DNA from: Isoetes taiwanensis
Lineage: Eukaryota; Streptophyta; Lycopodiopsida; Isoetales; Isoetaceae
Length of the DNA stretch: 64,000 nt
NCBI GenBank assembly: GCA_021234155.1
Contig: JAJEKV010000177.1
Coordinates: 434,001-498,000, forward strand
Direction of reading: 5' to 3'
The notes below the pieces were generated by a model. It was given only the letters and a program-made list of their open reading frames with translations. It was not told where the DNA came from and did no database searches. The translations under genes were made by a program, and so were the position numbers. Positions 1 through 64,000 of the stretch are shown piece by piece. The stretch's first letter is position 1, and each line of letters begins with the position of its first letter.

Positions 1-560
1 TGTTCTTCACGTCTGATTTTTGGCGTTTCATTCCCAATTCGAACAAGTTCATTCCGGCAACATGGTAGGAGGGATGTTCAGAGATCACTACGGCTATTGT
101 AGGGTGAGCGAGGAGGGCATTCGGCACATGTTAAACAGGGCTCGTGATCAATATCTGAAGGTGGATATGCCTAAATCCACCTTCTTTGCTGATTTCGAAT
201 CCAACCTAAAGGCATTCAACAGACTGGATGCTGGGCCTTCAATGGCTATGCTTGGAGTCAGATTGACAGGGAAGAGAGCTCTTAGACAAGGTCCATGAGC
301 TTATGTTACATCTTCTTTACAAGGCGGTTTGGTTTATTGTTCTCTGTCACTTGTCGCTCGACTCTTGCAACAAATTCTTGGCGGGGGTTGCGTTCTTACC
401 ACCGGGGGATCACGGCAAGCAGCGGCAAACCTCATCTGTTAAATGCAGGATGACTGCGAAAGCTTAGATGCTTTAGTCCAGAAAACAATAATTTTGGATG
501 CACCAGTTCTCGAGCCAGTCATACCAGCATTTCCTGTTGCTTAGGAAATGCATGTAAATT
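1..560 (+). other. Exon-like sequence of unidentified gene
   Basis: An open frame at 20-298 encodes a charged segment (GMFRDHYGYCRVSEEGIRHM and on), and another short open stretch precedes a stop near 543 (CESLDALVQKTIILDAPV). The two are not in one frame; splicing or frameshifts would be needed to join them. I do not recognise the product. It has no counterpart in the right copy of the large element. Confidence 0.25.
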
Positions 561-921
561 TAGTTTTTGTAAAGCCAAATTTTGTAAGATCTTTTTTTTA
601 ATATATCATACTTTCCAACAGAGCTGTGCTTGAATCGACAAAAATTGTCTTTATTCAACAAAAAATTTGTATCTTAGGATCGATTAGTTATCATTCTCAA
701 ATATTTTTAGGCTTTGTACACACACCTAGTAAAGGAGTACTCAATTACGTCATGTTCTAATAATATTCCAAACATTAAATATTGTATTTCGGACTAGAGT
801 CAACTACACACAATTCACATCTTTGCATCTGATTACACCACAATCAACTGTACAACACAATAACCACCACATGCACCACCACACTAAGCACCATAACTAA
901 GAAAACATGAATAACGAAAAT

Positions 922-1710
922 AAACTAACACAGCGATTCCTCCGGATAGTGGGCAGCATGTTCTTCTCTTACATTTCGCTCCAATCTTCTAGTTCTAACA
1001 TCCTTTGTGTTTAGGAGACACTCTGGTGTTCTCAATCCAAATTTTTGAATCTTTTCTATATGTTCATCTGAAATTGCATCGAATCTTTTATCCCTCTTGT
1101 AAGAAACCCATTTCCCACCATTGTAATCGATCTCTTCCCTCTTTTTCTTTTTTGCCTTTTTTTGGGTTTCTTGGGTAAACACCTAATATCTTTCCAAGAT
1201 CTCGTTTGGCTGATTTTATCACTTGTTTGAGAATCACGCGGCGTGATACGGTTTATTACAAAGCAGCTATTCTTGGCTGCTAAGGCGGGTCATTCTTTGC
1301 TGGTAGAGAGTCGGCCGTCTGCATGGAGTCCCGAGGCTCCTTATAGCGATGCTCTTAAGCTTCCAAATCCTTTAATTCTTCACCTATGAATTTTTCCAAT
1401 GTTTTATCCCTCAAAACTCAAGTAAAATTTCTTTCTTAGTGCTATCCTCCATTCTTTTTTGAATTACGTTTTATGGAAAGGCGTTAGCAAATTAAGGACA
1501 ATCGGCATTTCTTTGCTTGCACTTCTTGATGAACCGGATCATACGCCAATTACGCAAGCTCCATTTTTTTCTTCTCTTCTTCTTTTCCTCTGGCATCTTT
1601 TCATCAACATTTCTTGTTCCTTGGTTCTTCTTCATTTTCTCGTGTCTGAAATGCCGGTTTGTGGACAGATTACCTCATTGACATCCATATCCACAATGGA
1701 TTGGAGCTTC
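922..1710 (-). CDS. Possible small gene, unknown lysine-rich product
   Basis: On the minus strand a short ORF starts at ATG 1696 (MDVNEVICPQTG...) and ends in an ATGA overlap with a 48-codon basic ORF (MKKNQGTRNVDEKMPEEKKK). A further open stretch at 1182-925 begins after a possible acceptor (TATTAG) and reads REEIDYNGGKWVSYKRDKRF, then a stop. The stretches are lysine and arginine rich and could be exons of one gene with a nuclear or nucleic-acid-binding product, but no domain is recognised. The region lies beyond the point where the two large-element copies stop matching (about 1967), so it may be unrelated cargo. Exon joins are guesses. Confidence 0.25.
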
Positions 1711-1966
1711 GGCGAGGATGGAGCCAAAAGAAACGGGGCGTAGGCAAAAAAAACGAGGAAGGGGCCAAAGAATAGGAATTTGAATTTGAATTTTAGTTTT
1801 TGAAATTAGAATTTCCCCCACAAATTGGGACTCTATTCTTAAATAACGGCAGCTGAGCGGTGTCATAATTATACTTTCATACCACAAAAGTGGTGGATGC
1901 AATGCCACATTTTGGGGGGACAGGGGGGACAGCCGAATTGGAACACTACAGCGTGCTTTTACCCCT

Positions 1967-4034
1967 TTCAAAGTGGTGGTTGCAATTTCATGGAAATCCT
2001 GCAGAAGCAAAGATCATCAAGATCGCGGCCGCGATGTTGGTGAGTAGAAAATGAAGAAATACCTTCCAAGTTGAACTCGTAGCAGTCCCTATCGGTCCTT
2101 GTGGAGGACAAGCCTTGTGCTGATGACGAAGTTGTTCAATTAGTGGCTCTCTGTAGACAGTATTTGCAATTACTTCGTTGCATTGAATGCCCAACTCTAT
2201 ATATTTCCTTATGCGTAAGATTTCCGTTGGCGATCTCGATCTTCTTCTAGCATATACTTTAGCAAATTCTAGTTCTTTGCTCCAAGCGGCCGACAATAGA
2301 ACAAAGGAGTTGTGCCGCGCAAATACTGTGGTTGCCAGAAATAATGTAAAATTTCTTGCCCTTTAAATCCTCTGGATTGCTCCATGTCACCCTCCTCCTG
2401 AAAAAATGGACAACCATCAAGTCATATCTAAACAACGAATGTCCAAAAGATAAAGAATCGATTACACGGTAATGGGGTCAAATGGCACGGCGTCGGTGCG
2501 TGAGGACCTCTGTTGGGTATGTCTTGAAGCTTTTAACGAGTTTGAACATGGTCATTTGGCGCATTGATTGTGTGTCGGGTTTCTTTGGAGCGAGGTTCAC
2601 AATAAAAATAGAAATCTTGGTAAACCAGTTAACCCCTAAGGGGTAAAACCGTTTAAATTGTTCAAGCTTTTGAGTGGTCTGCTCTGCCATCTTGCGTTCC
2701 TCTTCCAGATTGAACTTCAACTCGATTGGAATGGCAGGTGCGTGTGGCCATATCAACAACTTAGTAGAAGAGGCTTCGCAATGGATGGGGGTTTGAGAAT
2801 TCTTTGGGGGTGCGGGCTATCGTCGGTTAAACTTCCAATTTCGAAGGTTTATTTTGAAAGTAGTAATTTTTTTGGAATAAATCCACCACAGGTAGTGCTA
2901 TCTGGGGCCTTTAAAGCAAGAGGAAGAGTAGGGTTAATAATACCGGAGGGGTTTATGGTAGATTGTGGTTCTTCAACAACTTTTTTTGATGTTGAAGGCT
3001 CTCCCAAAGTAGCAATTGGCTTCACACTTCTTTTCTTGGCCACGACTCACGAGCCAATTGGTGTCCATCACCCAGGGGCATTTTCGTCGAACTGCTTTCA
3101 AAACAACCTTTGCTTTCGGAGCTTCTTGTCTGCGTGGACAAACCATTTACGCATCTTGAGAACCCTACCAAGATGTCTCTGTTTCCCTTTATACGACAAA
3201 GAGAGATTAAGTAAGATGGCAACACCCAGCCATAACCCTTAGCCGATGTTGGGGCGTTTTTCCACACAGGTGGCTTGTTTATTTTCTTTGGTTGTCATCA
3301 AAGATGGGTCATAATTAAGCCATTTCGAATGTATTCCGAGGCGCAATTGGTGTGTGTCCTCAATGCTGCATATGATAGCATCTTGCACATTGTTCTTCGT
3401 GCCTTCCCACATTGCCACCACTATGCCAACTTGTTCAACGTCCTCAGCTTTCTTTCCAGTGCGCAGGAACAGGCACAGGTCCTTTCTGGGTCGCCACGAA
3501 TGTGTGGTATTGCTTGTGCAATTTCTATACACCATTTCCTTTCATTAGAGGGGGTTATAATACGGATGGGTTCGACATCCGGTCCACGAAACAGAGCGAG
3601 GGCTGTAAACAAAAGCCTCTGGTAAGTGTCTGATAGGCTGCATAATGTTATACAACGAAAAATATAAACTACTCAAGAGGACCGTGACCGCGATCCTTCC
3701 AAGCAACTATACTACTACTCCACACTATCGCGGCCACGATGTTTTGTAGCAGCTAAGCAGGGCAAGAAAACAAAATCACTGCTCACGAACACCGCGGTCG
3801 CGATCTTGCCGAGCTACTATACTACTACTCCACACCATCGCGGCCGCGTTGTTGTGTGGCAGCTAAGCAGGGCAAGAAAAGAAAACCTATGCTCAGCAAG
3901 ACCGCGGCCGCGATCTTGATGAGCAGCTACAGCAATCAAAACATAACAAAATCTAATAAGCAAGATCGCGGTCGCGATCTTGCTGAGCTGAAATGTTAGG
4001 ATTTACCTTCTCTGAGGGAGTCCTTAGGTGCCAT
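1967..4034 (-). pseudogene. Large-element gene A, left copy (unknown function, frameshifted)
   Basis: Transcribed away from gene B. Exon 1 begins at ATG 4034 (MAPKDSLRE) and ends at a GTAAAT donor at 4006; the same exon and donor position occur in the right copy. Intron 1 (about 4006-3650) holds the palindrome array. The next coding stretch is spread over several frames: ERKWCIEIAQAIPHIRGD near 3540, KAEDVEQVGIVVAMWEGTKN near 3430, SVKPIATLGEPSTSKK near 3020, MAEQTTQKLEQFKRFYPLG near 2690, EFAKVYARRRSRSPTEILRI near 2265. A 64-bp GT-AG intron at 2062-1999 carries another palindrome and is followed by DFHEIATTTLK. Similarity to the right copy ends near 1967. No known domain is recognised. The protein is rich in charged residues. 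Frameshifts make this copy non-functional. Confidence 0.6.
3675..3985. repeat. GC-rich palindrome array in gene A intron 1 (left copy)
   Basis: About six copies or half-copies of a motif with core AGATCGCGGYCGCGATCT, spaced 30-70 bp in AT-rich DNA: near 3681, 3731, 3790, 3839, 3901 and 3963. The best copy (3963-3984) has ten-base arms. Flanking words GCTGAGC and GCAGCTAAGCAGGGCAAG repeat with it. The array sits between the conserved exon 1 donor and exon 2 of gene A. The right copy has the same array at 56775-57125. Confidence 0.85.
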
Positions 4035-4173
4035 GGGATTGCGGGCGCTGGCTGAGTACGAAAATTGGGTTGTTTAAGGGAGGTTCTTTAAGCCGCTGAA
4101 AGCTCGAAGGCGCTAGGCGCTTGAAGAATTCGCGGGCGCTAGAAATTCTCTGAGATGATATGGCTGGCCGTAA

Positions 4174-4182
4174 ATTTATATA
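4174..4182 (-). promoter_or_regulatory. TATA box of gene A, left copy
   Basis: TATATAAAT on the minus strand, about 140 bp upstream of the gene A start codon and directly after a CGCG-containing segment. The right copy has TATAAAT at the equivalent place (56587-56593), so the site is conserved between copies. Confidence 0.55.
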
Positions 4183-4189
4183 GAAACGC

Positions 4190-5534
4190 GGGCGCGGAAA
4201 TTAAATTCCCGCCAATCATAATGATGCGTTGATTGTCGTGCCAGCTGTAATGACGCCGTACGTGCGGGCGCATTAATTACACGCCGACTGTATTAATTAC
4301 CGGCCGGCTGTATTGATTAACGGCCATAAATGCGTCCGTGCGAAAATACCCAATACAAAAAGCGCGCAATCCGTACGAGAGCTCTTTATCGACTTGGACG
4401 TCTGCGTTCAAATTTCTCGCATACAGTCAGTTAATTAAATGAACCTGACATGTTAAGCGGCCATAAAGGCCTGAAAAAGACACTAGGTTACGGATGGACA
4501 GCGACATGAAAATTTGAATTTGGTAACAAACATTTAGAGTGAAAGCGGAAAAAGCCAATTCGAATTTGTTTGTTTTGCAAGATCTCGGAGACGCTCGAGC
4601 TGCGCCTAAGCTGTGCCATGTTCTCCCAAGGTTTTGCTGCAGAATCCCGCATCAATTGATGAAGGCGCTGACAAGGGCGCTGATAATCCGCTTGCACTGT
4701 GCCACTATACATTTCGATTTCTTCCACTGCATCGAATTTAGTCTTTTGGCGAGGTAAAAGGGCTATCCTGATGCCTATCTCTCAGTGAAGTGAACTGAAA
4801 GTTAATGATCCAATAAATTTCATTGATAACTACTACTGTTAAGAATGTGCTGATAGTTGATGATCAATAATACATAATTCATCCTTAAAGAATGCTTCCT
4901 TACAGGGTTCTCAGCATTGAATTGATTCTACTGAAACAATACTATTTAATATATGGATTGATAAGATACCTGCTGATATTTTGGATTAGAATATTTAAAA
5001 TAGATGTTCTCGGCAAACTTTGTGCACTCTAGCGTGTTTATTATACAATGTTCCACGTGTTTCAAATATATGTTTTCTTTTCCGCTTGTGGATGATACAA
5101 AACATGTTTTGGTGGCACTTCTACTGACTTCGACGGGTCATTGGCTACCATTTCGAGACCTGTGAGGTAAGAGTAATGCTTTAGTGTGGAAGTCACTGCT
5201 TTAACTCTTGTGCTCGACGAGATCGCGGTCGCGATTTCTTCAACCATCTACACTTGCTATTTAGTTAAGAACTCCGATATATTTGTCACTATGAGTCGAA
5301 ACCACATGCTAATCTCGGCATGTGTTTTCGACTCAGAAAAGATATATCCAGGGTTCTTAACTAAACGAATGGATGCTTGCTTGAAAAGCGACGGCGTTCT
5401 TGCCAATGCTCGATAAGATCGCGATGGCGGTAGCATTTTTAGTTCCCAATTGTCGTTTTGTACTAGAACTTTTAAAGCGAGCTCTATTTGCTTACAAACA
5501 TCGCGGCGATGTTCCGCGATGTCTTCTTTGTAGG
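4190..5534. other. Divergent promoter and leader region between genes A and B (left copy)
   Basis: No solid gene. A short stretch around 4540-4600 (KANSNLFVLQDL) matches a stretch on the equivalent strand of the right copy (KANSNFIVLQDL, near 56235) and may be a gene B leader exon. Palindrome-type sites lie at about 5214-5237 and 5411-5425. An acceptor-like TTCTTTGTAG stands at 5525-5533, immediately before the first gene B ATG. Confidence 0.4.
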
Positions 5535-5705
5535 ATGGCGGATGTAATCTCGCTTTATCTACTGGGAAAAAAGGTGGCAGAAGGAAGAGTCCACAATTTC
5601 GAGCGCCATCACAATTCGATTGTTCCGGAGGGTATGATGGTTGTTTCGGTTGTGAATGTTTTGGATGGACGGTACCACTACCAATTCCCCCGAAATTGGA
5701 AATAG
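5535..5705 (+). CDS. Leader ORF in front of gene B (left copy)
   Basis: A 56-codon ORF starting MADVISLYLLGKK and ending NWK-stop. The right copy has the same ORF (MADVIHLYLLWGKK...SNWK-stop). It directly follows an acceptor-like sequence and is followed within a few bases by the main gene B frame. The TAG that ends it is present in both copies. Either it is a genuine short upstream ORF, or the two copies inherited the same nonsense mutation at the N-terminus of gene B. No domain is recognised. Confidence 0.45.
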   Translation: MADVISLYLLGKKVAEGRVHNFERHHNSIVPEGMMVVSVVNVLDGRYHYQFPRNWK

Positions 5706-5711
5706 AAAAAA

Positions 5712-8613
5712 TTGGTGAAGTCTGTAGGGAGTTTTGTGTTGTGGTACAAGAAGGACATTGTTGGTCAGCTTGTGAGAGAGGAAGAAGTTTGCACGCCACC
5801 AGGACAGATTAAACGCATAAACTGGCAGGTCGGAGGCAATGAAAGATTAGGCAATAATGAGACGAATCATGTGCAAGGTCTTTCTAGAGATGAGTTAATT
5901 GAGAAGGCTTGCACACTCATGCATGAATCTTTGCCACATGGCTTCTGGTGTGGTGTTATCGTTTTTTGCCGATCCAAACCATGTTGTTGCTGACGTGAAG
6001 TTAGGGGAAGGCTTGATAGCTGCTACTATCATGAGCCTATTTCCAATGCCTGAAAAGATCTCTATGCGCTGCCAAGCCTGTGCAGAAATGCCCCAACTGC
6101 ATGACCTTGTAAGATGGCCCATAGCCTTCGTGCTCGTTGATAACATTCCAGTTTCTACTTTCTGGTTGCAGTGAAGGAGAAGGATGTGGAGAATGAATCT
6201 TATTCCATTAGACCAGAAATTGGCATCGCAAAAAAGAGACCTTACCGCATGGTCAATCGGAGACCCAGGACACGTCCAGCACAGACCAAATGTGAAAGAA
6301 AAACTAGTGCTGAGGCTATTTTAGACTTCAGGTCATCACTGTGCTGCATGAAAAGATGCTGTGCAAATTTTACATCCAAGGAGATAGCTTGCATGAGAAC
6401 CTTTTACTGGAACATGAAGTCCTCGGAGCGCACAACCTTTGCATATAACATGCTAGATCTTTGCTCTGAAAATGGTGTAGTCCGCAACCTGATGTTGAAT
6501 AACAAACAGGTGTGCGTGAAAGCATGGCATAAAGCCTATGGCATACCCATTTCCACTTTTTACAAGTGGAAGAAGCTCTTCAATGATGGCCACAGAATTG
6601 CTGAGCACGGAAATAGTGGTTTTAAGAAGCCAAGGTCTCATACTTTGGCTGGCAATGCTGTGCTATCTATGTTCATAGATGAAAACGCAGAGACGATGCC
6701 ACACCGCTCGAAAATTACGAGCGAGGGTAGCAGACAAAATGTTAAGAGGCTACCTTCAGTCTTGAATAAGAAGGATATACACCAAGAAGTAGATATTACC
6801 GTTACAGAGATGACAGGCAAGCATATTTCTCCTTCGTCCTTTCTGTCTGCTTGGAAAGAGAATCATTCAGAGGTGGCAATAGCTAAGAGGATAGCATTTT
6901 CTAAGTGTAACACCTGTATTGTCATAAAGGAAAAGTTTGCTAAGACCAGAGATCCAAATGAAAGAAGGGTACTTGCCATGGAAAGAAGGGTACTGGTCCT
7001 GGAGAGCTTTGTCTCATAGATCTCTTGAGCACGCTTTAACCATTATACATGACAAGATGGATCAGAATAAGACCATGGTCCCTCGTCTAGAAAAGCTAGC
7101 AAAGTCCGTGTGGAGGGGTGAACGACTGAAGGTGCTCTCATGCACGTGCATGGTATAGGTGCCTTGGGCTACTTCTCACTGGACCTCTGACCTGATGATT
7201 CTAATTTTCATGTAGGATCCTTGAATCATACCTTGAAGACACTGGAGAATAAATCTGAGGATAATTGGGGCCATTTGAGAGATACAGATCGTCCTGAAAG
7301 CTGCTGGGGTGGAGCAATTTTAAACACAGATGCCCTTAGGACAAAAATGGTAAATGGCAGTAAAAATGATTTTATGCCTCCTATCAAGGGCCCTATGGTA
7401 TTGAACAAGTTGCCTAGGAGGCTTTACTTGCAGGTAGATAATTGCTCAGTTCAAAATAAGAATAGATATCTTTTCTCTTACTTGTCATACTTGGTTTGGT
7501 TAGGTGTCTTTGATCAAGTGCAGCTGGGATTCATGATGGTTGGACACACCCACGATGACATAGATGCCCTCTTTGGAAACTACTCTACTCTAACGAGAAG
7601 ATCAGATGCATTGACTATTCCAGAGCTTATGCAACTCTTCAGGCAGTGTAGGTCAAAGTCTCCTTCATCTTACCTTGTGTCAGAGGTTCCTAATTGGAAG
7701 GAATTCGTGAAAGGTTTTATCCCTGATAAGAAGGACCGTTTATGTGGTCATTTGGAACCTCTACTCTTCAAGTTCTGCATGAAGGATGGATGGCCACTAA
7801 TGTTCTACAAGATGAGGCCAGGGCATAGGGAGTGGCTCCCTGAAAAGGGAATCAGAATGTGGAAGGAGGATGCCCAAGGTTTACCTATGATTCCGAGAGG
7901 GTCACCTAAGGTTCGTGCAGCCATATGGGAGCTTGAAAGATATAGGTGCATTGAGAGCTTCTATTGCCAAGTACATGATGCACTGGGCAGCTATTTCTAG
8001 AGCTGGCGATAACTCATGGTCCAACACATATATGAATGAAGTTATTGACTATTGGTCCACCTTGTTGCGAGTGCTTGGGGACGTTCAGCCCGGTAGAGCT
8101 GTCATTCAGGATTTCTGGCCCAGCACCAGGCAAAATGCATTGGAAGAACCCGAAAACGTGTTTGTGGATGAGCACATTGAAGCGTCTCATTATGTAGGGC
8201 CTTTCTCGGCTAGACCCAAGAACCCAGTTGAAATATTCGACCCCTACCAAGATGTCAAGAAAGGAATGCTCTTGCTAATCAGGCCACATGATAACTGCCC
8301 GACGTGGATGGCTTTTGCCGAAGAGGACCCAATAGAGGACCCTAATCTCCCACATTACGAAGAGGTGTTTGTCTCTTGGTTTGAGCCTGTTGCCAGAAAG
8401 GGAACCTCATATGCAATGCAGTATAGGGATTGCTGGAGCAAGAATTGGAGACCCAATCCTAATGACCCGCCACGCTACCAACATTTGAAAACAATAGACT
8501 ACGGTTGGGCTGTAGAGACCAGGCCGTTGTCAATGGTGATCCCCAGTAGTGTGGGGGCTCAGTTGCAAGAATTAGTGGCTAAAGAAGCTAACGACGATGA
8601 TGAAAACTCTTGA
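5712..8613 (+). pseudogene. Gene B: DUF7869-like candidate transposase, left copy (better preserved)
   Basis: In order: an N-terminal region (SFVLWYKKDIVGQLV); a cysteine cluster CCMKRCC with FTSKEIACMRTFYW near 6340-6420; a helix-turn-helix-like stretch KAYGIPISTFYKWKKLF near 6530-6585; a second cysteine pair SKCNTCIVIKEKF near 6903-6940; then an RNase H-like core with acidic motifs DKMDQNKT (7051), VDNCSVQNKN (about 7437) and GHTHDDIDALFG (7541-7575). The C-terminus is acidic (ANDDDENS). This order fits my knowledge of DUF7869 proteins; the acidic triad suggests a DDD/E nuclease, which is inference. Frameshifts near 5975, 6170, 7010, 7160 and 7960 split the frame. It converges on small gene C2. 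Confidence 0.7.
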
Positions 8614-8751
8614 GGTATGCAATGCTCTTTTACATAATTACTATATCATATATAACATGCAAGGTACAATAGACTAGTTATTATTCATTACGCTCTGCAT
8701 TTTTCATCTTAACACAAGAGCTCTTACACTATACAATGCTGAACAGGTGAT

Positions 8752-8994
8752 TCATTCATCATCAATAGCTGCAGGAGTGATCCCTGATATCTCATAGCTA
8801 TTGCGCTCAGGAAGCCAAATGAGGTGGATCATAACACGAATTAGCCCAGGGCAGCGAATCTCAGCGCCCATAGCTTTGGATCGCAGGTAGGGATCAAGAA
8901 GAATACCCCTATCTAGGCAACCGACAAGATCATTGTAGCTCATTGAGCACTTGATCGCCTCGATGTGGTGAACAGAAGAAGGCAAAAAATCCAT
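8752..8994 (-). CDS. Small gene C2 of the large element (left copy, intact, 80 codons)
   Basis: Complete ORF starting MDFLPSSVHHIEAIKCSMSY and ending with an acidic DDE tail. It shares the plan of neighbouring C1: an H-I-x-x-(F/I)-K-C start, S-Y-N-D-L, L-D-P-x-L-x-S-K-A, then a hydrophobic strand ending W-L-P and a final E-(I/L)-x-G-I-T. There is no signal peptide or membrane segment. A TATA box 37 bp upstream and the surrounding 170 bp are duplicated in front of C1, so C1 and C2 arose by tandem duplication. The function is unknown; a small regulator of transposition or an adaptor for gene A or B is possible but unsupported. It is the only one of the four C copies with no frameshift. Confidence 0.65.
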   Translation of the reverse strand: MDFLPSSVHHIEAIKCSMSYNDLVGCLDRGILLDPYLRSKAMGAEIRCPGLIRVMIHLIWLPERNSYEISGITPAAIDDE

Positions 8995-9030
8995 GGGAGA
9001 TGAATGACCTCTGGCCCCGAAGTGAGCTGC

Positions 9031-9037
9031 TTTTATA
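9031..9037 (-). promoter_or_regulatory. TATA box of C2 (left copy)
   Basis: Minus-strand CACTATAAAAGCAGCTC, 37 bp before the ATG. The same box with flanking TTCACTATAAAA occurs before all four C genes in the window. Confidence 0.7.
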
Positions 9038-9302
9038 GTGAAGTAAAATTATTGATGTTAATTATTGGGGTAGACTGTAGCGCCATTATTGAGCGTATAT
9101 AAGACTCATGTATACGTACAAGTATAATGCATATTTTGTATGGATATGTGTATCAAGTGAAAACATGCTTTGTGGATTTTACTAAGGTTAAAGTATTTGT
9201 GCTTGAGTAATTTAGGTGTGATTGAAATTAGGGACTGCTTGCAAATAAAGTGGAGGTCGAAGAGCACAACCTTACACTATACTCAGGTATGATACATCAG
9301 AT

Positions 9303-9475
9303 AATATTCATTATGCTATTACATCCTTACATAGTTCATAGGTGCTCATATCATTATTATATCTTTAACAGATACAGTAGTCATCACTGATAACATTGAT
9401 TATGCTTATTACATCCTTACATATATAGAAGTGCTCATATATCATTATTATATCCTTGGCAGGTACACAAGTCTT
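9303..9475. repeat. Two imperfect direct repeats of about 85 bp between C1 and C2
   Basis: 9303-9385 and 9388-9475 share TTATTACATCCTTACATA, GTGCTCATAT and TCATTATTATATC in the same order. They lie downstream of C1 and upstream of C2, and were probably duplicated along with the genes. Confidence 0.6.
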
Positions 9476-9482
9476 CAACGAT

Positions 9483-9721
9483 TCACTCATCATCAACACC
9501 TGCTAAGGTGATGCCATTCAGCTCAAAGATCTCCTGATCAGGAAGCCAATAAAGGTGGACCACAACACGAGTGAGCTGCAAGCACTCGCAGGACCATCTG
9601 CTTTGGACTGGAGCCATGGATCAAGATTAACACCATTTCTATAGCATTCACACAGATCGTTATAGCTCAAGTAGCACTTGAAGGATCGGATGTGCTCCGG
9701 ACGACGAGGCAAGGAAGCCAT
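9483..9721 (-). pseudogene. Small gene C1 of the large element (left copy, one frameshift)
   Basis: Starts MASLPRRPEHIRSFKCYLSY and continues NDLCECYRNGVNLDPWLQSK, matching right-copy C1 closely. The frame breaks near 9590; the correct tail continues in another frame to VHLYWLP, FELNGIT and a DDE-stop at 9483. One indel therefore separates this copy from an intact gene of about 80 codons. Its TATA box is at 9758-9764. It is the gene closest to the element end, roughly 280 bp from the terminal repeat. The product is unknown. Confidence 0.6.
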
Positions 9722-9757
9722 GGAAGATGAATGACCTCTACCACCGAATGGAGCTGC

Positions 9758-9764
9758 TTTTATA
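9758..9764 (-). promoter_or_regulatory. TATA box of C1 (left copy)
   Basis: TATAAAA in the context CACTATAAAAGCAGCTC, 37 bp before the C1 ATG. The upstream 110 bp match the region upstream of C2 (9040-9150 versus 9765-9880). Confidence 0.7.
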
Positions 9765-9982
9765 GTGAAGTAAAATTATTGATGTTCATTATTGGTGTAG
9801 ATTGTAAGGTCATTATTGAGCTTGTACAAGTGTCACGTACACGTACAAGTATAACACATAATTTGTATGGATATGTGTATGTTTGTGACCTCATGTATCT
9901 TGGGCTCGAGAACTAGGTGAAAGTATTGGTGCTTGAGCAAATTAGGTGTGCTTAAAATTCTCAAAATTGCGTTATTTTCTCC

Positions 9983-10000
9983 AATTAATGAAATCATGCT
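9983..10000. repeat. Terminal inverted repeat of the large element (left copy)
   Basis: Reads as AGCATGATTTCATTAATT on the minus strand, identical to the left end of the right copy at 50969. Gypsy integrase sequence starts immediately outside. Confidence 0.75.
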
Positions 10001-12075
10001 TATTATCTCCTTCATGAAAAGCTTGCTTGCTTGAGGAGCTGTCATACTCGATTTACATGGAATAAAGTGAACCTGTTTAGACAACATATCTACAACTGTC
10101 TAGATTTGGTCATTTTTATGAGTCGGAAAACTTATCCTTTATAGTCAATTTATTGAGGGCTCGATAGTCTACACACATTCGATACCCTTTGTCCTTTTGT
10201 TTAATCAAAACGACTGGTGCATCAAAAGGCGAACAACTAGGACATATCAAATTGCGATCTAACATCTCAATTCTCTCTTTTTCAAGCTCCAACTTCTCAA
10301 ATAGCTTTGTGTTATATTGCAAATGTGTTGCATGCTAGAGTTTTCTCATCCTTGAAGAGATCATTAAATTGCTTGAAAAAGTTATACAATTCTGAAGGGA
10401 CTTGTGATGGAGGATCTAAAGCTCTCAAGTAAATGAAATATGACTCAGCTTCACTTTGTATTAACTTCTTTGCATCGGAGTATGAAAGCAAAGGTTTCCT
10501 CCAAAATTCAGGATCAGAATGTAATTTCAGAGGTTGACAATCAGCAAAGATTGTCACACTCCTTTCATGATAGTTTGGTGGAGCATCAAACTGTTCTCGC
10601 CATCCAATTCCCAAAATCACATCCATTGTTCCCACAGGCATTAGAATTAGAGCTCTATTCTTATGGGAGCTATCACAAATTTGCCACATTGGCTTTCGGC
10701 TACCTTTAACTCTTGCACAACTATAACTTGAGTTTGCAAGTCATAAGCGTCCAAGCCTACTTATTTGCCTAATCTTGTGATATGACATCATGTGTAGCAC
10801 TTTCGTCAAGTAAAACTGTTACTTCTTGATCTTTTATGGAATACTTCATCTTAAAAAGCCATGTTTCTGATGTGTCTTTGCTAGCTCTAGATAATTTTTT
10901 TAGATATGCGATCTGCAATCTCCCTCACTCCTGTTGAACATCAGCTTGCTTTGCTTTATTTCTTTCATCTCCATTACTTGAAGTTTCTGGTCTGTCCTCC
11001 ATGTTATGCAACTGGGCAACAAGTCGCTCTTTGGGTGCAGGCTCCTTGAACTGCACTTTCTTTCCAAACGTATCCACAGGAGTTGTGTTCTTAGGACAAT
11101 TAGACTGATAATATGCCCCTCCACATATATAACATCTAGACTTTGGTGCTTTGGCCGGCTCTTGTATCGGTTTTTGTCCGTTGTTCCAGTGCTTTCCGTT
11201 CCTTCCATTCGACTTTGATTACATGTCTTGGGATTTAATTTTCGCTCTGCAGTGCCTGCTTTCTTTATTGCATCCTCCATATTTGTTGGTTCAATAAGAT
11301 CCAAAGTTGCGCCAATACACCTCTTGGTTTATTCACAAACTTCCTTAGAAGTTCATCTTCACTCATGTTCCAAACTCGAGATCCCAAATGACTAAAAATT
11401 ATGTAATAGTCAGATAATGTCTCTCTATCATCCTATTTAACAAGGTCCCAATCTGTGATAGTTTGCAAGTAAATAATATGCTTCAAAAGCACTTCGAAAT
11501 TCTTTCCATGATTTAATCGGTGGTTGCATAAGTCTGCGTCCTTGCCAACCAGACTTGTGCTTGATCGTCCAGATTTGTATCCATGGCTTGGAGTCGTTCT
11601 TGCCCTACTGCGTTAACCTCTCTCAAAAACTTCTCCCAGATTCCAAGAAAACTTATCACCTGCATCGGCTTAATAGATCCTCCACTGTTGAAGTAAGGTA
11701 GATCCACTTTTTCCAACCATTTAGCAACTCTTTCTTGTTTTGATTTTCTGCTTCAACAATAATTATAAGACTTTGGTTGGAATTTGCCGGTGCTTGATTA
11801 GCAGGAGCTGGATTAATAGGCAGAGGATTTACAGGAGGATTAGTAGGTGGAAGACCACTTGATAATGGAGGCTGTTGGGTAGTACCGGGCAGAAATCTAT
11901 ATAGCAGAACTATCTGCTCTAGTTTTTGCTAATAATCCTCTTGAGATATAGAGGGTGGTAAAGCTATCCGATTAGCCATTTCTTTGCTATAAAATCAACA
12001 GTTCTCATTGTCTCCTGATACTGGCTATCAGAAATATTGGAGCAATTCGCCATTACCACATGTTCCATTATAGTT
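10001..12075 (-). mobile_element. Ty3/gypsy retrotransposon relic (gag, protease, RT fingers, integrase fragment)
   Basis: Minus strand. Gag pieces lie at 11716-11513 (LPYFNSGGSIKP, QAQVWLARTQTYA) and 11440-11200, with a degraded zinc knuckle near 11130. A protease-to-RT linker at 10689-10312 includes DVILGIGWREQFDAPPNYHE. RT fingers at 10322-10116 show SPFDAPVVLIKQKDKGYRMC, then VDYRALNKLTIKDKF. RT then joins directly to an integrase segment (TVVDMLSKQVHFIPCKSSMT, APQASKLFMKEI) at 10100-10007, so the rest of RT, RNase H and most of integrase are deleted. No LTR is seen. The integrase stretch is cut at 10000 by the large element, dating that insertion after the gypsy element. Confidence 0.8.
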
Positions 12076-13029
12076 TAACTATGATTCGTATCAAGTTAGA
12101 ACAAAGCAATAAAGAATGAAGCCATAAAAGTAGTTTTAAAAGATTGAAGTGCATAAGGTATAGACAAAAAGCATAAAGTATAGATTCTGCCTTGTTGCAC
12201 ACTAGCAATTACAAGGGCGATAATGACTTCAAGGTGGTGAATATGCAAGGAATCTTGTTCTAAGTAGTGGTTTTGGAAGGACATATATATATTTAGCATT
12301 TAAAATGCATCAAAGATGCATACTACCGATTTAGTACGTTTTCCAACAATTTTGCAAGTCCATATCTTTTATATTGAATTTGAAACTAACATGGTTGCTA
12401 GCACATGGAGGCTTCTCCCCTGGCATCAATTAAATATTTGCTTTGTTTTATACATGTTGTTTTCATCTGGCATCCATTTTCATTTGCAACTAGGAGGTTG
12501 CGACAATACTTTTTTTTTGTTTTGATTAATTCAATATCTAATTAGCCAGGACTTTTCTTTTTCTAGTATGTATGGACAATGGTCATTCTTAGGAATATGG
12601 AGGTAATCCATATTACAGGTCTACCTCATGCCCACAAAAGAGACAACTATTCAAAGATTGATGGGATGCTTTAGAATTAGACCGTCCATGTGATCAGCTC
12701 GTCATGGTCGTTGGAGTCAATAAGGCTGATACAAATCCTTGTTTTGCAAATCGTCGATGGGTGGCTACAATGATAACCATCATTTTGCCCCTTGGGGCTG
12801 AGGGATGTGTTTCCATAATGGAGCAGAATAGGTTCTACTACTCAAGGGCATGAAGGTCTAGATATTTTATCCTTGACGCACATTAACAACTACAAAGACG
12901 AGAATGACCTTCAAGGTGGTGAATATGCAAGGTCATCTGTGTTTTCAGGCAAGCTACATATGCCTGGCAAGAAGTTGGTTGACTATGATCAAGAAATCTT
13001 GCTCTAAGTAGTGGTTTTGAAAGGACGCA
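12076..13029. other. Spacer with an imperfect direct repeat
   Basis: No gene recognised. 12209-12283 and 12887-13024 share the words TTCAAGGTGGTGAATATGCA and CTAAGTAGTGGTTTTG; the first copy lacks about 55 internal bases. The rest is AT-rich and has short chance ORFs. Confidence 0.5.
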
Positions 13030-14710
13030 ACAGTTAAAGTGCATTGAAAGGCATACTACTGAAGCTAATGATGAGAAGAGTCACAGGAGGTCATAGAAGG
13101 TTGTCCGGCCCAGTCATGTATCTAGCTATGATTTTGTTCACAATTATATCCAACAATTTTGCAAGTCTATAGCATCTTAATAGGCCCGAAAATTCTATTC
13201 CTATGCTCATTTCTGGATGCAACTTCTTGCTATCGGCAGGATTGGGCAGGCTACTTACTATAGTTACCTGCATGGAGCCCCTTGGAACTATTGACTAGAT
13301 TTGAGCAACCTAAGTTAGAGACTGTTTTTGCCTATTGTAAAAAGATGAATCATGTTGAAAGCAAATGTTATTATAAATACTTTGTTAATTTGCATAGAAC
13401 TTTACTCCAGGCCCATCCAGATGGACCTCACATTCCAGATGAACATGCAAGTATTGCACGTGATGAAGCTTTTGAAGCCGCTTTTCTACAAGAACTGTTG
13501 TTTCCATGACTATTGATTACAGTGCAACACAGCATATGACTTTTCATAGGCACTGAAGTTAGAAAATTTGCGTTTCTTGATGATAACATGACCCATGAGA
13601 TCAAAGGCATTGGAGATCTTCATGTTGATACTCCCAATGGTGTGTAAGTCTTGCGTGCCCATTTACATGTATCTGGTTTAGGCCGAAATCTTATTTCTGT
13701 GTCTAGACTTGCTGATCTTGGACTATCTATACAATTTGATAGACGATTGTGTAGATTCATCCAAGATGGATGTGTACTTGGAGTGGCCTTGAGAGAAGGT
13801 CATCTGTACAAGCTTAGATTGACTGATGATTTTGTGAATCTTCTGACTGCCAGTGGAGATGAATCAAGTATACTGTGGCATCATCGTTTTGCACATGTTA
13901 ACTTCCAATATTCATTGGAGATGATCTCTGATTGAATCGTAGATGGTCTGTTGTTGAATAGCACTGCATCAATGAGTGTATGTGAGGCGTGTGTTGTTGG
14001 GAAGCAGCAATGCCGTCCTTTCAATGAAAAAGGAAAACGTGCAACACAGCTTTTGAAGCTTGTGTATGTTGATATATGTGGCCCACTACCTTGTGTTTTG
14101 AGTGGTGCCAAATATTTTATCTTGTTTGTGGATGATTTTTCCTGTAGAGATTTTGTGTATTTTATCTCTACGAGGTCCCAAGCCTTCACCAACAAGTGCT
14201 TAAAAGTATGGTGGTGACTCAAACTGGCAAAATGATCAAGAGATTACGTACTGACAATAGTGGGGAATTTACCTCTGTTCAATTCAAATGTTTTTGTGAA
14301 GAGCATGGTATAGAATATGAGCCTACCATTGCTTATTCCCTTCAGCAAAATGGTATTGCTGAATGTCGGAATCATACGATAATCAATGTTTTTTGACCTA
14401 GGCTTATTCATGCTGGTTTGGATAAGTCTTTTGGCTAGAAGATGTGGCTACTGTTGTTTATGAGTAGAATTGAGTTGTAACTTCTTCTCTAAAAGGCGTA
14501 ACTCCTTTGCAATTATGGACGGGAGTCAAACCAAATGTTCAAAATTTGCAAGTTTTATTTTATGATATTGCTATGCGAAGAAGCATTACTAGTCGTGATG
14601 CAGTGTTTGGCTAGTTTTTGTTTTGCAAATCCCCATCTGACGTGGCATACATCTCAACCCTTGATTTTCAGATTGTATGGTCTAGATTTGTGCCACATTA
14701 GAAGGGGGGT
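13030..14710 (+). mobile_element. Ty1/copia relic: gag knuckle, protease region, GAG-pre-integrase, integrase
   Basis: Plus strand, with several stops. A gag zinc knuckle lies near 13325-13375 (CKKMNHVESKCYYK). A protease-like region is at about 13500-13700. GAG-pre-integrase is at 13651-13935 with the LWHHRFAHVNF motif. Integrase runs from about 13980 (CEACVVGKQQCRPF) through VYVDICGPLPC, a changed form of the usual D-x-x-G-P, to RTDNSGEFTSVQF and a form of the NGIAER box. RT and RNase H are missing. A polypurine tract (AGAAGGGGGG) at 14700-14709 precedes the 3' LTR. A second copy at 36936-37277 has the two ends without the 13.3-14.6 kb interior. No 5' LTR was found. Confidence 0.8.
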
Positions 14711-15101
14711 TGTAAAATGAAAGTGTCCCCACATTTTCTCTAGTTTTAACTTGGATCTATTGCAGACACGTTTTGTTTAGGGGCGTTGTGGGAACGGATC
14801 ATCCCCCACCACATCTCCCCAACCCCAAAAAAAAAGAGGAATAGAATCCTTCATTTGCACTACCTTGTTTTGTGCATATACAGTTTTTTTGGCCCTCTTT
14901 CTTGCAAACATATGAATCTTGTACAGGTAGGGGCTTTACTTCATCTCTGGAGGCATATGTGAGTAGCTTATATTCCGTTTTGCTCTATTGCATGTTTCTT
15001 TATTTTAGATCTTCGAAAGGAGTAGCCTCCTCTGGGTCTTGATCTTCGGCCTTGCTTCTTTTGTTCTTCTTTACTTTTTTTCTGTGCATCTTCATTGAGA
15101 C

Positions 15102-15140
<39 letters not shown>

Positions 15141-16609
15141 GAACGTGGACCTTTATTACTCAAAAGAATACAAAGAGTACATGGGGGACTCAAAACCCAG
15201 TGGAGAAGATATCCACTAGAGCAACACTACCCATCACATACATAACATAGAAAAGCAGAGAACACAGATCACCATGAGCACAACGGTTTGCTATGAATAG
15301 GTGGGAATCTGAAGATATTGCTCCCAAATGACACTTTTGATGTCACTGCCAGCCAAGTCGAACATGGTGACACAAGAAAAAGCAATGCTCAATTGTCTCA
15401 TCCCTCTGCATGCAAAGAGGGCAGATCACAGAGACTTCTGGACGAAATCGATGAACAACAGTGTTTACCCGCATGCATCTATGAGTGATCTGCCACCATA
15501 AAATGGATAGCTTAGGATGAAGCAATTTATCCCATACCCATCGCCAGACTGCCTTACGATGAGGCTCGGGGATAACTAAAGGCCACTTTGGCGATGGAGG
15601 CAACACCTCAGGATGAAGCAGGACCACATACATCGAGTGCACCAGGTGCTCCTCCTTAACACTGCCATGAACCACCCAGAGCTGGGGAGCCACGTCTTAT
15701 GGGTGTGGAGGAAGTGTAGCAGCTACGTTTTCCCAAATGGCCCGGTCCCAACGAAGGAGAAGGAACTTCAATTTAAACTCATTCCACGTCAACAATCTTG
15801 TCTCATTATACCATGCAGATACCGTGAGCACACCTGCTGCTCGCCACCGACGTTGCGTCAATGGATGAACAGAAGAGACCAGGGGACAATCTTCCTGGCC
15901 GTCACCCAAAGGGATCCACCAACAACTGGCTGTAGGATCTGTGTGGGCCATTGGATGGAACTGAAATAAAGTGCGCACAATCTCCCAAGCAGCTAGCAAC
16001 CCTTGAGGAAAGGAGATGCATTAGGATATGGAGAAAGTGGATAGAATAATGTCCATGGGAGGAGAGGCTTAATGGATGGAGAGCCAAAGGAAATGCACAT
16101 CTGTAAAGACTAGTGAATGAGACGCAGACCTAGAGAATTATCAACATTATTGAGAATCCGCCATATGAACTTAGAAATCAGCACATCTTGCTCTGGAGAA
16201 GAAAGTGAATCATCCCCAGCCCCCCACAAAGTTTAGGCATAATGCACTTCGCCCAACTAACTTTAACATCAGCTCCTTCTTTAGTGCCACCCCAGATGAA
16301 GTTCCTGACAGTACGAACAATGAGCTGCATCTTTGTCTGCGGTGCCAGCAAGATGGATGCCATGTAGACATGTGTACCACTCAGAACTGACTTTGCCACA
16401 GTTACACGACCAGCCATGGATAACTTATCCGTGGACCACCAGAACAAATGCCTTTCCAACCCCTTAATAATGACATCCCACGCGTGTTTTGACGTGTATG
16501 GCCCCTTACCCTTTCCTTTGTATTCAGTAGTTGAATCAACATCAATCATTTTTTATGCTTGTTCAAAGAGTGATTCGAGTTGAATGAAAGTGATAGTTGA
16601 TTGCCAACA
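14711..16609 (+). repeat. Copia 3' LTR (about 510 bp) split by a LINE
   Basis: Begins TGTAAAATG right after the polypurine tract and ends CCAACA at 16609. Its two halves, 14711-15103 and 16491-16609, align with the uninterrupted 485-bp LTR at 37278-37762. The LINE at 15104-16490 lies between them. TG...CA ends are as expected for an LTR. Confidence 0.7.
15104..16490 (-). mobile_element. 5'-truncated LINE with 34-nt poly(A), inserted in the copia LTR
   Basis: Poly-T at 15104-15137 is the minus-strand poly(A) tail, preceded on that strand by GAGTAATAAAGG. Coding remnants at about 16480-15343 are the C-terminal part of LINE ORF2: the post-RT motif MAGRVTVAKSVLSGTHVYMA with FIWGG, then a zf-RVT region ending with C-P-L-C and H-C-F-F-L-C-H-H. 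The RT palm itself is missing, so the copy is 5' truncated, as is usual for target-primed reverse transcription. At least two frameshifts separate the pieces. Its sequence differs from the two longer LINEs in the window, suggesting another family. The empty site is visible near 37638-37655. Confidence 0.85.
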
Positions 16610-17984
16610 AATTAGCTATATAAGCAATTTATAGTTGGATAAAGATAATTTTAACTTGCACTATCATAATGAGTCCAAATTATAATGTACAAACTCAATA
16701 GTTAAGCAGTCGTTTCAAACACTTTCATTAATTGACTAAGTGCTCAACACACGTCTCTAGCTCAATTACACATTACCTAACATACAATAACATTTCAAGG
16801 GCATTGCTTATAATAAAGTCAAACCAATATGGACAAACTATATAAAATAGAACATTGCCCAGCATTGTTGGGCATCAGGAGATTTGCATCGACGGGTCCT
16901 GCACTCATTACCATTGCCAAGAATAAATTTCTACTAATCCATCCATCACATTCTTTATGGCTAATTTGGTTGGACATAGAGAAATCTACACATCAATAAC
17001 AAAGAATGCCATCTTGTTTACTTAGTTTGCCATACCTTCAAAACATCCATTCTACAAATTCAGATCTAGCTCCAAAGCTTTGTTCTTCTCTCAAAATCTC
17101 ATTTCCGCTTCATGATATTAGATCATGCACATCCTGCCATGGACATCAATACACAGAGGCAATGTCACTCCTACTGTTACGCGAGAAAAAGTGCCTGCAC
17201 ATGCATTACTTACAGGGCGGATTGGCTCCTATTGATGCAGGTCATCTTACCTCGTTTAATGCCCCTTGCAGACATATTATCTCTCACTTTTAGATTTGAG
17301 AAGCGCAAACACCACTGAAAGATTAACGTCATGGTAGTAAAATATAATAAAATATTTATATTTCCATAATTATACACGGTACTATAATTGTATGGTACAT
17401 AGAAGTTGTATAAGTATTATAATTACAACAATAATTGTATGAGTACGATAATTATATGGGATTACATTGTACTATAATTGTATGAGTATTATATGTTGCT
17501 ACAAAAAGTATTTAGCATTACTACACTTCCATTGGGATCACATCAAAATAGATTATATAAAAGCACATTGCAAGTGCTTGATGATCTTTGGAACATCATG
17601 GACATTAGTATTTTGCTAAGCAAGTTCCTCAAGCGGGCACGTTTATGGGCTAAACTATTTGATTGCTGTTAAAAGTGGAGTGAACCTGAGAAATTGCGGG
17701 TAAAGTTTTGAAAGTGGAGCTGATTGCTTTCAAATTTGAAGTTATGTAAGAGGAGAAATAAATTGTAGTAAACAACACCAAAACAAACACAATACCAACC
17801 CCCTATTCTCCCCTTGCAATGGAGTTGGCAAAACATGATCTCCTCAAATTACAAAATATTTGGAGTCAATTAAATAGAGATGCTATTCGATAAATGAGAA
17901 AGTTAAGATGCTTAACATATCATTTACATCATTAAATTATTAAAGGAACTAGAGAATAGCAACAACTACAATTTGTGAGCTAAG
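16610..17984. other. AT-rich spacer, no gene recognised
   Basis: 16610-16690 matches 43190-43260. 17340-17500 contains several copies of TATAATTGTATGAGTA-like words. Remaining ORFs are short and show no family resemblance. Confidence 0.5.
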
Positions 17985-18275
17985 TCAGCTTGTAATTTAA
18001 CCGTCAACTTGTAATTCAGCTAATTAGTCAGGTATATAGTTCAACATTTGGTCAGACAGTTAGTCAGCTTATTAGTCATACTGTTAGTCAGTAAATCGTC
18101 AGAAATGATTTGTCCGACTACTCGTCACCTCATTAATCAGATTATTAGACAACTAATTAGTCAAGCTAAACGTCAATTTAAATGTCAGATAATTCGTTAG
18201 ATGCTTATTAGCCAGATTATTATTCAGATTTTTTGTCAGATCTAAACGTCAGTTCGTTAGTCAGGTCAAACATCA
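17985..18275. repeat. Degenerate short-unit array around TTAGTCAG
   Basis: More than 15 diverged copies of (A)NTTAGTCAG / AAACGTCAG words at roughly 12-20 bp spacing over about 290 bp. The spacing is irregular and there is no ORF. The array stops about 85 bp before a block that is duplicated at 44594. Confidence 0.65.
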
Positions 18276-18359
18276 CAATAATAGTGAAATATGCATTTGA
18301 CAAACTGTTTTGGATCCTTTGATGATCCTTTTGACGTTTAATAGGTATTCTCTTGTAGT

Positions 18360-19125
18360 GCATGAATAAGTCAGCCAAAGAATATCAGATAAGTCATCAA
18401 AGAAAGTGAACGACCAAAGGATATGGAAGATGCAAAAGGGCATTGTCCCCAAAATCTCAAACGAGATGTACATTTGTTAAGTGTCTCAATTTGCGTTGGT
18501 GTTCACATGTCACCTAGATAAATGAAAACTGAAGATACATTATTTGCTCCAAACTACTGCATATGGTGGCTATTGTAACATGACTACATACCTCCATGTC
18601 ATATAGAAGGATTAATTCAACCAACATACAAAAATAAGTGTGCGATTGAGCTAATCATAAAACTCTATTCTAAATAGCATATAGAGTTCTTTGGATTGCC
18701 CATTGTTTAAGAGGCAATTTGTTAGGGAGAGGGTGGCTTTGGGCCTCTTTGGGCATATTTAATAATCTAATGGCTTATAGTTACTAGTTCTTTTTTCGGC
18801 ATTGTAAAATAATTTGTAAGTTTTTATGGCCAATGGTGTAATACGCGAGACTAGGAATATTCCTTAGATTACAAGTCAAAGGCAAGCCATATGATATACC
18901 CAGTATTTTCCAACCATCGATTTCAAAATTTTTGGCTTTATGTATTAAATTTTAAATCATGTGGCTGTTGAACTGACTGGTTGTTTGATTATTTGACAGG
19001 CAACAGGTTCTTTAATGGTATAGAATAGAATAGAATAGATTTTTTAATGTCCACAGAGATCAATAGGCCATGGGACCCATACAATGGGCTAGAACAGCAA
19101 AAAAATCACCAAACATGATAAAAAC
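18360..19125. repeat. Duplicated block, copy 1 (second copy 44594-45375)
   Basis: The two copies run co-linear for about 770 bp with scattered substitutions and small indels. Shared words include GGGCATTGTCCCCAAA, GTCATATAGAAGGATT and TTGTTAGGGAGAGGGTGGCT. The last 100 bp (19020-19125) is a LINE 3' tail. No coding sequence is recognised. Similarity stops at 19125. Confidence 0.8.
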
Positions 19126-19260
19126 ATTACAAAGCTTGGGCAAAACCCAGATGAAACTATGACTTAGCCCTTAAGCCAGACAATCAAATCAGGCTTTATG
19201 TACCATCACAAAACACAAGAACAAATAGAAATAATAACATAAAAAAAATGAATATAGCTA
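19020..19260 (-). mobile_element. LINE 3' tail with TTCTA-repeat end
   Basis: Minus-strand reading resembles plant LINE 3' ends: GGTTTTGCCCAAGCTTTGTA, then ATGTTTTTATCATG, ending AAAAAATCTATTCTATTCTA. The tail is a simple repeat (TTCTA)n rather than pure poly(A). No ORF remains. The same tail is at 45275-45375. Confidence 0.45.
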
Positions 19261-20256
19261 TACAAAAACTGTCCATGGATCAGAAGGCCACTGATCCCTA
19301 TGGTAGCCTGACCACCTCTGTATACTGCCCACTTCTGTTGCAGGCGAGCTTCTCGTACCCGACATAATTCCTCTTTCCTTCTGCAGAGTTGTGCTAGAAT
19401 TAGATCCTCTTGGACAAAAAGTTGGTCCCTTTCAGATGATTGCCATGCTTAAGTAAGTGTGTAACTAAGTTGCGTAGCTAGAATGCCATGTGCAGCTGCA
19501 TAAGAGATCAAGAATGGTGGAACACAAATAATTTTCCTGCACGAAAAGATTATAACATGAGCTCCATGTTTTGCCCAACAGCATTTCAAAACTCAGAACT
19601 TAAATCTCAAATCTATAGAACTCAAAAACTCAAAAATTGTAAGACAATTACCTACAAAGCAAATGCAGCTTATAGCATCCTATATACCATACTTGTTCTA
19701 CTGAATCCCTCAGCAACCAAAATGCTTGTCCTGCACCAACCAATTAACCAACCAACCAACCAACCAAAGTGCTTATCTTGCACCAATGAAAATGCTTGTC
19801 CTTCACTTCTATGGCAAACCTCGCAAGATGAGAGGGCATGTGCAGGCATCTACTTTGAAACAAATCTGTATTGCAAGGAAAAAATTATTTTTTACCTTGG
19901 TGTCATTTACCCGAACAAAGGCATAGCTGCTATCAGCAGATCTGTTACATTGGGTACAACATATTTGGCCAGAGCTCACAAACAAATGTGTGTGACAACT
20001 TAATTTAAACGTATTCTTTACTCTAAAGAAAAAATATTCTTCACAATGAAAAAGAGTTGAGTCTTGAATAATGCTGAAAATTAAACCAAAATTAAAAAAG
20101 AAATAATTAAACAATGCACGTCAGCTGAGACATGAACGAATCTAAGACCCCACAAAACTATAATTATAGAGATTATTCAGATTCTTATCTTATCTTATCT
20201 TATCTTAAGCTACGACAATTCAGAAAAAAGCATGTGTTCTAAACTAAATTACTAAC
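19261..20256. other. Spacer with simple repeats; no gene supported
   Basis: Contains an (AACC)n run near 19740-19767, three or four copies of AAATGCTTGTCCTGCACCAA-like words (19721, 19770, 19790, and again at 20511), and (TTATC)n at 20184-20206. A 171-codon ORF at 19488-20003 has no protein-like features. Confidence 0.45.
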
Positions 20257-20382
20257 TGAAGGAAAGTTAGAGCTTTGAGCCCAGATGTTGCCATCTAGAT
20301 CCCTAATAGCAGCGGTAGAGAGGCGACAACCATTTCCCAGATATATGAGCAAGTGATCTTCAACGCAAGTCTGCCAAGATAT
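20257..20382 (-). pseudogene. Profilin exon 1 fragment (start codon lost)
   Basis: Minus-strand translation SWQTCVEDHLLIYLGNGCRL, then STAAIRDLDGNIWAQSSNFP, matches the N-terminus of plant profilin (SWQTYVD-H-L, S-A-A-I-I-G-x-D-G-x-V-W-A-Q-S-x-x-F-P). The profilin initiator ATG is ATA here (20382-20380). The match ends at a GTTAGT donor-like sequence, the usual place of the first profilin intron. I could not find the actin- and poly-proline-binding C-terminal exons downstream. It is therefore an isolated exon, probably dragged in by a transposon or left by deletion. Profilin normally sequesters and delivers actin monomers; this fragment cannot. Confidence 0.75.
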
Positions 20383-21320
20383 AGCTGTATATGTCGGAGG
20401 ACATAGGGCAAGGCAAGATCTAGATATTGTGCCATTGCTCATAGCACCCTATAGAATCCACCTTAGTGTTGAACAATTAGGTCAAATGTAACTGGATTCC
20501 ATATTAACCAAAATGCTTATCCTGCACCGATCAAAATGCTACCAGTAACCATGTTGCCTTGGGCTATCAGTGACGGTTTCAGATGCAGTTCATGTCTCTG
20601 GGATAAATACATGTAGAATTCAACTATGGTTCATCGACAAGCTAAAACCATAACTCCGCAACATCCAGATCTGCCATCGATTAGCTTTGTCATCAGATCC
20701 TGTTCATGCAAGTGCCCATGTTGGCACCATAGAAATTCTTGGCCATAGCCACCGCTTGTCAATCCCATGCCCTAAAGTTTTTATTTTATTTTATTTTTAT
20801 TTTAATCGCAGTAGGAAAAAGGTATGCTAGGGTTTCAAGAGAAAGGGCTTAATCTAGATGGTTGAGCTGGAAAAACCTTAGCCGTCCATATATTTTATGC
20901 TTGATATACATACATACTTACTTACTATATAACTTTATTATATAGGATAGGATTTATTAGAAATACAAAAATATAAGCAAAATTTTCATGATTTGTGATA
21001 TATCAAAAGTTCATGAGTGTAACCATTAGAAAGTACCACGAAAATCAGTGTGAGTGTACACATACTCTAGATACACATATCACAGCTACCAAATCATATA
21101 AAAACCATAGGAAAGAATCTATTAGAATACAGAGGAAATCTCCTGTTATTATGCTTGATATTTATTATTTGTATTGTTGCTGTTTGCCAACTTGCAAATA
21201 CAATATTGTAATATAGGATGTCCTAGAGGAGGAATGTGCCAATGACACCTTGTCGTTTGCTTGAGCATTATTACAAGTGGTCCGGGTTGGACAAGGATGG
21301 CCTTTCTTGATGATAGTTGT
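20383..21320. other. Spacer, no gene recognised
   Basis: AT-rich, with a (TTTTA)n stretch near 20780-20805 and AT-rich simple sequence near 20900-20950. Short ORFs only. Confidence 0.4.
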
Positions 21321-24300
21321 CATTCACAAGACCCCCAAAAAATAATTGTTATTAGTTTTTCATAGCAGTTTTTCTATAAAACCACGATAATAAACTAATA
21401 TAAGTTTGTGGGTTAATATGTTGATTAACCATGAAGACTTATGTAGTATGGTTCTTACTTGTGATCTATTGTTCTAGTTTTTTGCCATAGTTTCAAGATT
21501 ATGGTATTTTATGATAGTTAATTTGCGTGATTTAGTACTACGGTTTTAATAGTGCTTTGTTGCTACGTTCTATGTATATGAACAATAAACTAGTAACGAT
21601 TTATTTTTATACTTCATGCAACTTAAAGCAGTTGCCTTATGAAGTTATTGACATCTATTTATATGAACCATTGTTGTTCTATACAATAAAATATCTCAAT
21701 ATTTTATCAAAAGACATAAGCTAACTGCTAATGGTTTTTTCATCAAGATAGTAAATATTTGCACCTTCTAACCTATTCAATATTAGAAAGAACAAGTAGT
21801 GCTTGAGACAAAGCAATTAGTATTGGTTTAATAAAAGTATTCGCACATGTTCAACTTGGAAACCATTGTTATTTTAAGCTTGATAGTGGTTTTAATAAAA
21901 ATTAAATCGAATCCTCGTATACAAATGGCTAAATATACAATAATATGATATTGCATTAGAAGCAAATTCAAGCGCCCAAGGATTTGAACCCTGGCATTTC
22001 CAATGGCTATAAATGAGAACTCTAAACTTTCTGAAAAGGTTCATTCTTATACAAAACAATCAAAGACCAAAAATTAATTTGCATAGTCACTAATCATTGA
22101 CAATTGATAGCACAACACGAGATTCTAATAGAACACAAGGACGTTTGATTGATGCTTGATCCGTTTGATACTTGGAACAGAAACCATTCAAAAAAAACAT
22201 CCCAAAGTTTCCTGGAATATATGATGGTAATACGTAGACCGCTATGCACTAAAATAAGATTAATGAAACTATTTCATCATCACATCAATTAGACCTGATA
22301 TAATAACAATTAAAAGGCTTTTTAGTGGAATTATAAGGCAACCACAAACCCATAAGCGAAGCCCCAGAAGCCCCAAAACATAGCATGCTTCCACAGAGAA
22401 CTAACCACAGACATGAATATACTGCAAACATTGCAATTCAGAATTCTAACCTGGGTAGAAGCTATCTCGTCATTTTAATGGTTGACACCTGCTTTTGCTT
22501 CTGTATTTCTGCCATTGCCAATGCCTGCAGTTATGATCTTGAGCAAAATCTACCTGCAATAGTAGTTTTCCTTACGTTTATTGTTTGCACTAAACACTTG
22601 TAGTTCCTTTTTCGAGTCCATACTGATATTGTAGCCGCTGCCATGACGTGTAAAGATCTGCCATCCACAATATCTACAAGTAAGAAACACATTACATGCA
22701 GAGACACTTTAGAGAAAGAATGGAATAATACAAAATTTGTCTCAATAATGCAACTAATGTTTCTTTCTCATCTTTGCTAGCCAGCCAAACAAGAATAAAA
22801 GCAAATAGTTTCGTGTTCATACCTCTGCACTTGCAGTTCAGTATGCACATGATGCTCTATTTTGTTTAATTTCTAAAAATTGCTTACTAGAGTGCTCCTT
22901 CTCCTGGCAACCACCAGTTTATATAATCCAATAGCAAAAGACAAGACCAGGAGCAGAATGCAAACATGCATCATGTTGTGCCACTTTACTAACAAGATCA
23001 TAAAGCAAACAATTAAAGCTTAATCTGTCAAGATTTGAAGAAGCAGAAGAAGAGATCACATACAAATAAGAAAGCAACATCTTAATCTCAAGCTTCGAAA
23101 CTGATTAACAGAGCTTTCAAATACCTAGCTTTCATGTCATTTGCCTTATACGAAACTACTTTATGACACAAATCTTCCAATCCAGCATGCTCACAAGATT
23201 CGAGTGAAGATTGAGCGATAGGCGACTGTGCACAGGGAAGAAAAGAAATGAAAACAATGCAACACTCGATACCTGACAAATAGCAGGTCGCTGCTGCTTG
23301 AGATAGAAAAAAATAAAGCAAATACAGGAAGCGAGGCTTACCATGATGAAGTTTTTTACTCCACCACTCGACTGCCAAGAAGCACTTGGGAAACATCTAT
23401 AAAACCAAAATCAAGAGCAAATAACCAAGGAGTTCGCTTAAAATCACCCAAAGCTGGAGAATCACTCGGACAGAATGCAGGATTAAAACAAAGCAAATGA
23501 TAAGTCCCCAGGATTACAAGTTAGCAAGCTTCATTTATGAATTGGCCTTGCAAAATGAAGGAAAAATTCTGCAACTTACCAACAAATTGACGGAGAGCAT
23601 GCCGGACTCAGGCGGCGTACAAAAATGAGAAACTGCTCCCGCTTTGCCGTATTAGGGTTTTAGCCCAAACTACATCCACCCTAATATAAAATATAGGCCT
23701 ATATCAGTTTGTGAACATTTCCACATTTCACGAAACCAAATGATAGCATATCATACTCGAGATTATTTGTAAAAATGCCCTTACATTTTGTTGAAAATTG
23801 CAAAATGTCTTTTTTTTTTTGAAAATTCTGAAAATGCCATTGTTTCGAGACAAGAACCAGAACTTTCATGTACTAAATAAGATCGACCATTCACAAGTTG
23901 AAAAACTGTTCTTGCACTCAGGTTTTGTCGCATGATTGCAAATGCAGAAAATTGACATCTATTGAAATGCCAAGAATTGAGATGAAATGGGGCTCTTCAT
24001 TCACTATTTTGGGCACATGAATTTTGCTCAAACTGCCGGATTGAATTGACTGGCACTTGAATTTCATCACTCAGTGCAAAAGACTGCACTTCTTTATTTC
24101 AAACAATATACAAGTATATTATTGTTGGATTTCTTTCAAACCTGTGTAAACTTTCACTTCTATAGTATATCTGGCTTTTCATGTGTATGTATTTGAATTT
24201 ATATTATAAGATTTAGATGCATTGCTTGTCAGTTTTCACTGCATACTCGCTTTGGTGTTGCGAAGATAGAAAGAACCGATGAATGTTCTTTCTTTTCAGA

Positions 24301-27300
24301 ACCGATGAATTTCAACACATCTGAAGAAATGGTGATCTGCAATGCCCGTTTTGCATATTTTTTTGAGCATGATGCCTTTCACGGATATAAAACCCAGCTC
24401 TTGGAATTTGGAACTTCGCTATACATCAGTTGGGCCAGTTGAGTTTAGGTGCTAGATGATTCTGTGGCAATAGCCTCCAATTTGATGTTGGGGGTACATA
24501 AATTTACTTCGTTATGTTTTATTGTCCCAAAACAGGGGTATTATTACAAATTTCATAAATATAGGAGCATTTCCATAGTTTCCAATCAATACAAGGGCAT
24601 TTTTACAATTTTTCCTATTTTCTGTGGCTAGAGAGGTGATAAAAGTCATACGCTAATGAGAAACACACAGCGGAGCACTAGGATTCTTGATGAACAAGAT
24701 AAAACTTGGAAAGATGGCAATCTCACCTATTAATGAAGGGGGAGTGAAATGAGAGTTATATTCAAAATCTAGTTGTATGCTATTAGGACATGCCCCTCCA
24801 CCTTCATGCACCCCATTTTGCAATTGAAAAAAGAAAAGCACGATGCAAGCTGCATTTGTGAGCATGATGCAAGCAAAGGCAGAGATGATGAACACCCTTC
24901 CCTATTGCCACTCCAAACCAATTCAATTCAATTTCTATTGCCACTCCAAGCCAAGAATTAAAATATGGGGTCATAAAACAACTTTCATGCAAAATATAGT
25001 TATAGATCAAGCATGCCAAGTTCAAGATTTATTGCATATTGGACATGTATCTTTAGAGAAGTGAATTCAATTGACTTCTGTCGTTCACAAAGACCAAAAG
25101 GTCTATAGGGAGATCTCATATGTTGATATTGCCTCATTTGCATATCTCCCCCTTAGGTACACTAATCCAATATGTTACAAAATAAGGCAGTACCAAATGA
25201 TGTAATCTAGAGGAGGTCAATATTTGTTTTGCCATACTTCATGTATATTGTGTAAGTTATAGCACTACTCCTTCTATCAAATCGTAAGCCTTTCTAACGA
25301 CCCATAAAATGTGATGTCATTATAGTTGTAAGTGTGTACAATAGTAAATGGTTTAAGTATAGAAGCAAATCATTGTTGGACATATCTTGTTTATTGGACA
25401 AATCACAGTATGTAAATGGAAACATTGTTCAAATCATATGAGTAGCACCAATGGATGATTTTCTTGTCATAAAAATCAGTTTGAGTTGTAGATTCCATAG
25501 AAAAAACACATAGCCTTTCTAAAGAGGCAAATAAACTATAAGATCCAAGTTAAATTGAGGAAAATAATAATACATTCTTGTGTTGTTTATACTATGTGCT
25601 TCCTTTGCCTATGTTTCGTACTAGAGCTTTTTTGCAAATGACACTTTGCCAATGATGGTTTTCGTAAATGTTCATTAGGAGACCAATAAAAAAGTCAATC
25701 TTTTGAATCTTCAACTAGGAGCAAGAGCAACTTTTTCTAATATAGATATATGCAACTTGCCAAAACAACTAAAAGAGGTAAATTATGAGTGAAAATATTT
25801 GTGCAATTCTTCTAGATACTATACATTCCTTCAAAGACATCCTCTAGATGGATATATGCTTTTAAAGCCTGCTGGAAGTAGAATCACAAAGATTGGCTAT
25901 TGAAATAGAATGTTTGTGTACATGTGTATCTACTAGTGAATAGCAATGCACATATCACTAGTTGGAAGCAATATTTAGATGTTTGCTTTTTAGGTAAGAC
26001 TTCGAAGCCAATGCCATAGAAACGGTTAAGATGGAACATTACAAAGAGAAGACTAATCCTATATTGTATGTGGAAACCAACTTAGAATTGAAATGGAAAT
26101 CGATTGATGGGCTAACAAACCATGTGAAAACAATAAGTGCATGTTGCCAAATGATAAACTTGAAGACGAACGCTATATTCGTCAAATTTGTCCAACAATT
26201 ATAACTAACGGAGCAAAGTATACTAGTTTATTTACATCTAACCAATCATTGCATGTATCTCTATCGACATATACGGTGATGGTAATAGCATATTATATCA
26301 TGGAGGTTTTTGACCAAAGTGCTAATTGGGTCGATGTTCAACATATTGACATGTAGTATTCTTGAGTAAGTTCGTTATAATGTAACTTTTGCCCTTGAGA
26401 ACCCTTTCTAGGAAGAGTGGAGATAATCCTACACAATAATGAGCTTATCGGTTCCAGGGGGATTTGAGACTATTCTTGAGACCACAGACCATACCCCTAA
26501 TAGAATTGAATGGATTATTATTAAAAAAAAAGGGGATAATAGAAAAGGTAAGCACGTTAACTTGCTGGTTGCATTGATGCACAATAATAGGGGGTTCCAG
26601 GAGGATTTGATATGGATGCAATTGTCACTATTCTAAAATAAAATTGAATAGAAAACTTAAGTGTGTTAGCTTGCTGGTTGTACTGGTTAAAACATTTTTA
26701 TTTAGATATTGATTTATTTTGGTAGCGGTTCGAAAAAACCTTAGCCGAACTTGTATTATACATTACAACATCATAGGCGCCCCCGTTTATAAATGACTAT
26801 AATCGCAATGAAAAGCTCCCAAAGACCCTAACATACAATTTGAGTCATAGGATAGACGGATCCAATGATCAAGGTAGTTCAGGGCGCATCTCGTATAGAA
26901 TATATGAATATATCAAAAAGTATTTCTTCATGGTCCTTGATCGAATGTTATAAAAAATATGCAAATGTTCTTCAAACACCATCTGAAGTTTTGGATGGGC
27001 ATATGTAAGCTAATGAAAGACAAATAGCATTTCCCTTGAAAAGTTTTAAAGCTTTGAAAGATAAACTTTTTACAAATGGCATTTCATGACCTTAAGATTC
27101 CAAAGGAGCAGGAATAAATCATTTCACTTCAATGTTGGTCATAATAAAATTAGCCTCCAAACCACGTCAATTTTAGGATGGTTTTCAAACCATCTGTAAT
27201 AAACCATCATTCTGTGCACAAAACTATCTCATAAACCACATAAGCTTTCATAAACCATTATTGATAATTGTATCATAAACTACTATCACTTTTGACAAAC

Positions 27301-27385
27301 CACTATGGACGGTGGTTCTTTTCTATCAAATAAATTCATGCACAAAAAACCACATACATTATGGTTTTTGGATGATCTAGTATTG
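21321..27385. mobile_element. Possible decayed CACTA-like element
   Basis: The ends can be aligned as weak inverted repeats: CATTCACAAGACCCCCAAAA at 21321, against the reverse complement of 27345-27385 (CAATACTAGATCATCCAAAA). Inside the left 250 bp are several TATGGTT/ACGGTTTT words, and inside the right 230 bp several AAACCAC/ATAAACCAT words in inverse orientation, as in CACTA subterminal repeats. No transposase is recognised and no clear 3-bp target duplication is seen. The interior holds a candidate promoter with exon-like sequence (23.1-23.7 kb), and otherwise AT-rich DNA with no supported gene. This is inference from weak ends. Confidence 0.3.
23088..23660 (-). other. Candidate gene 5' region with telobox (minus strand)
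   Basis: Minus strand: AAACCCTAAT (telobox-like) near 23655, a GC-richer leader, ATG at 23600, and a GTAAGT donor at about 23579. A further exon-like stretch begins at ATG 23396 (MFPKCFLAVEWWSKKLHH) with a GTAAGC donor near 23341, and another at about 23224-23088 reads SPIAQSSLESCEHAGLEDLC and ends in a stop. Exon phases do not join cleanly, so it may be a decayed or captured gene. The product is not recognised. Confidence 0.3.
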
Positions 27386-27755
27386 GTTAAATATAGCCTT
27401 GTGATTGGGAACGAGAACTTCTCGTAATTATATGATGGGAGCATAGTATAGGTTCAGAAGGGTCACCAAAGATGCATATGAACTCCTCGTGATAGTGCAT
27501 AGGTGATGAATCACATTCTTTGGTTCACAAAACCATCTCTTCTTTTCAACGTATATATCAAGCTAGTTACAAAGTAGAAAGTAAGCACGTACTCTATAGC
27601 GATTGATAAGCTAGTGGAGCATGGGGTAGATCCTTTATGGGAACATTATCTTTTATATCATATACACTCGTGGCTTTCTGCCAAGCAAGAAAATAAACGT
27701 AGACAAGATTACATAGTCAGCATTTAGCAAGCTTTGGACCAAATATTTTCGTGAG

Positions 27756-28308
27756 GTGAAAGGATCAGCGATCCATAAATACATGAGAATTCACACGATG
27801 GAGCAGATGTCATGTTGGTCAATATATTGGATGTGGAGATGCTTGTCTGAAATGGAAGCAGAGAATTTTCAATGCATTTCACGACAATATGGATTAGCAG
27901 AAGGCCTGTTTGCCTCAATTTATGGCTATATCAAAGTCTGTTGCAAGATCCTTTTGAGACTCCGTCTTGCTCATTCTATCTTCAATGGTCCTCGTACTTG
28001 TGTCTCTCTTCTAGCTGATGCATCGCTTCCAAAATTTGTTGTTATCAAAAGTGGTCCATTGTTCTTCAAATATGGCTTGTCATTGCTTAATGGACCTGAG
28101 CTTGCAGACATGTTTCCTAATGCTATGGCCTTCTCTAGTTTTCATGTTAGAAGGATGCCTTCCTCTGCTCTTGCAACATCTTTAGCCCCCGGGCAGATGC
28201 CTCCATCACCCTCTGCTTCCTCTCTAGTCTTGATAGCTTCTGATTCTAGTCATCCCGCCCATGCTCCTGTTTCCATTCCCACTCCTTTATCTCCCTCTCT
28301 TCCTTCTT
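27756..28308 (+). mobile_element. LINE (plus strand) ORF1, 5' part, interrupted
   Basis: Coding stretch CVSLLADASLPKFVVIKSGP, followed by a serine- and proline-rich region ending PTPLSPSLPSFF. The frame is stopped by insertion of the minus-strand LINE at 28309. It resumes after the 13-bp target copy at 36408 (KSLPSSSESLATLSDERHER), so 27756-28308 and 36408-36935 are one element. The region upstream of about 27950 is in mixed frames. No RNA-binding motif can be named with confidence; a degraded knuckle may lie at 27930-27995. Confidence 0.6.
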
Positions 28309-29214
28309 TTTTTTTTGAGAGAATGGGGTTTTTTTCATTAATTATAGAAAAAGGTACATTGTTGTGAGTGAGTCATGTAGTTGACTACTCAACATTAAGC
28401 TTAAAAACAAAGTAAACAAAATAGACATCAGTGGATGCCATGCTGTAAAAGCAACAAAGGTGATTGAAATTAAGAAGTCCTTGTCTTCCATGTGGAAGGT
28501 ATTAAACCTGCACTGCTGCTACTGAATTGAATCACTGGAAACCAGAAATGAGTAAACTGCTGTTTTGAGATTCAGAATGGGATTGGATGTAAGGAATGGA
28601 ATTCAGGAATTCAGGAATTGGGATTTGATGGGATATTGGATAGAAAATGATAAGAGTGAAGGTAGTCAAATTTTGGCTGGAAATCTGGTTGCAAAATGAG
28701 AGTTCTACCATTTCCCCAATTTAGCTCTTGAATAAGTCCATGCGGATTGGTTGTAGACATGAGGATGATGAGTGTACCATAAGCATCCGCCAAACATCTA
28801 TGATGGTAATAGTGTCTTTGTAAATATTGGAATTGTTCGTCTGTCATGTTTACGCTATTAATTTCCATGAACCACCATAGTTGCACCATTAAGTATGTGC
28901 CTCTGCGCAATTCTATTGCCCAATCAATTTTCGTGATCCGGGATGTCGAATGTCGATGTTTGTGATGCCTCCGACTAGGCCCCGTCCATAATCCATCATC
29001 CGTAATCAATATCGTGAACTAACCTCTGCCCTGGGAAAAGTGTATGCTCAGCTGGCTCAACAGATGTGTTAAAATCTCTGCTAAGACTCATCATGTAATC
29101 TAGCAAGGGAACAATCATTGTCAGTAAATGCAGCATTGCAATTTAATTTAAACAATTGATAGAACCCTATGAAATGACCAATGCTATGCCACTTGTTATC
29201 CACGTAATCTCTAT

Positions 29215-32200
29215 CTACATGCATCCGACTAGTTGCAACCATTTCAATGTCATATATAACCCGCCTTTTTTATCCAAAGGAATAGATATTCTTTTTCTCC
29301 CATAATGACATCTATTTCTATGTTTCCATACATTCCATAAAGCAATGAAGCATAAAGAGTTTGTGAAAGCATCATCATTCATCATGAAATCCAACAGAGT
29401 AGCAGGACATATAATGTTGAAAGTATCTTCAAACCAAAGCCAGAAGGAGGTGAGCTTAACACAACCGAAGATGTGCTCAAAATTTTCCACATACCCACAT
29501 CCCAGAGGGCAATTTGAATCAATAGAATGAGTAAGATTATTGGAGTGCCTAGAGAGCATTTCCAAGTTGGATAAACTCTTATTTGCAATAAGCCAGACAA
29601 AGTATGAGATCTTTGGTGGCAGATAGGAATGCCAGATGTTTGTGAAGAGTCTGGTTTCAGTTTCATCTGAGATAGCCCAATACAGTTTAGCCTTTGAAGG
29701 CACATTTGGTTTGTTTAAATATCTCAGAGACTTTCCGACACTATAGCTTGGTTTGTCATGTAGGGTCCAATCAGTAATAATGGGATTAGCCATAAGATTG
29801 ATTGTGTGAACCTTGTGCATAATATATCTAAAAAGAGTTCTATCAGAGGAACTTCCCCTGATTTTGTGCTTCAAGTTAGTCCAGGTAATCCATCTGCCCT
29901 GATCCCATAGATCACCAAGGGTGAGAATATTATTATCTTTCCATTTCTTGTATATCCGTTTATGCTTGATGGCCAGAGGAGTAGAATGGTCTCTATAGAA
30001 ATTGGGATTCCAAAAAATATTAGTGTTGATGTGACTGTTTTCCAGGTTGGAATGATGGAAAGTCTGATGAACCTTGTTCCAGGCAATAATCATGTTTCTC
30101 ATGAGAGGAGAAATACTGGGGGCTGGTTGAAGAGTAGTGAAAGCTGAATGTGGGAGATTGTGAGAGATGGATGCATGATGCTTTGGATGGCTAATAGAAA
30201 GCCAGTATTTGATAAAGATTGAGGCAGGATTACTATTTGAGAATAAAGACTTCCAGATGTACTTACCTGCCAAGGCATAGCTTTGCAAGGCAATATTCTT
30301 ACATCCCAAACCACCTTGAATTTTACTTCTGGTAATTGAGGACCAATTAACCATATGATGCTTTCCCCATATGAAATTTCTCACTATTCTCTCAATCTGC
30401 AGATAAATGCATTTGGGAGCTAGGAGTGCAGAAGAGAAATAAATGTGGGAGGTCAAAAAATGACAGAGTTTGCAATTAGAGTTCTTCTTGCCAAAGAGAG
30501 ACAGTTGCCATAATTCCCAAGTTTCTTTCTAATCTTCTCTACAATGGGATTCCAAAGACATTTGAGACTAGGATTGAGAGATAGAGGCATGCCTAGAAGA
30601 TTAGTTGTCTCAGTGTCAGTCATACATTTTATGCCAGCAATGCTATCTGTGTTGAAGTCCCCAATGATGGTACATTTATTTCTATTCAGGTGAATACCAG
30701 AGGCAGAACCAAAGTTATGAATAGTCTGCAAGAAAATGTGAATAATTTTCAAGTCATTCTTGAGGAAACTGAAAGAGTCATCAGCATATTGAAGGATTGA
30801 GAGATTCGTGATGTTGTCAGGAAGGTTTAGACCAACAATTGTCCCAGTTGATTGGAGATGAGTGATAACTCTAGTTAACATTTCAGCAACAGCTAGAAAT
30901 AAATATGGTGCTAAGGGGCACCCTTGTCTAACTCCTCTAGCAAGGGGGAAGAATTGTCCTGGGGATCCATTAACAAGCACAGTAGATTGAGATCTGGAGT
31001 TAAGCCCCAGGATCAACTGGATAATCTTGTGGCTGAAGCCAAGTTTCTCTAGAGAGAATTTTAGAAAGTCCCATCTAACTGTGTCAAAGGCCTTTGAAAA
31101 ATCAAGCTTTAAGAGAATGCAGTCTTGATTAGTCAACTTGTTCCAATGCAAACCCTCCATGGCAAAGAATGTAGTTATCTAGGATGAATCTATTTGGGAG
31201 AAATGCATTGATTGGAGCTAATGACTTCAAGGTGAGTTTTGACCCCTTTTGCAATTATCTTAGCACAAACTTTATAAGTAGAATTTGTTAGGAGATTGGC
31301 CTCCAATCGAGAAAGTTTGAGGATTGTCAACCTTTGGAATTAAAGTGATAAGTCCAAAGAGAAAGAGCAGGTGTAGATGGTTTGAATTCCAAAGTAGCCT
31401 TTAATCATAAGCGTGAAATCTTCTTTAATTATGTCCCGCATTTAAGATAAAATTCGGGTGGAAGGCCATCCGGGCCGGGACTTTTCCCTTTGGCAAGACT
31501 TTTAAGAGTAGCAAAGATTTCCTCGAGGGGGGATAACTTCCACAGTGTTAGACATCACAATCTCACCGTGTGAAGGCCATTATTAATAATCATATCCTAA
31601 AATGACTTGGCTTCCTCAACTTGAGTGGGGGTATCAATTGGTTGGGAGAAGATTGCAGCATACTTGGAGCAAAAGTAGTTAGAAATCTCTTTCTGGTCAT
31701 CAAGAGTAACCTCATTATCATCCTTAATGGTAGAAAGTTGGCTTTTTAGAAGCCTTGATTTGGCCACCCTGTAAAAAAATTTTGAGTTCCCATGATCCAT
31801 TTTGGAAAAATATTTAAGCTTACATCTGATTGAGGAGCTTTTGGCTTCATATTCTTCAATGGTTTTGATGGCCATTTCTAGATTACCTTCTTGCCAATGG
31901 AGCTCAATATTAAGGGGATCAACCTGAAGTTTCATTCTAACCTCTTTCATATCTTGAAGGTAAGCTCTTTTCTCAGCAAGCTTATTGTCATGAAGGTGTT
32001 TGGACCAGTTCTTGATCCAGGATTTGGATTCTTTGATATTAGAATAGAATGACCTCATTGAGCTTGTAGATCTAACTCTGGGAAGGGAATTATAAAAAGC
32101 TTTGAAATCTTCACAGAATGCAGCAGAGTCCAGGAGGGAGCAATTTAGCTTGAAAGGTGTGTTACCATGCCTCTTTATGGAGAGTATATGCTTGGTGATT

Positions 32201-32898
32201 AGAAATTGAGGCTGGTGATCAGAGATTGAGGTACACTCATCACTGTGGACAAGGCAGTTATCCCAAAAGTCGTGCTGACTGTTATTAATGTAGAATCTGT
32301 CGAGTGCACAGTACACCCTATTATTCCCTTCTTGTTTGTTTGACCAAGTATATGCTGATGTTGAGGATGGAATATGCTGAAGGAAGTGCATATCAAGCAG
32401 TAAATCCCATTGAGATCTTTCATCAGTACACATGCTTAAATCCCTACCAATTTTCATATCCCAGGTTGGGGTGTTGTTGAAGTCACCTGCCATAATCCAT
32501 GTATCACAGTTTTGAGTTGAGAGCCAGTTATTTATAGAAGTCCATGTTGTAGTTCTGAGTCTAGAATCAGTTGAAGCATAAATATTGATGATCCCAAAAG
32601 AAATGTCCTTATTAGTGAGAACTACTGACTGCCAGGTCTTGCATGGGCTGTTATAAATCAAGTTTTGATTTAAGTGCTTCCAAATAATGCACAGTCCACC
32701 AGATGTGCCTGTGGCTTCAATCCATATAGAGGAAAACCCAGGGCCAATCCAATCAGCAAGGTTGGAGCACTCAAAGTTAGGCAGTCTCAATTCTTGCAGA
32801 AGGATAATGTCACTGTCATAGTTTCTAATCTGAGAAATAACTCTCCTCCTTTTTAGAGGGCCTTTTATTCCCCTGAGATTCCAGCTGAGAATCTTCAT
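29215..32898 (-). pseudogene. LINE ORF2: endonuclease, reverse transcriptase, zf-RVT (frameshifted)
   Basis: Starts MKILSWNLRGIKGPLKRRRV at 32898. Apurinic-type endonuclease motifs follow: LLQELRLP, the conserved WIMAGDFNNTPTWD and the ISDHQPQ histidine box. The RT segment begins near 31480 (GKSPGPDGLPPEFYL, in shifted frames) and continues with SKAFDTVRWDF, GVRQGCPLAPYLF and the catalytic YADD at about 30788-30777. The 413-codon ORF 30456-29215 carries the rest of the thumb and a zf-RVT-like region (FVWLIANKSLSNLEML, C-P-L-G-C-G-Y, H-I-F-G-C). RT and this tail are separated by an indel in a T-run at about 30458. No RNase H domain is seen. The protein would nick target DNA and reverse-transcribe the LINE RNA. 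Confidence 0.85.
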
Positions 32899-35800
32899 GA
32901 GGAGTGAAGGAGTAATGCAAAAAAGGAGAAGGCTAATGGGATCTGCTAGCCCTTTTGGTTTTTTGTCGAGTATTGGCTGCAGGCGTGTTTTGGATTTGGC
33001 CAAGAATGCTTTTTCCTTTATTCTTCCTATTTCTTTTGGAAGATTGATTTGTTGGCTGGTCAATAGTATGACTGTTCTGATGATCAAGCAGATAGATGTC
33101 TCCCTCCCATAGATTATCATTGTTTGGAAAATGAGTGTCAGGGGCATTTTCTTTGTCGAGTGAGGTTCAAAGAGAATTATCATCTCAGCTATGTTGTCAG
33201 AGTGAGAGCACTGCCAGAATTTAGATTTGCAGCATTCATGAACTACTTTCTCAGATAAAGATGAATCAGTGAAGTTTATGGGGGAACTTACATTATTATC
33301 CACATTATTATCCACATTAGAGCAGTTAAGTAACAAATTATCTGCAACTTTTAAAATGGAAAGATCTTGCCTGGTATTAGCTTGTGACTCTGAGGATCTC
33401 ATTTGTTGCAGGGAGGAGTTTGCATTGTTCCCATTTGTTGACTCTGCAAGGTGCTTATCACATGCTGTTACTGTTGCTATTGTGTGCTCAAGTTCTATAT
33501 GCAGCAAATTATGCTCCCAACTGTTCGAGATATTTCTAATCTGTTCATCCCTATCCTTTGTGTCCACTCGACAAACCGCTAAAAAACTGCTCGGCAAGTA
33601 CCTCGATGGTCGCCATTAATTCCTTCAATTGCTGAGCTATCATTGGGGAAATGGATGCACTATTAGCAGGGGGCAAGGGTAATTCAGTAGTTTCAGTGAG
33701 GTCAGCATGTAAGAGGGGGGAAGCAAGTATATTTTCAAAAGGTAGTGCAATGTTTTGGATGGGATGGGTGGTGATGGATGTATATGTAGGTGTGTTTTCA
33801 GGTGGAGAGTGATATGAGATCGGCTCAATGGGACCAATACAATTTTCATCCGCCTTTTATCATCATCGATCATCCGCATATCCGCAAGAATGGCATAGGA
33901 GTTTGATACTTTTAGTGTATCAATTGGATCATCATAATCTTGAGAGGGTTCAGTTTCATGAAGGTCTAAGATATTTTGGTGTTGTGGAACCTTGATCGAA
34001 CCTTGACCGAGCCGAAGAATCACAATTTGTTGATGATGTAACCTGGTTTGCCTTTTTCTTTGTCCTTTTGTTTGGGATGTGTACCTTTTTCAATAAGTAA
34101 TGAAACCCCACTCAATTCATGTGAGGATTTGCTTCTCCCAGAAAATGTCATATTGGAAGAATCTATTGTTCCAACTTGTGCATCAGCAAATCCTTTGGTT
34201 GGTAATGATTGTTGACCGGTAGATTGCCCGAATCTTTCATAATGTTCGATAGAGTCTTATGCAAATCAACTTTTGGAGGCAAAACAGAGATTTTACCTTT
34301 CCCTTTTAGCACATACCTGTTGTGCTCAATGTTTGCTTTATTTAGTTTAGCCATCTCAGTATTCTGTTTTGTTGCCAGAATAAGCTTATCTTGACAAACT
34401 GATGGTTGATCTTCCTTGATGAAGACCCCTTTGTTTAGCACCTTGATCTTCATTTGCTTGTCTGAAGATGATGTTGTTATAGTAGATATCTGAGAGCTGT
34501 TAATGTGATCAGTTTTTTTCTGTGTCAAAGTCCTGGCATCTCTGTGTTTTTGGATTCTTTTTGTACTGCCATTAACTTTGTTCCATCCATTTTGGTGCCA
34601 ATGAGTAGTATGATCTGGCTTATTCGTGTCCATTGCTGCATAATGAATGGATCCCAATCTGTTAGGGAATGTTAAGGTGGCTGCATGAGATGGCCCAGCA
34701 TCCCCATTCCCCTTCTCTGGAATTTCATATGTTTCTGCTTCCTTCTGTGGCAGTATGCACTGACTCCCTACTTTATGTCTCAGGTTACATGTCTGGCAAG
34801 GATTTGGTAATCCAATCCATCTAAGTTGAAGGATAGAGGTTTTCCCAAAGAAATCTATGAAGGATATGGTAGTGGGAATGGGTTTGGTGATATCAAGCTG
34901 GATGAAACATTTTGGAGGATAGTATGTGGAGTATTCAGTGGTTAAATAAGTACCAATGGAGCTAAAGATAGACTTGAAGCAGTCCTCATTCCAATATATG
35001 GGACTGAGCTCACTCATGGAGACAGAAGCTATTTGTAGCTTTTTGAATTCATTTAAAGGTAAGGTGGCATTCCATTTTAAAAAGGATATTTAGGAGGTTT
35101 CACAAGTTGTGAGGCCAAGCTTAAGCAAGTAATTTGCAGTCCTGGAGCAACCACATTCCACGAGAATGTATGGGTGATTTAGCCAGTAGATAGAGTTTAT
35201 GACAATGCCTTTGTGAAGCCTTAGGAGGTGGTCCCAAAGTTTTTCTATTTTTATACCAGTAGAATCAACTTTGGCAACGACAGCAAGCTGTGATAATGAA
35301 TCAATTTTTGAGGCAATCAATGGAGAGTTTAAGTGAATACCTCTGAAAAGCTCAATATTTGTAGGGGCTCTTGATTGTTGTATCTCAAAGTCCGCAGCCA
35401 ATTGCTCGTCTGAAATGATTGGTTGGGTTGGTCTTGGAAAGAGAGGAAGTGGTACTCCAGAAGGATCCAATCTTGGCAAAGTGAGAGTTCCCCTTGGATC
35501 CAAAGCAAGTGTATCCCAATTAGGAGCATATGGGCTGAAGTGATTCATGTCTTTTAACAAAGGATCCGGGTTAGCAAAATCACCAAATTTGATAAATTTT
35601 GATGGATCATGGTGGAGTGCACTTAACTGTGTGAGAAGAGAGTCCCTTTGGGCAGCCGGAAAGAGCATAAAACTATGAAGAAATGAGAGGGAATTTGAAT
35701 ATAGGGCTGACGGGTATTGCAAATCTTTTTTGTATTTTTGGGAAAAGTACGCCATTAATGCTGCAAAGTAAAGAAAAAAGGCAAACAGAGGCAAGAGCAG

Positions 35801-36220
35801 AGGAATGAAGGAGTAGAAAAAGCAGGAATGAAGGCAAATTGGAGAAGAGATCTATCTAAAAACTAGGAGGGATTGGAGAACCAAATTTTACCAGAGAGTC
35901 CCGAGAAATTTTAAAAGTATGAGTAATCATTCTGAGAAAATCTTGACTGAGATTTTCCTTTCTGACCATCCACAAAATACCTGAAAGATTGCTGTTGCCG
36001 AAATGTTCTTGTTGCCTGTGAATTCAAGCACCCACGCTTCGACAATTTCGGCTTCAAATTCTTCTGAGGATGGAGTAAATGAGTATTCAGGGCTAAACAG
36101 AGAGTCTGGAAAGAATTGCTTGAGAAGAAAACTATCCCAGAGCTCGGAGGATGGTCCAGAGAGGAAACCACAAGTAATTCTTTGATCCTGCTTCAGAATA
36201 GTGAAAAATTTAGTATCCAT
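32899..36220 (-). pseudogene. LINE ORF1 (gag-like, frameshifted)
   Basis: Open stretches in order: 36220-35927 (MDTKFFTILKQDQRITCGFL), 35794-35090 (LALDPRGTLTLPRLDPSGVP), 35017-34163, 34023-33640 and the first part of the 33597 ORF. The 34163-35017 stretch has YYPPKCFIQLDITKPIP and a C-x2-C-x8-C knuckle-like CQTCNLRHKVGSQC, as in the DUF4283 plus zinc-knuckle ORF1 of plant L1-type LINEs. The tail is low-complexity and polar. In this copy the ORF1 tail runs in frame into the ORF2 start. The role in the family is RNA binding and particle formation. Confidence 0.65.
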
Positions 36221-36407
36221 TCATAGAAAAATTGATGAGGAAACCGAATTTTGCAAGGCCTCTACAAGCCCTGCAAGCTTTGGCAAGTAATTCGAATCAG
36301 AAGGAAAATTTTCTTAGAGAAAGATCAAGAACGAGTTTGAATCGAAAAAGACAAGGAATTCAAGAAAATTGGCGCTCGGTGATGACGTGTCCATTTTTGA
36401 AAAAAAG

Positions 36408-36935
36408 TCTCTTCCTTCTTCCTCTGAGTCCCTTGCCACTTTATCTGATGAGCGTCATGAGAGGCTTGCAGTTATTGCTTGGAAACAGGAACGATTGAAA
36501 GCATCTCGTGATGAGTGGTCCATCTCTCATATGAAAAGAGCTGCCCGTCGGAGAAACGGTTTTGAACCACGACCTTTTCTTGATGAGTACATTCCCCATG
36601 CTTTTTCAGCACCGGGTACCATAGTTACAACACTTCTTGTAATGTCTAGATTGCCCTGGGCTGATCAAGTGAAAGCATCGCGTGCTAATGGCGACTCTAT
36701 GGATTTGGAAGAGTGGCCACCAGACCCTTTTGCACCATGAAGCTAGTGTTTTGGAATGTTCGGCGTGTTACTTCTTCCCCAACCAAAAGGAGCAGACTTT
36801 CCATGGCTCTTGCTAGGTTAAAGTAAGATTTTTATTGTTTACAAGAGCATAAGTGCAAAAGGGAGGATGTGCAAAAGGTAGCTTCTGTGGTTGGTAGGCA
36901 AAATAACGTCTTGATGGCTACAACAAACGACGCAG
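36408..36935 (+). mobile_element. LINE (plus strand), ORF1 end and ORF2 start, continuation of 27756-28308
   Basis: ORF1 resumes at the target copy and ends at TGA 36738-36740 (MDLEEWPPDPFAP). ORF2 starts at ATG 36737, an ATGA overlap, with VFWNVR, the tryptophan-asparagine start of LINE endonucleases, then CLQEHKCKREDVQKVA. An in-frame stop interrupts at about 36825 and the match ends near 36935, where copia sequence begins. The ATGA stop-start overlap suggests ORF2 translation by reinitiation in the ancestor. Confidence 0.7.
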
Positions 36936-37277
36936 CATTTAAAGTGCATTGAAAGGTATGATAATGTTGACAAGGGTCACACAAGGTCATAGAAGGTTGT
37001 CCGGCCCGAACAAGAAAGAAAGTCATACATCTAGCTATGATTTTGTTCACAATTATATCCAACAATTTTGCAAGTTATATCATCTTAATAGGCTCGAGGA
37101 TTTTATTTGTATGCTCATTTCTAGATGCAATTTCTTGCTATTACCTGCATGGAGCACCTTGGAACTACGCCTTTTGGCTAGCTTTTGTTTTGCAAGACCC
37201 CATCTGACGTGGCATACATCTCCGTTCTTGATTTCCAGATTGTATGGTCTGGATTTGTGCCACATTAGAAGGGGGTT
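36936..37277 (+). mobile_element. Copia relic, second copy, internally deleted
   Basis: 36940-37170 matches 13035-13285 and 37171-37277 matches 14603-14710; the roughly 1.3 kb gag-integrase interior of the first copy is missing. A polypurine tract (AGAAGGGGG) at 37267-37275 precedes the LTR. The junction contains TTTTGGCTAG; the first copy has TTGACTAG and TTTGGCTAG at the corresponding ends, so deletion between short repeats is plausible. Confidence 0.7.
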
Positions 37278-37762
37278 TGTAAAATAAAAGTGTCCCGTGT
37301 TTTTTTTAGTTTTAACTTGGATCTACTTAGGCATGTTTTGTTTAGGGTAACAGATGGTCCCCCGGCGCGGACAGGAGTAGAATCTTCCGTTTGCACTACC
37401 TTGTTTTGTGCATATACAACTCTTTTGGCCCTCTTTCTTGCAAACATATGAATTTTGTACATGCAGGGGCTTTATTTCTTCTCTCGAGGCATATGTCAGT
37501 AGTTTATATTCCGTTTTTCTCTAACTGCATGTTTCTTTATTTTAGATCTTCGAAAGGAGTAGCCTCCTCTGGGTCTTGATCTTCGCCTTGCTTCATTTGT
37601 TCCTCTTTGCTTTTTTCTGTGCATTTTCATCGAGACACGTTTTGCGACGCATATGGCCCCTACCTTTTCTCTTGTATTCAACGGTTGAATCAATATCATT
37701 TATTTTTTATTCTTGTTCAAAGAGTGACTAGAGTTGAATGAAAGTGAGTTGATTGTCCAACA
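37278..37762 (+). repeat. Copia 3' LTR, uninterrupted copy (485 bp)
   Basis: Begins TGTAAAATAAAAGTG and ends GTCCAACA. It aligns with both halves of the split LTR at 14711-16609 and lacks the LINE, so it gives the empty target site (near 37638-37655). Confidence 0.7.
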
Positions 37763-37785
37763 AATTAGCTATACAAGAAATTTAT

Positions 37786-37807
37786 CGCGGCGGCCAAGGC
37801 CGCCGCG
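37786..37807. repeat. 22-nt GC palindrome (10-bp arms, AA loop)
   Basis: CGCGGCGGCC, then AA, then GGCCGCCGCG: a perfect inverted repeat at the boundary of the 5.4 kb insert, in AT-rich surroundings. It is unlike the insert's other sequence. Confidence 0.85.
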
Positions 37808-38046
37808 AACATTTCTCTTTTTCAAAACTGTGCAGTTGGACCCCAGTTAACGTCCAACATTCTCTTATGCAATGGCCAAGTGATTCTAGATTGATATGAA
37901 GCAACTTCGTAATATCTTACATTCTAACTCTAATTTAGAAATTACAAAGTACAATATTTAGCTTAGTCTTTTAAAAAGTTGGTCAATACTTTTTGTTATT
38001 GAAGGTTCATGTGTTCACAGACATCAAACATCAAGTAGAATTATCA

Positions 38047-38601
38047 CATTAGAGGTAATTTGAGATCTCATTTTGTCCCATTAAGGGATGCTTAAAAAGC
38101 CACATCAGCTTTTTAAATTGTCCAATAAGAGAAGAGCTCCAGTGTATTTTATTCTAGTATTATGTGGCAGCAGTAATTAATGCAGTTCTAACTAACTTTT
38201 GCAGTATCATCTTTCTACTATAACTTTTGATCAAAAACTCCGATTCGAACACTATTTGTGGCAATGGATTCGTCTCCTCAAGATCTTTCTAATGACAACC
38301 CATTGTTATATCTTTTGGGATGTAAATATATAAGAAAAGAGCAAAAAACCATATTTTTTAAAGTTAACACATATGGCTTGTATTGAAATACATCATAACC
38401 ATATATCACTTGAAAGATCTTTTCATTCTACATCTAATGCAACAAACGCCGCAGCATTTTCATGAGTAGATCAGAAGTTATAGGGAAAAAACGACAGCAA
38501 TGAAGTTGTTAATGCTGCATTAATTGCAGTTTGATGTAGAGTACTCATTCTATTGGAGGATTCTTATGGGGACAAAAGGAGATCTCAAATTACCTCTAAT
38601 G
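38047..38601. mobile_element. MITE-like element, 555 bp
   Basis: Terminal inverted repeats CATTAGAGGTAATTTGAGAT (38047 inward) and its reverse complement ending at 38601. Similarity extends about 35 bp (GATCTC, TTTTGTCCC). There is no coding capacity. A target duplication is not certain; AATT is found close to both ends. Its right TIR supplies the stop codon of the adjacent small gene. Confidence 0.65.
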
Positions 38602-39035
38602 AATTTGCAGAACTGAAGATGCCTCATCATCACTAGAATGATATTTTTGCGAATAATATAAATTACGAAATAAATCCAAAAGGAACTCCAATACAGCATC
38701 TCTCGACACAAAGGCTGGTGAGTTACCAAAGGCGCTCATCCACCATCCATAAAAATCATCTAGATTTAGCTCAATAATGTAGTCTTTTTTCATCTGTGCC
38801 ATCTCTGCAAATCAAAATAAAATTGCAAATCAACTCAAACGTTCGCTACAATTTCACACAACGATAGAATCCACATACGCATTACGCCAAGATTAAGGAT
38901 GAAAGAAAAATGCTAGTTTTATATTAAACAATCCAAGTTTTAGCAATGTAACAAAATGGGAGAATATTTACCTTGCATGCAATTAGTGAAGCAGAAAGAA
39001 GCGCTCACAATAGCTCTTCAAGTGCTCTCAATGCG
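38596..39035 (-). CDS. Small TATA-driven gene with 5' UTR intron, truncated by a MITE
   Basis: Minus strand. A TATA box (CTTATAAATAG) is at 39057-39067. A leader exon of about 60 nt ends at a GTAAAT donor (38971). A 167-bp intron ends TTTGCAG at 38805. The CDS runs 38802-38596 and encodes 68 residues: MAQMKKDYIIELNLDDFYGW, then DAVLEFLLDLFRNLYYSQKY and an acidic serine-rich tail. The stop TAG lies within the MITE inverted repeat, so the original protein was probably longer. No domain is recognised; the LDDFYGWWMSAF-like hydrophobic and acidic mix suggests a small globular domain. The promoter lies directly beside the 28-bp tandem array. The leader start is an estimate from TATA spacing. Confidence 0.5.
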
Positions 39036-39252
39036 TCGAGACAATAAGAAGGCCTTCTATTTATAAGATGGAGTTTTGTTGGATGATCGACACACATGAC
39101 TAATCTAGGGCTATATTTATGCCAAGTGTCTATATCACAACTCGCATGTAATCATTAATATCATTCGATATATATTTCATATCCATAATTATCCTAAAAT
39201 GGATATCATTAAGATTCTATATATATTGGGATTGATATCTTCTAACAAATTT

Positions 39253-39600
39253 GCCAATGGCCGCAATAAATGCAAAGTGCACACATGTCGTGCTTTGATA
39301 ATTCACAATAAATGCAAAGCGTATTAATGGCCGCAATAAATGCAAAGCATATTAATGGCCGCAATAAATGCAAAGGGTATTAATAGCCGCAATAAATGCA
39401 AAGCGTATTAATGGCCGCAATAAATGCAAAGCGTATTAATGGCCGCAATAAATGCAAAAGGTATTAATGGCCACAATAAATGCAAAGTGCACACATGTCG
39501 TGCTTTGATAATTCGCAATAAATTCAAAGCGTATTAATGGCCACAATAAATGCAAAGTGTATTAATGGCCGCAATAAATGCAAAGTGCACAAATCTGCCA
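39253..39600. repeat. Tandem array 1, 28-bp unit
   Basis: Units read GCAATAAATGCAAAG followed by CGTATTAATGGCC, about ten copies, with two variant units carrying TGCACACATGTCGTGCTTTG. The array begins after GATATCTTCTAACAAATTTG, which also precedes array 2. It has open frames only because of the repeat. Confidence 0.85.
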
Positions 39601-39976
39601 TAAATGCGATGAATGCAACGTGTCATTCTATGGTAATGCTCATATCTTCCTCCGCCATAAATGCTCATAAATGCCTCAAATCTGAAATTAATGCCATAAA
39701 TGCCTCAATGCAACGTGTCATGCTCTCCTAATTTGTAAGGAAGATATTAAACGCGAGTAGAAAAATGTAACTGCTTTATAATAGGAAGGACATGATGGCC
39801 ACAATAAATGCTTTATAATCAACAATGAATGCACACGATATTCGAGGTTATTAATGCCCGCAATAAATGCTTTAATCAATGAATGTACTTACACGTGCCA
39901 TCTTTTAAGAATTTTTAAGGAACAAAATAGTGAGAACAGAAATTGGACACTCAATTACATAGGAAGGAGAAGGAAA

Positions 39977-40460
39977 ATGGATATCATTAAGATTCTATAG
40001 ATATTGGGATTGATATCTTCTAACAAATTTGCCAATGGCCGCAATAAATGCAAAGTGCACACATATCGGTGCTTTTGATAATTGCATAAATGCAAAGCGC
40101 ATTAATGGCCGCAATAAATGCAAAGTGCACACATGTCGTGCTTTGATAAGTCGCAATAAATGCAAAGCGTATTAATGGCCGCAATAAATGCAAAGGGTAT
40201 TAATAGCCACAATAAATGCAAAGGGGTATTAATAGTCGCAATAAATGCAAAGTGCACACACGTCGTCTTTGATAACTTCATGATAAATGCAAAACATATT
40301 AATGGTCGCAATAAATGCAAAAGGTATTAATGGCCGCAATAAATGCAAAGTGCACAAATCTGCCATAAATGCAATGAATACAACATGTCATCCTATGGTA
40401 ATGCTCATATCTTCCTCCGCCATAAATGCTCATAAATGCCTCAAATCTGAAATTAATGCC
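39977..40460. repeat. Tandem array 2, duplicate of array 1 with flanks
   Basis: The leading 60 bp (GGATATCATTAAGATTCTAT and on) repeats 39199-39255. Units then follow as in array 1, and the trailing TCATATCTTCCTCCGCCATA matches 39638. The array and both flanks were therefore duplicated as a roughly 500 bp block, about 780 bp apart. Confidence 0.85.
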
Positions 40461-41227
40461 CGCAATAAATGCTTTATAATCAATGAATGCACACAATATT
40501 CGAGGTTATTAATGGCTGCAATAAATGCTTTATAATCAATGAAAGCACACTGTACACGTGTCATGCTTTAGGAATTTTGAAGGAACAAAATAGGGGAGAA
40601 CAGAAATTAGACACTCAATTACATAGGAAGGACGAATATGCCACGTGTATTTACAAATCATGTCAAATCGTACTTCCTATATTTTGGTTCATAAATACAA
40701 TTAGAGCACGTGCGAATTTAACATTTATATCCCATTATCACATGTCAATTTCTAGAAGCTAAAGGTGTATTTCATATGGATATGCCACGTGTACTTCAAA
40801 TTGAGAACACATAACATTGAAAACGTGTATGAGATCACAAGGCAAATAACTAACATTAAGTTGGTTCTATAAGTTAGCACATAGCTCGTTAGAACCAAGT
40901 GTGTGGAAAACTATGTGAATGAACTTGGCATGTCTTATTTGTCAGAGCAGACTCCGATAGCATGAACTGATATAAACTATGCTTTTCTATCGAACCCCTT
41001 TCCAGTCCAATGTGGACAATCGCATGACCCGATATAAAAAAATGCGCTTCTATTGAACCGCTTTTCCATTCCAATGGGGCCTCTCTTTGGGAATAGAGTA
41101 GCAGCACCACAAACTTATGTGCCACCTCTGTATGCCCAGATCATGAAGCCCCAAGCCCTTTGCAGCCTAGATAATGTGCATTTACAGACTTGAAGTAGCA
41201 ATTGCATCTTCATCTATATGAAAGATT
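40461..41227. other. AT-rich spacer between array and YTH fragment
   Basis: Contains another copy of the GAACAAAAT/GAGAACAGAAATT segment near 40582-40605 and two ATGCCACGTGTA words (40638, 40784). A 78-codon ORF at 41125-40889 shows no recognised feature. Confidence 0.4.
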
Positions 41228-43090
41228 TCAAGGAGATTGCTTGAGCTCCAAATGTTTGATATCGAGCAGTATTTGGTTTCCAGGTGAGACTAAGGATTGT
41301 GAAGTGTTAGTTTGGGTCAATCCAGGGCTAGCTACCCTTTGTTGAGCATCACCAGCCTTTTTAGTATCAGTCCAAGAAGGAGCTGCAGCACGAAGGCCAT
41401 CATATACTTGTACATCCTGCCCACCAGACCCATGCACAGGCGCCATCATCTGGTAACCAGGTCTAGGACCCATGGTCACGAGACTAGCATTAGTGCCACT
41501 AGTAGTAGTGCCATCTGGAGACGGTCCTGCATGATCACCAGATGGCTCAGCCCCTCCAAGAAGCATAGCTCCAGAGGGCATATATTGTGCACCAGGAGGC
41601 ATTGCCTGCTGATAAACATGCCCTGGATACTGAAATGCTGGTGGCCCATACAGCTGCCCATCTGCTCCATATGCTGGCATCGGTCCATGATTATATGCTC
41701 CATATGGATGTGATGCATATCCATAACCTGGGTGAAAAACCATGGATGCTCCCTCGCCATACATCCCCTGCAAAACATTATGCCAAACATTGTTTTTCGT
41801 ACTGCTCCAAGTAGTAAAGTTTAATAATAATCAACTTCAATCACCTGAGCATGAACCTCAACACCGTCCATACCAACATATCTTGGATATTCTTCCTACT
41901 CTCCGTTCACTCCATAACCTGGACTACCCAAAATCAGATCCGCAAAGAATCCTAGCATATCTGTTCTAAGTTCAATTGCTTACCTCCGTGAGGATACTCG
42001 TACACATACCCGTGAGGCACGGCATAACCATTAACCGTATAATACATTCCGTGCTCACCACCATTTTCATGTACGCCACCATTGGTCATAGATTCCCCAC
42101 TATCTCCCTTTCTTCCATTCTGATAACAAGGAGGCCTCTAACTTTAACAACAATCAAACAAGAGACCAGATGAGAAAATGAACGGAAATCACCTCATTTT
42201 TATCGCCCACTTTGGACTTTACATCGACCTTCAACTTTTGTAAAAGCTCTGTAGTTTCTAGAAGATGAAGAATTAAGAAAAGCGCTTGTTTTATAACCTA
42301 TAACCTCGAAGTTAATCTAATTTAACCTTTTCTAATATCAAGACTGAAAAGCCCAGGGTACAATAGACAAAGAACAGAACAGGTGGAGCTAGAAAATATG
42401 AAACTTTTGCAAAATCAGCATAAAAAGGATACGTTCAACAGATTTGGCCACTGCTGCCATATTCCAAGTAGCTGGTGCACTAGGCAATAAAAATACCAGC
42501 ACAGAAAGCGTAGCCCCCTTTTACGAAATATGTCCTTGAATTGCCCCAATAAGAGTACAAAGTGAATAATCAAGTCAAAAAGCCACAAATTTCTGTACTA
42601 AAACTCAAAACCCTTGTTTGGGTCCCCTGTTTTTCCTCAGCCGTGCACTCTGCAACTCTGTAAGCTCAAAAAATAAAGAATTTTCTCGCCACAAAGAATG
42701 AATTCCACCACCGGCCTCTAGAATGCCAAACCACAGGTTAACAAAGGATGCTAAAGCCCTCTAAAGCTCCAACTTATGAAAAACCTGCCGGGTCGATCTA
42801 GCAAGGCAGATTTGGAAACCAAAACGGCCAAAAATGGGCTCGTTCGAAAGCTAAGGAGGAGAGAAATGCGTCGAGCTAGAAGGTAGACGACGGATCGGCG
42901 AGATAGAGAGGAATCTGAGGATATCTAGTCCAGCAACGACCTGACAATAACTGATCGGAGTTCAGAGAACATACCTGATGCAACCGGATCAGCATCACAT
43001 CCGATACAGCGCCTCATCGAATGCCTAATCGCCAGCATCCCGGCTCCTGGACACTCTAGGTTAATCGCCTAGCCGTCAGCATCGCGGGTC
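41228..43090 (-). pseudogene. YTH-domain (ECT-type m6A reader) gene, 5' half only, with nonsense codon
   Basis: Minus strand, introns kept. A leader exon ends at donor 42975. Coding exons are 42460-42433 (MAAVAKSVE), 42257-42193 (TTELLQKLKVDVKSKVGDKN), 42137-41984 (GMYYTVNGYAVPHGYVYEYP), 41951-41845 (EEYPRYVGMDGVEVHAQ) and 41767-41228 (HPYGAYNHGPMPAYGADGQL). All junctions are GT-AG and phases agree. This is the disordered tyrosine-, proline- and glycine-rich N-terminus of plant ECT proteins, which bind N6-methyladenosine in mRNA through a C-terminal YTH domain. That domain is absent; the last exon runs into a stop at 41228. An in-frame TAG at 41898-41896 stands where relatives have tryptophan. 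It lies between repeat segments of the 5.4 kb insert, so it was probably captured at the DNA level. Confidence 0.85.
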
Positions 43091-43260
43091 AACCTCATAG
43101 ATGCTCTGCAATAAATGCACACAGTACACGTGCCACGCTTTCAGAATTTTGAAGGAACAAAATGAAGGAGAACAGAAATTAGATAGCTATATAAGCAATT
43201 TATGGTTGAGTCAAGATAACTTTAACTTGCACTATCATAACAAGTCCAAATTATAAAAAA

Positions 43261-43670
43261 CAGATTTCACTGTCTGAACATTTGTAAAATACATTCTTAC
43301 CTCATGTGCTTCAAGCTTTCTTCATGCCTGCAGAACAAGCGACATGCTATTATTGCTTCCACATTTTGATTAACACACACGTATTTCCAAGATATTTTCA
43401 TGTCCAAGAAGAGCAAACATTGCTGACAAAAATTGACATATAATAAGAACGTGCAACCCAGGACTTACTTTGGAAAAACTTAAGTATGATACTGGCTACA
43501 GGTTATAGCTGTAATTCATGTGATGGCATCCTCTATGTGGCTGCTAAGAAGTTGCCATTGTCAAGGAGGAGCAGACAGCGCTGAACCAGATCAAATATAT
43601 TTTTTTCATACCTCTGTTTATAAGGAGCCATTCCAAAGGAGAAGGCATTGCAATCTGAGCGAGAAAAGCT
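43261..43670. other. Sequence upstream of the At1g01500-like ORF
   Basis: Not shared with the related block at 16.7-18.3 kb. It may hold leader exons; an in-frame TGA lies just before the ATG at 43671. No other feature is supported. Confidence 0.35.
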
Positions 43671-44216
43671 ATGGCTTGCCTAGAGATCAAGGTACTCTAC
43701 TTCAGCATCAACAACAGCCACAGTTTGGGAGAATACCCAAATTCTTTAGCAGTGAGAATATGTCCAGGTGCAGCAGTGCAGCTGAATGGAACAGGGGTTC
43801 CTGATTCAGAAGAAGCTGTGTTGAATATGAGGCTAGATCAAGCTGATGAAGAGATGCAGAGCATCACATATGTGGGCACAGATCATGTTAGCGTAAAGGG
43901 ATCATTTCAACTGCAGATCCAACACCAAAAGGAGCTGCTGATGAGTGCTAGGGTTCAAGAGCATGGGTCAGGTTGGGGGATAAATTGCGAAGGGGGAACA
44001 GGGGCATGGAGCTCAATGTTGAGCATGGAATTGGGTATAGTGGGAAACTCGCTTGGATCGTCTGTAATTCTGAGCGAGACTGTAGAGGTAGTGAGAAAGA
44101 GAAGTAGAAAAGCATTACTAGATAAGATTGAAGAGGAAGAACAAGAACAAGAGCAGCGTCCACAGCAGAGGAAGTGGAAAGGGAAGCTCCGGCAGTTGCT
44201 TAGATGGAGGCATTGA
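43671..44216 (+). CDS. At1g01500-like plant protein (181 codons, intact)
   Basis: Begins MACLEIKVLYFSINNSHSLG and contains ITYVGTDHVSVKGSFQLQI, GWGINCEGGTGAWSS, a V/I-rich strand SSVILSETVEVVRKRSRKAL, then an E/Q/R-rich tail. This follows the Arabidopsis At1g01500 family (often labelled erythronate-4-phosphate dehydrogenase-like): WLEIRVFYVRIS at the N-terminus, Y/F-x-S-T-D-x-(V/I)-x-x-x-G-S in the middle, S-x-x-C-E and T-V-E-V near the end. The family is usually longer (about 280-330 residues from memory); here parts are shortened. The label is by similarity and no catalytic motif is visible. The frame is uninterrupted with no introns, so it may be a functional gene or a recent copy. No poly(A) follows. 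Confidence 0.6.
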   Translation: MACLEIKVLYFSINNSHSLGEYPNSLAVRICPGAAVQLNGTGVPDSEEAVLNMRLDQADEEMQSITYVGTDHVSVKGSFQLQIQHQKELLMSARVQEHGSGWGINCEGGTGAWSSMLSMELGIVGNSLGSSVILSETVEVVRKRSRKALLDKIEEEEQEQEQRPQQRKWKGKLRQLLRWRH

Positions 44217-44593
44217 TTTCATTGAAGCAGCAAGAGGCCGCCATCGCCACGTTTTCAGCAGTACTGAAAAATGGAGTTGCTTTTACTTAAATGGCAAAAA
44301 GAGCCAACCATTGTATAAAAACTCTCAAAATCCTAACATCAGCCTATACAAGGCCATTTGTTCAATTTTGGTCTCGTTTTGTTTTTTTAGCTTTTGTTCA
44401 TGGAAAAATAATGACTTTAAAAATACTATCTATCTATCTACTATCAAACACATGTTCCAGAAGTTTTGTACTGCCACATTCTGCCAGCAAAAATTGTCTC
44501 CAAAATGCTAGTTAATTTACATTCCAACCAAACGTAAAGTCTGTGCACCACCAAAGAAGTAACTTCATCACCAAAAGCTCAACCGACAATCCT
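44217..44593. other. Downstream of the At1g01500-like ORF
   Basis: AT-rich 3' flank with a short (ATCT)n run near 44428-44442. No gene is supported. Confidence 0.4.
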
Positions 44594-45375
44594 AAATAAG
44601 TCAGCCGAGGAATATCAGATAAGTCATAAAAGAAAATGAACAACCAAAGGATATGGAGATGCAAAAGGGCATTGTCCCCAAATCTCAAATGAGATGTACA
44701 TTTGTTACGTGTCTCAATTTGATTTGGTGTTCCCTTGTCACCTAGATGAATGAAAACGGGAGATGCATTATTTGCTTTAAACTACTGCATATGGTAACTA
44801 TTATAATAAGACTACATACCTCCATGTCATATAGAAGGATTGATTCAACCAACATACAAAAATAAGTGTGCGAGCTAATCATAAAACTCTATTCTAAATA
44901 GGATATAGAGTTCTTTGGATTGCCCACTGTTTAAGGGGCAATTTGTTAGGGAGAGGGTGGCTTTGGACCTCTTTAGGCATATCTAATAATCTAATGGCTA
45001 TAATTGCAAGTTTTCTTTTTTTGGCATTGTAAAATAATTTGTAAGTTTTTATTGCCCAAAGTGGCAAGCCCTTGTTTGATGGTGTAATATGCGGGACTAG
45101 GAATATTCCCTAGATTGCAAGTCATATGGTGTACCCAATATTTTCCAACAATCGATTTCAAATTTTTTGGCTTTATGTATTCTAAGATTTTTACATCATG
45201 TGGCTATTGAACTGACTGGTTGTTCGATTATTTGACAGGTAGCAGGTTCTTTAATGGTATATAAGAGAACATAATAGATTTTTTAACGACCATGAAGACC
45301 AATAGGCCATGGGACTCATACAATAGGCTAGAACAACCCAAAACATCACCAAACATAATAAAAACATTACAAAGC
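44594..45375. repeat. Duplicated block, copy 2 (first copy 18360-19125)
   Basis: Co-linear with 18360-19125 over its length, including the LINE 3' tail at 45275-45375. Beyond 45375 the copies differ. Confidence 0.8.
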
Positions 45376-46197
45376 TTGATTTACTTACACAAACGGATTT
45401 GGCCGCTGGATCATTATCAAGGGGTTGAGTTGCCAAGAGGGTCAACTAGGCACACTCGTCATAATTGGTATCAGAGAATGTTGGATCTTTGGGTGCTGCA
45501 TTATGAATTATAGGATTTCATGTTTAGATGCTTGGGTATTGACATGGAGAACACAGATTAAATTGAGGTTGTAATGGTTTTTTTGGATGTAGATAAGAAT
45601 AGAATAGAGAATTGCTCCATCATCTGCATAGGAAATCATAGTCATCTAGTCATGTTTGATTCACAATAGCTTGGTTTCTTCTAAATTTTGAGTACTAAAA
45701 TGAAAGCATGCCAAGAGATTGAAAGGGACATCTTTGTATTTGGATTTTTGACCTTACACAACACGTAGCAAGATTCTAGGATTTACAAATGATTCTGGAC
45801 ATTCAAAAGAAGTGGTAAGGCTACATTGATCCATAGAAAACTACGCATCTTACAGCACCACATGCAATATTTGCCGATACATTTCATTATGCTACAACAA
45901 CTTATAGTGTTTCAAATGCCTATTACAAAATTTTGTTGGGAAAAAAAATTTAATAAAAAATAGAGGATTTTTCTGCGTGTCAAAATATTGTGAGAACATT
46001 GCATGGTTGTAATATTTAAGTAATTGAAAAGCTCTCACGGATCTACAACTTCCAGATCTGGAGGCAGCCATGGCTGATGCAAGAAGCTGGCAGCCTGGCC
46101 AGTCTTTGCCCAACTGGCTGGCCTCCCCCCTCTTCAGAAGCATTGAGCTCTCATTATCCCTATCCCTAGGGATTTGCTGCCACTTCTGCCTAATATG
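45376..46197. other. Spacer; primer-binding-site-like word
   Basis: TTGGTATCAGAG at 45463-45475 resembles the initiator-Met tRNA primer site of plant LTR retrotransposons, but no LTR or gag could be recognised next to it. The remainder is AT-rich with no supported gene. Confidence 0.3.
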
Positions 46198-46292
46198 GAG
46201 GAGCTAATTAAACAATGCCATGCCTTGCAAACACTCAAACATCTGAAGAGACTCCTTATATCGAGACCTATAAGGAGATTTTCCAATAAAGG
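46198..46292 (-). pseudogene. F-box motif remnant
   Basis: Minus-strand PLLENLLIGLDIRSLFRCLS, then VCKAWHCLISS, fits the F-box consensus (L-P-x-x-L-L-x-x-I-L-x-R-L, S-L-x-R-C-x-x-V-C-K-x-W-x-x-L-I). A stop stands just before it and the following sequence shows no kelch or LRR repeats. It is probably a leftover of an F-box gene that once coded for an SCF ubiquitin-ligase adaptor. Confidence 0.45.
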
Positions 46293-46935
46293 TTTTCAGA
46301 TCACTGACCCCAAGTTACCCACTTCCACATTTGAGAATAGTCTCTTTCTCCTCTTCATCACAATCTCTGTTGTAGAACCATCCATGACCTGCCTAATCAT
46401 ATCTATTACATATAGATTGCAAAATAGCTCGTTGTTTTGTGCTCTTTCTAATTACAAAAGTCAACATTTAAGAAATGGGTCTAAAAAAAAGACCTTGAAA
46501 CTTCAGACTGAAAACAGGCTTCTATTTTTATTGCGGAGCATATGTCTCATAGCCAGAATGATCCAATCGCGTACAAGCTCGCCTCTACAAGCACAAGTGG
46601 GTTTTGCTGAGTTGCTTTAAGATGGGGAAGGAAAATCATCTTATATATACATATATATACATTATAAAATTATCCTGTAAGTATGTATGTCATGCATCAA
46701 ACATGGACGGCTCAGATTTGCCACGTGGCATGCCAAGTCTGCTTTTTTGAATGCAAAAAAGTGCCATAATGACTCCTTGAAAAGGTGTGTCAACCACGGG
46801 GAGAAATTTTTGAAACGCCGTAATTTTTCGTTTGGTTTTTTTTCCTTCTAGCTATGCCCTCTGAAGCCTTCCTTCTTTCTGTTTCGGCGTCCTGCCCTGC
46901 CCAATAGTGGGTCTCCATAAAGTAGCAGAAAATCC

Positions 46936-47110
46936 TCTGATGTTCAAGCTTTTAGGTCGGAAGATGGCGTTTGGAATACCCGGGCAAGAGTTCTTGGGGG
47001 AGGAACTTGCATAAACGCCGGATTTTACAGCAGAGCAAGCCAGGAATATGTCAGACATGCGGGCCGGATGAATCTTTGGTTAATGAATCATATGAATGGA
47101 TTGAGCAACG
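46936..47110 (+). pseudogene. HOTHEAD-like GMC oxidoreductase exon fragment
   Basis: Plus-strand SEDGVWNTRARVLGGGTCIN, then AGFYSRASQEYVR, matches the FAD-binding GMC signature region of plant HOTHEAD/mandelonitrile-lyase-like proteins (x-x-D-G-V-x-N-x-R-A-R-V-L-G-G-x-S-x-I-N-A-G-F-Y-S-R). After a frameshift near 47060 the match continues as LVNESYEWIE. Nothing upstream or downstream belongs to the same protein: the N-terminal dinucleotide fold and catalytic C-terminus are missing. It is a lone fragment of about 175 bp. Confidence 0.75.
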
Positions 47111-48151
47111 GAATTTTCAAATTAGAGGACTAGGAAAATTAGAAAAACTCTAAAAAATTACTAGTTTTTCGCCGGACTTCCTTCTCCCACTTCCTTCCCT
47201 TCCGTTGTGAGGAAGCATACATCCCAAATCCAATTCCAATCTCCAATGCTGGCATTTCAAACCCTAGATTCTCAAATTCTCAAATTCTCAAATTCTTTTA
47301 CGAGATTGGAATTGGCAGAATTGACATTTCGAATTCTGTCAATTAGTTTTGCAGCTTGAATGATTGTTCCATCACAGAGGCACGAAGAAGGGCCAAGAGG
47401 TACACACTGACATTGTATAAAAGGGAGTGGTGAATACCTTCTTCCATCAATGGTTTTTCGTAAATGAGCTTCCAGTTCGTATTTTGAAGCTTTTTAAACA
47501 AGCATCTGCTCTGGAACATATGCTGAAAATGAATACAAGTTGTGCTGGAATTGCAACTAATGAGATTTGCTAGGTTTAATCAGTTCCATGTACAATGCAC
47601 ATTTTTGCCAATATAAAGATGATGCATGTTTATTTAGATATAAAGTAATGCATTGAAGCAAGACAAATTTCACTCTTGCAGGCAAGGTGGAGTAGAACGT
47701 AAATAGAAGGAATGACATGAGATCTGATATCGTCCACATGTATGATCTCTAATATGATGTCCGATGAAGGCACGTTCAAGAAACTGGGGCTGAAAACTTA
47801 CATGCCCTCAGAAAAAAAAGAATTCTATGATTTTTTAAATTCGAGAAGGCATGGCATGTAATTTCTAGGTTGCAATCTCAGACTAGTTTAGTTTTTTCCA
47901 CAACTAGGTTTCTTCAACCAATGATGGTCAGTGCTTGAACTACATGACCTGGAAATGGATGTCTACTTATTCATACTGGAAAAAATATCAAATATTAGCG
48001 GTTTTTCCTCATTCCTTGATTGAAGCTAGAGTCTAAGGCAAATTCTTCATAGGTTAGTATCTCTTAGGAGAAATGACTTTGGCCTTTTTGATAGATGTCC
48101 AAGATGGCAATTGAAATCATTCTGCAAGCCTATACATTTGCTCGCCGTTCA

Positions 48152-48155
<4 letters not shown>
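47111..48155. other. Spacer, no gene recognised
   Basis: A TATA-like GTATAAAAGGGAG is present at 47415-47427, and three tandem copies of CTCAAATTCT at 47270-47300. The rest is AT-rich with chance ORFs. Confidence 0.4.
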
Positions 48156-48192
<37 letters not shown>

Positions 48193-50968
48193 TAAGAATT
48201 GGTTTTTCCATTAATCAAGAGAAACAGTACATGGTTGACCTGCTAAAAATAGCATAGATCAATGAAACAAAATGTCCCTAGATTGTGTCCATCACCATGA
48301 GGTGAGTGGAGAACTAGTAAAAGATGTAATCAGAGTTAAAGATTGACCCGTTAATAAGTCAAAATTAGCAATTAACAGTCTGTTGATGAAGGAAAAAGAG
48401 TCACGACCCCAGCAAACTTCTGCAATTACCTGTACTAGCCAAAACCAAAACAAGATTAGGAAGCAAGATTGAGCAAAGGATGTTCAGGTTGGTGAGAAAA
48501 CAATCCCAGGAGTTCCGATCTAGGTTTAGGATATTGGCAGGTTTAAGAGCAAAGGGAGTCCAATTTGGCATTAAAGTATGCATAGAAAGGTGCAGCAGAT
48601 CCAAAAATGTAGGAGTCTTCGGTCTTGTCAGCAATGTCATCAATGCAAGACGACTCAAATTCACATAAGCAGAGTAAGGAACCATATAGATCTGCCAAAA
48701 GTCTATGCGTATAGTACTGCTCCCTGTATCTTGAGAACTAGTTCACTGATATGTAATAGTGGTACATAGATAAGAAGTCAAACATGCAGAACATCTGGGT
48801 CACTTCTCTGCAGAATGCTTCAGGTAGACTTGATTTCATGCCTATAGCAGATTCAGATCTATTTATGCTGCTCCAGAAAAGCTCAAGTTCTTGATCCGCG
48901 TCCTTCTTGGTGTCACCCAACTCCACAAGGCTTTCTTTACAAACTCTTAGATATGCTAGCATCATCAAAAAATACAGAGTTAGAATTAATAACACATAAA
49001 TTAGAGACAAACAAATCAAAAGCCCCCCTAAAGGCACCAATTGAGTCCCACTTCCTGTTATATTTGTCACCCAATTTCCTTTTGTGAGCTGTTGCAGTAG
49101 ATTCAATATCCAGCTGGAAATGCATCTTAATCCAAAAGATAGAGAAGTTTTTTTTACCATACACAACTCTATTTCTTGCTTTTCAAATATTCCATAAGGC
49201 AATGAACATAATAGTATTGGCAAAGGCACAATTGTTTTGAATATAGGATAAGAGATTGCCATTAACTTTCATAGGGAAGAGGAAGCCTAGCTTTTCATTG
49301 AACCAAGACCAGAAAGAATTAAGCTTAGGACAGAGAAAAATGTGCTCAGTGCTCTCTTCCATACTGCAACCAAGCTGGCAATTTGGGAAAATGTTCTCAT
49401 ATCTTCTGGAGGTCATTTGTAAAGTAGAAATACTCTTGTTTGCCAGTAACCAGATAAAGAAACTTAACTTAGAAAAACAATAAGAGTGCCACACTTCATA
49501 AAACAGAATCTTACCATCCTCCTCAGAAATAGACCATTTGGATGAAGCCTTTGAGGGAGCAGCAGATTCATTAATGATTGAGTAGATCTTGCTTACCTTA
49601 TAATGACATTTGCCATCCAAGTTCCAGTTAGTTGCTTTAGGCACCACATTATTAAGCCAAAGGTAAGGAAGAATGGATCTGATATGGTAATATATCTTTC
49701 TGTCACTTGAGGTACCTTGCAAAATTCTCCTAAAGGCTGTCCAAGAAATAAATTTACCATCTAAGTATAGATCACCCAGGAACCTGAAACCATGATCAGT
49801 CCACTTTTTATAAATTCTTGGGTGCCTCAGGGCCATAACATTGTTTGCATGATCACTAAGGATAGGATTCCAGAAAATAGACATTTGAAGGTTAAGGTCA
49901 TTAGGGACAGCATATTCAAAGCAAGATTGAACTTTATTCCAGGCCATGATTATATTCCTCATGAGAGGGGAAGTATTAGAACCAGGGTGGAGATTATTGA
50001 AGGAGAAATCAGGCAAGATATGACTTAAGGAAGGGAAGGGTGACCATCCACATGAGAGTTTTGAAGCCAGAATTTTACAAATTGAGAAGCAGGACTAGAA
50101 TTAGACACAAGAGAATTCCACACATATTTCCCAGCCAGGGCACAAGCCTGCAGATGAAGATCCTTACAGCCTAGACCACCATTTTTCCTTGGCTTGGCAA
50201 CATAATTCCAACCTACTACTAAGTGAGACCCCTTCCATATGAATCTTCTTACTAATTTCTCAATTTCCTGATAGGTAGCTTTAGGAGCCACTAGGGCAGA
50301 AGAAAAGTAGATGTGAGAGCTAGCAAGGACTGAATTAGCAATAATAGTCCTACCTGCAAAAGATAGACCCCCTCTAAAATGATTCAACTTCTTCTTAATT
50401 CTATCAATGATAGGTTGCCAAAGACCTTTCAAGGAAGGATTAAGAGAGAGAGGCATTCCCAACAAAGTAGAAGCTTGATTACAGTTGAGGACCTTGATAT
50501 CAGCAAAGTTTGGCTGAATATTATCTCCTATGATGACAGATTTTGCCAGATTTAGATTCACACCAGAGGCAGCTGAGAATTGCTTGATGATTTCCAAGAA
50601 AGTTTCAATATTAGAGAGATCAGCATCAAGGAAAGCAAAGGTATCATCAGCATATTGAGAAATGGTAAGACAATCCTCACTGTTGGGCATCTGAAGACCC
50701 CTAATCTCCCCAAGATTTTTCAAATGAATTACAGCCCTTGTAAGCATTTCAGCCACAATTAAGAAGAGGTATGGAGCAAGGGGGCAGCCCTGTCTGACAC
50801 CACGAGAAAGAGGGAAGAAATGAGAGGGAGATCCATTGACAATGACAGCAGAGTTTGAGTGAATGTTCAGACCATGAATTAAAAGCCTGAGTTTAGGATG
50901 AAAGCCAAACTTAGTGAGAGCAATGACAAGGAAATCCCATCTAACAGTGTCAAAAGCTCTCTTGATTA
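48156..50968 (-). mobile_element. LINE, 3' part: RT, zf-RVT, 3' end and poly(A); split by the large element
   Basis: Poly-T at 48156-48187 is the tail. ORF2 at about 50966-49183 includes AFDTVRWDF, GVRQGCPLAPYLF, the catalytic YADD near 50655, SLKGLWQPIIDRIKKKLNHF, and a zf-RVT segment (LANKSISTLQMTSRR, C-Q-L-G-C, H-I-F-L-C). A frameshift separates 50025 and 50016. The family is close to the LINE at 28309-36407, with the same motif order and spacing. The remaining 5' part continues at 61358-64000 on the other side of the large element. Confidence 0.85.
50963..50968. repeat. Target duplication TGATTA, left
   Basis: TGATTA directly outside the left end of the large element. The same six bases follow its right end at 61358-61363. 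Confidence 0.7.
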
Positions 50969-50986
50969 AGCATGATTTCATTAATT
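50969..50986. repeat. Terminal inverted repeat, left end of right copy
   Basis: AGCATGATTTCATTAATT; identical to the end of the left copy at 9983-10000 on the opposite strand. Confidence 0.75.
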
Positions 50987-51204
50987 GGATAAAATAACGC
51001 AATTTTGAGAATTTTGAGCACACCTTATTTGCTCAAGCACGAATACTTTCACCTAGTACTCGACCCCAACAAACATGAGGTAATTAACATACACATATAC
51101 ATACAAATTTTGTGTTATACTTGTACGTGTACATGACACTCGTATAAGCTCAATAATGGCCCTACATTGTACGCCAATAATTCACATCAATAATTTTACT
51201 TCAC

Positions 51205-51212
51205 TATAAAAA
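51205..51212 (+). promoter_or_regulatory. TATA box of C1 (right copy)
   Basis: TTCACTATAAAAACGGCTTC, 36 bp before the ATG at 51248; the same context as in the left copy. Confidence 0.7.
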
Positions 51213-51247
51213 CGGCTTCACGAGGGGGTAGAGGCCATTCATCTTCC

Positions 51248-51494
51248 ATGGCTTCCTCGATGCCTCGTCCAGAGCACATCTGCTCTTTCAAGTGTTACTT
51301 GAGCTACAACGATCTGGGCGAATGCACTAGAAATAGCGTTAAGCTTGATCCATGGCTCTTATCTAAAGCTGATGGACCTGCTAGTGCTTGCGTGAAGCTC
51401 ACTTTCAGCGTTAAAGTCCATATTTATTGGCTTCCCCGATCGGGATATCTATGAGCTGAATGGCATCACGAGCTTTGATGTTGATGACGAGTGA
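51248..51494 (+). pseudogene. Small gene C1 of the large element (right copy, one frameshift)
   Basis: Starts MASSMPRPEHICSFKCYLSY, then NDLGECTRNSVKLDPWLLSK and KVHIYWLP; a +1 shift near 51440 leads to an early stop at 51454. In the other frame the tail runs IYELNGIT to DDE-stop at 51494, as in the left copy. The two C1 copies therefore share length, ends and motif order but carry different single indels, so their ancestor was an intact gene of about 80 codons. No known family. Confidence 0.6.
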
Positions 51495-51830
51495 ATCTGC
51501 ACCTGCTAATAATGTAATAATGACATGGGTACCTAATAACTAAGTAAGGATGTAATAGCATTCTGATTAAGGATGTAATATCACGTACCTTAACTGAGTA
51601 TATTGTAACGATGTGCTATCCCACCTCCACTTATTCTGCAAGCTGTCATTGAATTCAATCATAGCTAAATTAAATCAAGCAAACATGTTTTGAAACATAC
51701 GCATATTAGTACGCATACATATATCCATACGAAAGATGTATTATACTTGTATTTATACAACGGTCTTATACACGAGCAATAATGGCGCCGAAGTCTACCC
51801 CAATAATTCACCTCAATAATTCTACCTCAC

Positions 51831-51837
51831 TATAAAA
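51831..51837 (+). promoter_or_regulatory. TATA box of C2 (right copy)
   Basis: CTCACTATAAAAAAGCTTCT, 38 bp before the ATG at 51875. Confidence 0.65.
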
Positions 51838-51874
51838 AAGCTTCTCACTTGGGGCTAAAGTTCATTCCTCTCAC

Positions 51875-52113
51875 ATGGGATTATTTGCCTTCATCAATTC
51901 ACCACATCGAGGCGATCAAGTGCTCAATGAGCCACTCGATCTTGTTGGTTGCCCTAGACAGCATCTTCTTCTTGATCCCTACCGCTAAGAAAAGCTTTGG
52001 GCCGAGATTCGTTGCCTAGCGTCAATTAGTGTAATGATCCATCTGATTTGGCTTCCGAAATAATGAGCTATGAGATATCGTGGATCACTACTACAGATCC
52101 TCAAGATGAATGA
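51875..52113 (+). pseudogene. Small gene C2 of the large element (right copy, degraded)
   Basis: Nucleotide match to the intact left C2 (8994-8752): ATCGAGGCGATCAAGTGCTC, CTTCTTGATCCCTACC and ATCCATCTGATTTGGCTTCC are recognisable, but small deletions break the frame from the first codons onward. It ends near a GATGAATGA at 52113. It adjoins the 3' end of gene B, which comes from the other strand. Confidence 0.6.
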
Positions 52114-52250
52114 ATCACTTGCTTAGCATTGTATAGTGTAAGAGCTCTTGTGTTGAGATGGAAAACGCAGAGCTAACAAATAATAACTAGTCTATTGTAA
52201 CTTTCATGTTATGAATGATATAGTAATTATGTAAAAGAGCATTGCATACC

Positions 52251-55197
52251 TCAAGAGTTTTCATCATCGTCCTTAGCTTCTTTAGCCACTAATTCTTGCA
52301 ACCGAGCCCAACACTACTTGGGGATCACCACTTGACAATGGCCTGGTCTCTACGGCCCAACTATAGTCTATTGTTTTCAAAGGTTGGTAGCGTGGCGGGT
52401 CATTAGGATTGGGTCTCCAATTCTTGCTCCAACAATCCCTATATTTGCATTGCATATGAGGTTCCCTTTCCGCAACAGTTCAAACCAAGAGACAAACACC
52501 TCTTCATAATGTGGGAGATTAGGGTCCTCATCGGGTCCTCTTCGGCAAAAAGCCATCCATGTCGCGCTTATCATGTGGTCTGATTAGCAAGAGCATTCCC
52601 TTCTTGACATCTTGGTAGGGGTCAATATTTCAACTGGGTTCTTGGGTCTACCCGAAAAGGCCCTACGTAATGAGATGCTTCAATGTGCTCATCCACAAAC
52701 ACTCTTTCGGTTCTTCCAATGCACTTTGCCCGGTGCTGGGCGAAAATCTGAATGACAAATTTCTACTGGCTGCACGTCACCAAGCACTCGCGCAAGAAGG
52801 TGGACCAAGAGTCAATAACTTCATTCATATATGTGTTGGACCATGACTTATCGCCAGCTCTAGAAATAGCTGCCCAAAGGCATCATGTACTTGGCAATAG
52901 AAGCTCTTAATGCACCTATATCTTTCAAGCTCCCATATGGTCGCGGGGACCTTAGGTGACCCTCTCGGAATCATAGGTAAACCTTGGGCATCCTCCTTCC
53001 ACATTCTCGATTCCCTTTTCAGGAGCCACTCCCTATGCCCCGGCCTCATCTTGTAGAACATTAGTGGCCATCCATCCTTCATGCAAAACTTGAAGAGTAG
53101 AGGTTCCAAGTGACCACATAAACGGTCCTTCTTATCGTGGATAAATCCTTTCACGAATTCCTTCCAATCGGGAACCTCTCACAAGGTAAGGTGAAGGAGC
53201 CTTTGAACTACACTTGCTGAAGAGTTGCATAAGCTCCGAATAGTCAATGCATCCGATCTTCTCATTAGAGTAGAGTAGTTTCCAAATAGGGCATCTATGT
53301 CATCGTGGGTGTGTCCAACCATCATGAATCCCAAAATTTGACTTGATCAAATACACCTAACCAAACCAAGTATGACAAGTAAGAGAAAAGATATCTATTC
53401 TTATTCGACCGAGCAATTATCTAGTCTGCAAGTAAAGCCTCCTAGGCAACTTGTTTTGCTACCATGGGGCCTTTGATAGGAGGCATAAAATCATTTCTAC
53501 CGCCATTCATCATTTTTGTCCTAAGGTTATCTCGTGGTTTAAAATTGCCGCACCCCACCGCTTTCGACTATCAAGATTCTCTCAAATGGCCCCAATTATC
53601 CTCGATTTATTCTCCGGTGTCTTCAAGGTATGATTCAAGGATCCCACATGAAAATTAGAATCATCAGGCCGAGGTCCAAAGAGAAGTGGCCCAAGGCACC
53701 TATACCATGGCCGTGCATGAGAGCACTGTAAATGACCGACCTTCATCGTTCACCCCTCCATACGGACTTTGCTAGCTTCTCTAGACGAGGGACCATGGTC
53801 TTATTCTGATCCATCTTATCATGTATAATGGTTAAAGCGTGCTCAGAGATCTATGCGACAAAGCTCTCGAGACCAAGAAAGGCTCCCCGCATGAAATCTG
53901 GGCGTCATATGTGATTTTCTCTCTATTGCAAGTACCCTTCTTTCGCTTTGGATCTCGGTCTTAGCAAGCTTTTCCTTTATGACAATACTGGTGTTACACT
54001 TGGAAAATGCTATCCTCTTAGCTATTGCTACCTCTGAATGATTCTCTTTCCAAGCGCATGAAATGACGAAGGAGGAATATGCTTGCCCGCATCATCTCTA
54101 GAACGGAAATATCTACTTCTTGGTGTATATCCTTCTTAGTCAAGACCGGCGGTAGCCTCTTAACATTTTGTTCAAGCTACCCTCGCCGTAATTTTCGAGC
54201 GATTGTGGCATCGCCTCTCTGCTTTTCATCTATGAACATGGATAGCACAAAGATTGCCGACCCAAAGTATGAGACCTTGGCTTCTTAGACCCGAAGATTT
54301 CCGTGCTCGCCGGCAATTCAGGGTCGTCATTGAAGAGCTTCTTCCACTTGTAAAAAGTGGAAATGGGAATGCCATAGGCTTTATGCCATGCTTTCACGCA
54401 CACCGCTTTGTTATTCAACATCGGTTTGCGGACTACACCATTTTCGAGCAAAGATCTAGCATGTTATATGCAAAAGTTGTGCCCGAGGACTTCATGTTCC
54501 AAAGAAAAGGTTCTCATGCAAGCTATCTCCCCGGATGTAAAATTTGTACAAAGATCGTTTCATGCAAAGATGATGACCTGAAGTCTAGAATAGCCTCAAA
54601 GACTAGTTTTTCTTTCACATTTAGTCCGTGGCCGGGCGGTTCTCGGTCTCCGATTGACCATGCCAGTAAGGTCTCTTTTTGGTGATGCCAATTTCGGGTC
54701 TAATGGAGTAAGGTTCATTCTCCACATCCTTCTCCTTCACCGCAACCACAAGAGTAGAAACTGGAATGTTATCAACGAGCACGAGGGCTATGGGCCATCT
54801 CACAAGGTCATGCAGTTGGGGCATTTTACGCACAGCCCGGCAAATAAGCATAGAGATCTTTTTTCGTGCATTGGAAAAATGTTCATGATAGTAGCGACTA
54901 TCGAGCCTTCCCCTAACTTCACGCCGACACAAAGATGGTTTGGATCGGCAAAAACGATAACACCATAGGCATAAGCCATGTAGCAAAGATTCATGCATGA
55001 GTGTGCACGCCTTCTCAACTAACTCATCTCTAGAAAGCCCTTGCACACGACATTAATTGCCTCATTAGTGGCTAACCCCTCATTCCCTCCGTCTCCGCCA
55101 CCATCCTTTTTATCCGACCGGTGGGGTGCAAGCTTCCTCATGTCTATCTAGTGGAGCAACAATGTCCTTCTTGTACCACAACACAAAAGTCCCCACA
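52251..55197 (-). pseudogene. Gene B: DUF7869-like candidate transposase, right copy
   Basis: Minus strand. The main frame starts at ATG near 55192 (MGEFVGTFVLWYKKDIV), where the left copy has TTG. Then come LSRDELVEKACTLMHESLLH, the cysteine region near 54560, GIPISTFYKWKKLFND near 54375, a second cysteine pair near 53990, and the acidic-motif core, with the D-N-x-S-x-x-N-K-N and G-H-T-H-D-D-I-D boxes at about 53420 and 53300 in broken frames. RPGHREWLLKRESRMWKEDA and the WMAFCRRGPDEDPNLPHYEE region follow. The stop corresponds to 52253-52251. Many frameshifts. It is colinear with the left copy, so domain order is confirmed by two independent copies. Confidence 0.65.
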
Positions 55198-55205
55198 AAT
55201 TCACC

Positions 55206-55379
55206 CATTTTTTTCTATTTCCAATTCGAATTGGTAGCGAATCGTCCATCCGAACATTCACAATTGAAACGACAACCATACCCTCCCCGGACAATTAATT
55301 GTGATGGCTTCGAATTGTGGACTCTTCCTTCGCCACCTTTTTTTCCCCAAAGCAGATACAAATGAATTACATCAGCCAT
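55206..55379 (-). CDS. Leader ORF in front of gene B (right copy)
   Basis: MADVIHLYLLWGKKGGEGRV at the start and SNWK-stop at the end, 57 codons or so. It matches the left leader ORF including the TAG. The main gene B ATG follows about 8 nt after the stop. The preceding TTGTTTGGAG is a poorer acceptor than the left copy's TTCTTTGTAG. Confidence 0.45.
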
Positions 55380-55489
55380 CCTCCAAACAAGAGGTCGTGA
55401 ATAGCGCCGCCGCCATCCTAGTGAGCGTAAAGCACCGTGATCATAAACCACTACAAAAATATGAACTGAAAAAATAAGAAATGGTCACG

Positions 55490-56722
55490 ACTTTCACCAC
55501 CGCGATCTTATCGAGCATGGGTAAGAACGTGGTCGCGCTTATTTGCAAGCATTCACACTAGCCGCTTTCAATAAGAACTCGTGCAAATCAAATTTCGAGG
55601 CTAGCTAGTGGGTTCAACTCAAAGTTATCGATATCCGGGAGTTCTTTGGTCAATAGCAAGTGTAGATGGTTGAAGGTATCGCGACCGCCGATCTCGTGGA
55701 GCACCAAAGTTAAACGATTGACTTACGTAATAAGGCATTACTCCTACCTCACGTATCACGGTGTTTAGTGTCATAAAAACAAAGTTTTAGTTTCATCCAC
55801 ATAGAGAAAGAAAGCATATACTTGAAACACGCTTACATTGTATAATAAACACACCAGAGTGCACAGCTTTTGCTTAGAACATCTATTTTTACATAGTTGC
55901 AACAAAGTATCGAGGTATCTTATCAATCCATGCAATACATAGTGAATGTTAGTGCGTAGACTTCGGAGGTTGCGCTTATAATTGAAATTCAAAGGCATTA
56001 CCGATACGTTGAGTTCACTTCGGAGGGATATGCATCGAGAATAGGCCTTTTACCTCGAAGAAACCCCCGAATTCGATGCGATTCTGCGAATTCGAGTGTG
56101 TAGTGGCGGATTGCAAGCGGATTTTCAAATACGCCCTCGTCGGCCAATGGATGCGAATTCGCAGCAAATCCTTGCCCAAACTTGGCCCGCTTTTAGGCGC
56201 AGCTCCAAATACTCGAAGATCTTGCAAAACAATGAAATTTGAATTGGCTTTTCCCCGCTTTCGAATTGGTTTGTTCTCGAATTCAAATTTTGCAGTCGCT
56301 GTCCGTCCGTAAACCGGATATTTTGGAGGCATTTATGGCTGGATAAAGTGTCAGGTCCGAAATTATGACCCGAAATTGAACGCGGACGTCCAAGTGGATA
56401 AAGACCTTTCGTACGGGTTACTGGCCTTTCCGGACGGGTATATTCGCACGACCGCATTAATGTCAGGGAATAAATACGAGCGGCCGGCCGGTAATTATTA
56501 CTGCCGGCGTACGACGCCATTATGGCTGGCACGTTTTTTCACGCGCCATCATGAGGGGCGGGCATTTAATTTCCGCGGCCGCGTTCTATAAATTGAAACT
56601 CAAAACATTCAAAAACTAATTTCTACTCCGCGATTTCATTCAAATACTAAGCGCCCGACCTCGAAAGCTCCCCACCCACTCCAAAACCCATATTTCAGAT
56701 CAAACCAAATACCAGCGATCCC
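55490..56722. other. Divergent promoter and leader region between genes B and A (right copy)
   Basis: Palindrome-type sites lie near 55494, 55530 and 55677 on the gene B side. The stretch 56332-56015 (minus) is open (MPPKYPVYGRTATAKFEFEN, KANSNFIVLQDL) and partly matches the left copy, so it may be a gene B leader exon. A TATA box for gene A lies at 56587-56593, with a leader of about 110 bp before its ATG. Confidence 0.4.
56587..56593 (+). promoter_or_regulatory. TATA box of gene A (right copy)
   Basis: TCTATAAATTG about 135 bp upstream of the gene A ATG, after a CCGCGGCCGCG run. Equivalent to 4174-4182 in the left copy. Confidence 0.55.
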
Positions 56723-59700
56723 ATGGCACCTAAGGACTCCCTCAGAGAAGGTATTTTCTAACATTTCAGCTCAGCAAGATCGCGGCCGCGATCTTGCCTA
56801 CTAGAACTTCTATTGTTTTCATAAGTATAGATGCTCAGCAAGATCGCGGTCGCGGTCTTGCTTGATAGGTTTTATAATTTCTAGATAGCGGTCTTCATAA
56901 GTGTAGCTGCTCATCAAGATCGCGGCCGCGGTCTTGCTTGATTGGTTTTATAATTTCCAGATAGCGGTCTTCATAAGTGTAGCTGCTCATCAAGATCGCG
57001 GCCGCGGTCTGGCTGAGCATAGATTTTCTTTATTGCGATGTTTTCTTGCCGTGCTTAAGTGCTACACAAAGTCGCGGCCGCGATTGTGTGGAGTTCTATT
57101 TTAGCTGCTTGGCAGGATCGCGGTCGCGTTTCTCTCTGATGAGTTTAAACCTTTTATTGCACCACATTATGCAGCCTACCGTGCACTCACTACAGCTTTT
57201 GTTTACAAAGACTTGCTCTCTTCCGAGGACCGATGTCGAGCCACCCGTATTATAACCCCTTCCAATGAAAGGAAATGGTGTATCGAGATTGCACGTGCTA
57301 TACCGCACATTAAGGGTGATCGCAGAAAAGGACCCGCGGCCTTTTCTCGCGGACCGGAAAAAGCTGAGGACGTTGAACAAGTTGGCATAGTGGTGGCAAT
57401 GTGGGAAGGCACGAAGAACAATGTGCAAGATGCCATCATATGCAGCATTGAGGACCCACAAGCATTGCAGTTTCTGGAGTACATTTTGAAATGGCGCAAT
57501 TATGACCCGTCTTTGATGACAGCCAGCAAAATGAACAAGCCAAATTACGGGAAAAACGTCCCGACGTCGCCTAAGGGTATGGCTGGTTGTTGCCATCCTA
57601 TGAATCTCTCTCTTTGTCGTATAAAGGGAAACAGACATATTGCTCGGTTCTCGACATGCAGAAATGGTTTGTCTACAGACAAGAAGCCTCCGAGCTGTGC
57701 CTTGAAAGCGGTTCGGGGCGAGAAGATGCCCTCCGTGATGGACACCAATTGGCTAAGAGCCGTGGCCAAGAAAAAGAGTGTGAAGCCTATTGCTACTTTG
57801 GGAGAGACCTCAAAGACCAAAAAGAAATTGCTCAAGAACCACAATCCACGATAAACCCCTCCGGTATTGTTAACCCTACTCTTCCTATTGCTATGAAGGC
57901 CCCAGATAGCAATACATCTGGTGGATTTATTCCAAAAAAATTCCCTCCTTTCAAAATTAGCCTTAAGAATCTGACACCTCATGAGGATAGCCCGCAGCCC
58001 AAAGAGTTCTCAAACCCCCTCAGCCATTTAAATGCCTCCTCTAAACTAGCATTGACATGGCCCCAAGCACCGCCATTCCAAATTTGAAGTTCAATCCCAA
58101 GAGGAACGCGAAGATGGCAGAGCAAACCACTCGAAGCTTGAACAGTTCAAAAGGTTCTACCCCTTAGGGGTTAATTGGTTTACAAAGATTTCTATTTTTG
58201 ATTGTGAACCCACACCCAAAGAAACTTGACACACGTAACGCGGTCAAATGACCATGTTCAAACTCGTTAAAAGCTTCAAGACATACCCGACAGAGGTCCT
58301 CACCCCTCGGCCGACGCCGTTCCGCTTGACCCTATTACCGTGTAACTAATTCTTTATCTTTTGGACACTTTCGTTATGTAGATTTGACCTCGACGGGTTG
58401 TCTATTTTTCGTGAGGAGGGTGACATGGAGCAATCCGTAAGATTTGAAGGGCAAGAAATTTTATATTATTTCGCAACCACAAAGATTTGTGCCGCATAAC
58501 TCCTTTGTTCTATCGTCGGGCGAAGTTCGAAGCAAAGAACGAGAATTTGCCAAAGTATATGCTAGAAGAAGATCGAGGGTGCCGAACGGAAATCTTACGC
58601 ACAAGGAATATATAGAGTTGAGTATTCAATGCAACGGCAATTGCAAACACCGTGTACGAGAGCCACCGATTGAAAAAAATGCAACAACTTCGTCCATCAA
58701 GACAAGGCTTATGGTTGCACTCCACAAGGACCTATAGGGACAGCTAAAATTTCAGCTTGGAAGGTATTTATTTGTTTTCTACTGCCAAGTTCGCGCGTCG
58801 ATCTTGATGACCTTGAAATTGCTTCTCGGGATTTCCATGAAATTGCAACGACCACCTTGAAAGTGCGCAGGAGCTTAAGGATGAAAAGCAATTCATTTTT
58901 ATGGATGAGAAGGTTTTCAAGAAGTTAATGGAAGTTGCTCGGCCTCAGGGGTGAGTCGTGAACTCGACGATCATGGTGAGTTTCCGACAAGCCATCCAAA
59001 GACTTCTTTAACAAGACCTCGCCCGGTTGCTACGAGGTATGTCGAATGCAGAGTTGTCACACCGCCGATGAGATTATAGAAGGCAAGACCTATTTAAAGG
59101 TGCGGTCGGGTTATAGCGGAGATTTGATTGCGCATAACGGCAACCGACATCGTAACCCTCACTTTTATGAGGCGCGAAATTTTGTCTTATGCCTCAAATT
59201 TGCCGCAAAAGGATTTCGATAGTCGGGAGGAATTGCTTCGTGGCTTTTCCCCGATTTCACCGAATCGTAGAAGAATACCGGATATATCGATATAACGATA
59301 CGTAGCACGTGAAGGCTAACTATAACAAGGATCATACACTAGGTAACCCACCAGAGCCTTTTGGAGCCAATCAGAATATTCTAAAGCCGTAAGAGGCTAG
59401 AAAAAGAAAGGAAAAGAAAAATATTGTCATAGCAAAGACAAAGGATGGCATCCCTACTTCCTCCCAAGTGTCAGAGAATGCGACACTGATATTTATTGAC
59501 ATCCGAGGGATAAACAAGGTATGGGATTGCAAGAAATACATAGATCTATTTACAAGGATAGCTACCATGACGGATGCCAAAGTTTATCACTTGGTCATTA
59601 TCATGCGCCGCTGAATTTGCCCAATTGCTTGTTCAGTCAGAAGCAAATTCAGGGCGGTGGCTACCTATCTTTAGGTTCCTATGAAGAAATGGGATGGGAG

Positions 59701-60808
59701 AGCAAAAGAAGGGTGAAAGAACATCAGTACTTTATTAGTCATATGTGCATTAACAGGAGTGATGTTCGTGTAGCACCCGCGGCAACCAACGAGTTGGAGC
59801 TTCACCTATATCCACACCGGGCAAGGCTCCTAAGTCAACACCATTGCCTCCAATGCCGCTAACAGGTAATGAGGATGCCGACGAAGATAAAAAAGAAATA
59901 TCGACTCTTTTACGGGCAAACCAAGATTCAAATGGGCGGCAATGGAAGGAGATCTTGTATTGAAATGCCAAATGAAACCTCCTATGCCTACCATATTGTT
60001 GAAATGTGGTGCCGACCGATGGTTGTGTTCGATTTCTTTTACTGGGGCGGCTTCGTGGTTGCTCTTATGCAAGGCAAAAGAGCGTGGCTTACTAAAGTTC
60101 AGGTAAAGTGTGCGTTTCCCCGAGGGCGCTCTTTGAAACGCTTTGATAAGATGGCCAATCCAAGTGCCGATGGGTTTGAGGAAGAGCCGAAGAGAGAATG
60201 TTGACCCCGATCCAGCTCAACCCGACATCGGATCACCCAAAACACGATCTATCAAAGTTGGATTCCATTTTGGAAAACCTCGATGCTAAGTCCTAATGAG
60301 AGAGAATGCAAGAAACAAAGCGCTTGCTTGAAGAGACGGAAAAAGGTATAGAAGCCCTGAGCCCACTTTTCAAAAATTGAATGCACTTAATGAGAAGCTT
60401 GATGGGTACATGCCTTTCTTGACAGCTTAACATAAGTTTGAATACGTGCATGAGAACACATGGAAACAGACCCAAAGCACATGGAAGCGCACCAACAAAG
60501 ACATGGACATTGACCAAGATGAGGTTCTTGGGTCACGGGGCATCGGTACACAGCAAGAAGCAGAAGCTCTATCATCCACATCAGAATGCTACTGCTGCGG
60601 AGCTACTGCAAAACGAACTTATAGGCGGGAGCAGAGCAGTGCAGTGGACAGTGAAGAATGGGAGCCTGATTCACATCTGCAGCGCATCGCAAAGGCCATG
60701 GGTGTTGTAGTTCCAGAGATCACAAAGTTATTCGTGAGATGGACACAACACAAGCTATGGAATTGGGTAGAGAGCATGTCAATCGCATGGCCAATGAAAT
60801 GGGTGTGA
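56723..60808 (+). pseudogene. Gene A of the large element, right copy (unknown function)
   Basis: Exon 1 is 56723-56750 (MAPKDSLRE) with a GTATTT donor. Intron 1 holds the palindrome array. Coding segments then run through several frames: RIITPSNERKWCIEIARAIP at 57240, KAEDVEQVGIVVAMWEGTKN at 57355, PQSTINPSGIVNPTLPIAMK at 57842, MFKLVKSFKTYP at about 58255, KEREFAKVYARRRSRVPNGN at about 58535. The second intron, near 58765-58838, has lost its acceptor (CGG for CAG). Segments continue to about 60808, including a C-terminal SECYCCGATAKRTYRREQSS. The end point is uncertain. No enzyme motif is recognised. It is divergent from gene B and shares its palindromes, which suggests that the two work together. 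Confidence 0.5.
56775..57125. repeat. GC-rich palindrome array in gene A intron 1 (right copy)
   Basis: A perfect 22-bp palindrome (core AGATCGCGGCCGCGATCT) lies at 56775-56796. Near-perfect copies follow at 56839-56860, 56915-56936 and 56991-57012, with variants at about 57064-57089 and 57111-57130. Two of the units sit in a 75-bp tandem duplication (about 56866-57012) containing ATAGCGGTCTTCATAAGTGT. Surrounding DNA is AT-rich. Confidence 0.85.
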
Positions 60809-61339
60809 TACCTGATCAAGTATCTGAAACACAATCAGAATAATTATCTCCTTCAATCAGTAATTATGTTGTATATTACTTCCTTCAATGGAAATTTTTG
60901 TTTCGAAAACTTTGGTTTTGTCTTTACCCATATCTTTTACCATATGTTTAATGCTAAAAATAATCGCGACCACATCCTCCTCAGAAACAATTACATGGCT
61001 TTAAATACTAAATTTTGTGTGATATCCTTGCTCCTCGGTACCTTCTTTTAACACAATGCTCTCATATGGTTTTAATAAAAGGCACATTCTTTCGTCTCCT
61101 TTCAGCTGCGAAACATCGCGTTCGCGCTTCTTGCGAGAAGTTTTCACACTCCCTCCTACTACGTTATACTCGCGGTGAACCTTTGCATTAGCAGTAAAAA
61201 CTATATTTCCGAATAAGACTGAAGCATTTGCAGAATTTGTGCAAAAAAACACCAACTTTTACTCAATTGGTAGTAGTTTTTGCACTATATGGCTATACGC
61301 TAACCTATTTCATGCTAAACGAGAATTCCAAATTTCTCT
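60809..61339. other. Element tail between gene A and the right TIR
   Basis: AT-rich, with one degenerate palindrome-type site (CATCGCGTTCGCGCTTCTTG near 61113). No promoter or ORF of note. The small genes are thus found only at the other end. Confidence 0.4.
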
Positions 61340-61357
61340 AATTAATGAATTCGTGCT
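61340..61357. repeat. Terminal inverted repeat, right end of right copy
   Basis: Reverse complement reads AGCACGAATTCATTAATT; two differences from the left end. Confidence 0.75.
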
Positions 61358-61363
61358 TGATTA
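61358..61363. repeat. Target duplication TGATTA, right
   Basis: Same six bases as 50963-50968. Confidence 0.7.
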
Positions 61364-64000
61364 GAAGCACACAATTTTGGTTGGAGACTTTATTCCAATG
61401 AAGACCCTCCATGGCAGTAATATAGTTATCCAAAATAAACCTCTTGGATAAGAAGGCAGATTGATAATGGGAAATATTTTTCTGAAGATACTCTTTGATT
61501 CTGTTGGCAATGAGTTTGGCACAAATTTTATAGGAAGTATTGGTGAGAGATATAGATCTCCAATCCGAAAAAGCAGAAGGATTCTATCTTAGGGATAAGA
61601 GCAATGAGGCCAGTAGAGATAGATGAATGCAGGTGATTAGCTTCCCAAAAGCCTCTCACCATTGAGATAACATCAGCTTTCAAAAGATCCCAGAAGTGAA
61701 TGTATAATTCACTAGGAATGCCATCAGGTCCAGGGGATTTGCATTTGTCAAACGACCTCAAAACCTTAAGAATTTTGTCCTCAGCAGGAGGAACAATAAA
61801 AGAATCACCCATAGTGTCAATAGAAGAGGGGATAATCTTGTCTATCAGATCAAGGAAATTCCTCTCTCTTGAGGAGTCAATTTGTTGAGAGGTAACTTTA
61901 GAGAAAAGAGAGGCATAATTGTCATGAAAGAAGGATCTGATAATCTTAGAATCATCCAAGCGTAATCCAGCATCAGTTCTTACTTCAGTAATAGAATTTC
62001 TGAGCAGCCTAGCTTTGGCTACTTTAAAAAAGAATCTTGAGCTACCACATTCCATTTCTTTATTAAATTTGACTTTGCACTTGATTGTTGAGCTTTTAGC
62101 TTCAATCTCCTCAATACTTTTGAGATAATTTTCAACTAATTCTTCACCCACTTGCAAGTTAAGATTGTAGGGATCATCCTGCAGTAGAGATCTTATGTTT
62201 CTCATGTGTGTCAACAAATCCTCTTTCTCCTTCAATCTGCTTATTCCTTGACCATTCTTTAATCCAGCTTTTGGCCTTCTTGATCTTAGCATAAAAGCTT
62301 TTCATAGATTGTTGACTGCAATTAGATTGGAGTTGCTGATAGAATGCCTTGAAATCATTCACAAATGACTCATTTTCAAGAAGAGCACAATTGAATTTGT
62401 AGGGAATATTTCCATCTCTTGGAATTTGAGTCAATTGCCTTGTGCACAGGAATTGTGGCTAGTGATCAGAAATGATATTTCCTTCATCGCTTGTAACAAA
62501 ACAATTATCCCAAAGAGAAGAGTTAGGACTGCAGACATAAAATCTATCAAGTGCACAATATACTTTTTTGTCCCCTTTTTGTTTATTAGACCAAGTGAAG
62601 GAAGCTGTAGAAGGACATGCACAAGGGAAGAATCAGAAATAAAGCTATTCCAATTACATCTCTCAGAGGCAGACATATTAATATTATTCCCTAATTTCAT
62701 GTTCCATGAAGGGGTATTATTAAAATCACCACCAACAATCCAATCCGAGATAGTATTATTCTGCAACCAAGAGCTAATTTCAGTCCAGAGCAACTCCCTA
62801 TCTTTTGGGCAAGTGGGGGCATAAATGTTAATGATACCAAAAACAGAATTTTGATATTTGAAGGTAACAGCTTGCCACAATTTAGAAGGGAAATTGAAGA
62901 AGCTAAGATGCTCAAGGCTTTTCTAGATCATAATGATGCCACCACTTCTACCAGTGGCCTCAATCCAGGTGGAGTGAGATCCTGGATAAATCCAGTCATC
63001 AAGATTAGAAGTTTCAAATTTTGGGAGTTTAAGTTCTTGAAGCAAGATCACATCAACATTATAGTTTCTGATTTGATAAATAGTTCTTCTCCTTTTAATA
63101 GGACCTTTAATTCCTCTAACATTCCAAGATAAAATCCTCATTATACTTTTAAGCTTAGAAAATCAGGAAGAAAGAAAAAGGAAACAGCAAAACAGAAAGT
63201 CAAATATATTTCTTTTTCTTTTTCCCTTTTCTATGTTTACTTCTAGTATTAGCAGCAGGAGTATTAGTGAGGTCAGCAAGAGTTCAATTATGCTTCTTAT
63301 ACTTAGACAAGGCATTGGGTCTAGAGGATTCAGATTTGGCAGTTAATCCAGCATTAGAGCATTCAACAAGAAATTTATCCCCTTCCCAATTTTCTTTGCC
63401 ATTTGCATTTTCAATTTCATCTTCACTAATATCAGAGGATCCTCCAGGAATGAATTCAAACATTCTATTTTTAGGAGAGACAGGAAGATTTAAAAGATTA
63501 TGCATAAAAGATGGGAAAAGAGAAGAAACATGACCTGGATTGCAATTTTCCTCAGGCTGAGTTAGGTCTTCTTGCAGGACAACAACATTTTCTTGAGTAG
63601 AATCAACTGTCATGTTCTTGTCACTAGCCATCCACTTATTGTCATAATCCAGGCCTGTTACATCCGTTTCTGGAGTATCTTGTACAATTTCTTCATCCAT
63701 AAGATTATACTAACAGAATTGTTGGCCATGTGCACTGAGGCCCTCTTGCAAAGATGCCAGCTGCTGAGCAATATCAAATGCAATATTTGAAGGTTGGGGG
63801 AGGATCGGGGGCTGGTGAAAGATCAATAATTGGGGATTTTATAGGGTTCAGCTTGCCTTCACATGGTTTGCTCAACAAAACTTTCAAATCAAGTTCAGGG
63901 TTAAGGTTAGCTAATACCTGGAATTGGTTAGAATTACCAATTAAGTGATCAGCAGCCGTCTGAGATTCTTGAACTGAACTTGATTCAGCAACATTTTTTG
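61358..64000 (-). mobile_element. LINE, 5' part: RT start, endonuclease, ORF1 end (runs off the window)
   Basis: ORF2 begins at ATG 63141 (MRILSWNVRGIKGPIKRRRT), followed by LLQELKLP and the endonuclease core DWIVGGDFNNTPSWN near 62750. Next come a linker with FYQQLQSNCSQQSMKSFYAK and the RT start SPGPDGIPSELYIHFWDLL near 61740-61690. Frameshifts occur at about 62905, 62430, 62200 and 61570. ORF1 ends at 63284; its visible tail (63700-63284) is acidic and polar, FEFIPGGSSDISEDEIENAN. The frame continues across the large element into AFDTVRWDF at about 50960, showing that this and 48156-50968 are one LINE. Confidence 0.85.

Follow-up and report, generated by a model that had tools for sequence, protein, structure and literature searches.

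A giant terminal-inverted-repeat element of Isoetes taiwanensis, most likely a Sola-type DNA transposon, and its array of palindromic dyads

The window analyzed here, a stretch of 64,000 nucleotides from the lycophyte Isoetes taiwanensis, contains two copies of a giant element with terminal inverted repeats (TIRs) that is best explained as a cut-and-paste-type DNA transposon, most likely of the Sola group (Sola1). We put the probability of this reading, including the roles that are proposed below for genes A and B and for an array of palindromic sites ("dyads"), at roughly 0.65. The initial annotation had pronounced the element impossible to place. That verdict was sound in describing a 10.4-kb multi-gene TIR transposon lying outside five named superfamilies, but it rested in part on a target duplication of the wrong length; "unplaceable" can now be exchanged for a testable Sola1-like assignment with a 4-bp duplication.

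The right copy spans 10,391 bp between the termini AAGCATGATTTCATTAATT and AAGCACGAATTCATTAATT. Its TIRs are 19 bp long, start with AAGC (end sequence AAGCAYGAWTTCATTAATT) and read AAGCAYGA; the inverted termini had been correctly matched, but as 18-bp ends, each of which lacks its outermost base. The 6-bp duplication TGATTA that had been read next to them is an error: its outer T and A are element ends on one side and chance flank matches on the other. The host LINE that the right copy interrupts does rejoin, as had been claimed, with a frame open across the joined site for 387 aa, longer than either flank used. The left copy, also as claimed, is related and lies in opposite orientation (window 1965-10002 aligns with 50967-58863). 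It has further homology outside the window and is complete, extending past the window to position 423839 of contig C993, with a 4-bp duplication, ATTA; its gene A is broken by a 9.67-kb insertion that terminates at window position 1965.

50968-61358, no strand: right copy, 10,391 bp, both ends read
50964-50967, no strand: left GATT target duplication of the right copy, 4 bp
61359-61362, no strand: right GATT target duplication of the right copy, 4 bp
1966-10001, minus strand: in-window part of the left copy (remainder at C993:423839-426292)
10002-10005, no strand: ATTA, left-copy target duplication (matching tetramer at C993:423835-423838)
1-1965, no strand: right-hand part of the 9.67-kb insertion within the left copy's gene A

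Tabulating duplication lengths over copies in the genome, a check that the initial annotation had proposed, yields 4 bp in every one of the 26 copies with both ends examined (21 end pairs, four complete copies and the left window copy; two pairs duplicate others, leaving 24 independent). In all 21 end pairs the duplication is exactly 4 bp and never 5 or more, while mismatched, cross-pair ends agree in 10 of 420 combinations; 16 different tetramers are represented among the 21 duplications. (A technical note: eight full-copy attempts were made, four of which lacked one or both recognizable ends in the retrieved stretch and were excluded from the duplication and main dyad counts; plasmid segment L108 was left out.) The family is abundant: searching the genome for the end pattern with at most two mismatches finds 3878 near-consensus ends (1913+1965), versus 123 (72+51) for the reversed pattern as control. 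Among the matches listed (100 places), 20 neighboring convergent end pairs were found, all less than 30 kb apart and every one (20/20) with a 4-bp duplication; also among the matches listed, only 8 of the first 20 gene B places have a gene A place less than about 8 kb away, which counts against the main reading.

Gene B was said to be DUF7869-like and is (E=5.8e-37), nothing else in a Pfam search rising above cut-off; in the left copy the domain is located in the piece at 7191-7997.

52254-55043, minus strand: gene B main exon, right copy (DUF7869; frames broken, identity from other copies)
6171-8610, plus strand: gene B, left copy, split into three pieces with open frames (6171-7016, 7191-7997, 7891-8610)

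Its sequence suggests that gene B probably encodes a DDE transposase. The acidic motifs are common to a second DUF7869 clade at 32-34% identity, D-x-MDQ is kept in all six rows covering that stretch, and dN/dS is 0.12-0.24 where dS could be measured, in 4 of 10 pairs. A sequence search of the PDB gave no match, and a structure model made from the window protein alone is too poor for use (mean pLDDT 32.7). Of two pattern searches for gene B in viral contigs, one returned 0 matches and the other 67, with 0 confirmed. When element ends were sought for the second clade, one sharp boundary was located and a clear TIR was not found. An orphan domain, DUF7869, is tied to a very abundant TIR transposon.

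To which superfamily does the element belong? The five that had been set aside stay set aside, on the 4-bp duplication and on a gene B without their Pfam transposase domains: hAT elements duplicate 8 bp and MULE/Mutator elements about 9 bp, and the transposase domain of neither is present in gene B; CACTA/EnSpm has CACTA-type termini (here AAGCAYGA) and a 2-3-bp duplication; PIF/Harbinger combines a 3-bp TWA duplication with DDE_Tnp_4, which gene B lacks; Tc1/mariner duplicates TA. PiggyBac and Kolobok duplicate TTAA, a tetramer absent from the 16 found. Sola1 duplicates 4 bp, and two hallmarks of Sola, TIRs and a 4-bp duplication, are present in all 26 copies.

The likeness to Sola1 in particular rests on the 4-bp duplication, the giant size and a large gene opposite the transposase strand. 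The closest published system found, judged by its published description, is Sola1-1_Ec32 of the brown alga Ectocarpus, a giant of 21.5 kb that encodes, opposite its transposase, a protein of about 1,000 aa with predicted ParB-like DNA-binding and N4C/N6A methyltransferase domains; such proteins are proposed to bind and modify their own element (PMC12477816). Both elements are giant and have the large opposite-strand gene, but that of Isoetes measures 10.4 kb and resides in a vascular plant, and its gene A differs in having a weak methylase match, an alteration at the presumed DPPY position and no detected ParB domain. It also has a dyad array and genes C1 and C2, of which the available description of Sola1-1_Ec32 makes no mention (PMC12477816). 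An opposite-strand methylase-gene architecture reported from algae is thereby extended, on that description, towards a vascular plant. Sola2 of Dictyostelium and Polysphondylium, again compared by description, shares short TIRs, A/T-rich 4-bp duplications and captured accessory genes; its transposase has 888 aa in one family, and its accessory gene, unlike those of Isoetes, is a Fanzor (PMC3627910). One can instead think of DUF7869 transposases as a kind of their own, in a superfamily that has escaped description, and of the Sola1 likeness as convergent gene capture. That Pfam connects gene B above cut-off to DUF7869 alone, and that no mention of this domain was found in the literature searched, would suit such a view; the A/T-rich 4-bp duplication of Sola2 (PMC3627910) and the record of Sola1 in Physcomitrella (PMC9033089) speak against it, and we consider it doubtful, at about one chance in four.

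Gene A, on the strand opposite gene B and divergent to it, had been called unknown, but its C-terminus weakly resembles DNA methyltransferases.

57246-58307, plus strand: gene A exon 1, right copy (broken; exon borders from other copies)
58827-60198, plus strand: gene A exon 3, the methyltransferase-like part, right copy (broken)
continuing to about 60843, plus strand: gene A C-terminal tail, right copy

By its substitution pattern, gene A is under purifying selection: dN/dS is 0.26-0.41 where dS is measurable, in 6 of 45 pairs (in the remaining pairs dS is saturated, with dN up to 0.40). Pfam N6_N4_Mtase matches three of the 13 members, at E 0.038 or weaker, and a PHROG "DNA methyltransferase" matches 2 of 3 sequences (best 0.029); hhalign gives E 0.0059 on the motif-I stretch. 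No methyltransferase match reaches its curated cut-off, hhalign probabilities are only 2 and 6 percent, and families without any relation to methyltransferases do at least as well (Cas9_PI 0.0022, DUF5496 0.015, each in 2 of 13). Beta-class amino DNA methyltransferases have motif I near the C-terminus and a catalytic [DNS]PP[YFW]; in gene A the presumed motif IV (DPPY position), placed by eye, reads D-x-R in 13 of 13 aligned rows. By eye, too, we take the stretch FYIISGNHSI..AAQ to be reminiscent of ParB, but Pfam, PHROGs and NCBIfam detect no ParB domain, and hhalign of 12 gene A rows (from 20 loci with exon matches, those passing a length filter) against five P1-type ParBs gives E 0.79. PDB matches are not convincing (cytochrome c peroxidase, at best E about 0.01; ZAP-70 at 0.054 for the joined exons), and a search for phage relatives produced a single phage (two records) at E=5.

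Six complete copies contain the dyad, ATCGC-N4-GCGAT, 64 times in total, with 8-12 occurrences per copy; it is absent from 81.3 kb of other DNA.

56779-56792, no strand: dyad site 1, ATCGCGGCCGCGAT, gene A leader (element position 5812)
56843-56856, no strand: dyad site 2 (5876)
56919-56932, no strand: dyad site 3 (5952)
56995-57008, no strand: dyad site 4 (6028)
57071-57084, no strand: dyad site 5 (6104)
57117-57130, no strand: dyad site 6 (6150)
61115-61128, no strand: right subterminal dyad (10148), its start 243 bp from the right end

Genome-wide counts are 533/529, versus 0/1 in the comparison. Among the matches listed, the 55 distinct sites on contigs up to C903 all lie in or near family DNA: 40 lie near family places and the other 15 make up 11 loci, each with at least one of gene A, gene B and element DNA. 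The four copies without full recognizable ends hold 3, 3, 6 and 3 dyads. In the DNA checked, the array was found only in this transposon family, a new observation. Most dyads sit either in the leader and introns of gene A or in the 5' region of gene B. All six complete copies have one dyad that starts 243-245 bp inside the right end, five of the six have a second at 350-395 bp, and none has a dyad in the first 4.2 kb from the left end. The extended site is bipartite, TGCTC..ATCGC-N4-GCGAT..GAGCA, with an inner and an outer pair of half-sites as in the palindromic boxes of P1 ParB/parS, although profile tests find no homology between P1 ParB and gene A. Half-sites are kept in copies whose synonymous sites in gene B are saturated, a sign of selection for recognition of the DNA by a protein.

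What might the element do with these sites? Gene B would be an RNase-H-like DDE transposase, its acids perhaps one D each from D-x-MDQ and LQ(L/V)DN and an acid of GHTHDxID, cutting at the AAGC ends and staggering the target by 4 bp. Gene A, a putative DNA-binding protein of methyltransferase fold, or another element-encoded protein, would recognize the dyads that the element carries in its leaders, its introns and the subterminal DNA at its right end. Much as VANC acts on noncoding motifs of the VANDALs, which are MULEs, this self-binding might mark or de-silence the element and regulate A and B; it would not serve end cleavage alone, since the left end is free of sites. Methylation may have been lost and binding alone kept, given that D-x-R occupies the presumed DPPY position in all 13 rows. 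VANDAL21 of Arabidopsis has many copies of a short family-enriched motif in noncoding DNA, often as tandem repeats, and VANC21, its anti-silencing protein, demonstrably binds that motif (PMC5735166). The noncoding DNA of the Isoetes element is similarly dotted with a family-enriched motif; the dyad is palindromic and its binding presumed, whereas the nine-base YAGTATTAY of VANDAL21 is arrayed in one orientation (PMC5735166). We hold only tentatively, at somewhat less than even odds, that gene A, its catalytic motif lost or unusual, binds dyads in parS-like self-recognition and thereby marks thousands of copies or lifts their silencing. The proposal that such transposons bind and mark themselves gains, at any rate, a definite candidate site in the dyad; if gene A does act in this way, a vascular plant would harbor an anti-silencing or self-marking system that evolved independently of VANC.

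Two other uses of the dyads must be weighed. Were they binding sites of the transposase, gene B, for synapsis, the constant positions at the right end would be fitting (they suit an end-related role generally), and CACTA transposases have subterminal motif arrays; yet the left end is free of them, most lie in the leader and introns of gene A or 5' in gene B, and the second DUF7869 clade has none in 30 kb, so that this use appears quite improbable. Host transcription factors, or RNA hairpins in the transcripts, would dispense with an element-encoded binder and would account for the placement of dyads in leaders and introns, that is, in transcribed noncoding DNA. Mirrored complementarity slightly exceeds expectation at positions -5 to -2 and 0, as hairpins would have it, but at the other unconserved mirrored positions it is near independent expectation, so that conservation looks base-specific rather than hairpin-driven; the tie to one transposon family in the loci checked is also unexpected for host-factor sites, and this explanation is unlikely, if somewhat less so.

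Four genes, A, B, C1 and C2, are conserved in the element family. The small pair had been described accurately: C1 and C2 are duplicated genes of about 80 aa, and homologues were found.

51248-51494, plus strand: gene C1, right copy (about 80 aa, ends DDE; frame damaged)
51879-52060, plus strand: gene C2 remains, right copy (paralogue of C1)

Constraint on both is weak, the median dN/dS of C2 being 0.58.

The copies of this element establish its ends, a 4-bp target duplication and its set of genes. The right copy starts at 50968 with AAGCATGATTTCATTAATT and ends at 61358, where the opposite side reads AAGCACGAATTCATTAATT. Once the termini are set at AAGC the exact flank match is GATT: the initial annotation had placed each end one base too far inward, and the 6-bp TGATTA duplication that it proposed dissolves accordingly. 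Its interrupted host LINE frame does rejoin, the joined flanks giving one open frame of 387 aa, and the right copy is thus a confirmed insertion.

Across the genome, 1110 contigs totalling 1,658,258,908 bases, the end pattern matches 1913 + 1965 times when up to two mismatches are allowed, against 72 + 51 for the reversed pattern. Among the 100 matches listed, 20 pairs of neighbours point towards each other and span 9.4-24.9 kb. Flanks were fetched for all 20; together with the right window copy, a 4-bp duplication is found in 21/21 pairs and one of 5 bp or more in none, while mismatched flank combinations match over 4 bp in 10/420. Four complete copies obtained for other purposes are flanked on both sides by TATA, AAAG, CATA and GAGT, respectively, and the left window copy by ATTA, with its far end at C993:423839 (C denotes genome contigs). 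Tabulating duplication length over further copies, the check that the annotation had proposed, thus yields 4 bp, not 6, in 26/26 copies (24 independent). The duplications differ between copies and are rich in A/T, which makes up 72 of the 84 bases in the 21 pairs. The same flanks recur on different contigs in the fetched segments L013/L014 and L027/L028 (C57/C321) and, reversed, in L009/L010 and L041/L042 (C51/C712); these twice-found insertions reflect either haplotigs or segmental duplication within the assembly.

Gene B is a candidate DDE transposase, on the strength of its motifs and its linkage to the terminal inverted repeats. In element copy E1032 it is an open exon of 947 aa, in E1034 a frame of 1019 aa; Pfam finds DUF7869 (1.4e-43) in the former, and otherwise just a sub-threshold HTH. 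LQ(L/V)DN and GHTHDxID are common to all seven aligned B rows, D-x-MDQ to the six that reach that region. The best 150 of 9908 first-look DUF7869 candidates in the genome were scored; among the matches listed, at least 8 of the first 20 B places have an opposite-strand A place within 8 kb. "DUF7869" was not found by name in the literature searched. The seven rows include a second clade, which aligns at 32-34% identity and supplies the genome's best-scoring DUF7869 matches among those listed:

Second DUF7869 clade: L091:3846, L092:3831 and L093:3092; sharp left boundary at AACAAAGTTTAAAATG.

AAGC ends, significant gene A and dyads were looked for in the 10-kb pieces of this clade and none was found; tblastn over the surrounding 30 kb matched B and no significant A. 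This clade belongs to a different family of elements, whose transposase is related.

Gene A is split into three exons, whose GT/AG borders can be followed in E1034, E1032 and E1096; exon 3 is open or almost open in many copies (at least 77 matches). Both A and B are under constraint: exon 3 of A has dN/dS of 0.26-0.41 in the 6/45 pairs whose dS can be measured (in the other 39, dS is saturated and dN is 0.21-0.40), and B has 0.12-0.24 in 4/10 such pairs (the remaining six saturated, dN 0.16-0.21). What A encodes is a matter of weak signals. No Pfam family scores above its cut-off; the family matched by the most members is N6_N4_Mtase (3/13, best E 0.038), and phrog_3008 "DNA methyltransferase" appears in two of three exon-3 proteins submitted (E 0.029 and 0.11). 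Aligned by hhalign with nine N6/N4 methylases (YhdJ and 8 of 40 phage matches listed), A is matched only in the motif-I stretch, at E 0.022 with 7 A rows (probability 2 percent) and 0.0059 with 13 (6 percent); the 7-row profile gives 0.5 and 0.24 against two unrelated E. coli proteins. At what is presumed to be motif IV (assigned by eye), 13/13 rows have D-[MIF]-R. The methyltransferase likeness of the C-terminal region is only suggestive, because other families score equally or better (Cas9_PI 0.0022, DUF5496 0.015, each in 2/13). FYIISGNHSI[CF]AAQ in exon 2 looks ParB-like by eye; profile tests give that reading no support. Past the methyltransferase-like part, the A rows (L084, L083, L085, L090 and others) share a long conserved C-terminal tail, ITQxTD..., terminating ..VPExVxETQ.

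The initial annotation mentioned palindromes; an array of dyads (ATCGC-N4-GCGAT) was counted in six complete copies. The core ATCGCGGCCGCGAT, with up to two mismatches, occurs 2-10 times per copy, 44 times in total, against 0.008 per copy in shuffled elements and no site in the remaining 43.6 kb of the window. The relaxed form, which keeps just the conserved half-sites and allows up to one mismatch, has 64 sites (8-12 each) and none in 81.3 kb of other DNA, the 30 kb around the second DUF7869 clade included. Core sites lie outside tblastn-aligned coding sequence in 42/44 cases (28.8 kb; coding that did not align escapes this mask); the other two, within 34.9 kb of aligned coding, are both at the extreme start of aligned A exon 1. 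Among the 64 relaxed sites, at least 5 represent a single conserved position within the coding sequence of exon 3. Dyads are placed in the A leader, the 5' region of B, the A introns and close to the right end.

The dyad logo is symmetric past the core (T at -7 mirrored by A at 22; 1.41 and 1.15 bits, which overstate independence, many of the 64 sites being homologous positions or tandem repeats), with outer parts TGCTC/GAGCA and a variable centre. Mirrored complementarity at unconserved positions is about as expected, and raised at -5 to -2 and 0; since it is near expectation at the other such positions, we read the dyad as a predicted protein-bound DNA site, not an RNA hairpin. Across the genome, matches to GATCGCGGYCGCGATC number 533/529 against 0/1, its palindromic form counting on both strands. 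Among the matches listed (contigs up to C903), 40 of 55 distinct sites have a listed end or A/B place no more than 13 kb away. The other 15 form 11 loci, for each of which 3 kb was fetched (C57:310409 falls outside its piece): ten contain gene A or B sequence and the remaining one just 88 bp of element DNA. In the loci examined, dyads are found only together with the element family. No mention of them was found in the parts seen of the literature on comparable elements.

What might the dyads do? In the proposed mechanism the gene B product would cut and paste the element with a 4-bp stagger, and an element-encoded protein, most likely that of A, would bind the dyads in an act of self-recognition, serving regulation or anti-silencing. 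Plants offer a precedent for such a self-binding system in VANC21, described as binding a motif enriched in its own family, mostly noncoding and tandemly repeated (PMC5735166, seen in part). Alternatively, dyads might serve synapsis. The chief argument for this is that one dyad begins 243-245 bp from the right terminus in 6/6 complete copies, but dyads are grouped in leaders and introns, and none was found in the leftmost 4.2 kb of these copies; we therefore rank self-recognition above synapsis. The 243-245-bp spacing is kept though the clades are otherwise strongly diverged; in the right window copy this dyad is at 61115.

The nearest known element among those found is Sola1-1_Ec32, a giant Sola-1 element with a 1104-aa ParB-like/methyltransferase gene on the opposite strand; the parts seen of that paper cite comparable green- and red-algal cases (PMC12477816). 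A/T-rich 4-bp duplications are described for Sola2 (PMC3627910, in part), and a review, also seen in part, lists Sola1 of Physcomitrella (PMC9033089). Membership of the Isoetes element in Sola is unproven, the likeness being to published descriptions of such elements. The portion seen of the I. sinensis genome paper (PMC10541799) yielded nothing on such elements; we do not present the family as unpublished, Repbase, Dfam and most subscription literature lying outside the comparison.

Close to the left end are C1 and C2, tandem paralogues of about 77-80 aa, found by tblastn, whole or partial, in E1032, E1034, E1054, E1058, E1096, E668 and both window copies. Values of dN/dS (C1, 0.29-0.48 in 3 pairs; C2, median 0.58, range 0.03-0.90, in 15) are modest evidence of coding. 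Left ends appear to have been exchanged between families by recombination, since the C2 proteins of E1032 (L049/L050) and E1058 (L053/L054) are almost identical (dN 0.005, dS 0.17), yet synonymous sites in their B genes are saturated.

The left copy extends from C993:423839 to window 10001 and measures 10,490 bp without the 9,673 bp that break it inside gene A:

Nested insertion: window 1-1965 plus L094:2293-10000; 9.67 kb, ending at window 1965, inside left-copy gene A.

Its ends resemble CACTTTG..CAAAGTG and it contains inverted repeats separated by about 5.5 kb, so it is probably a second DNA element; by eye it is CACTA-like.
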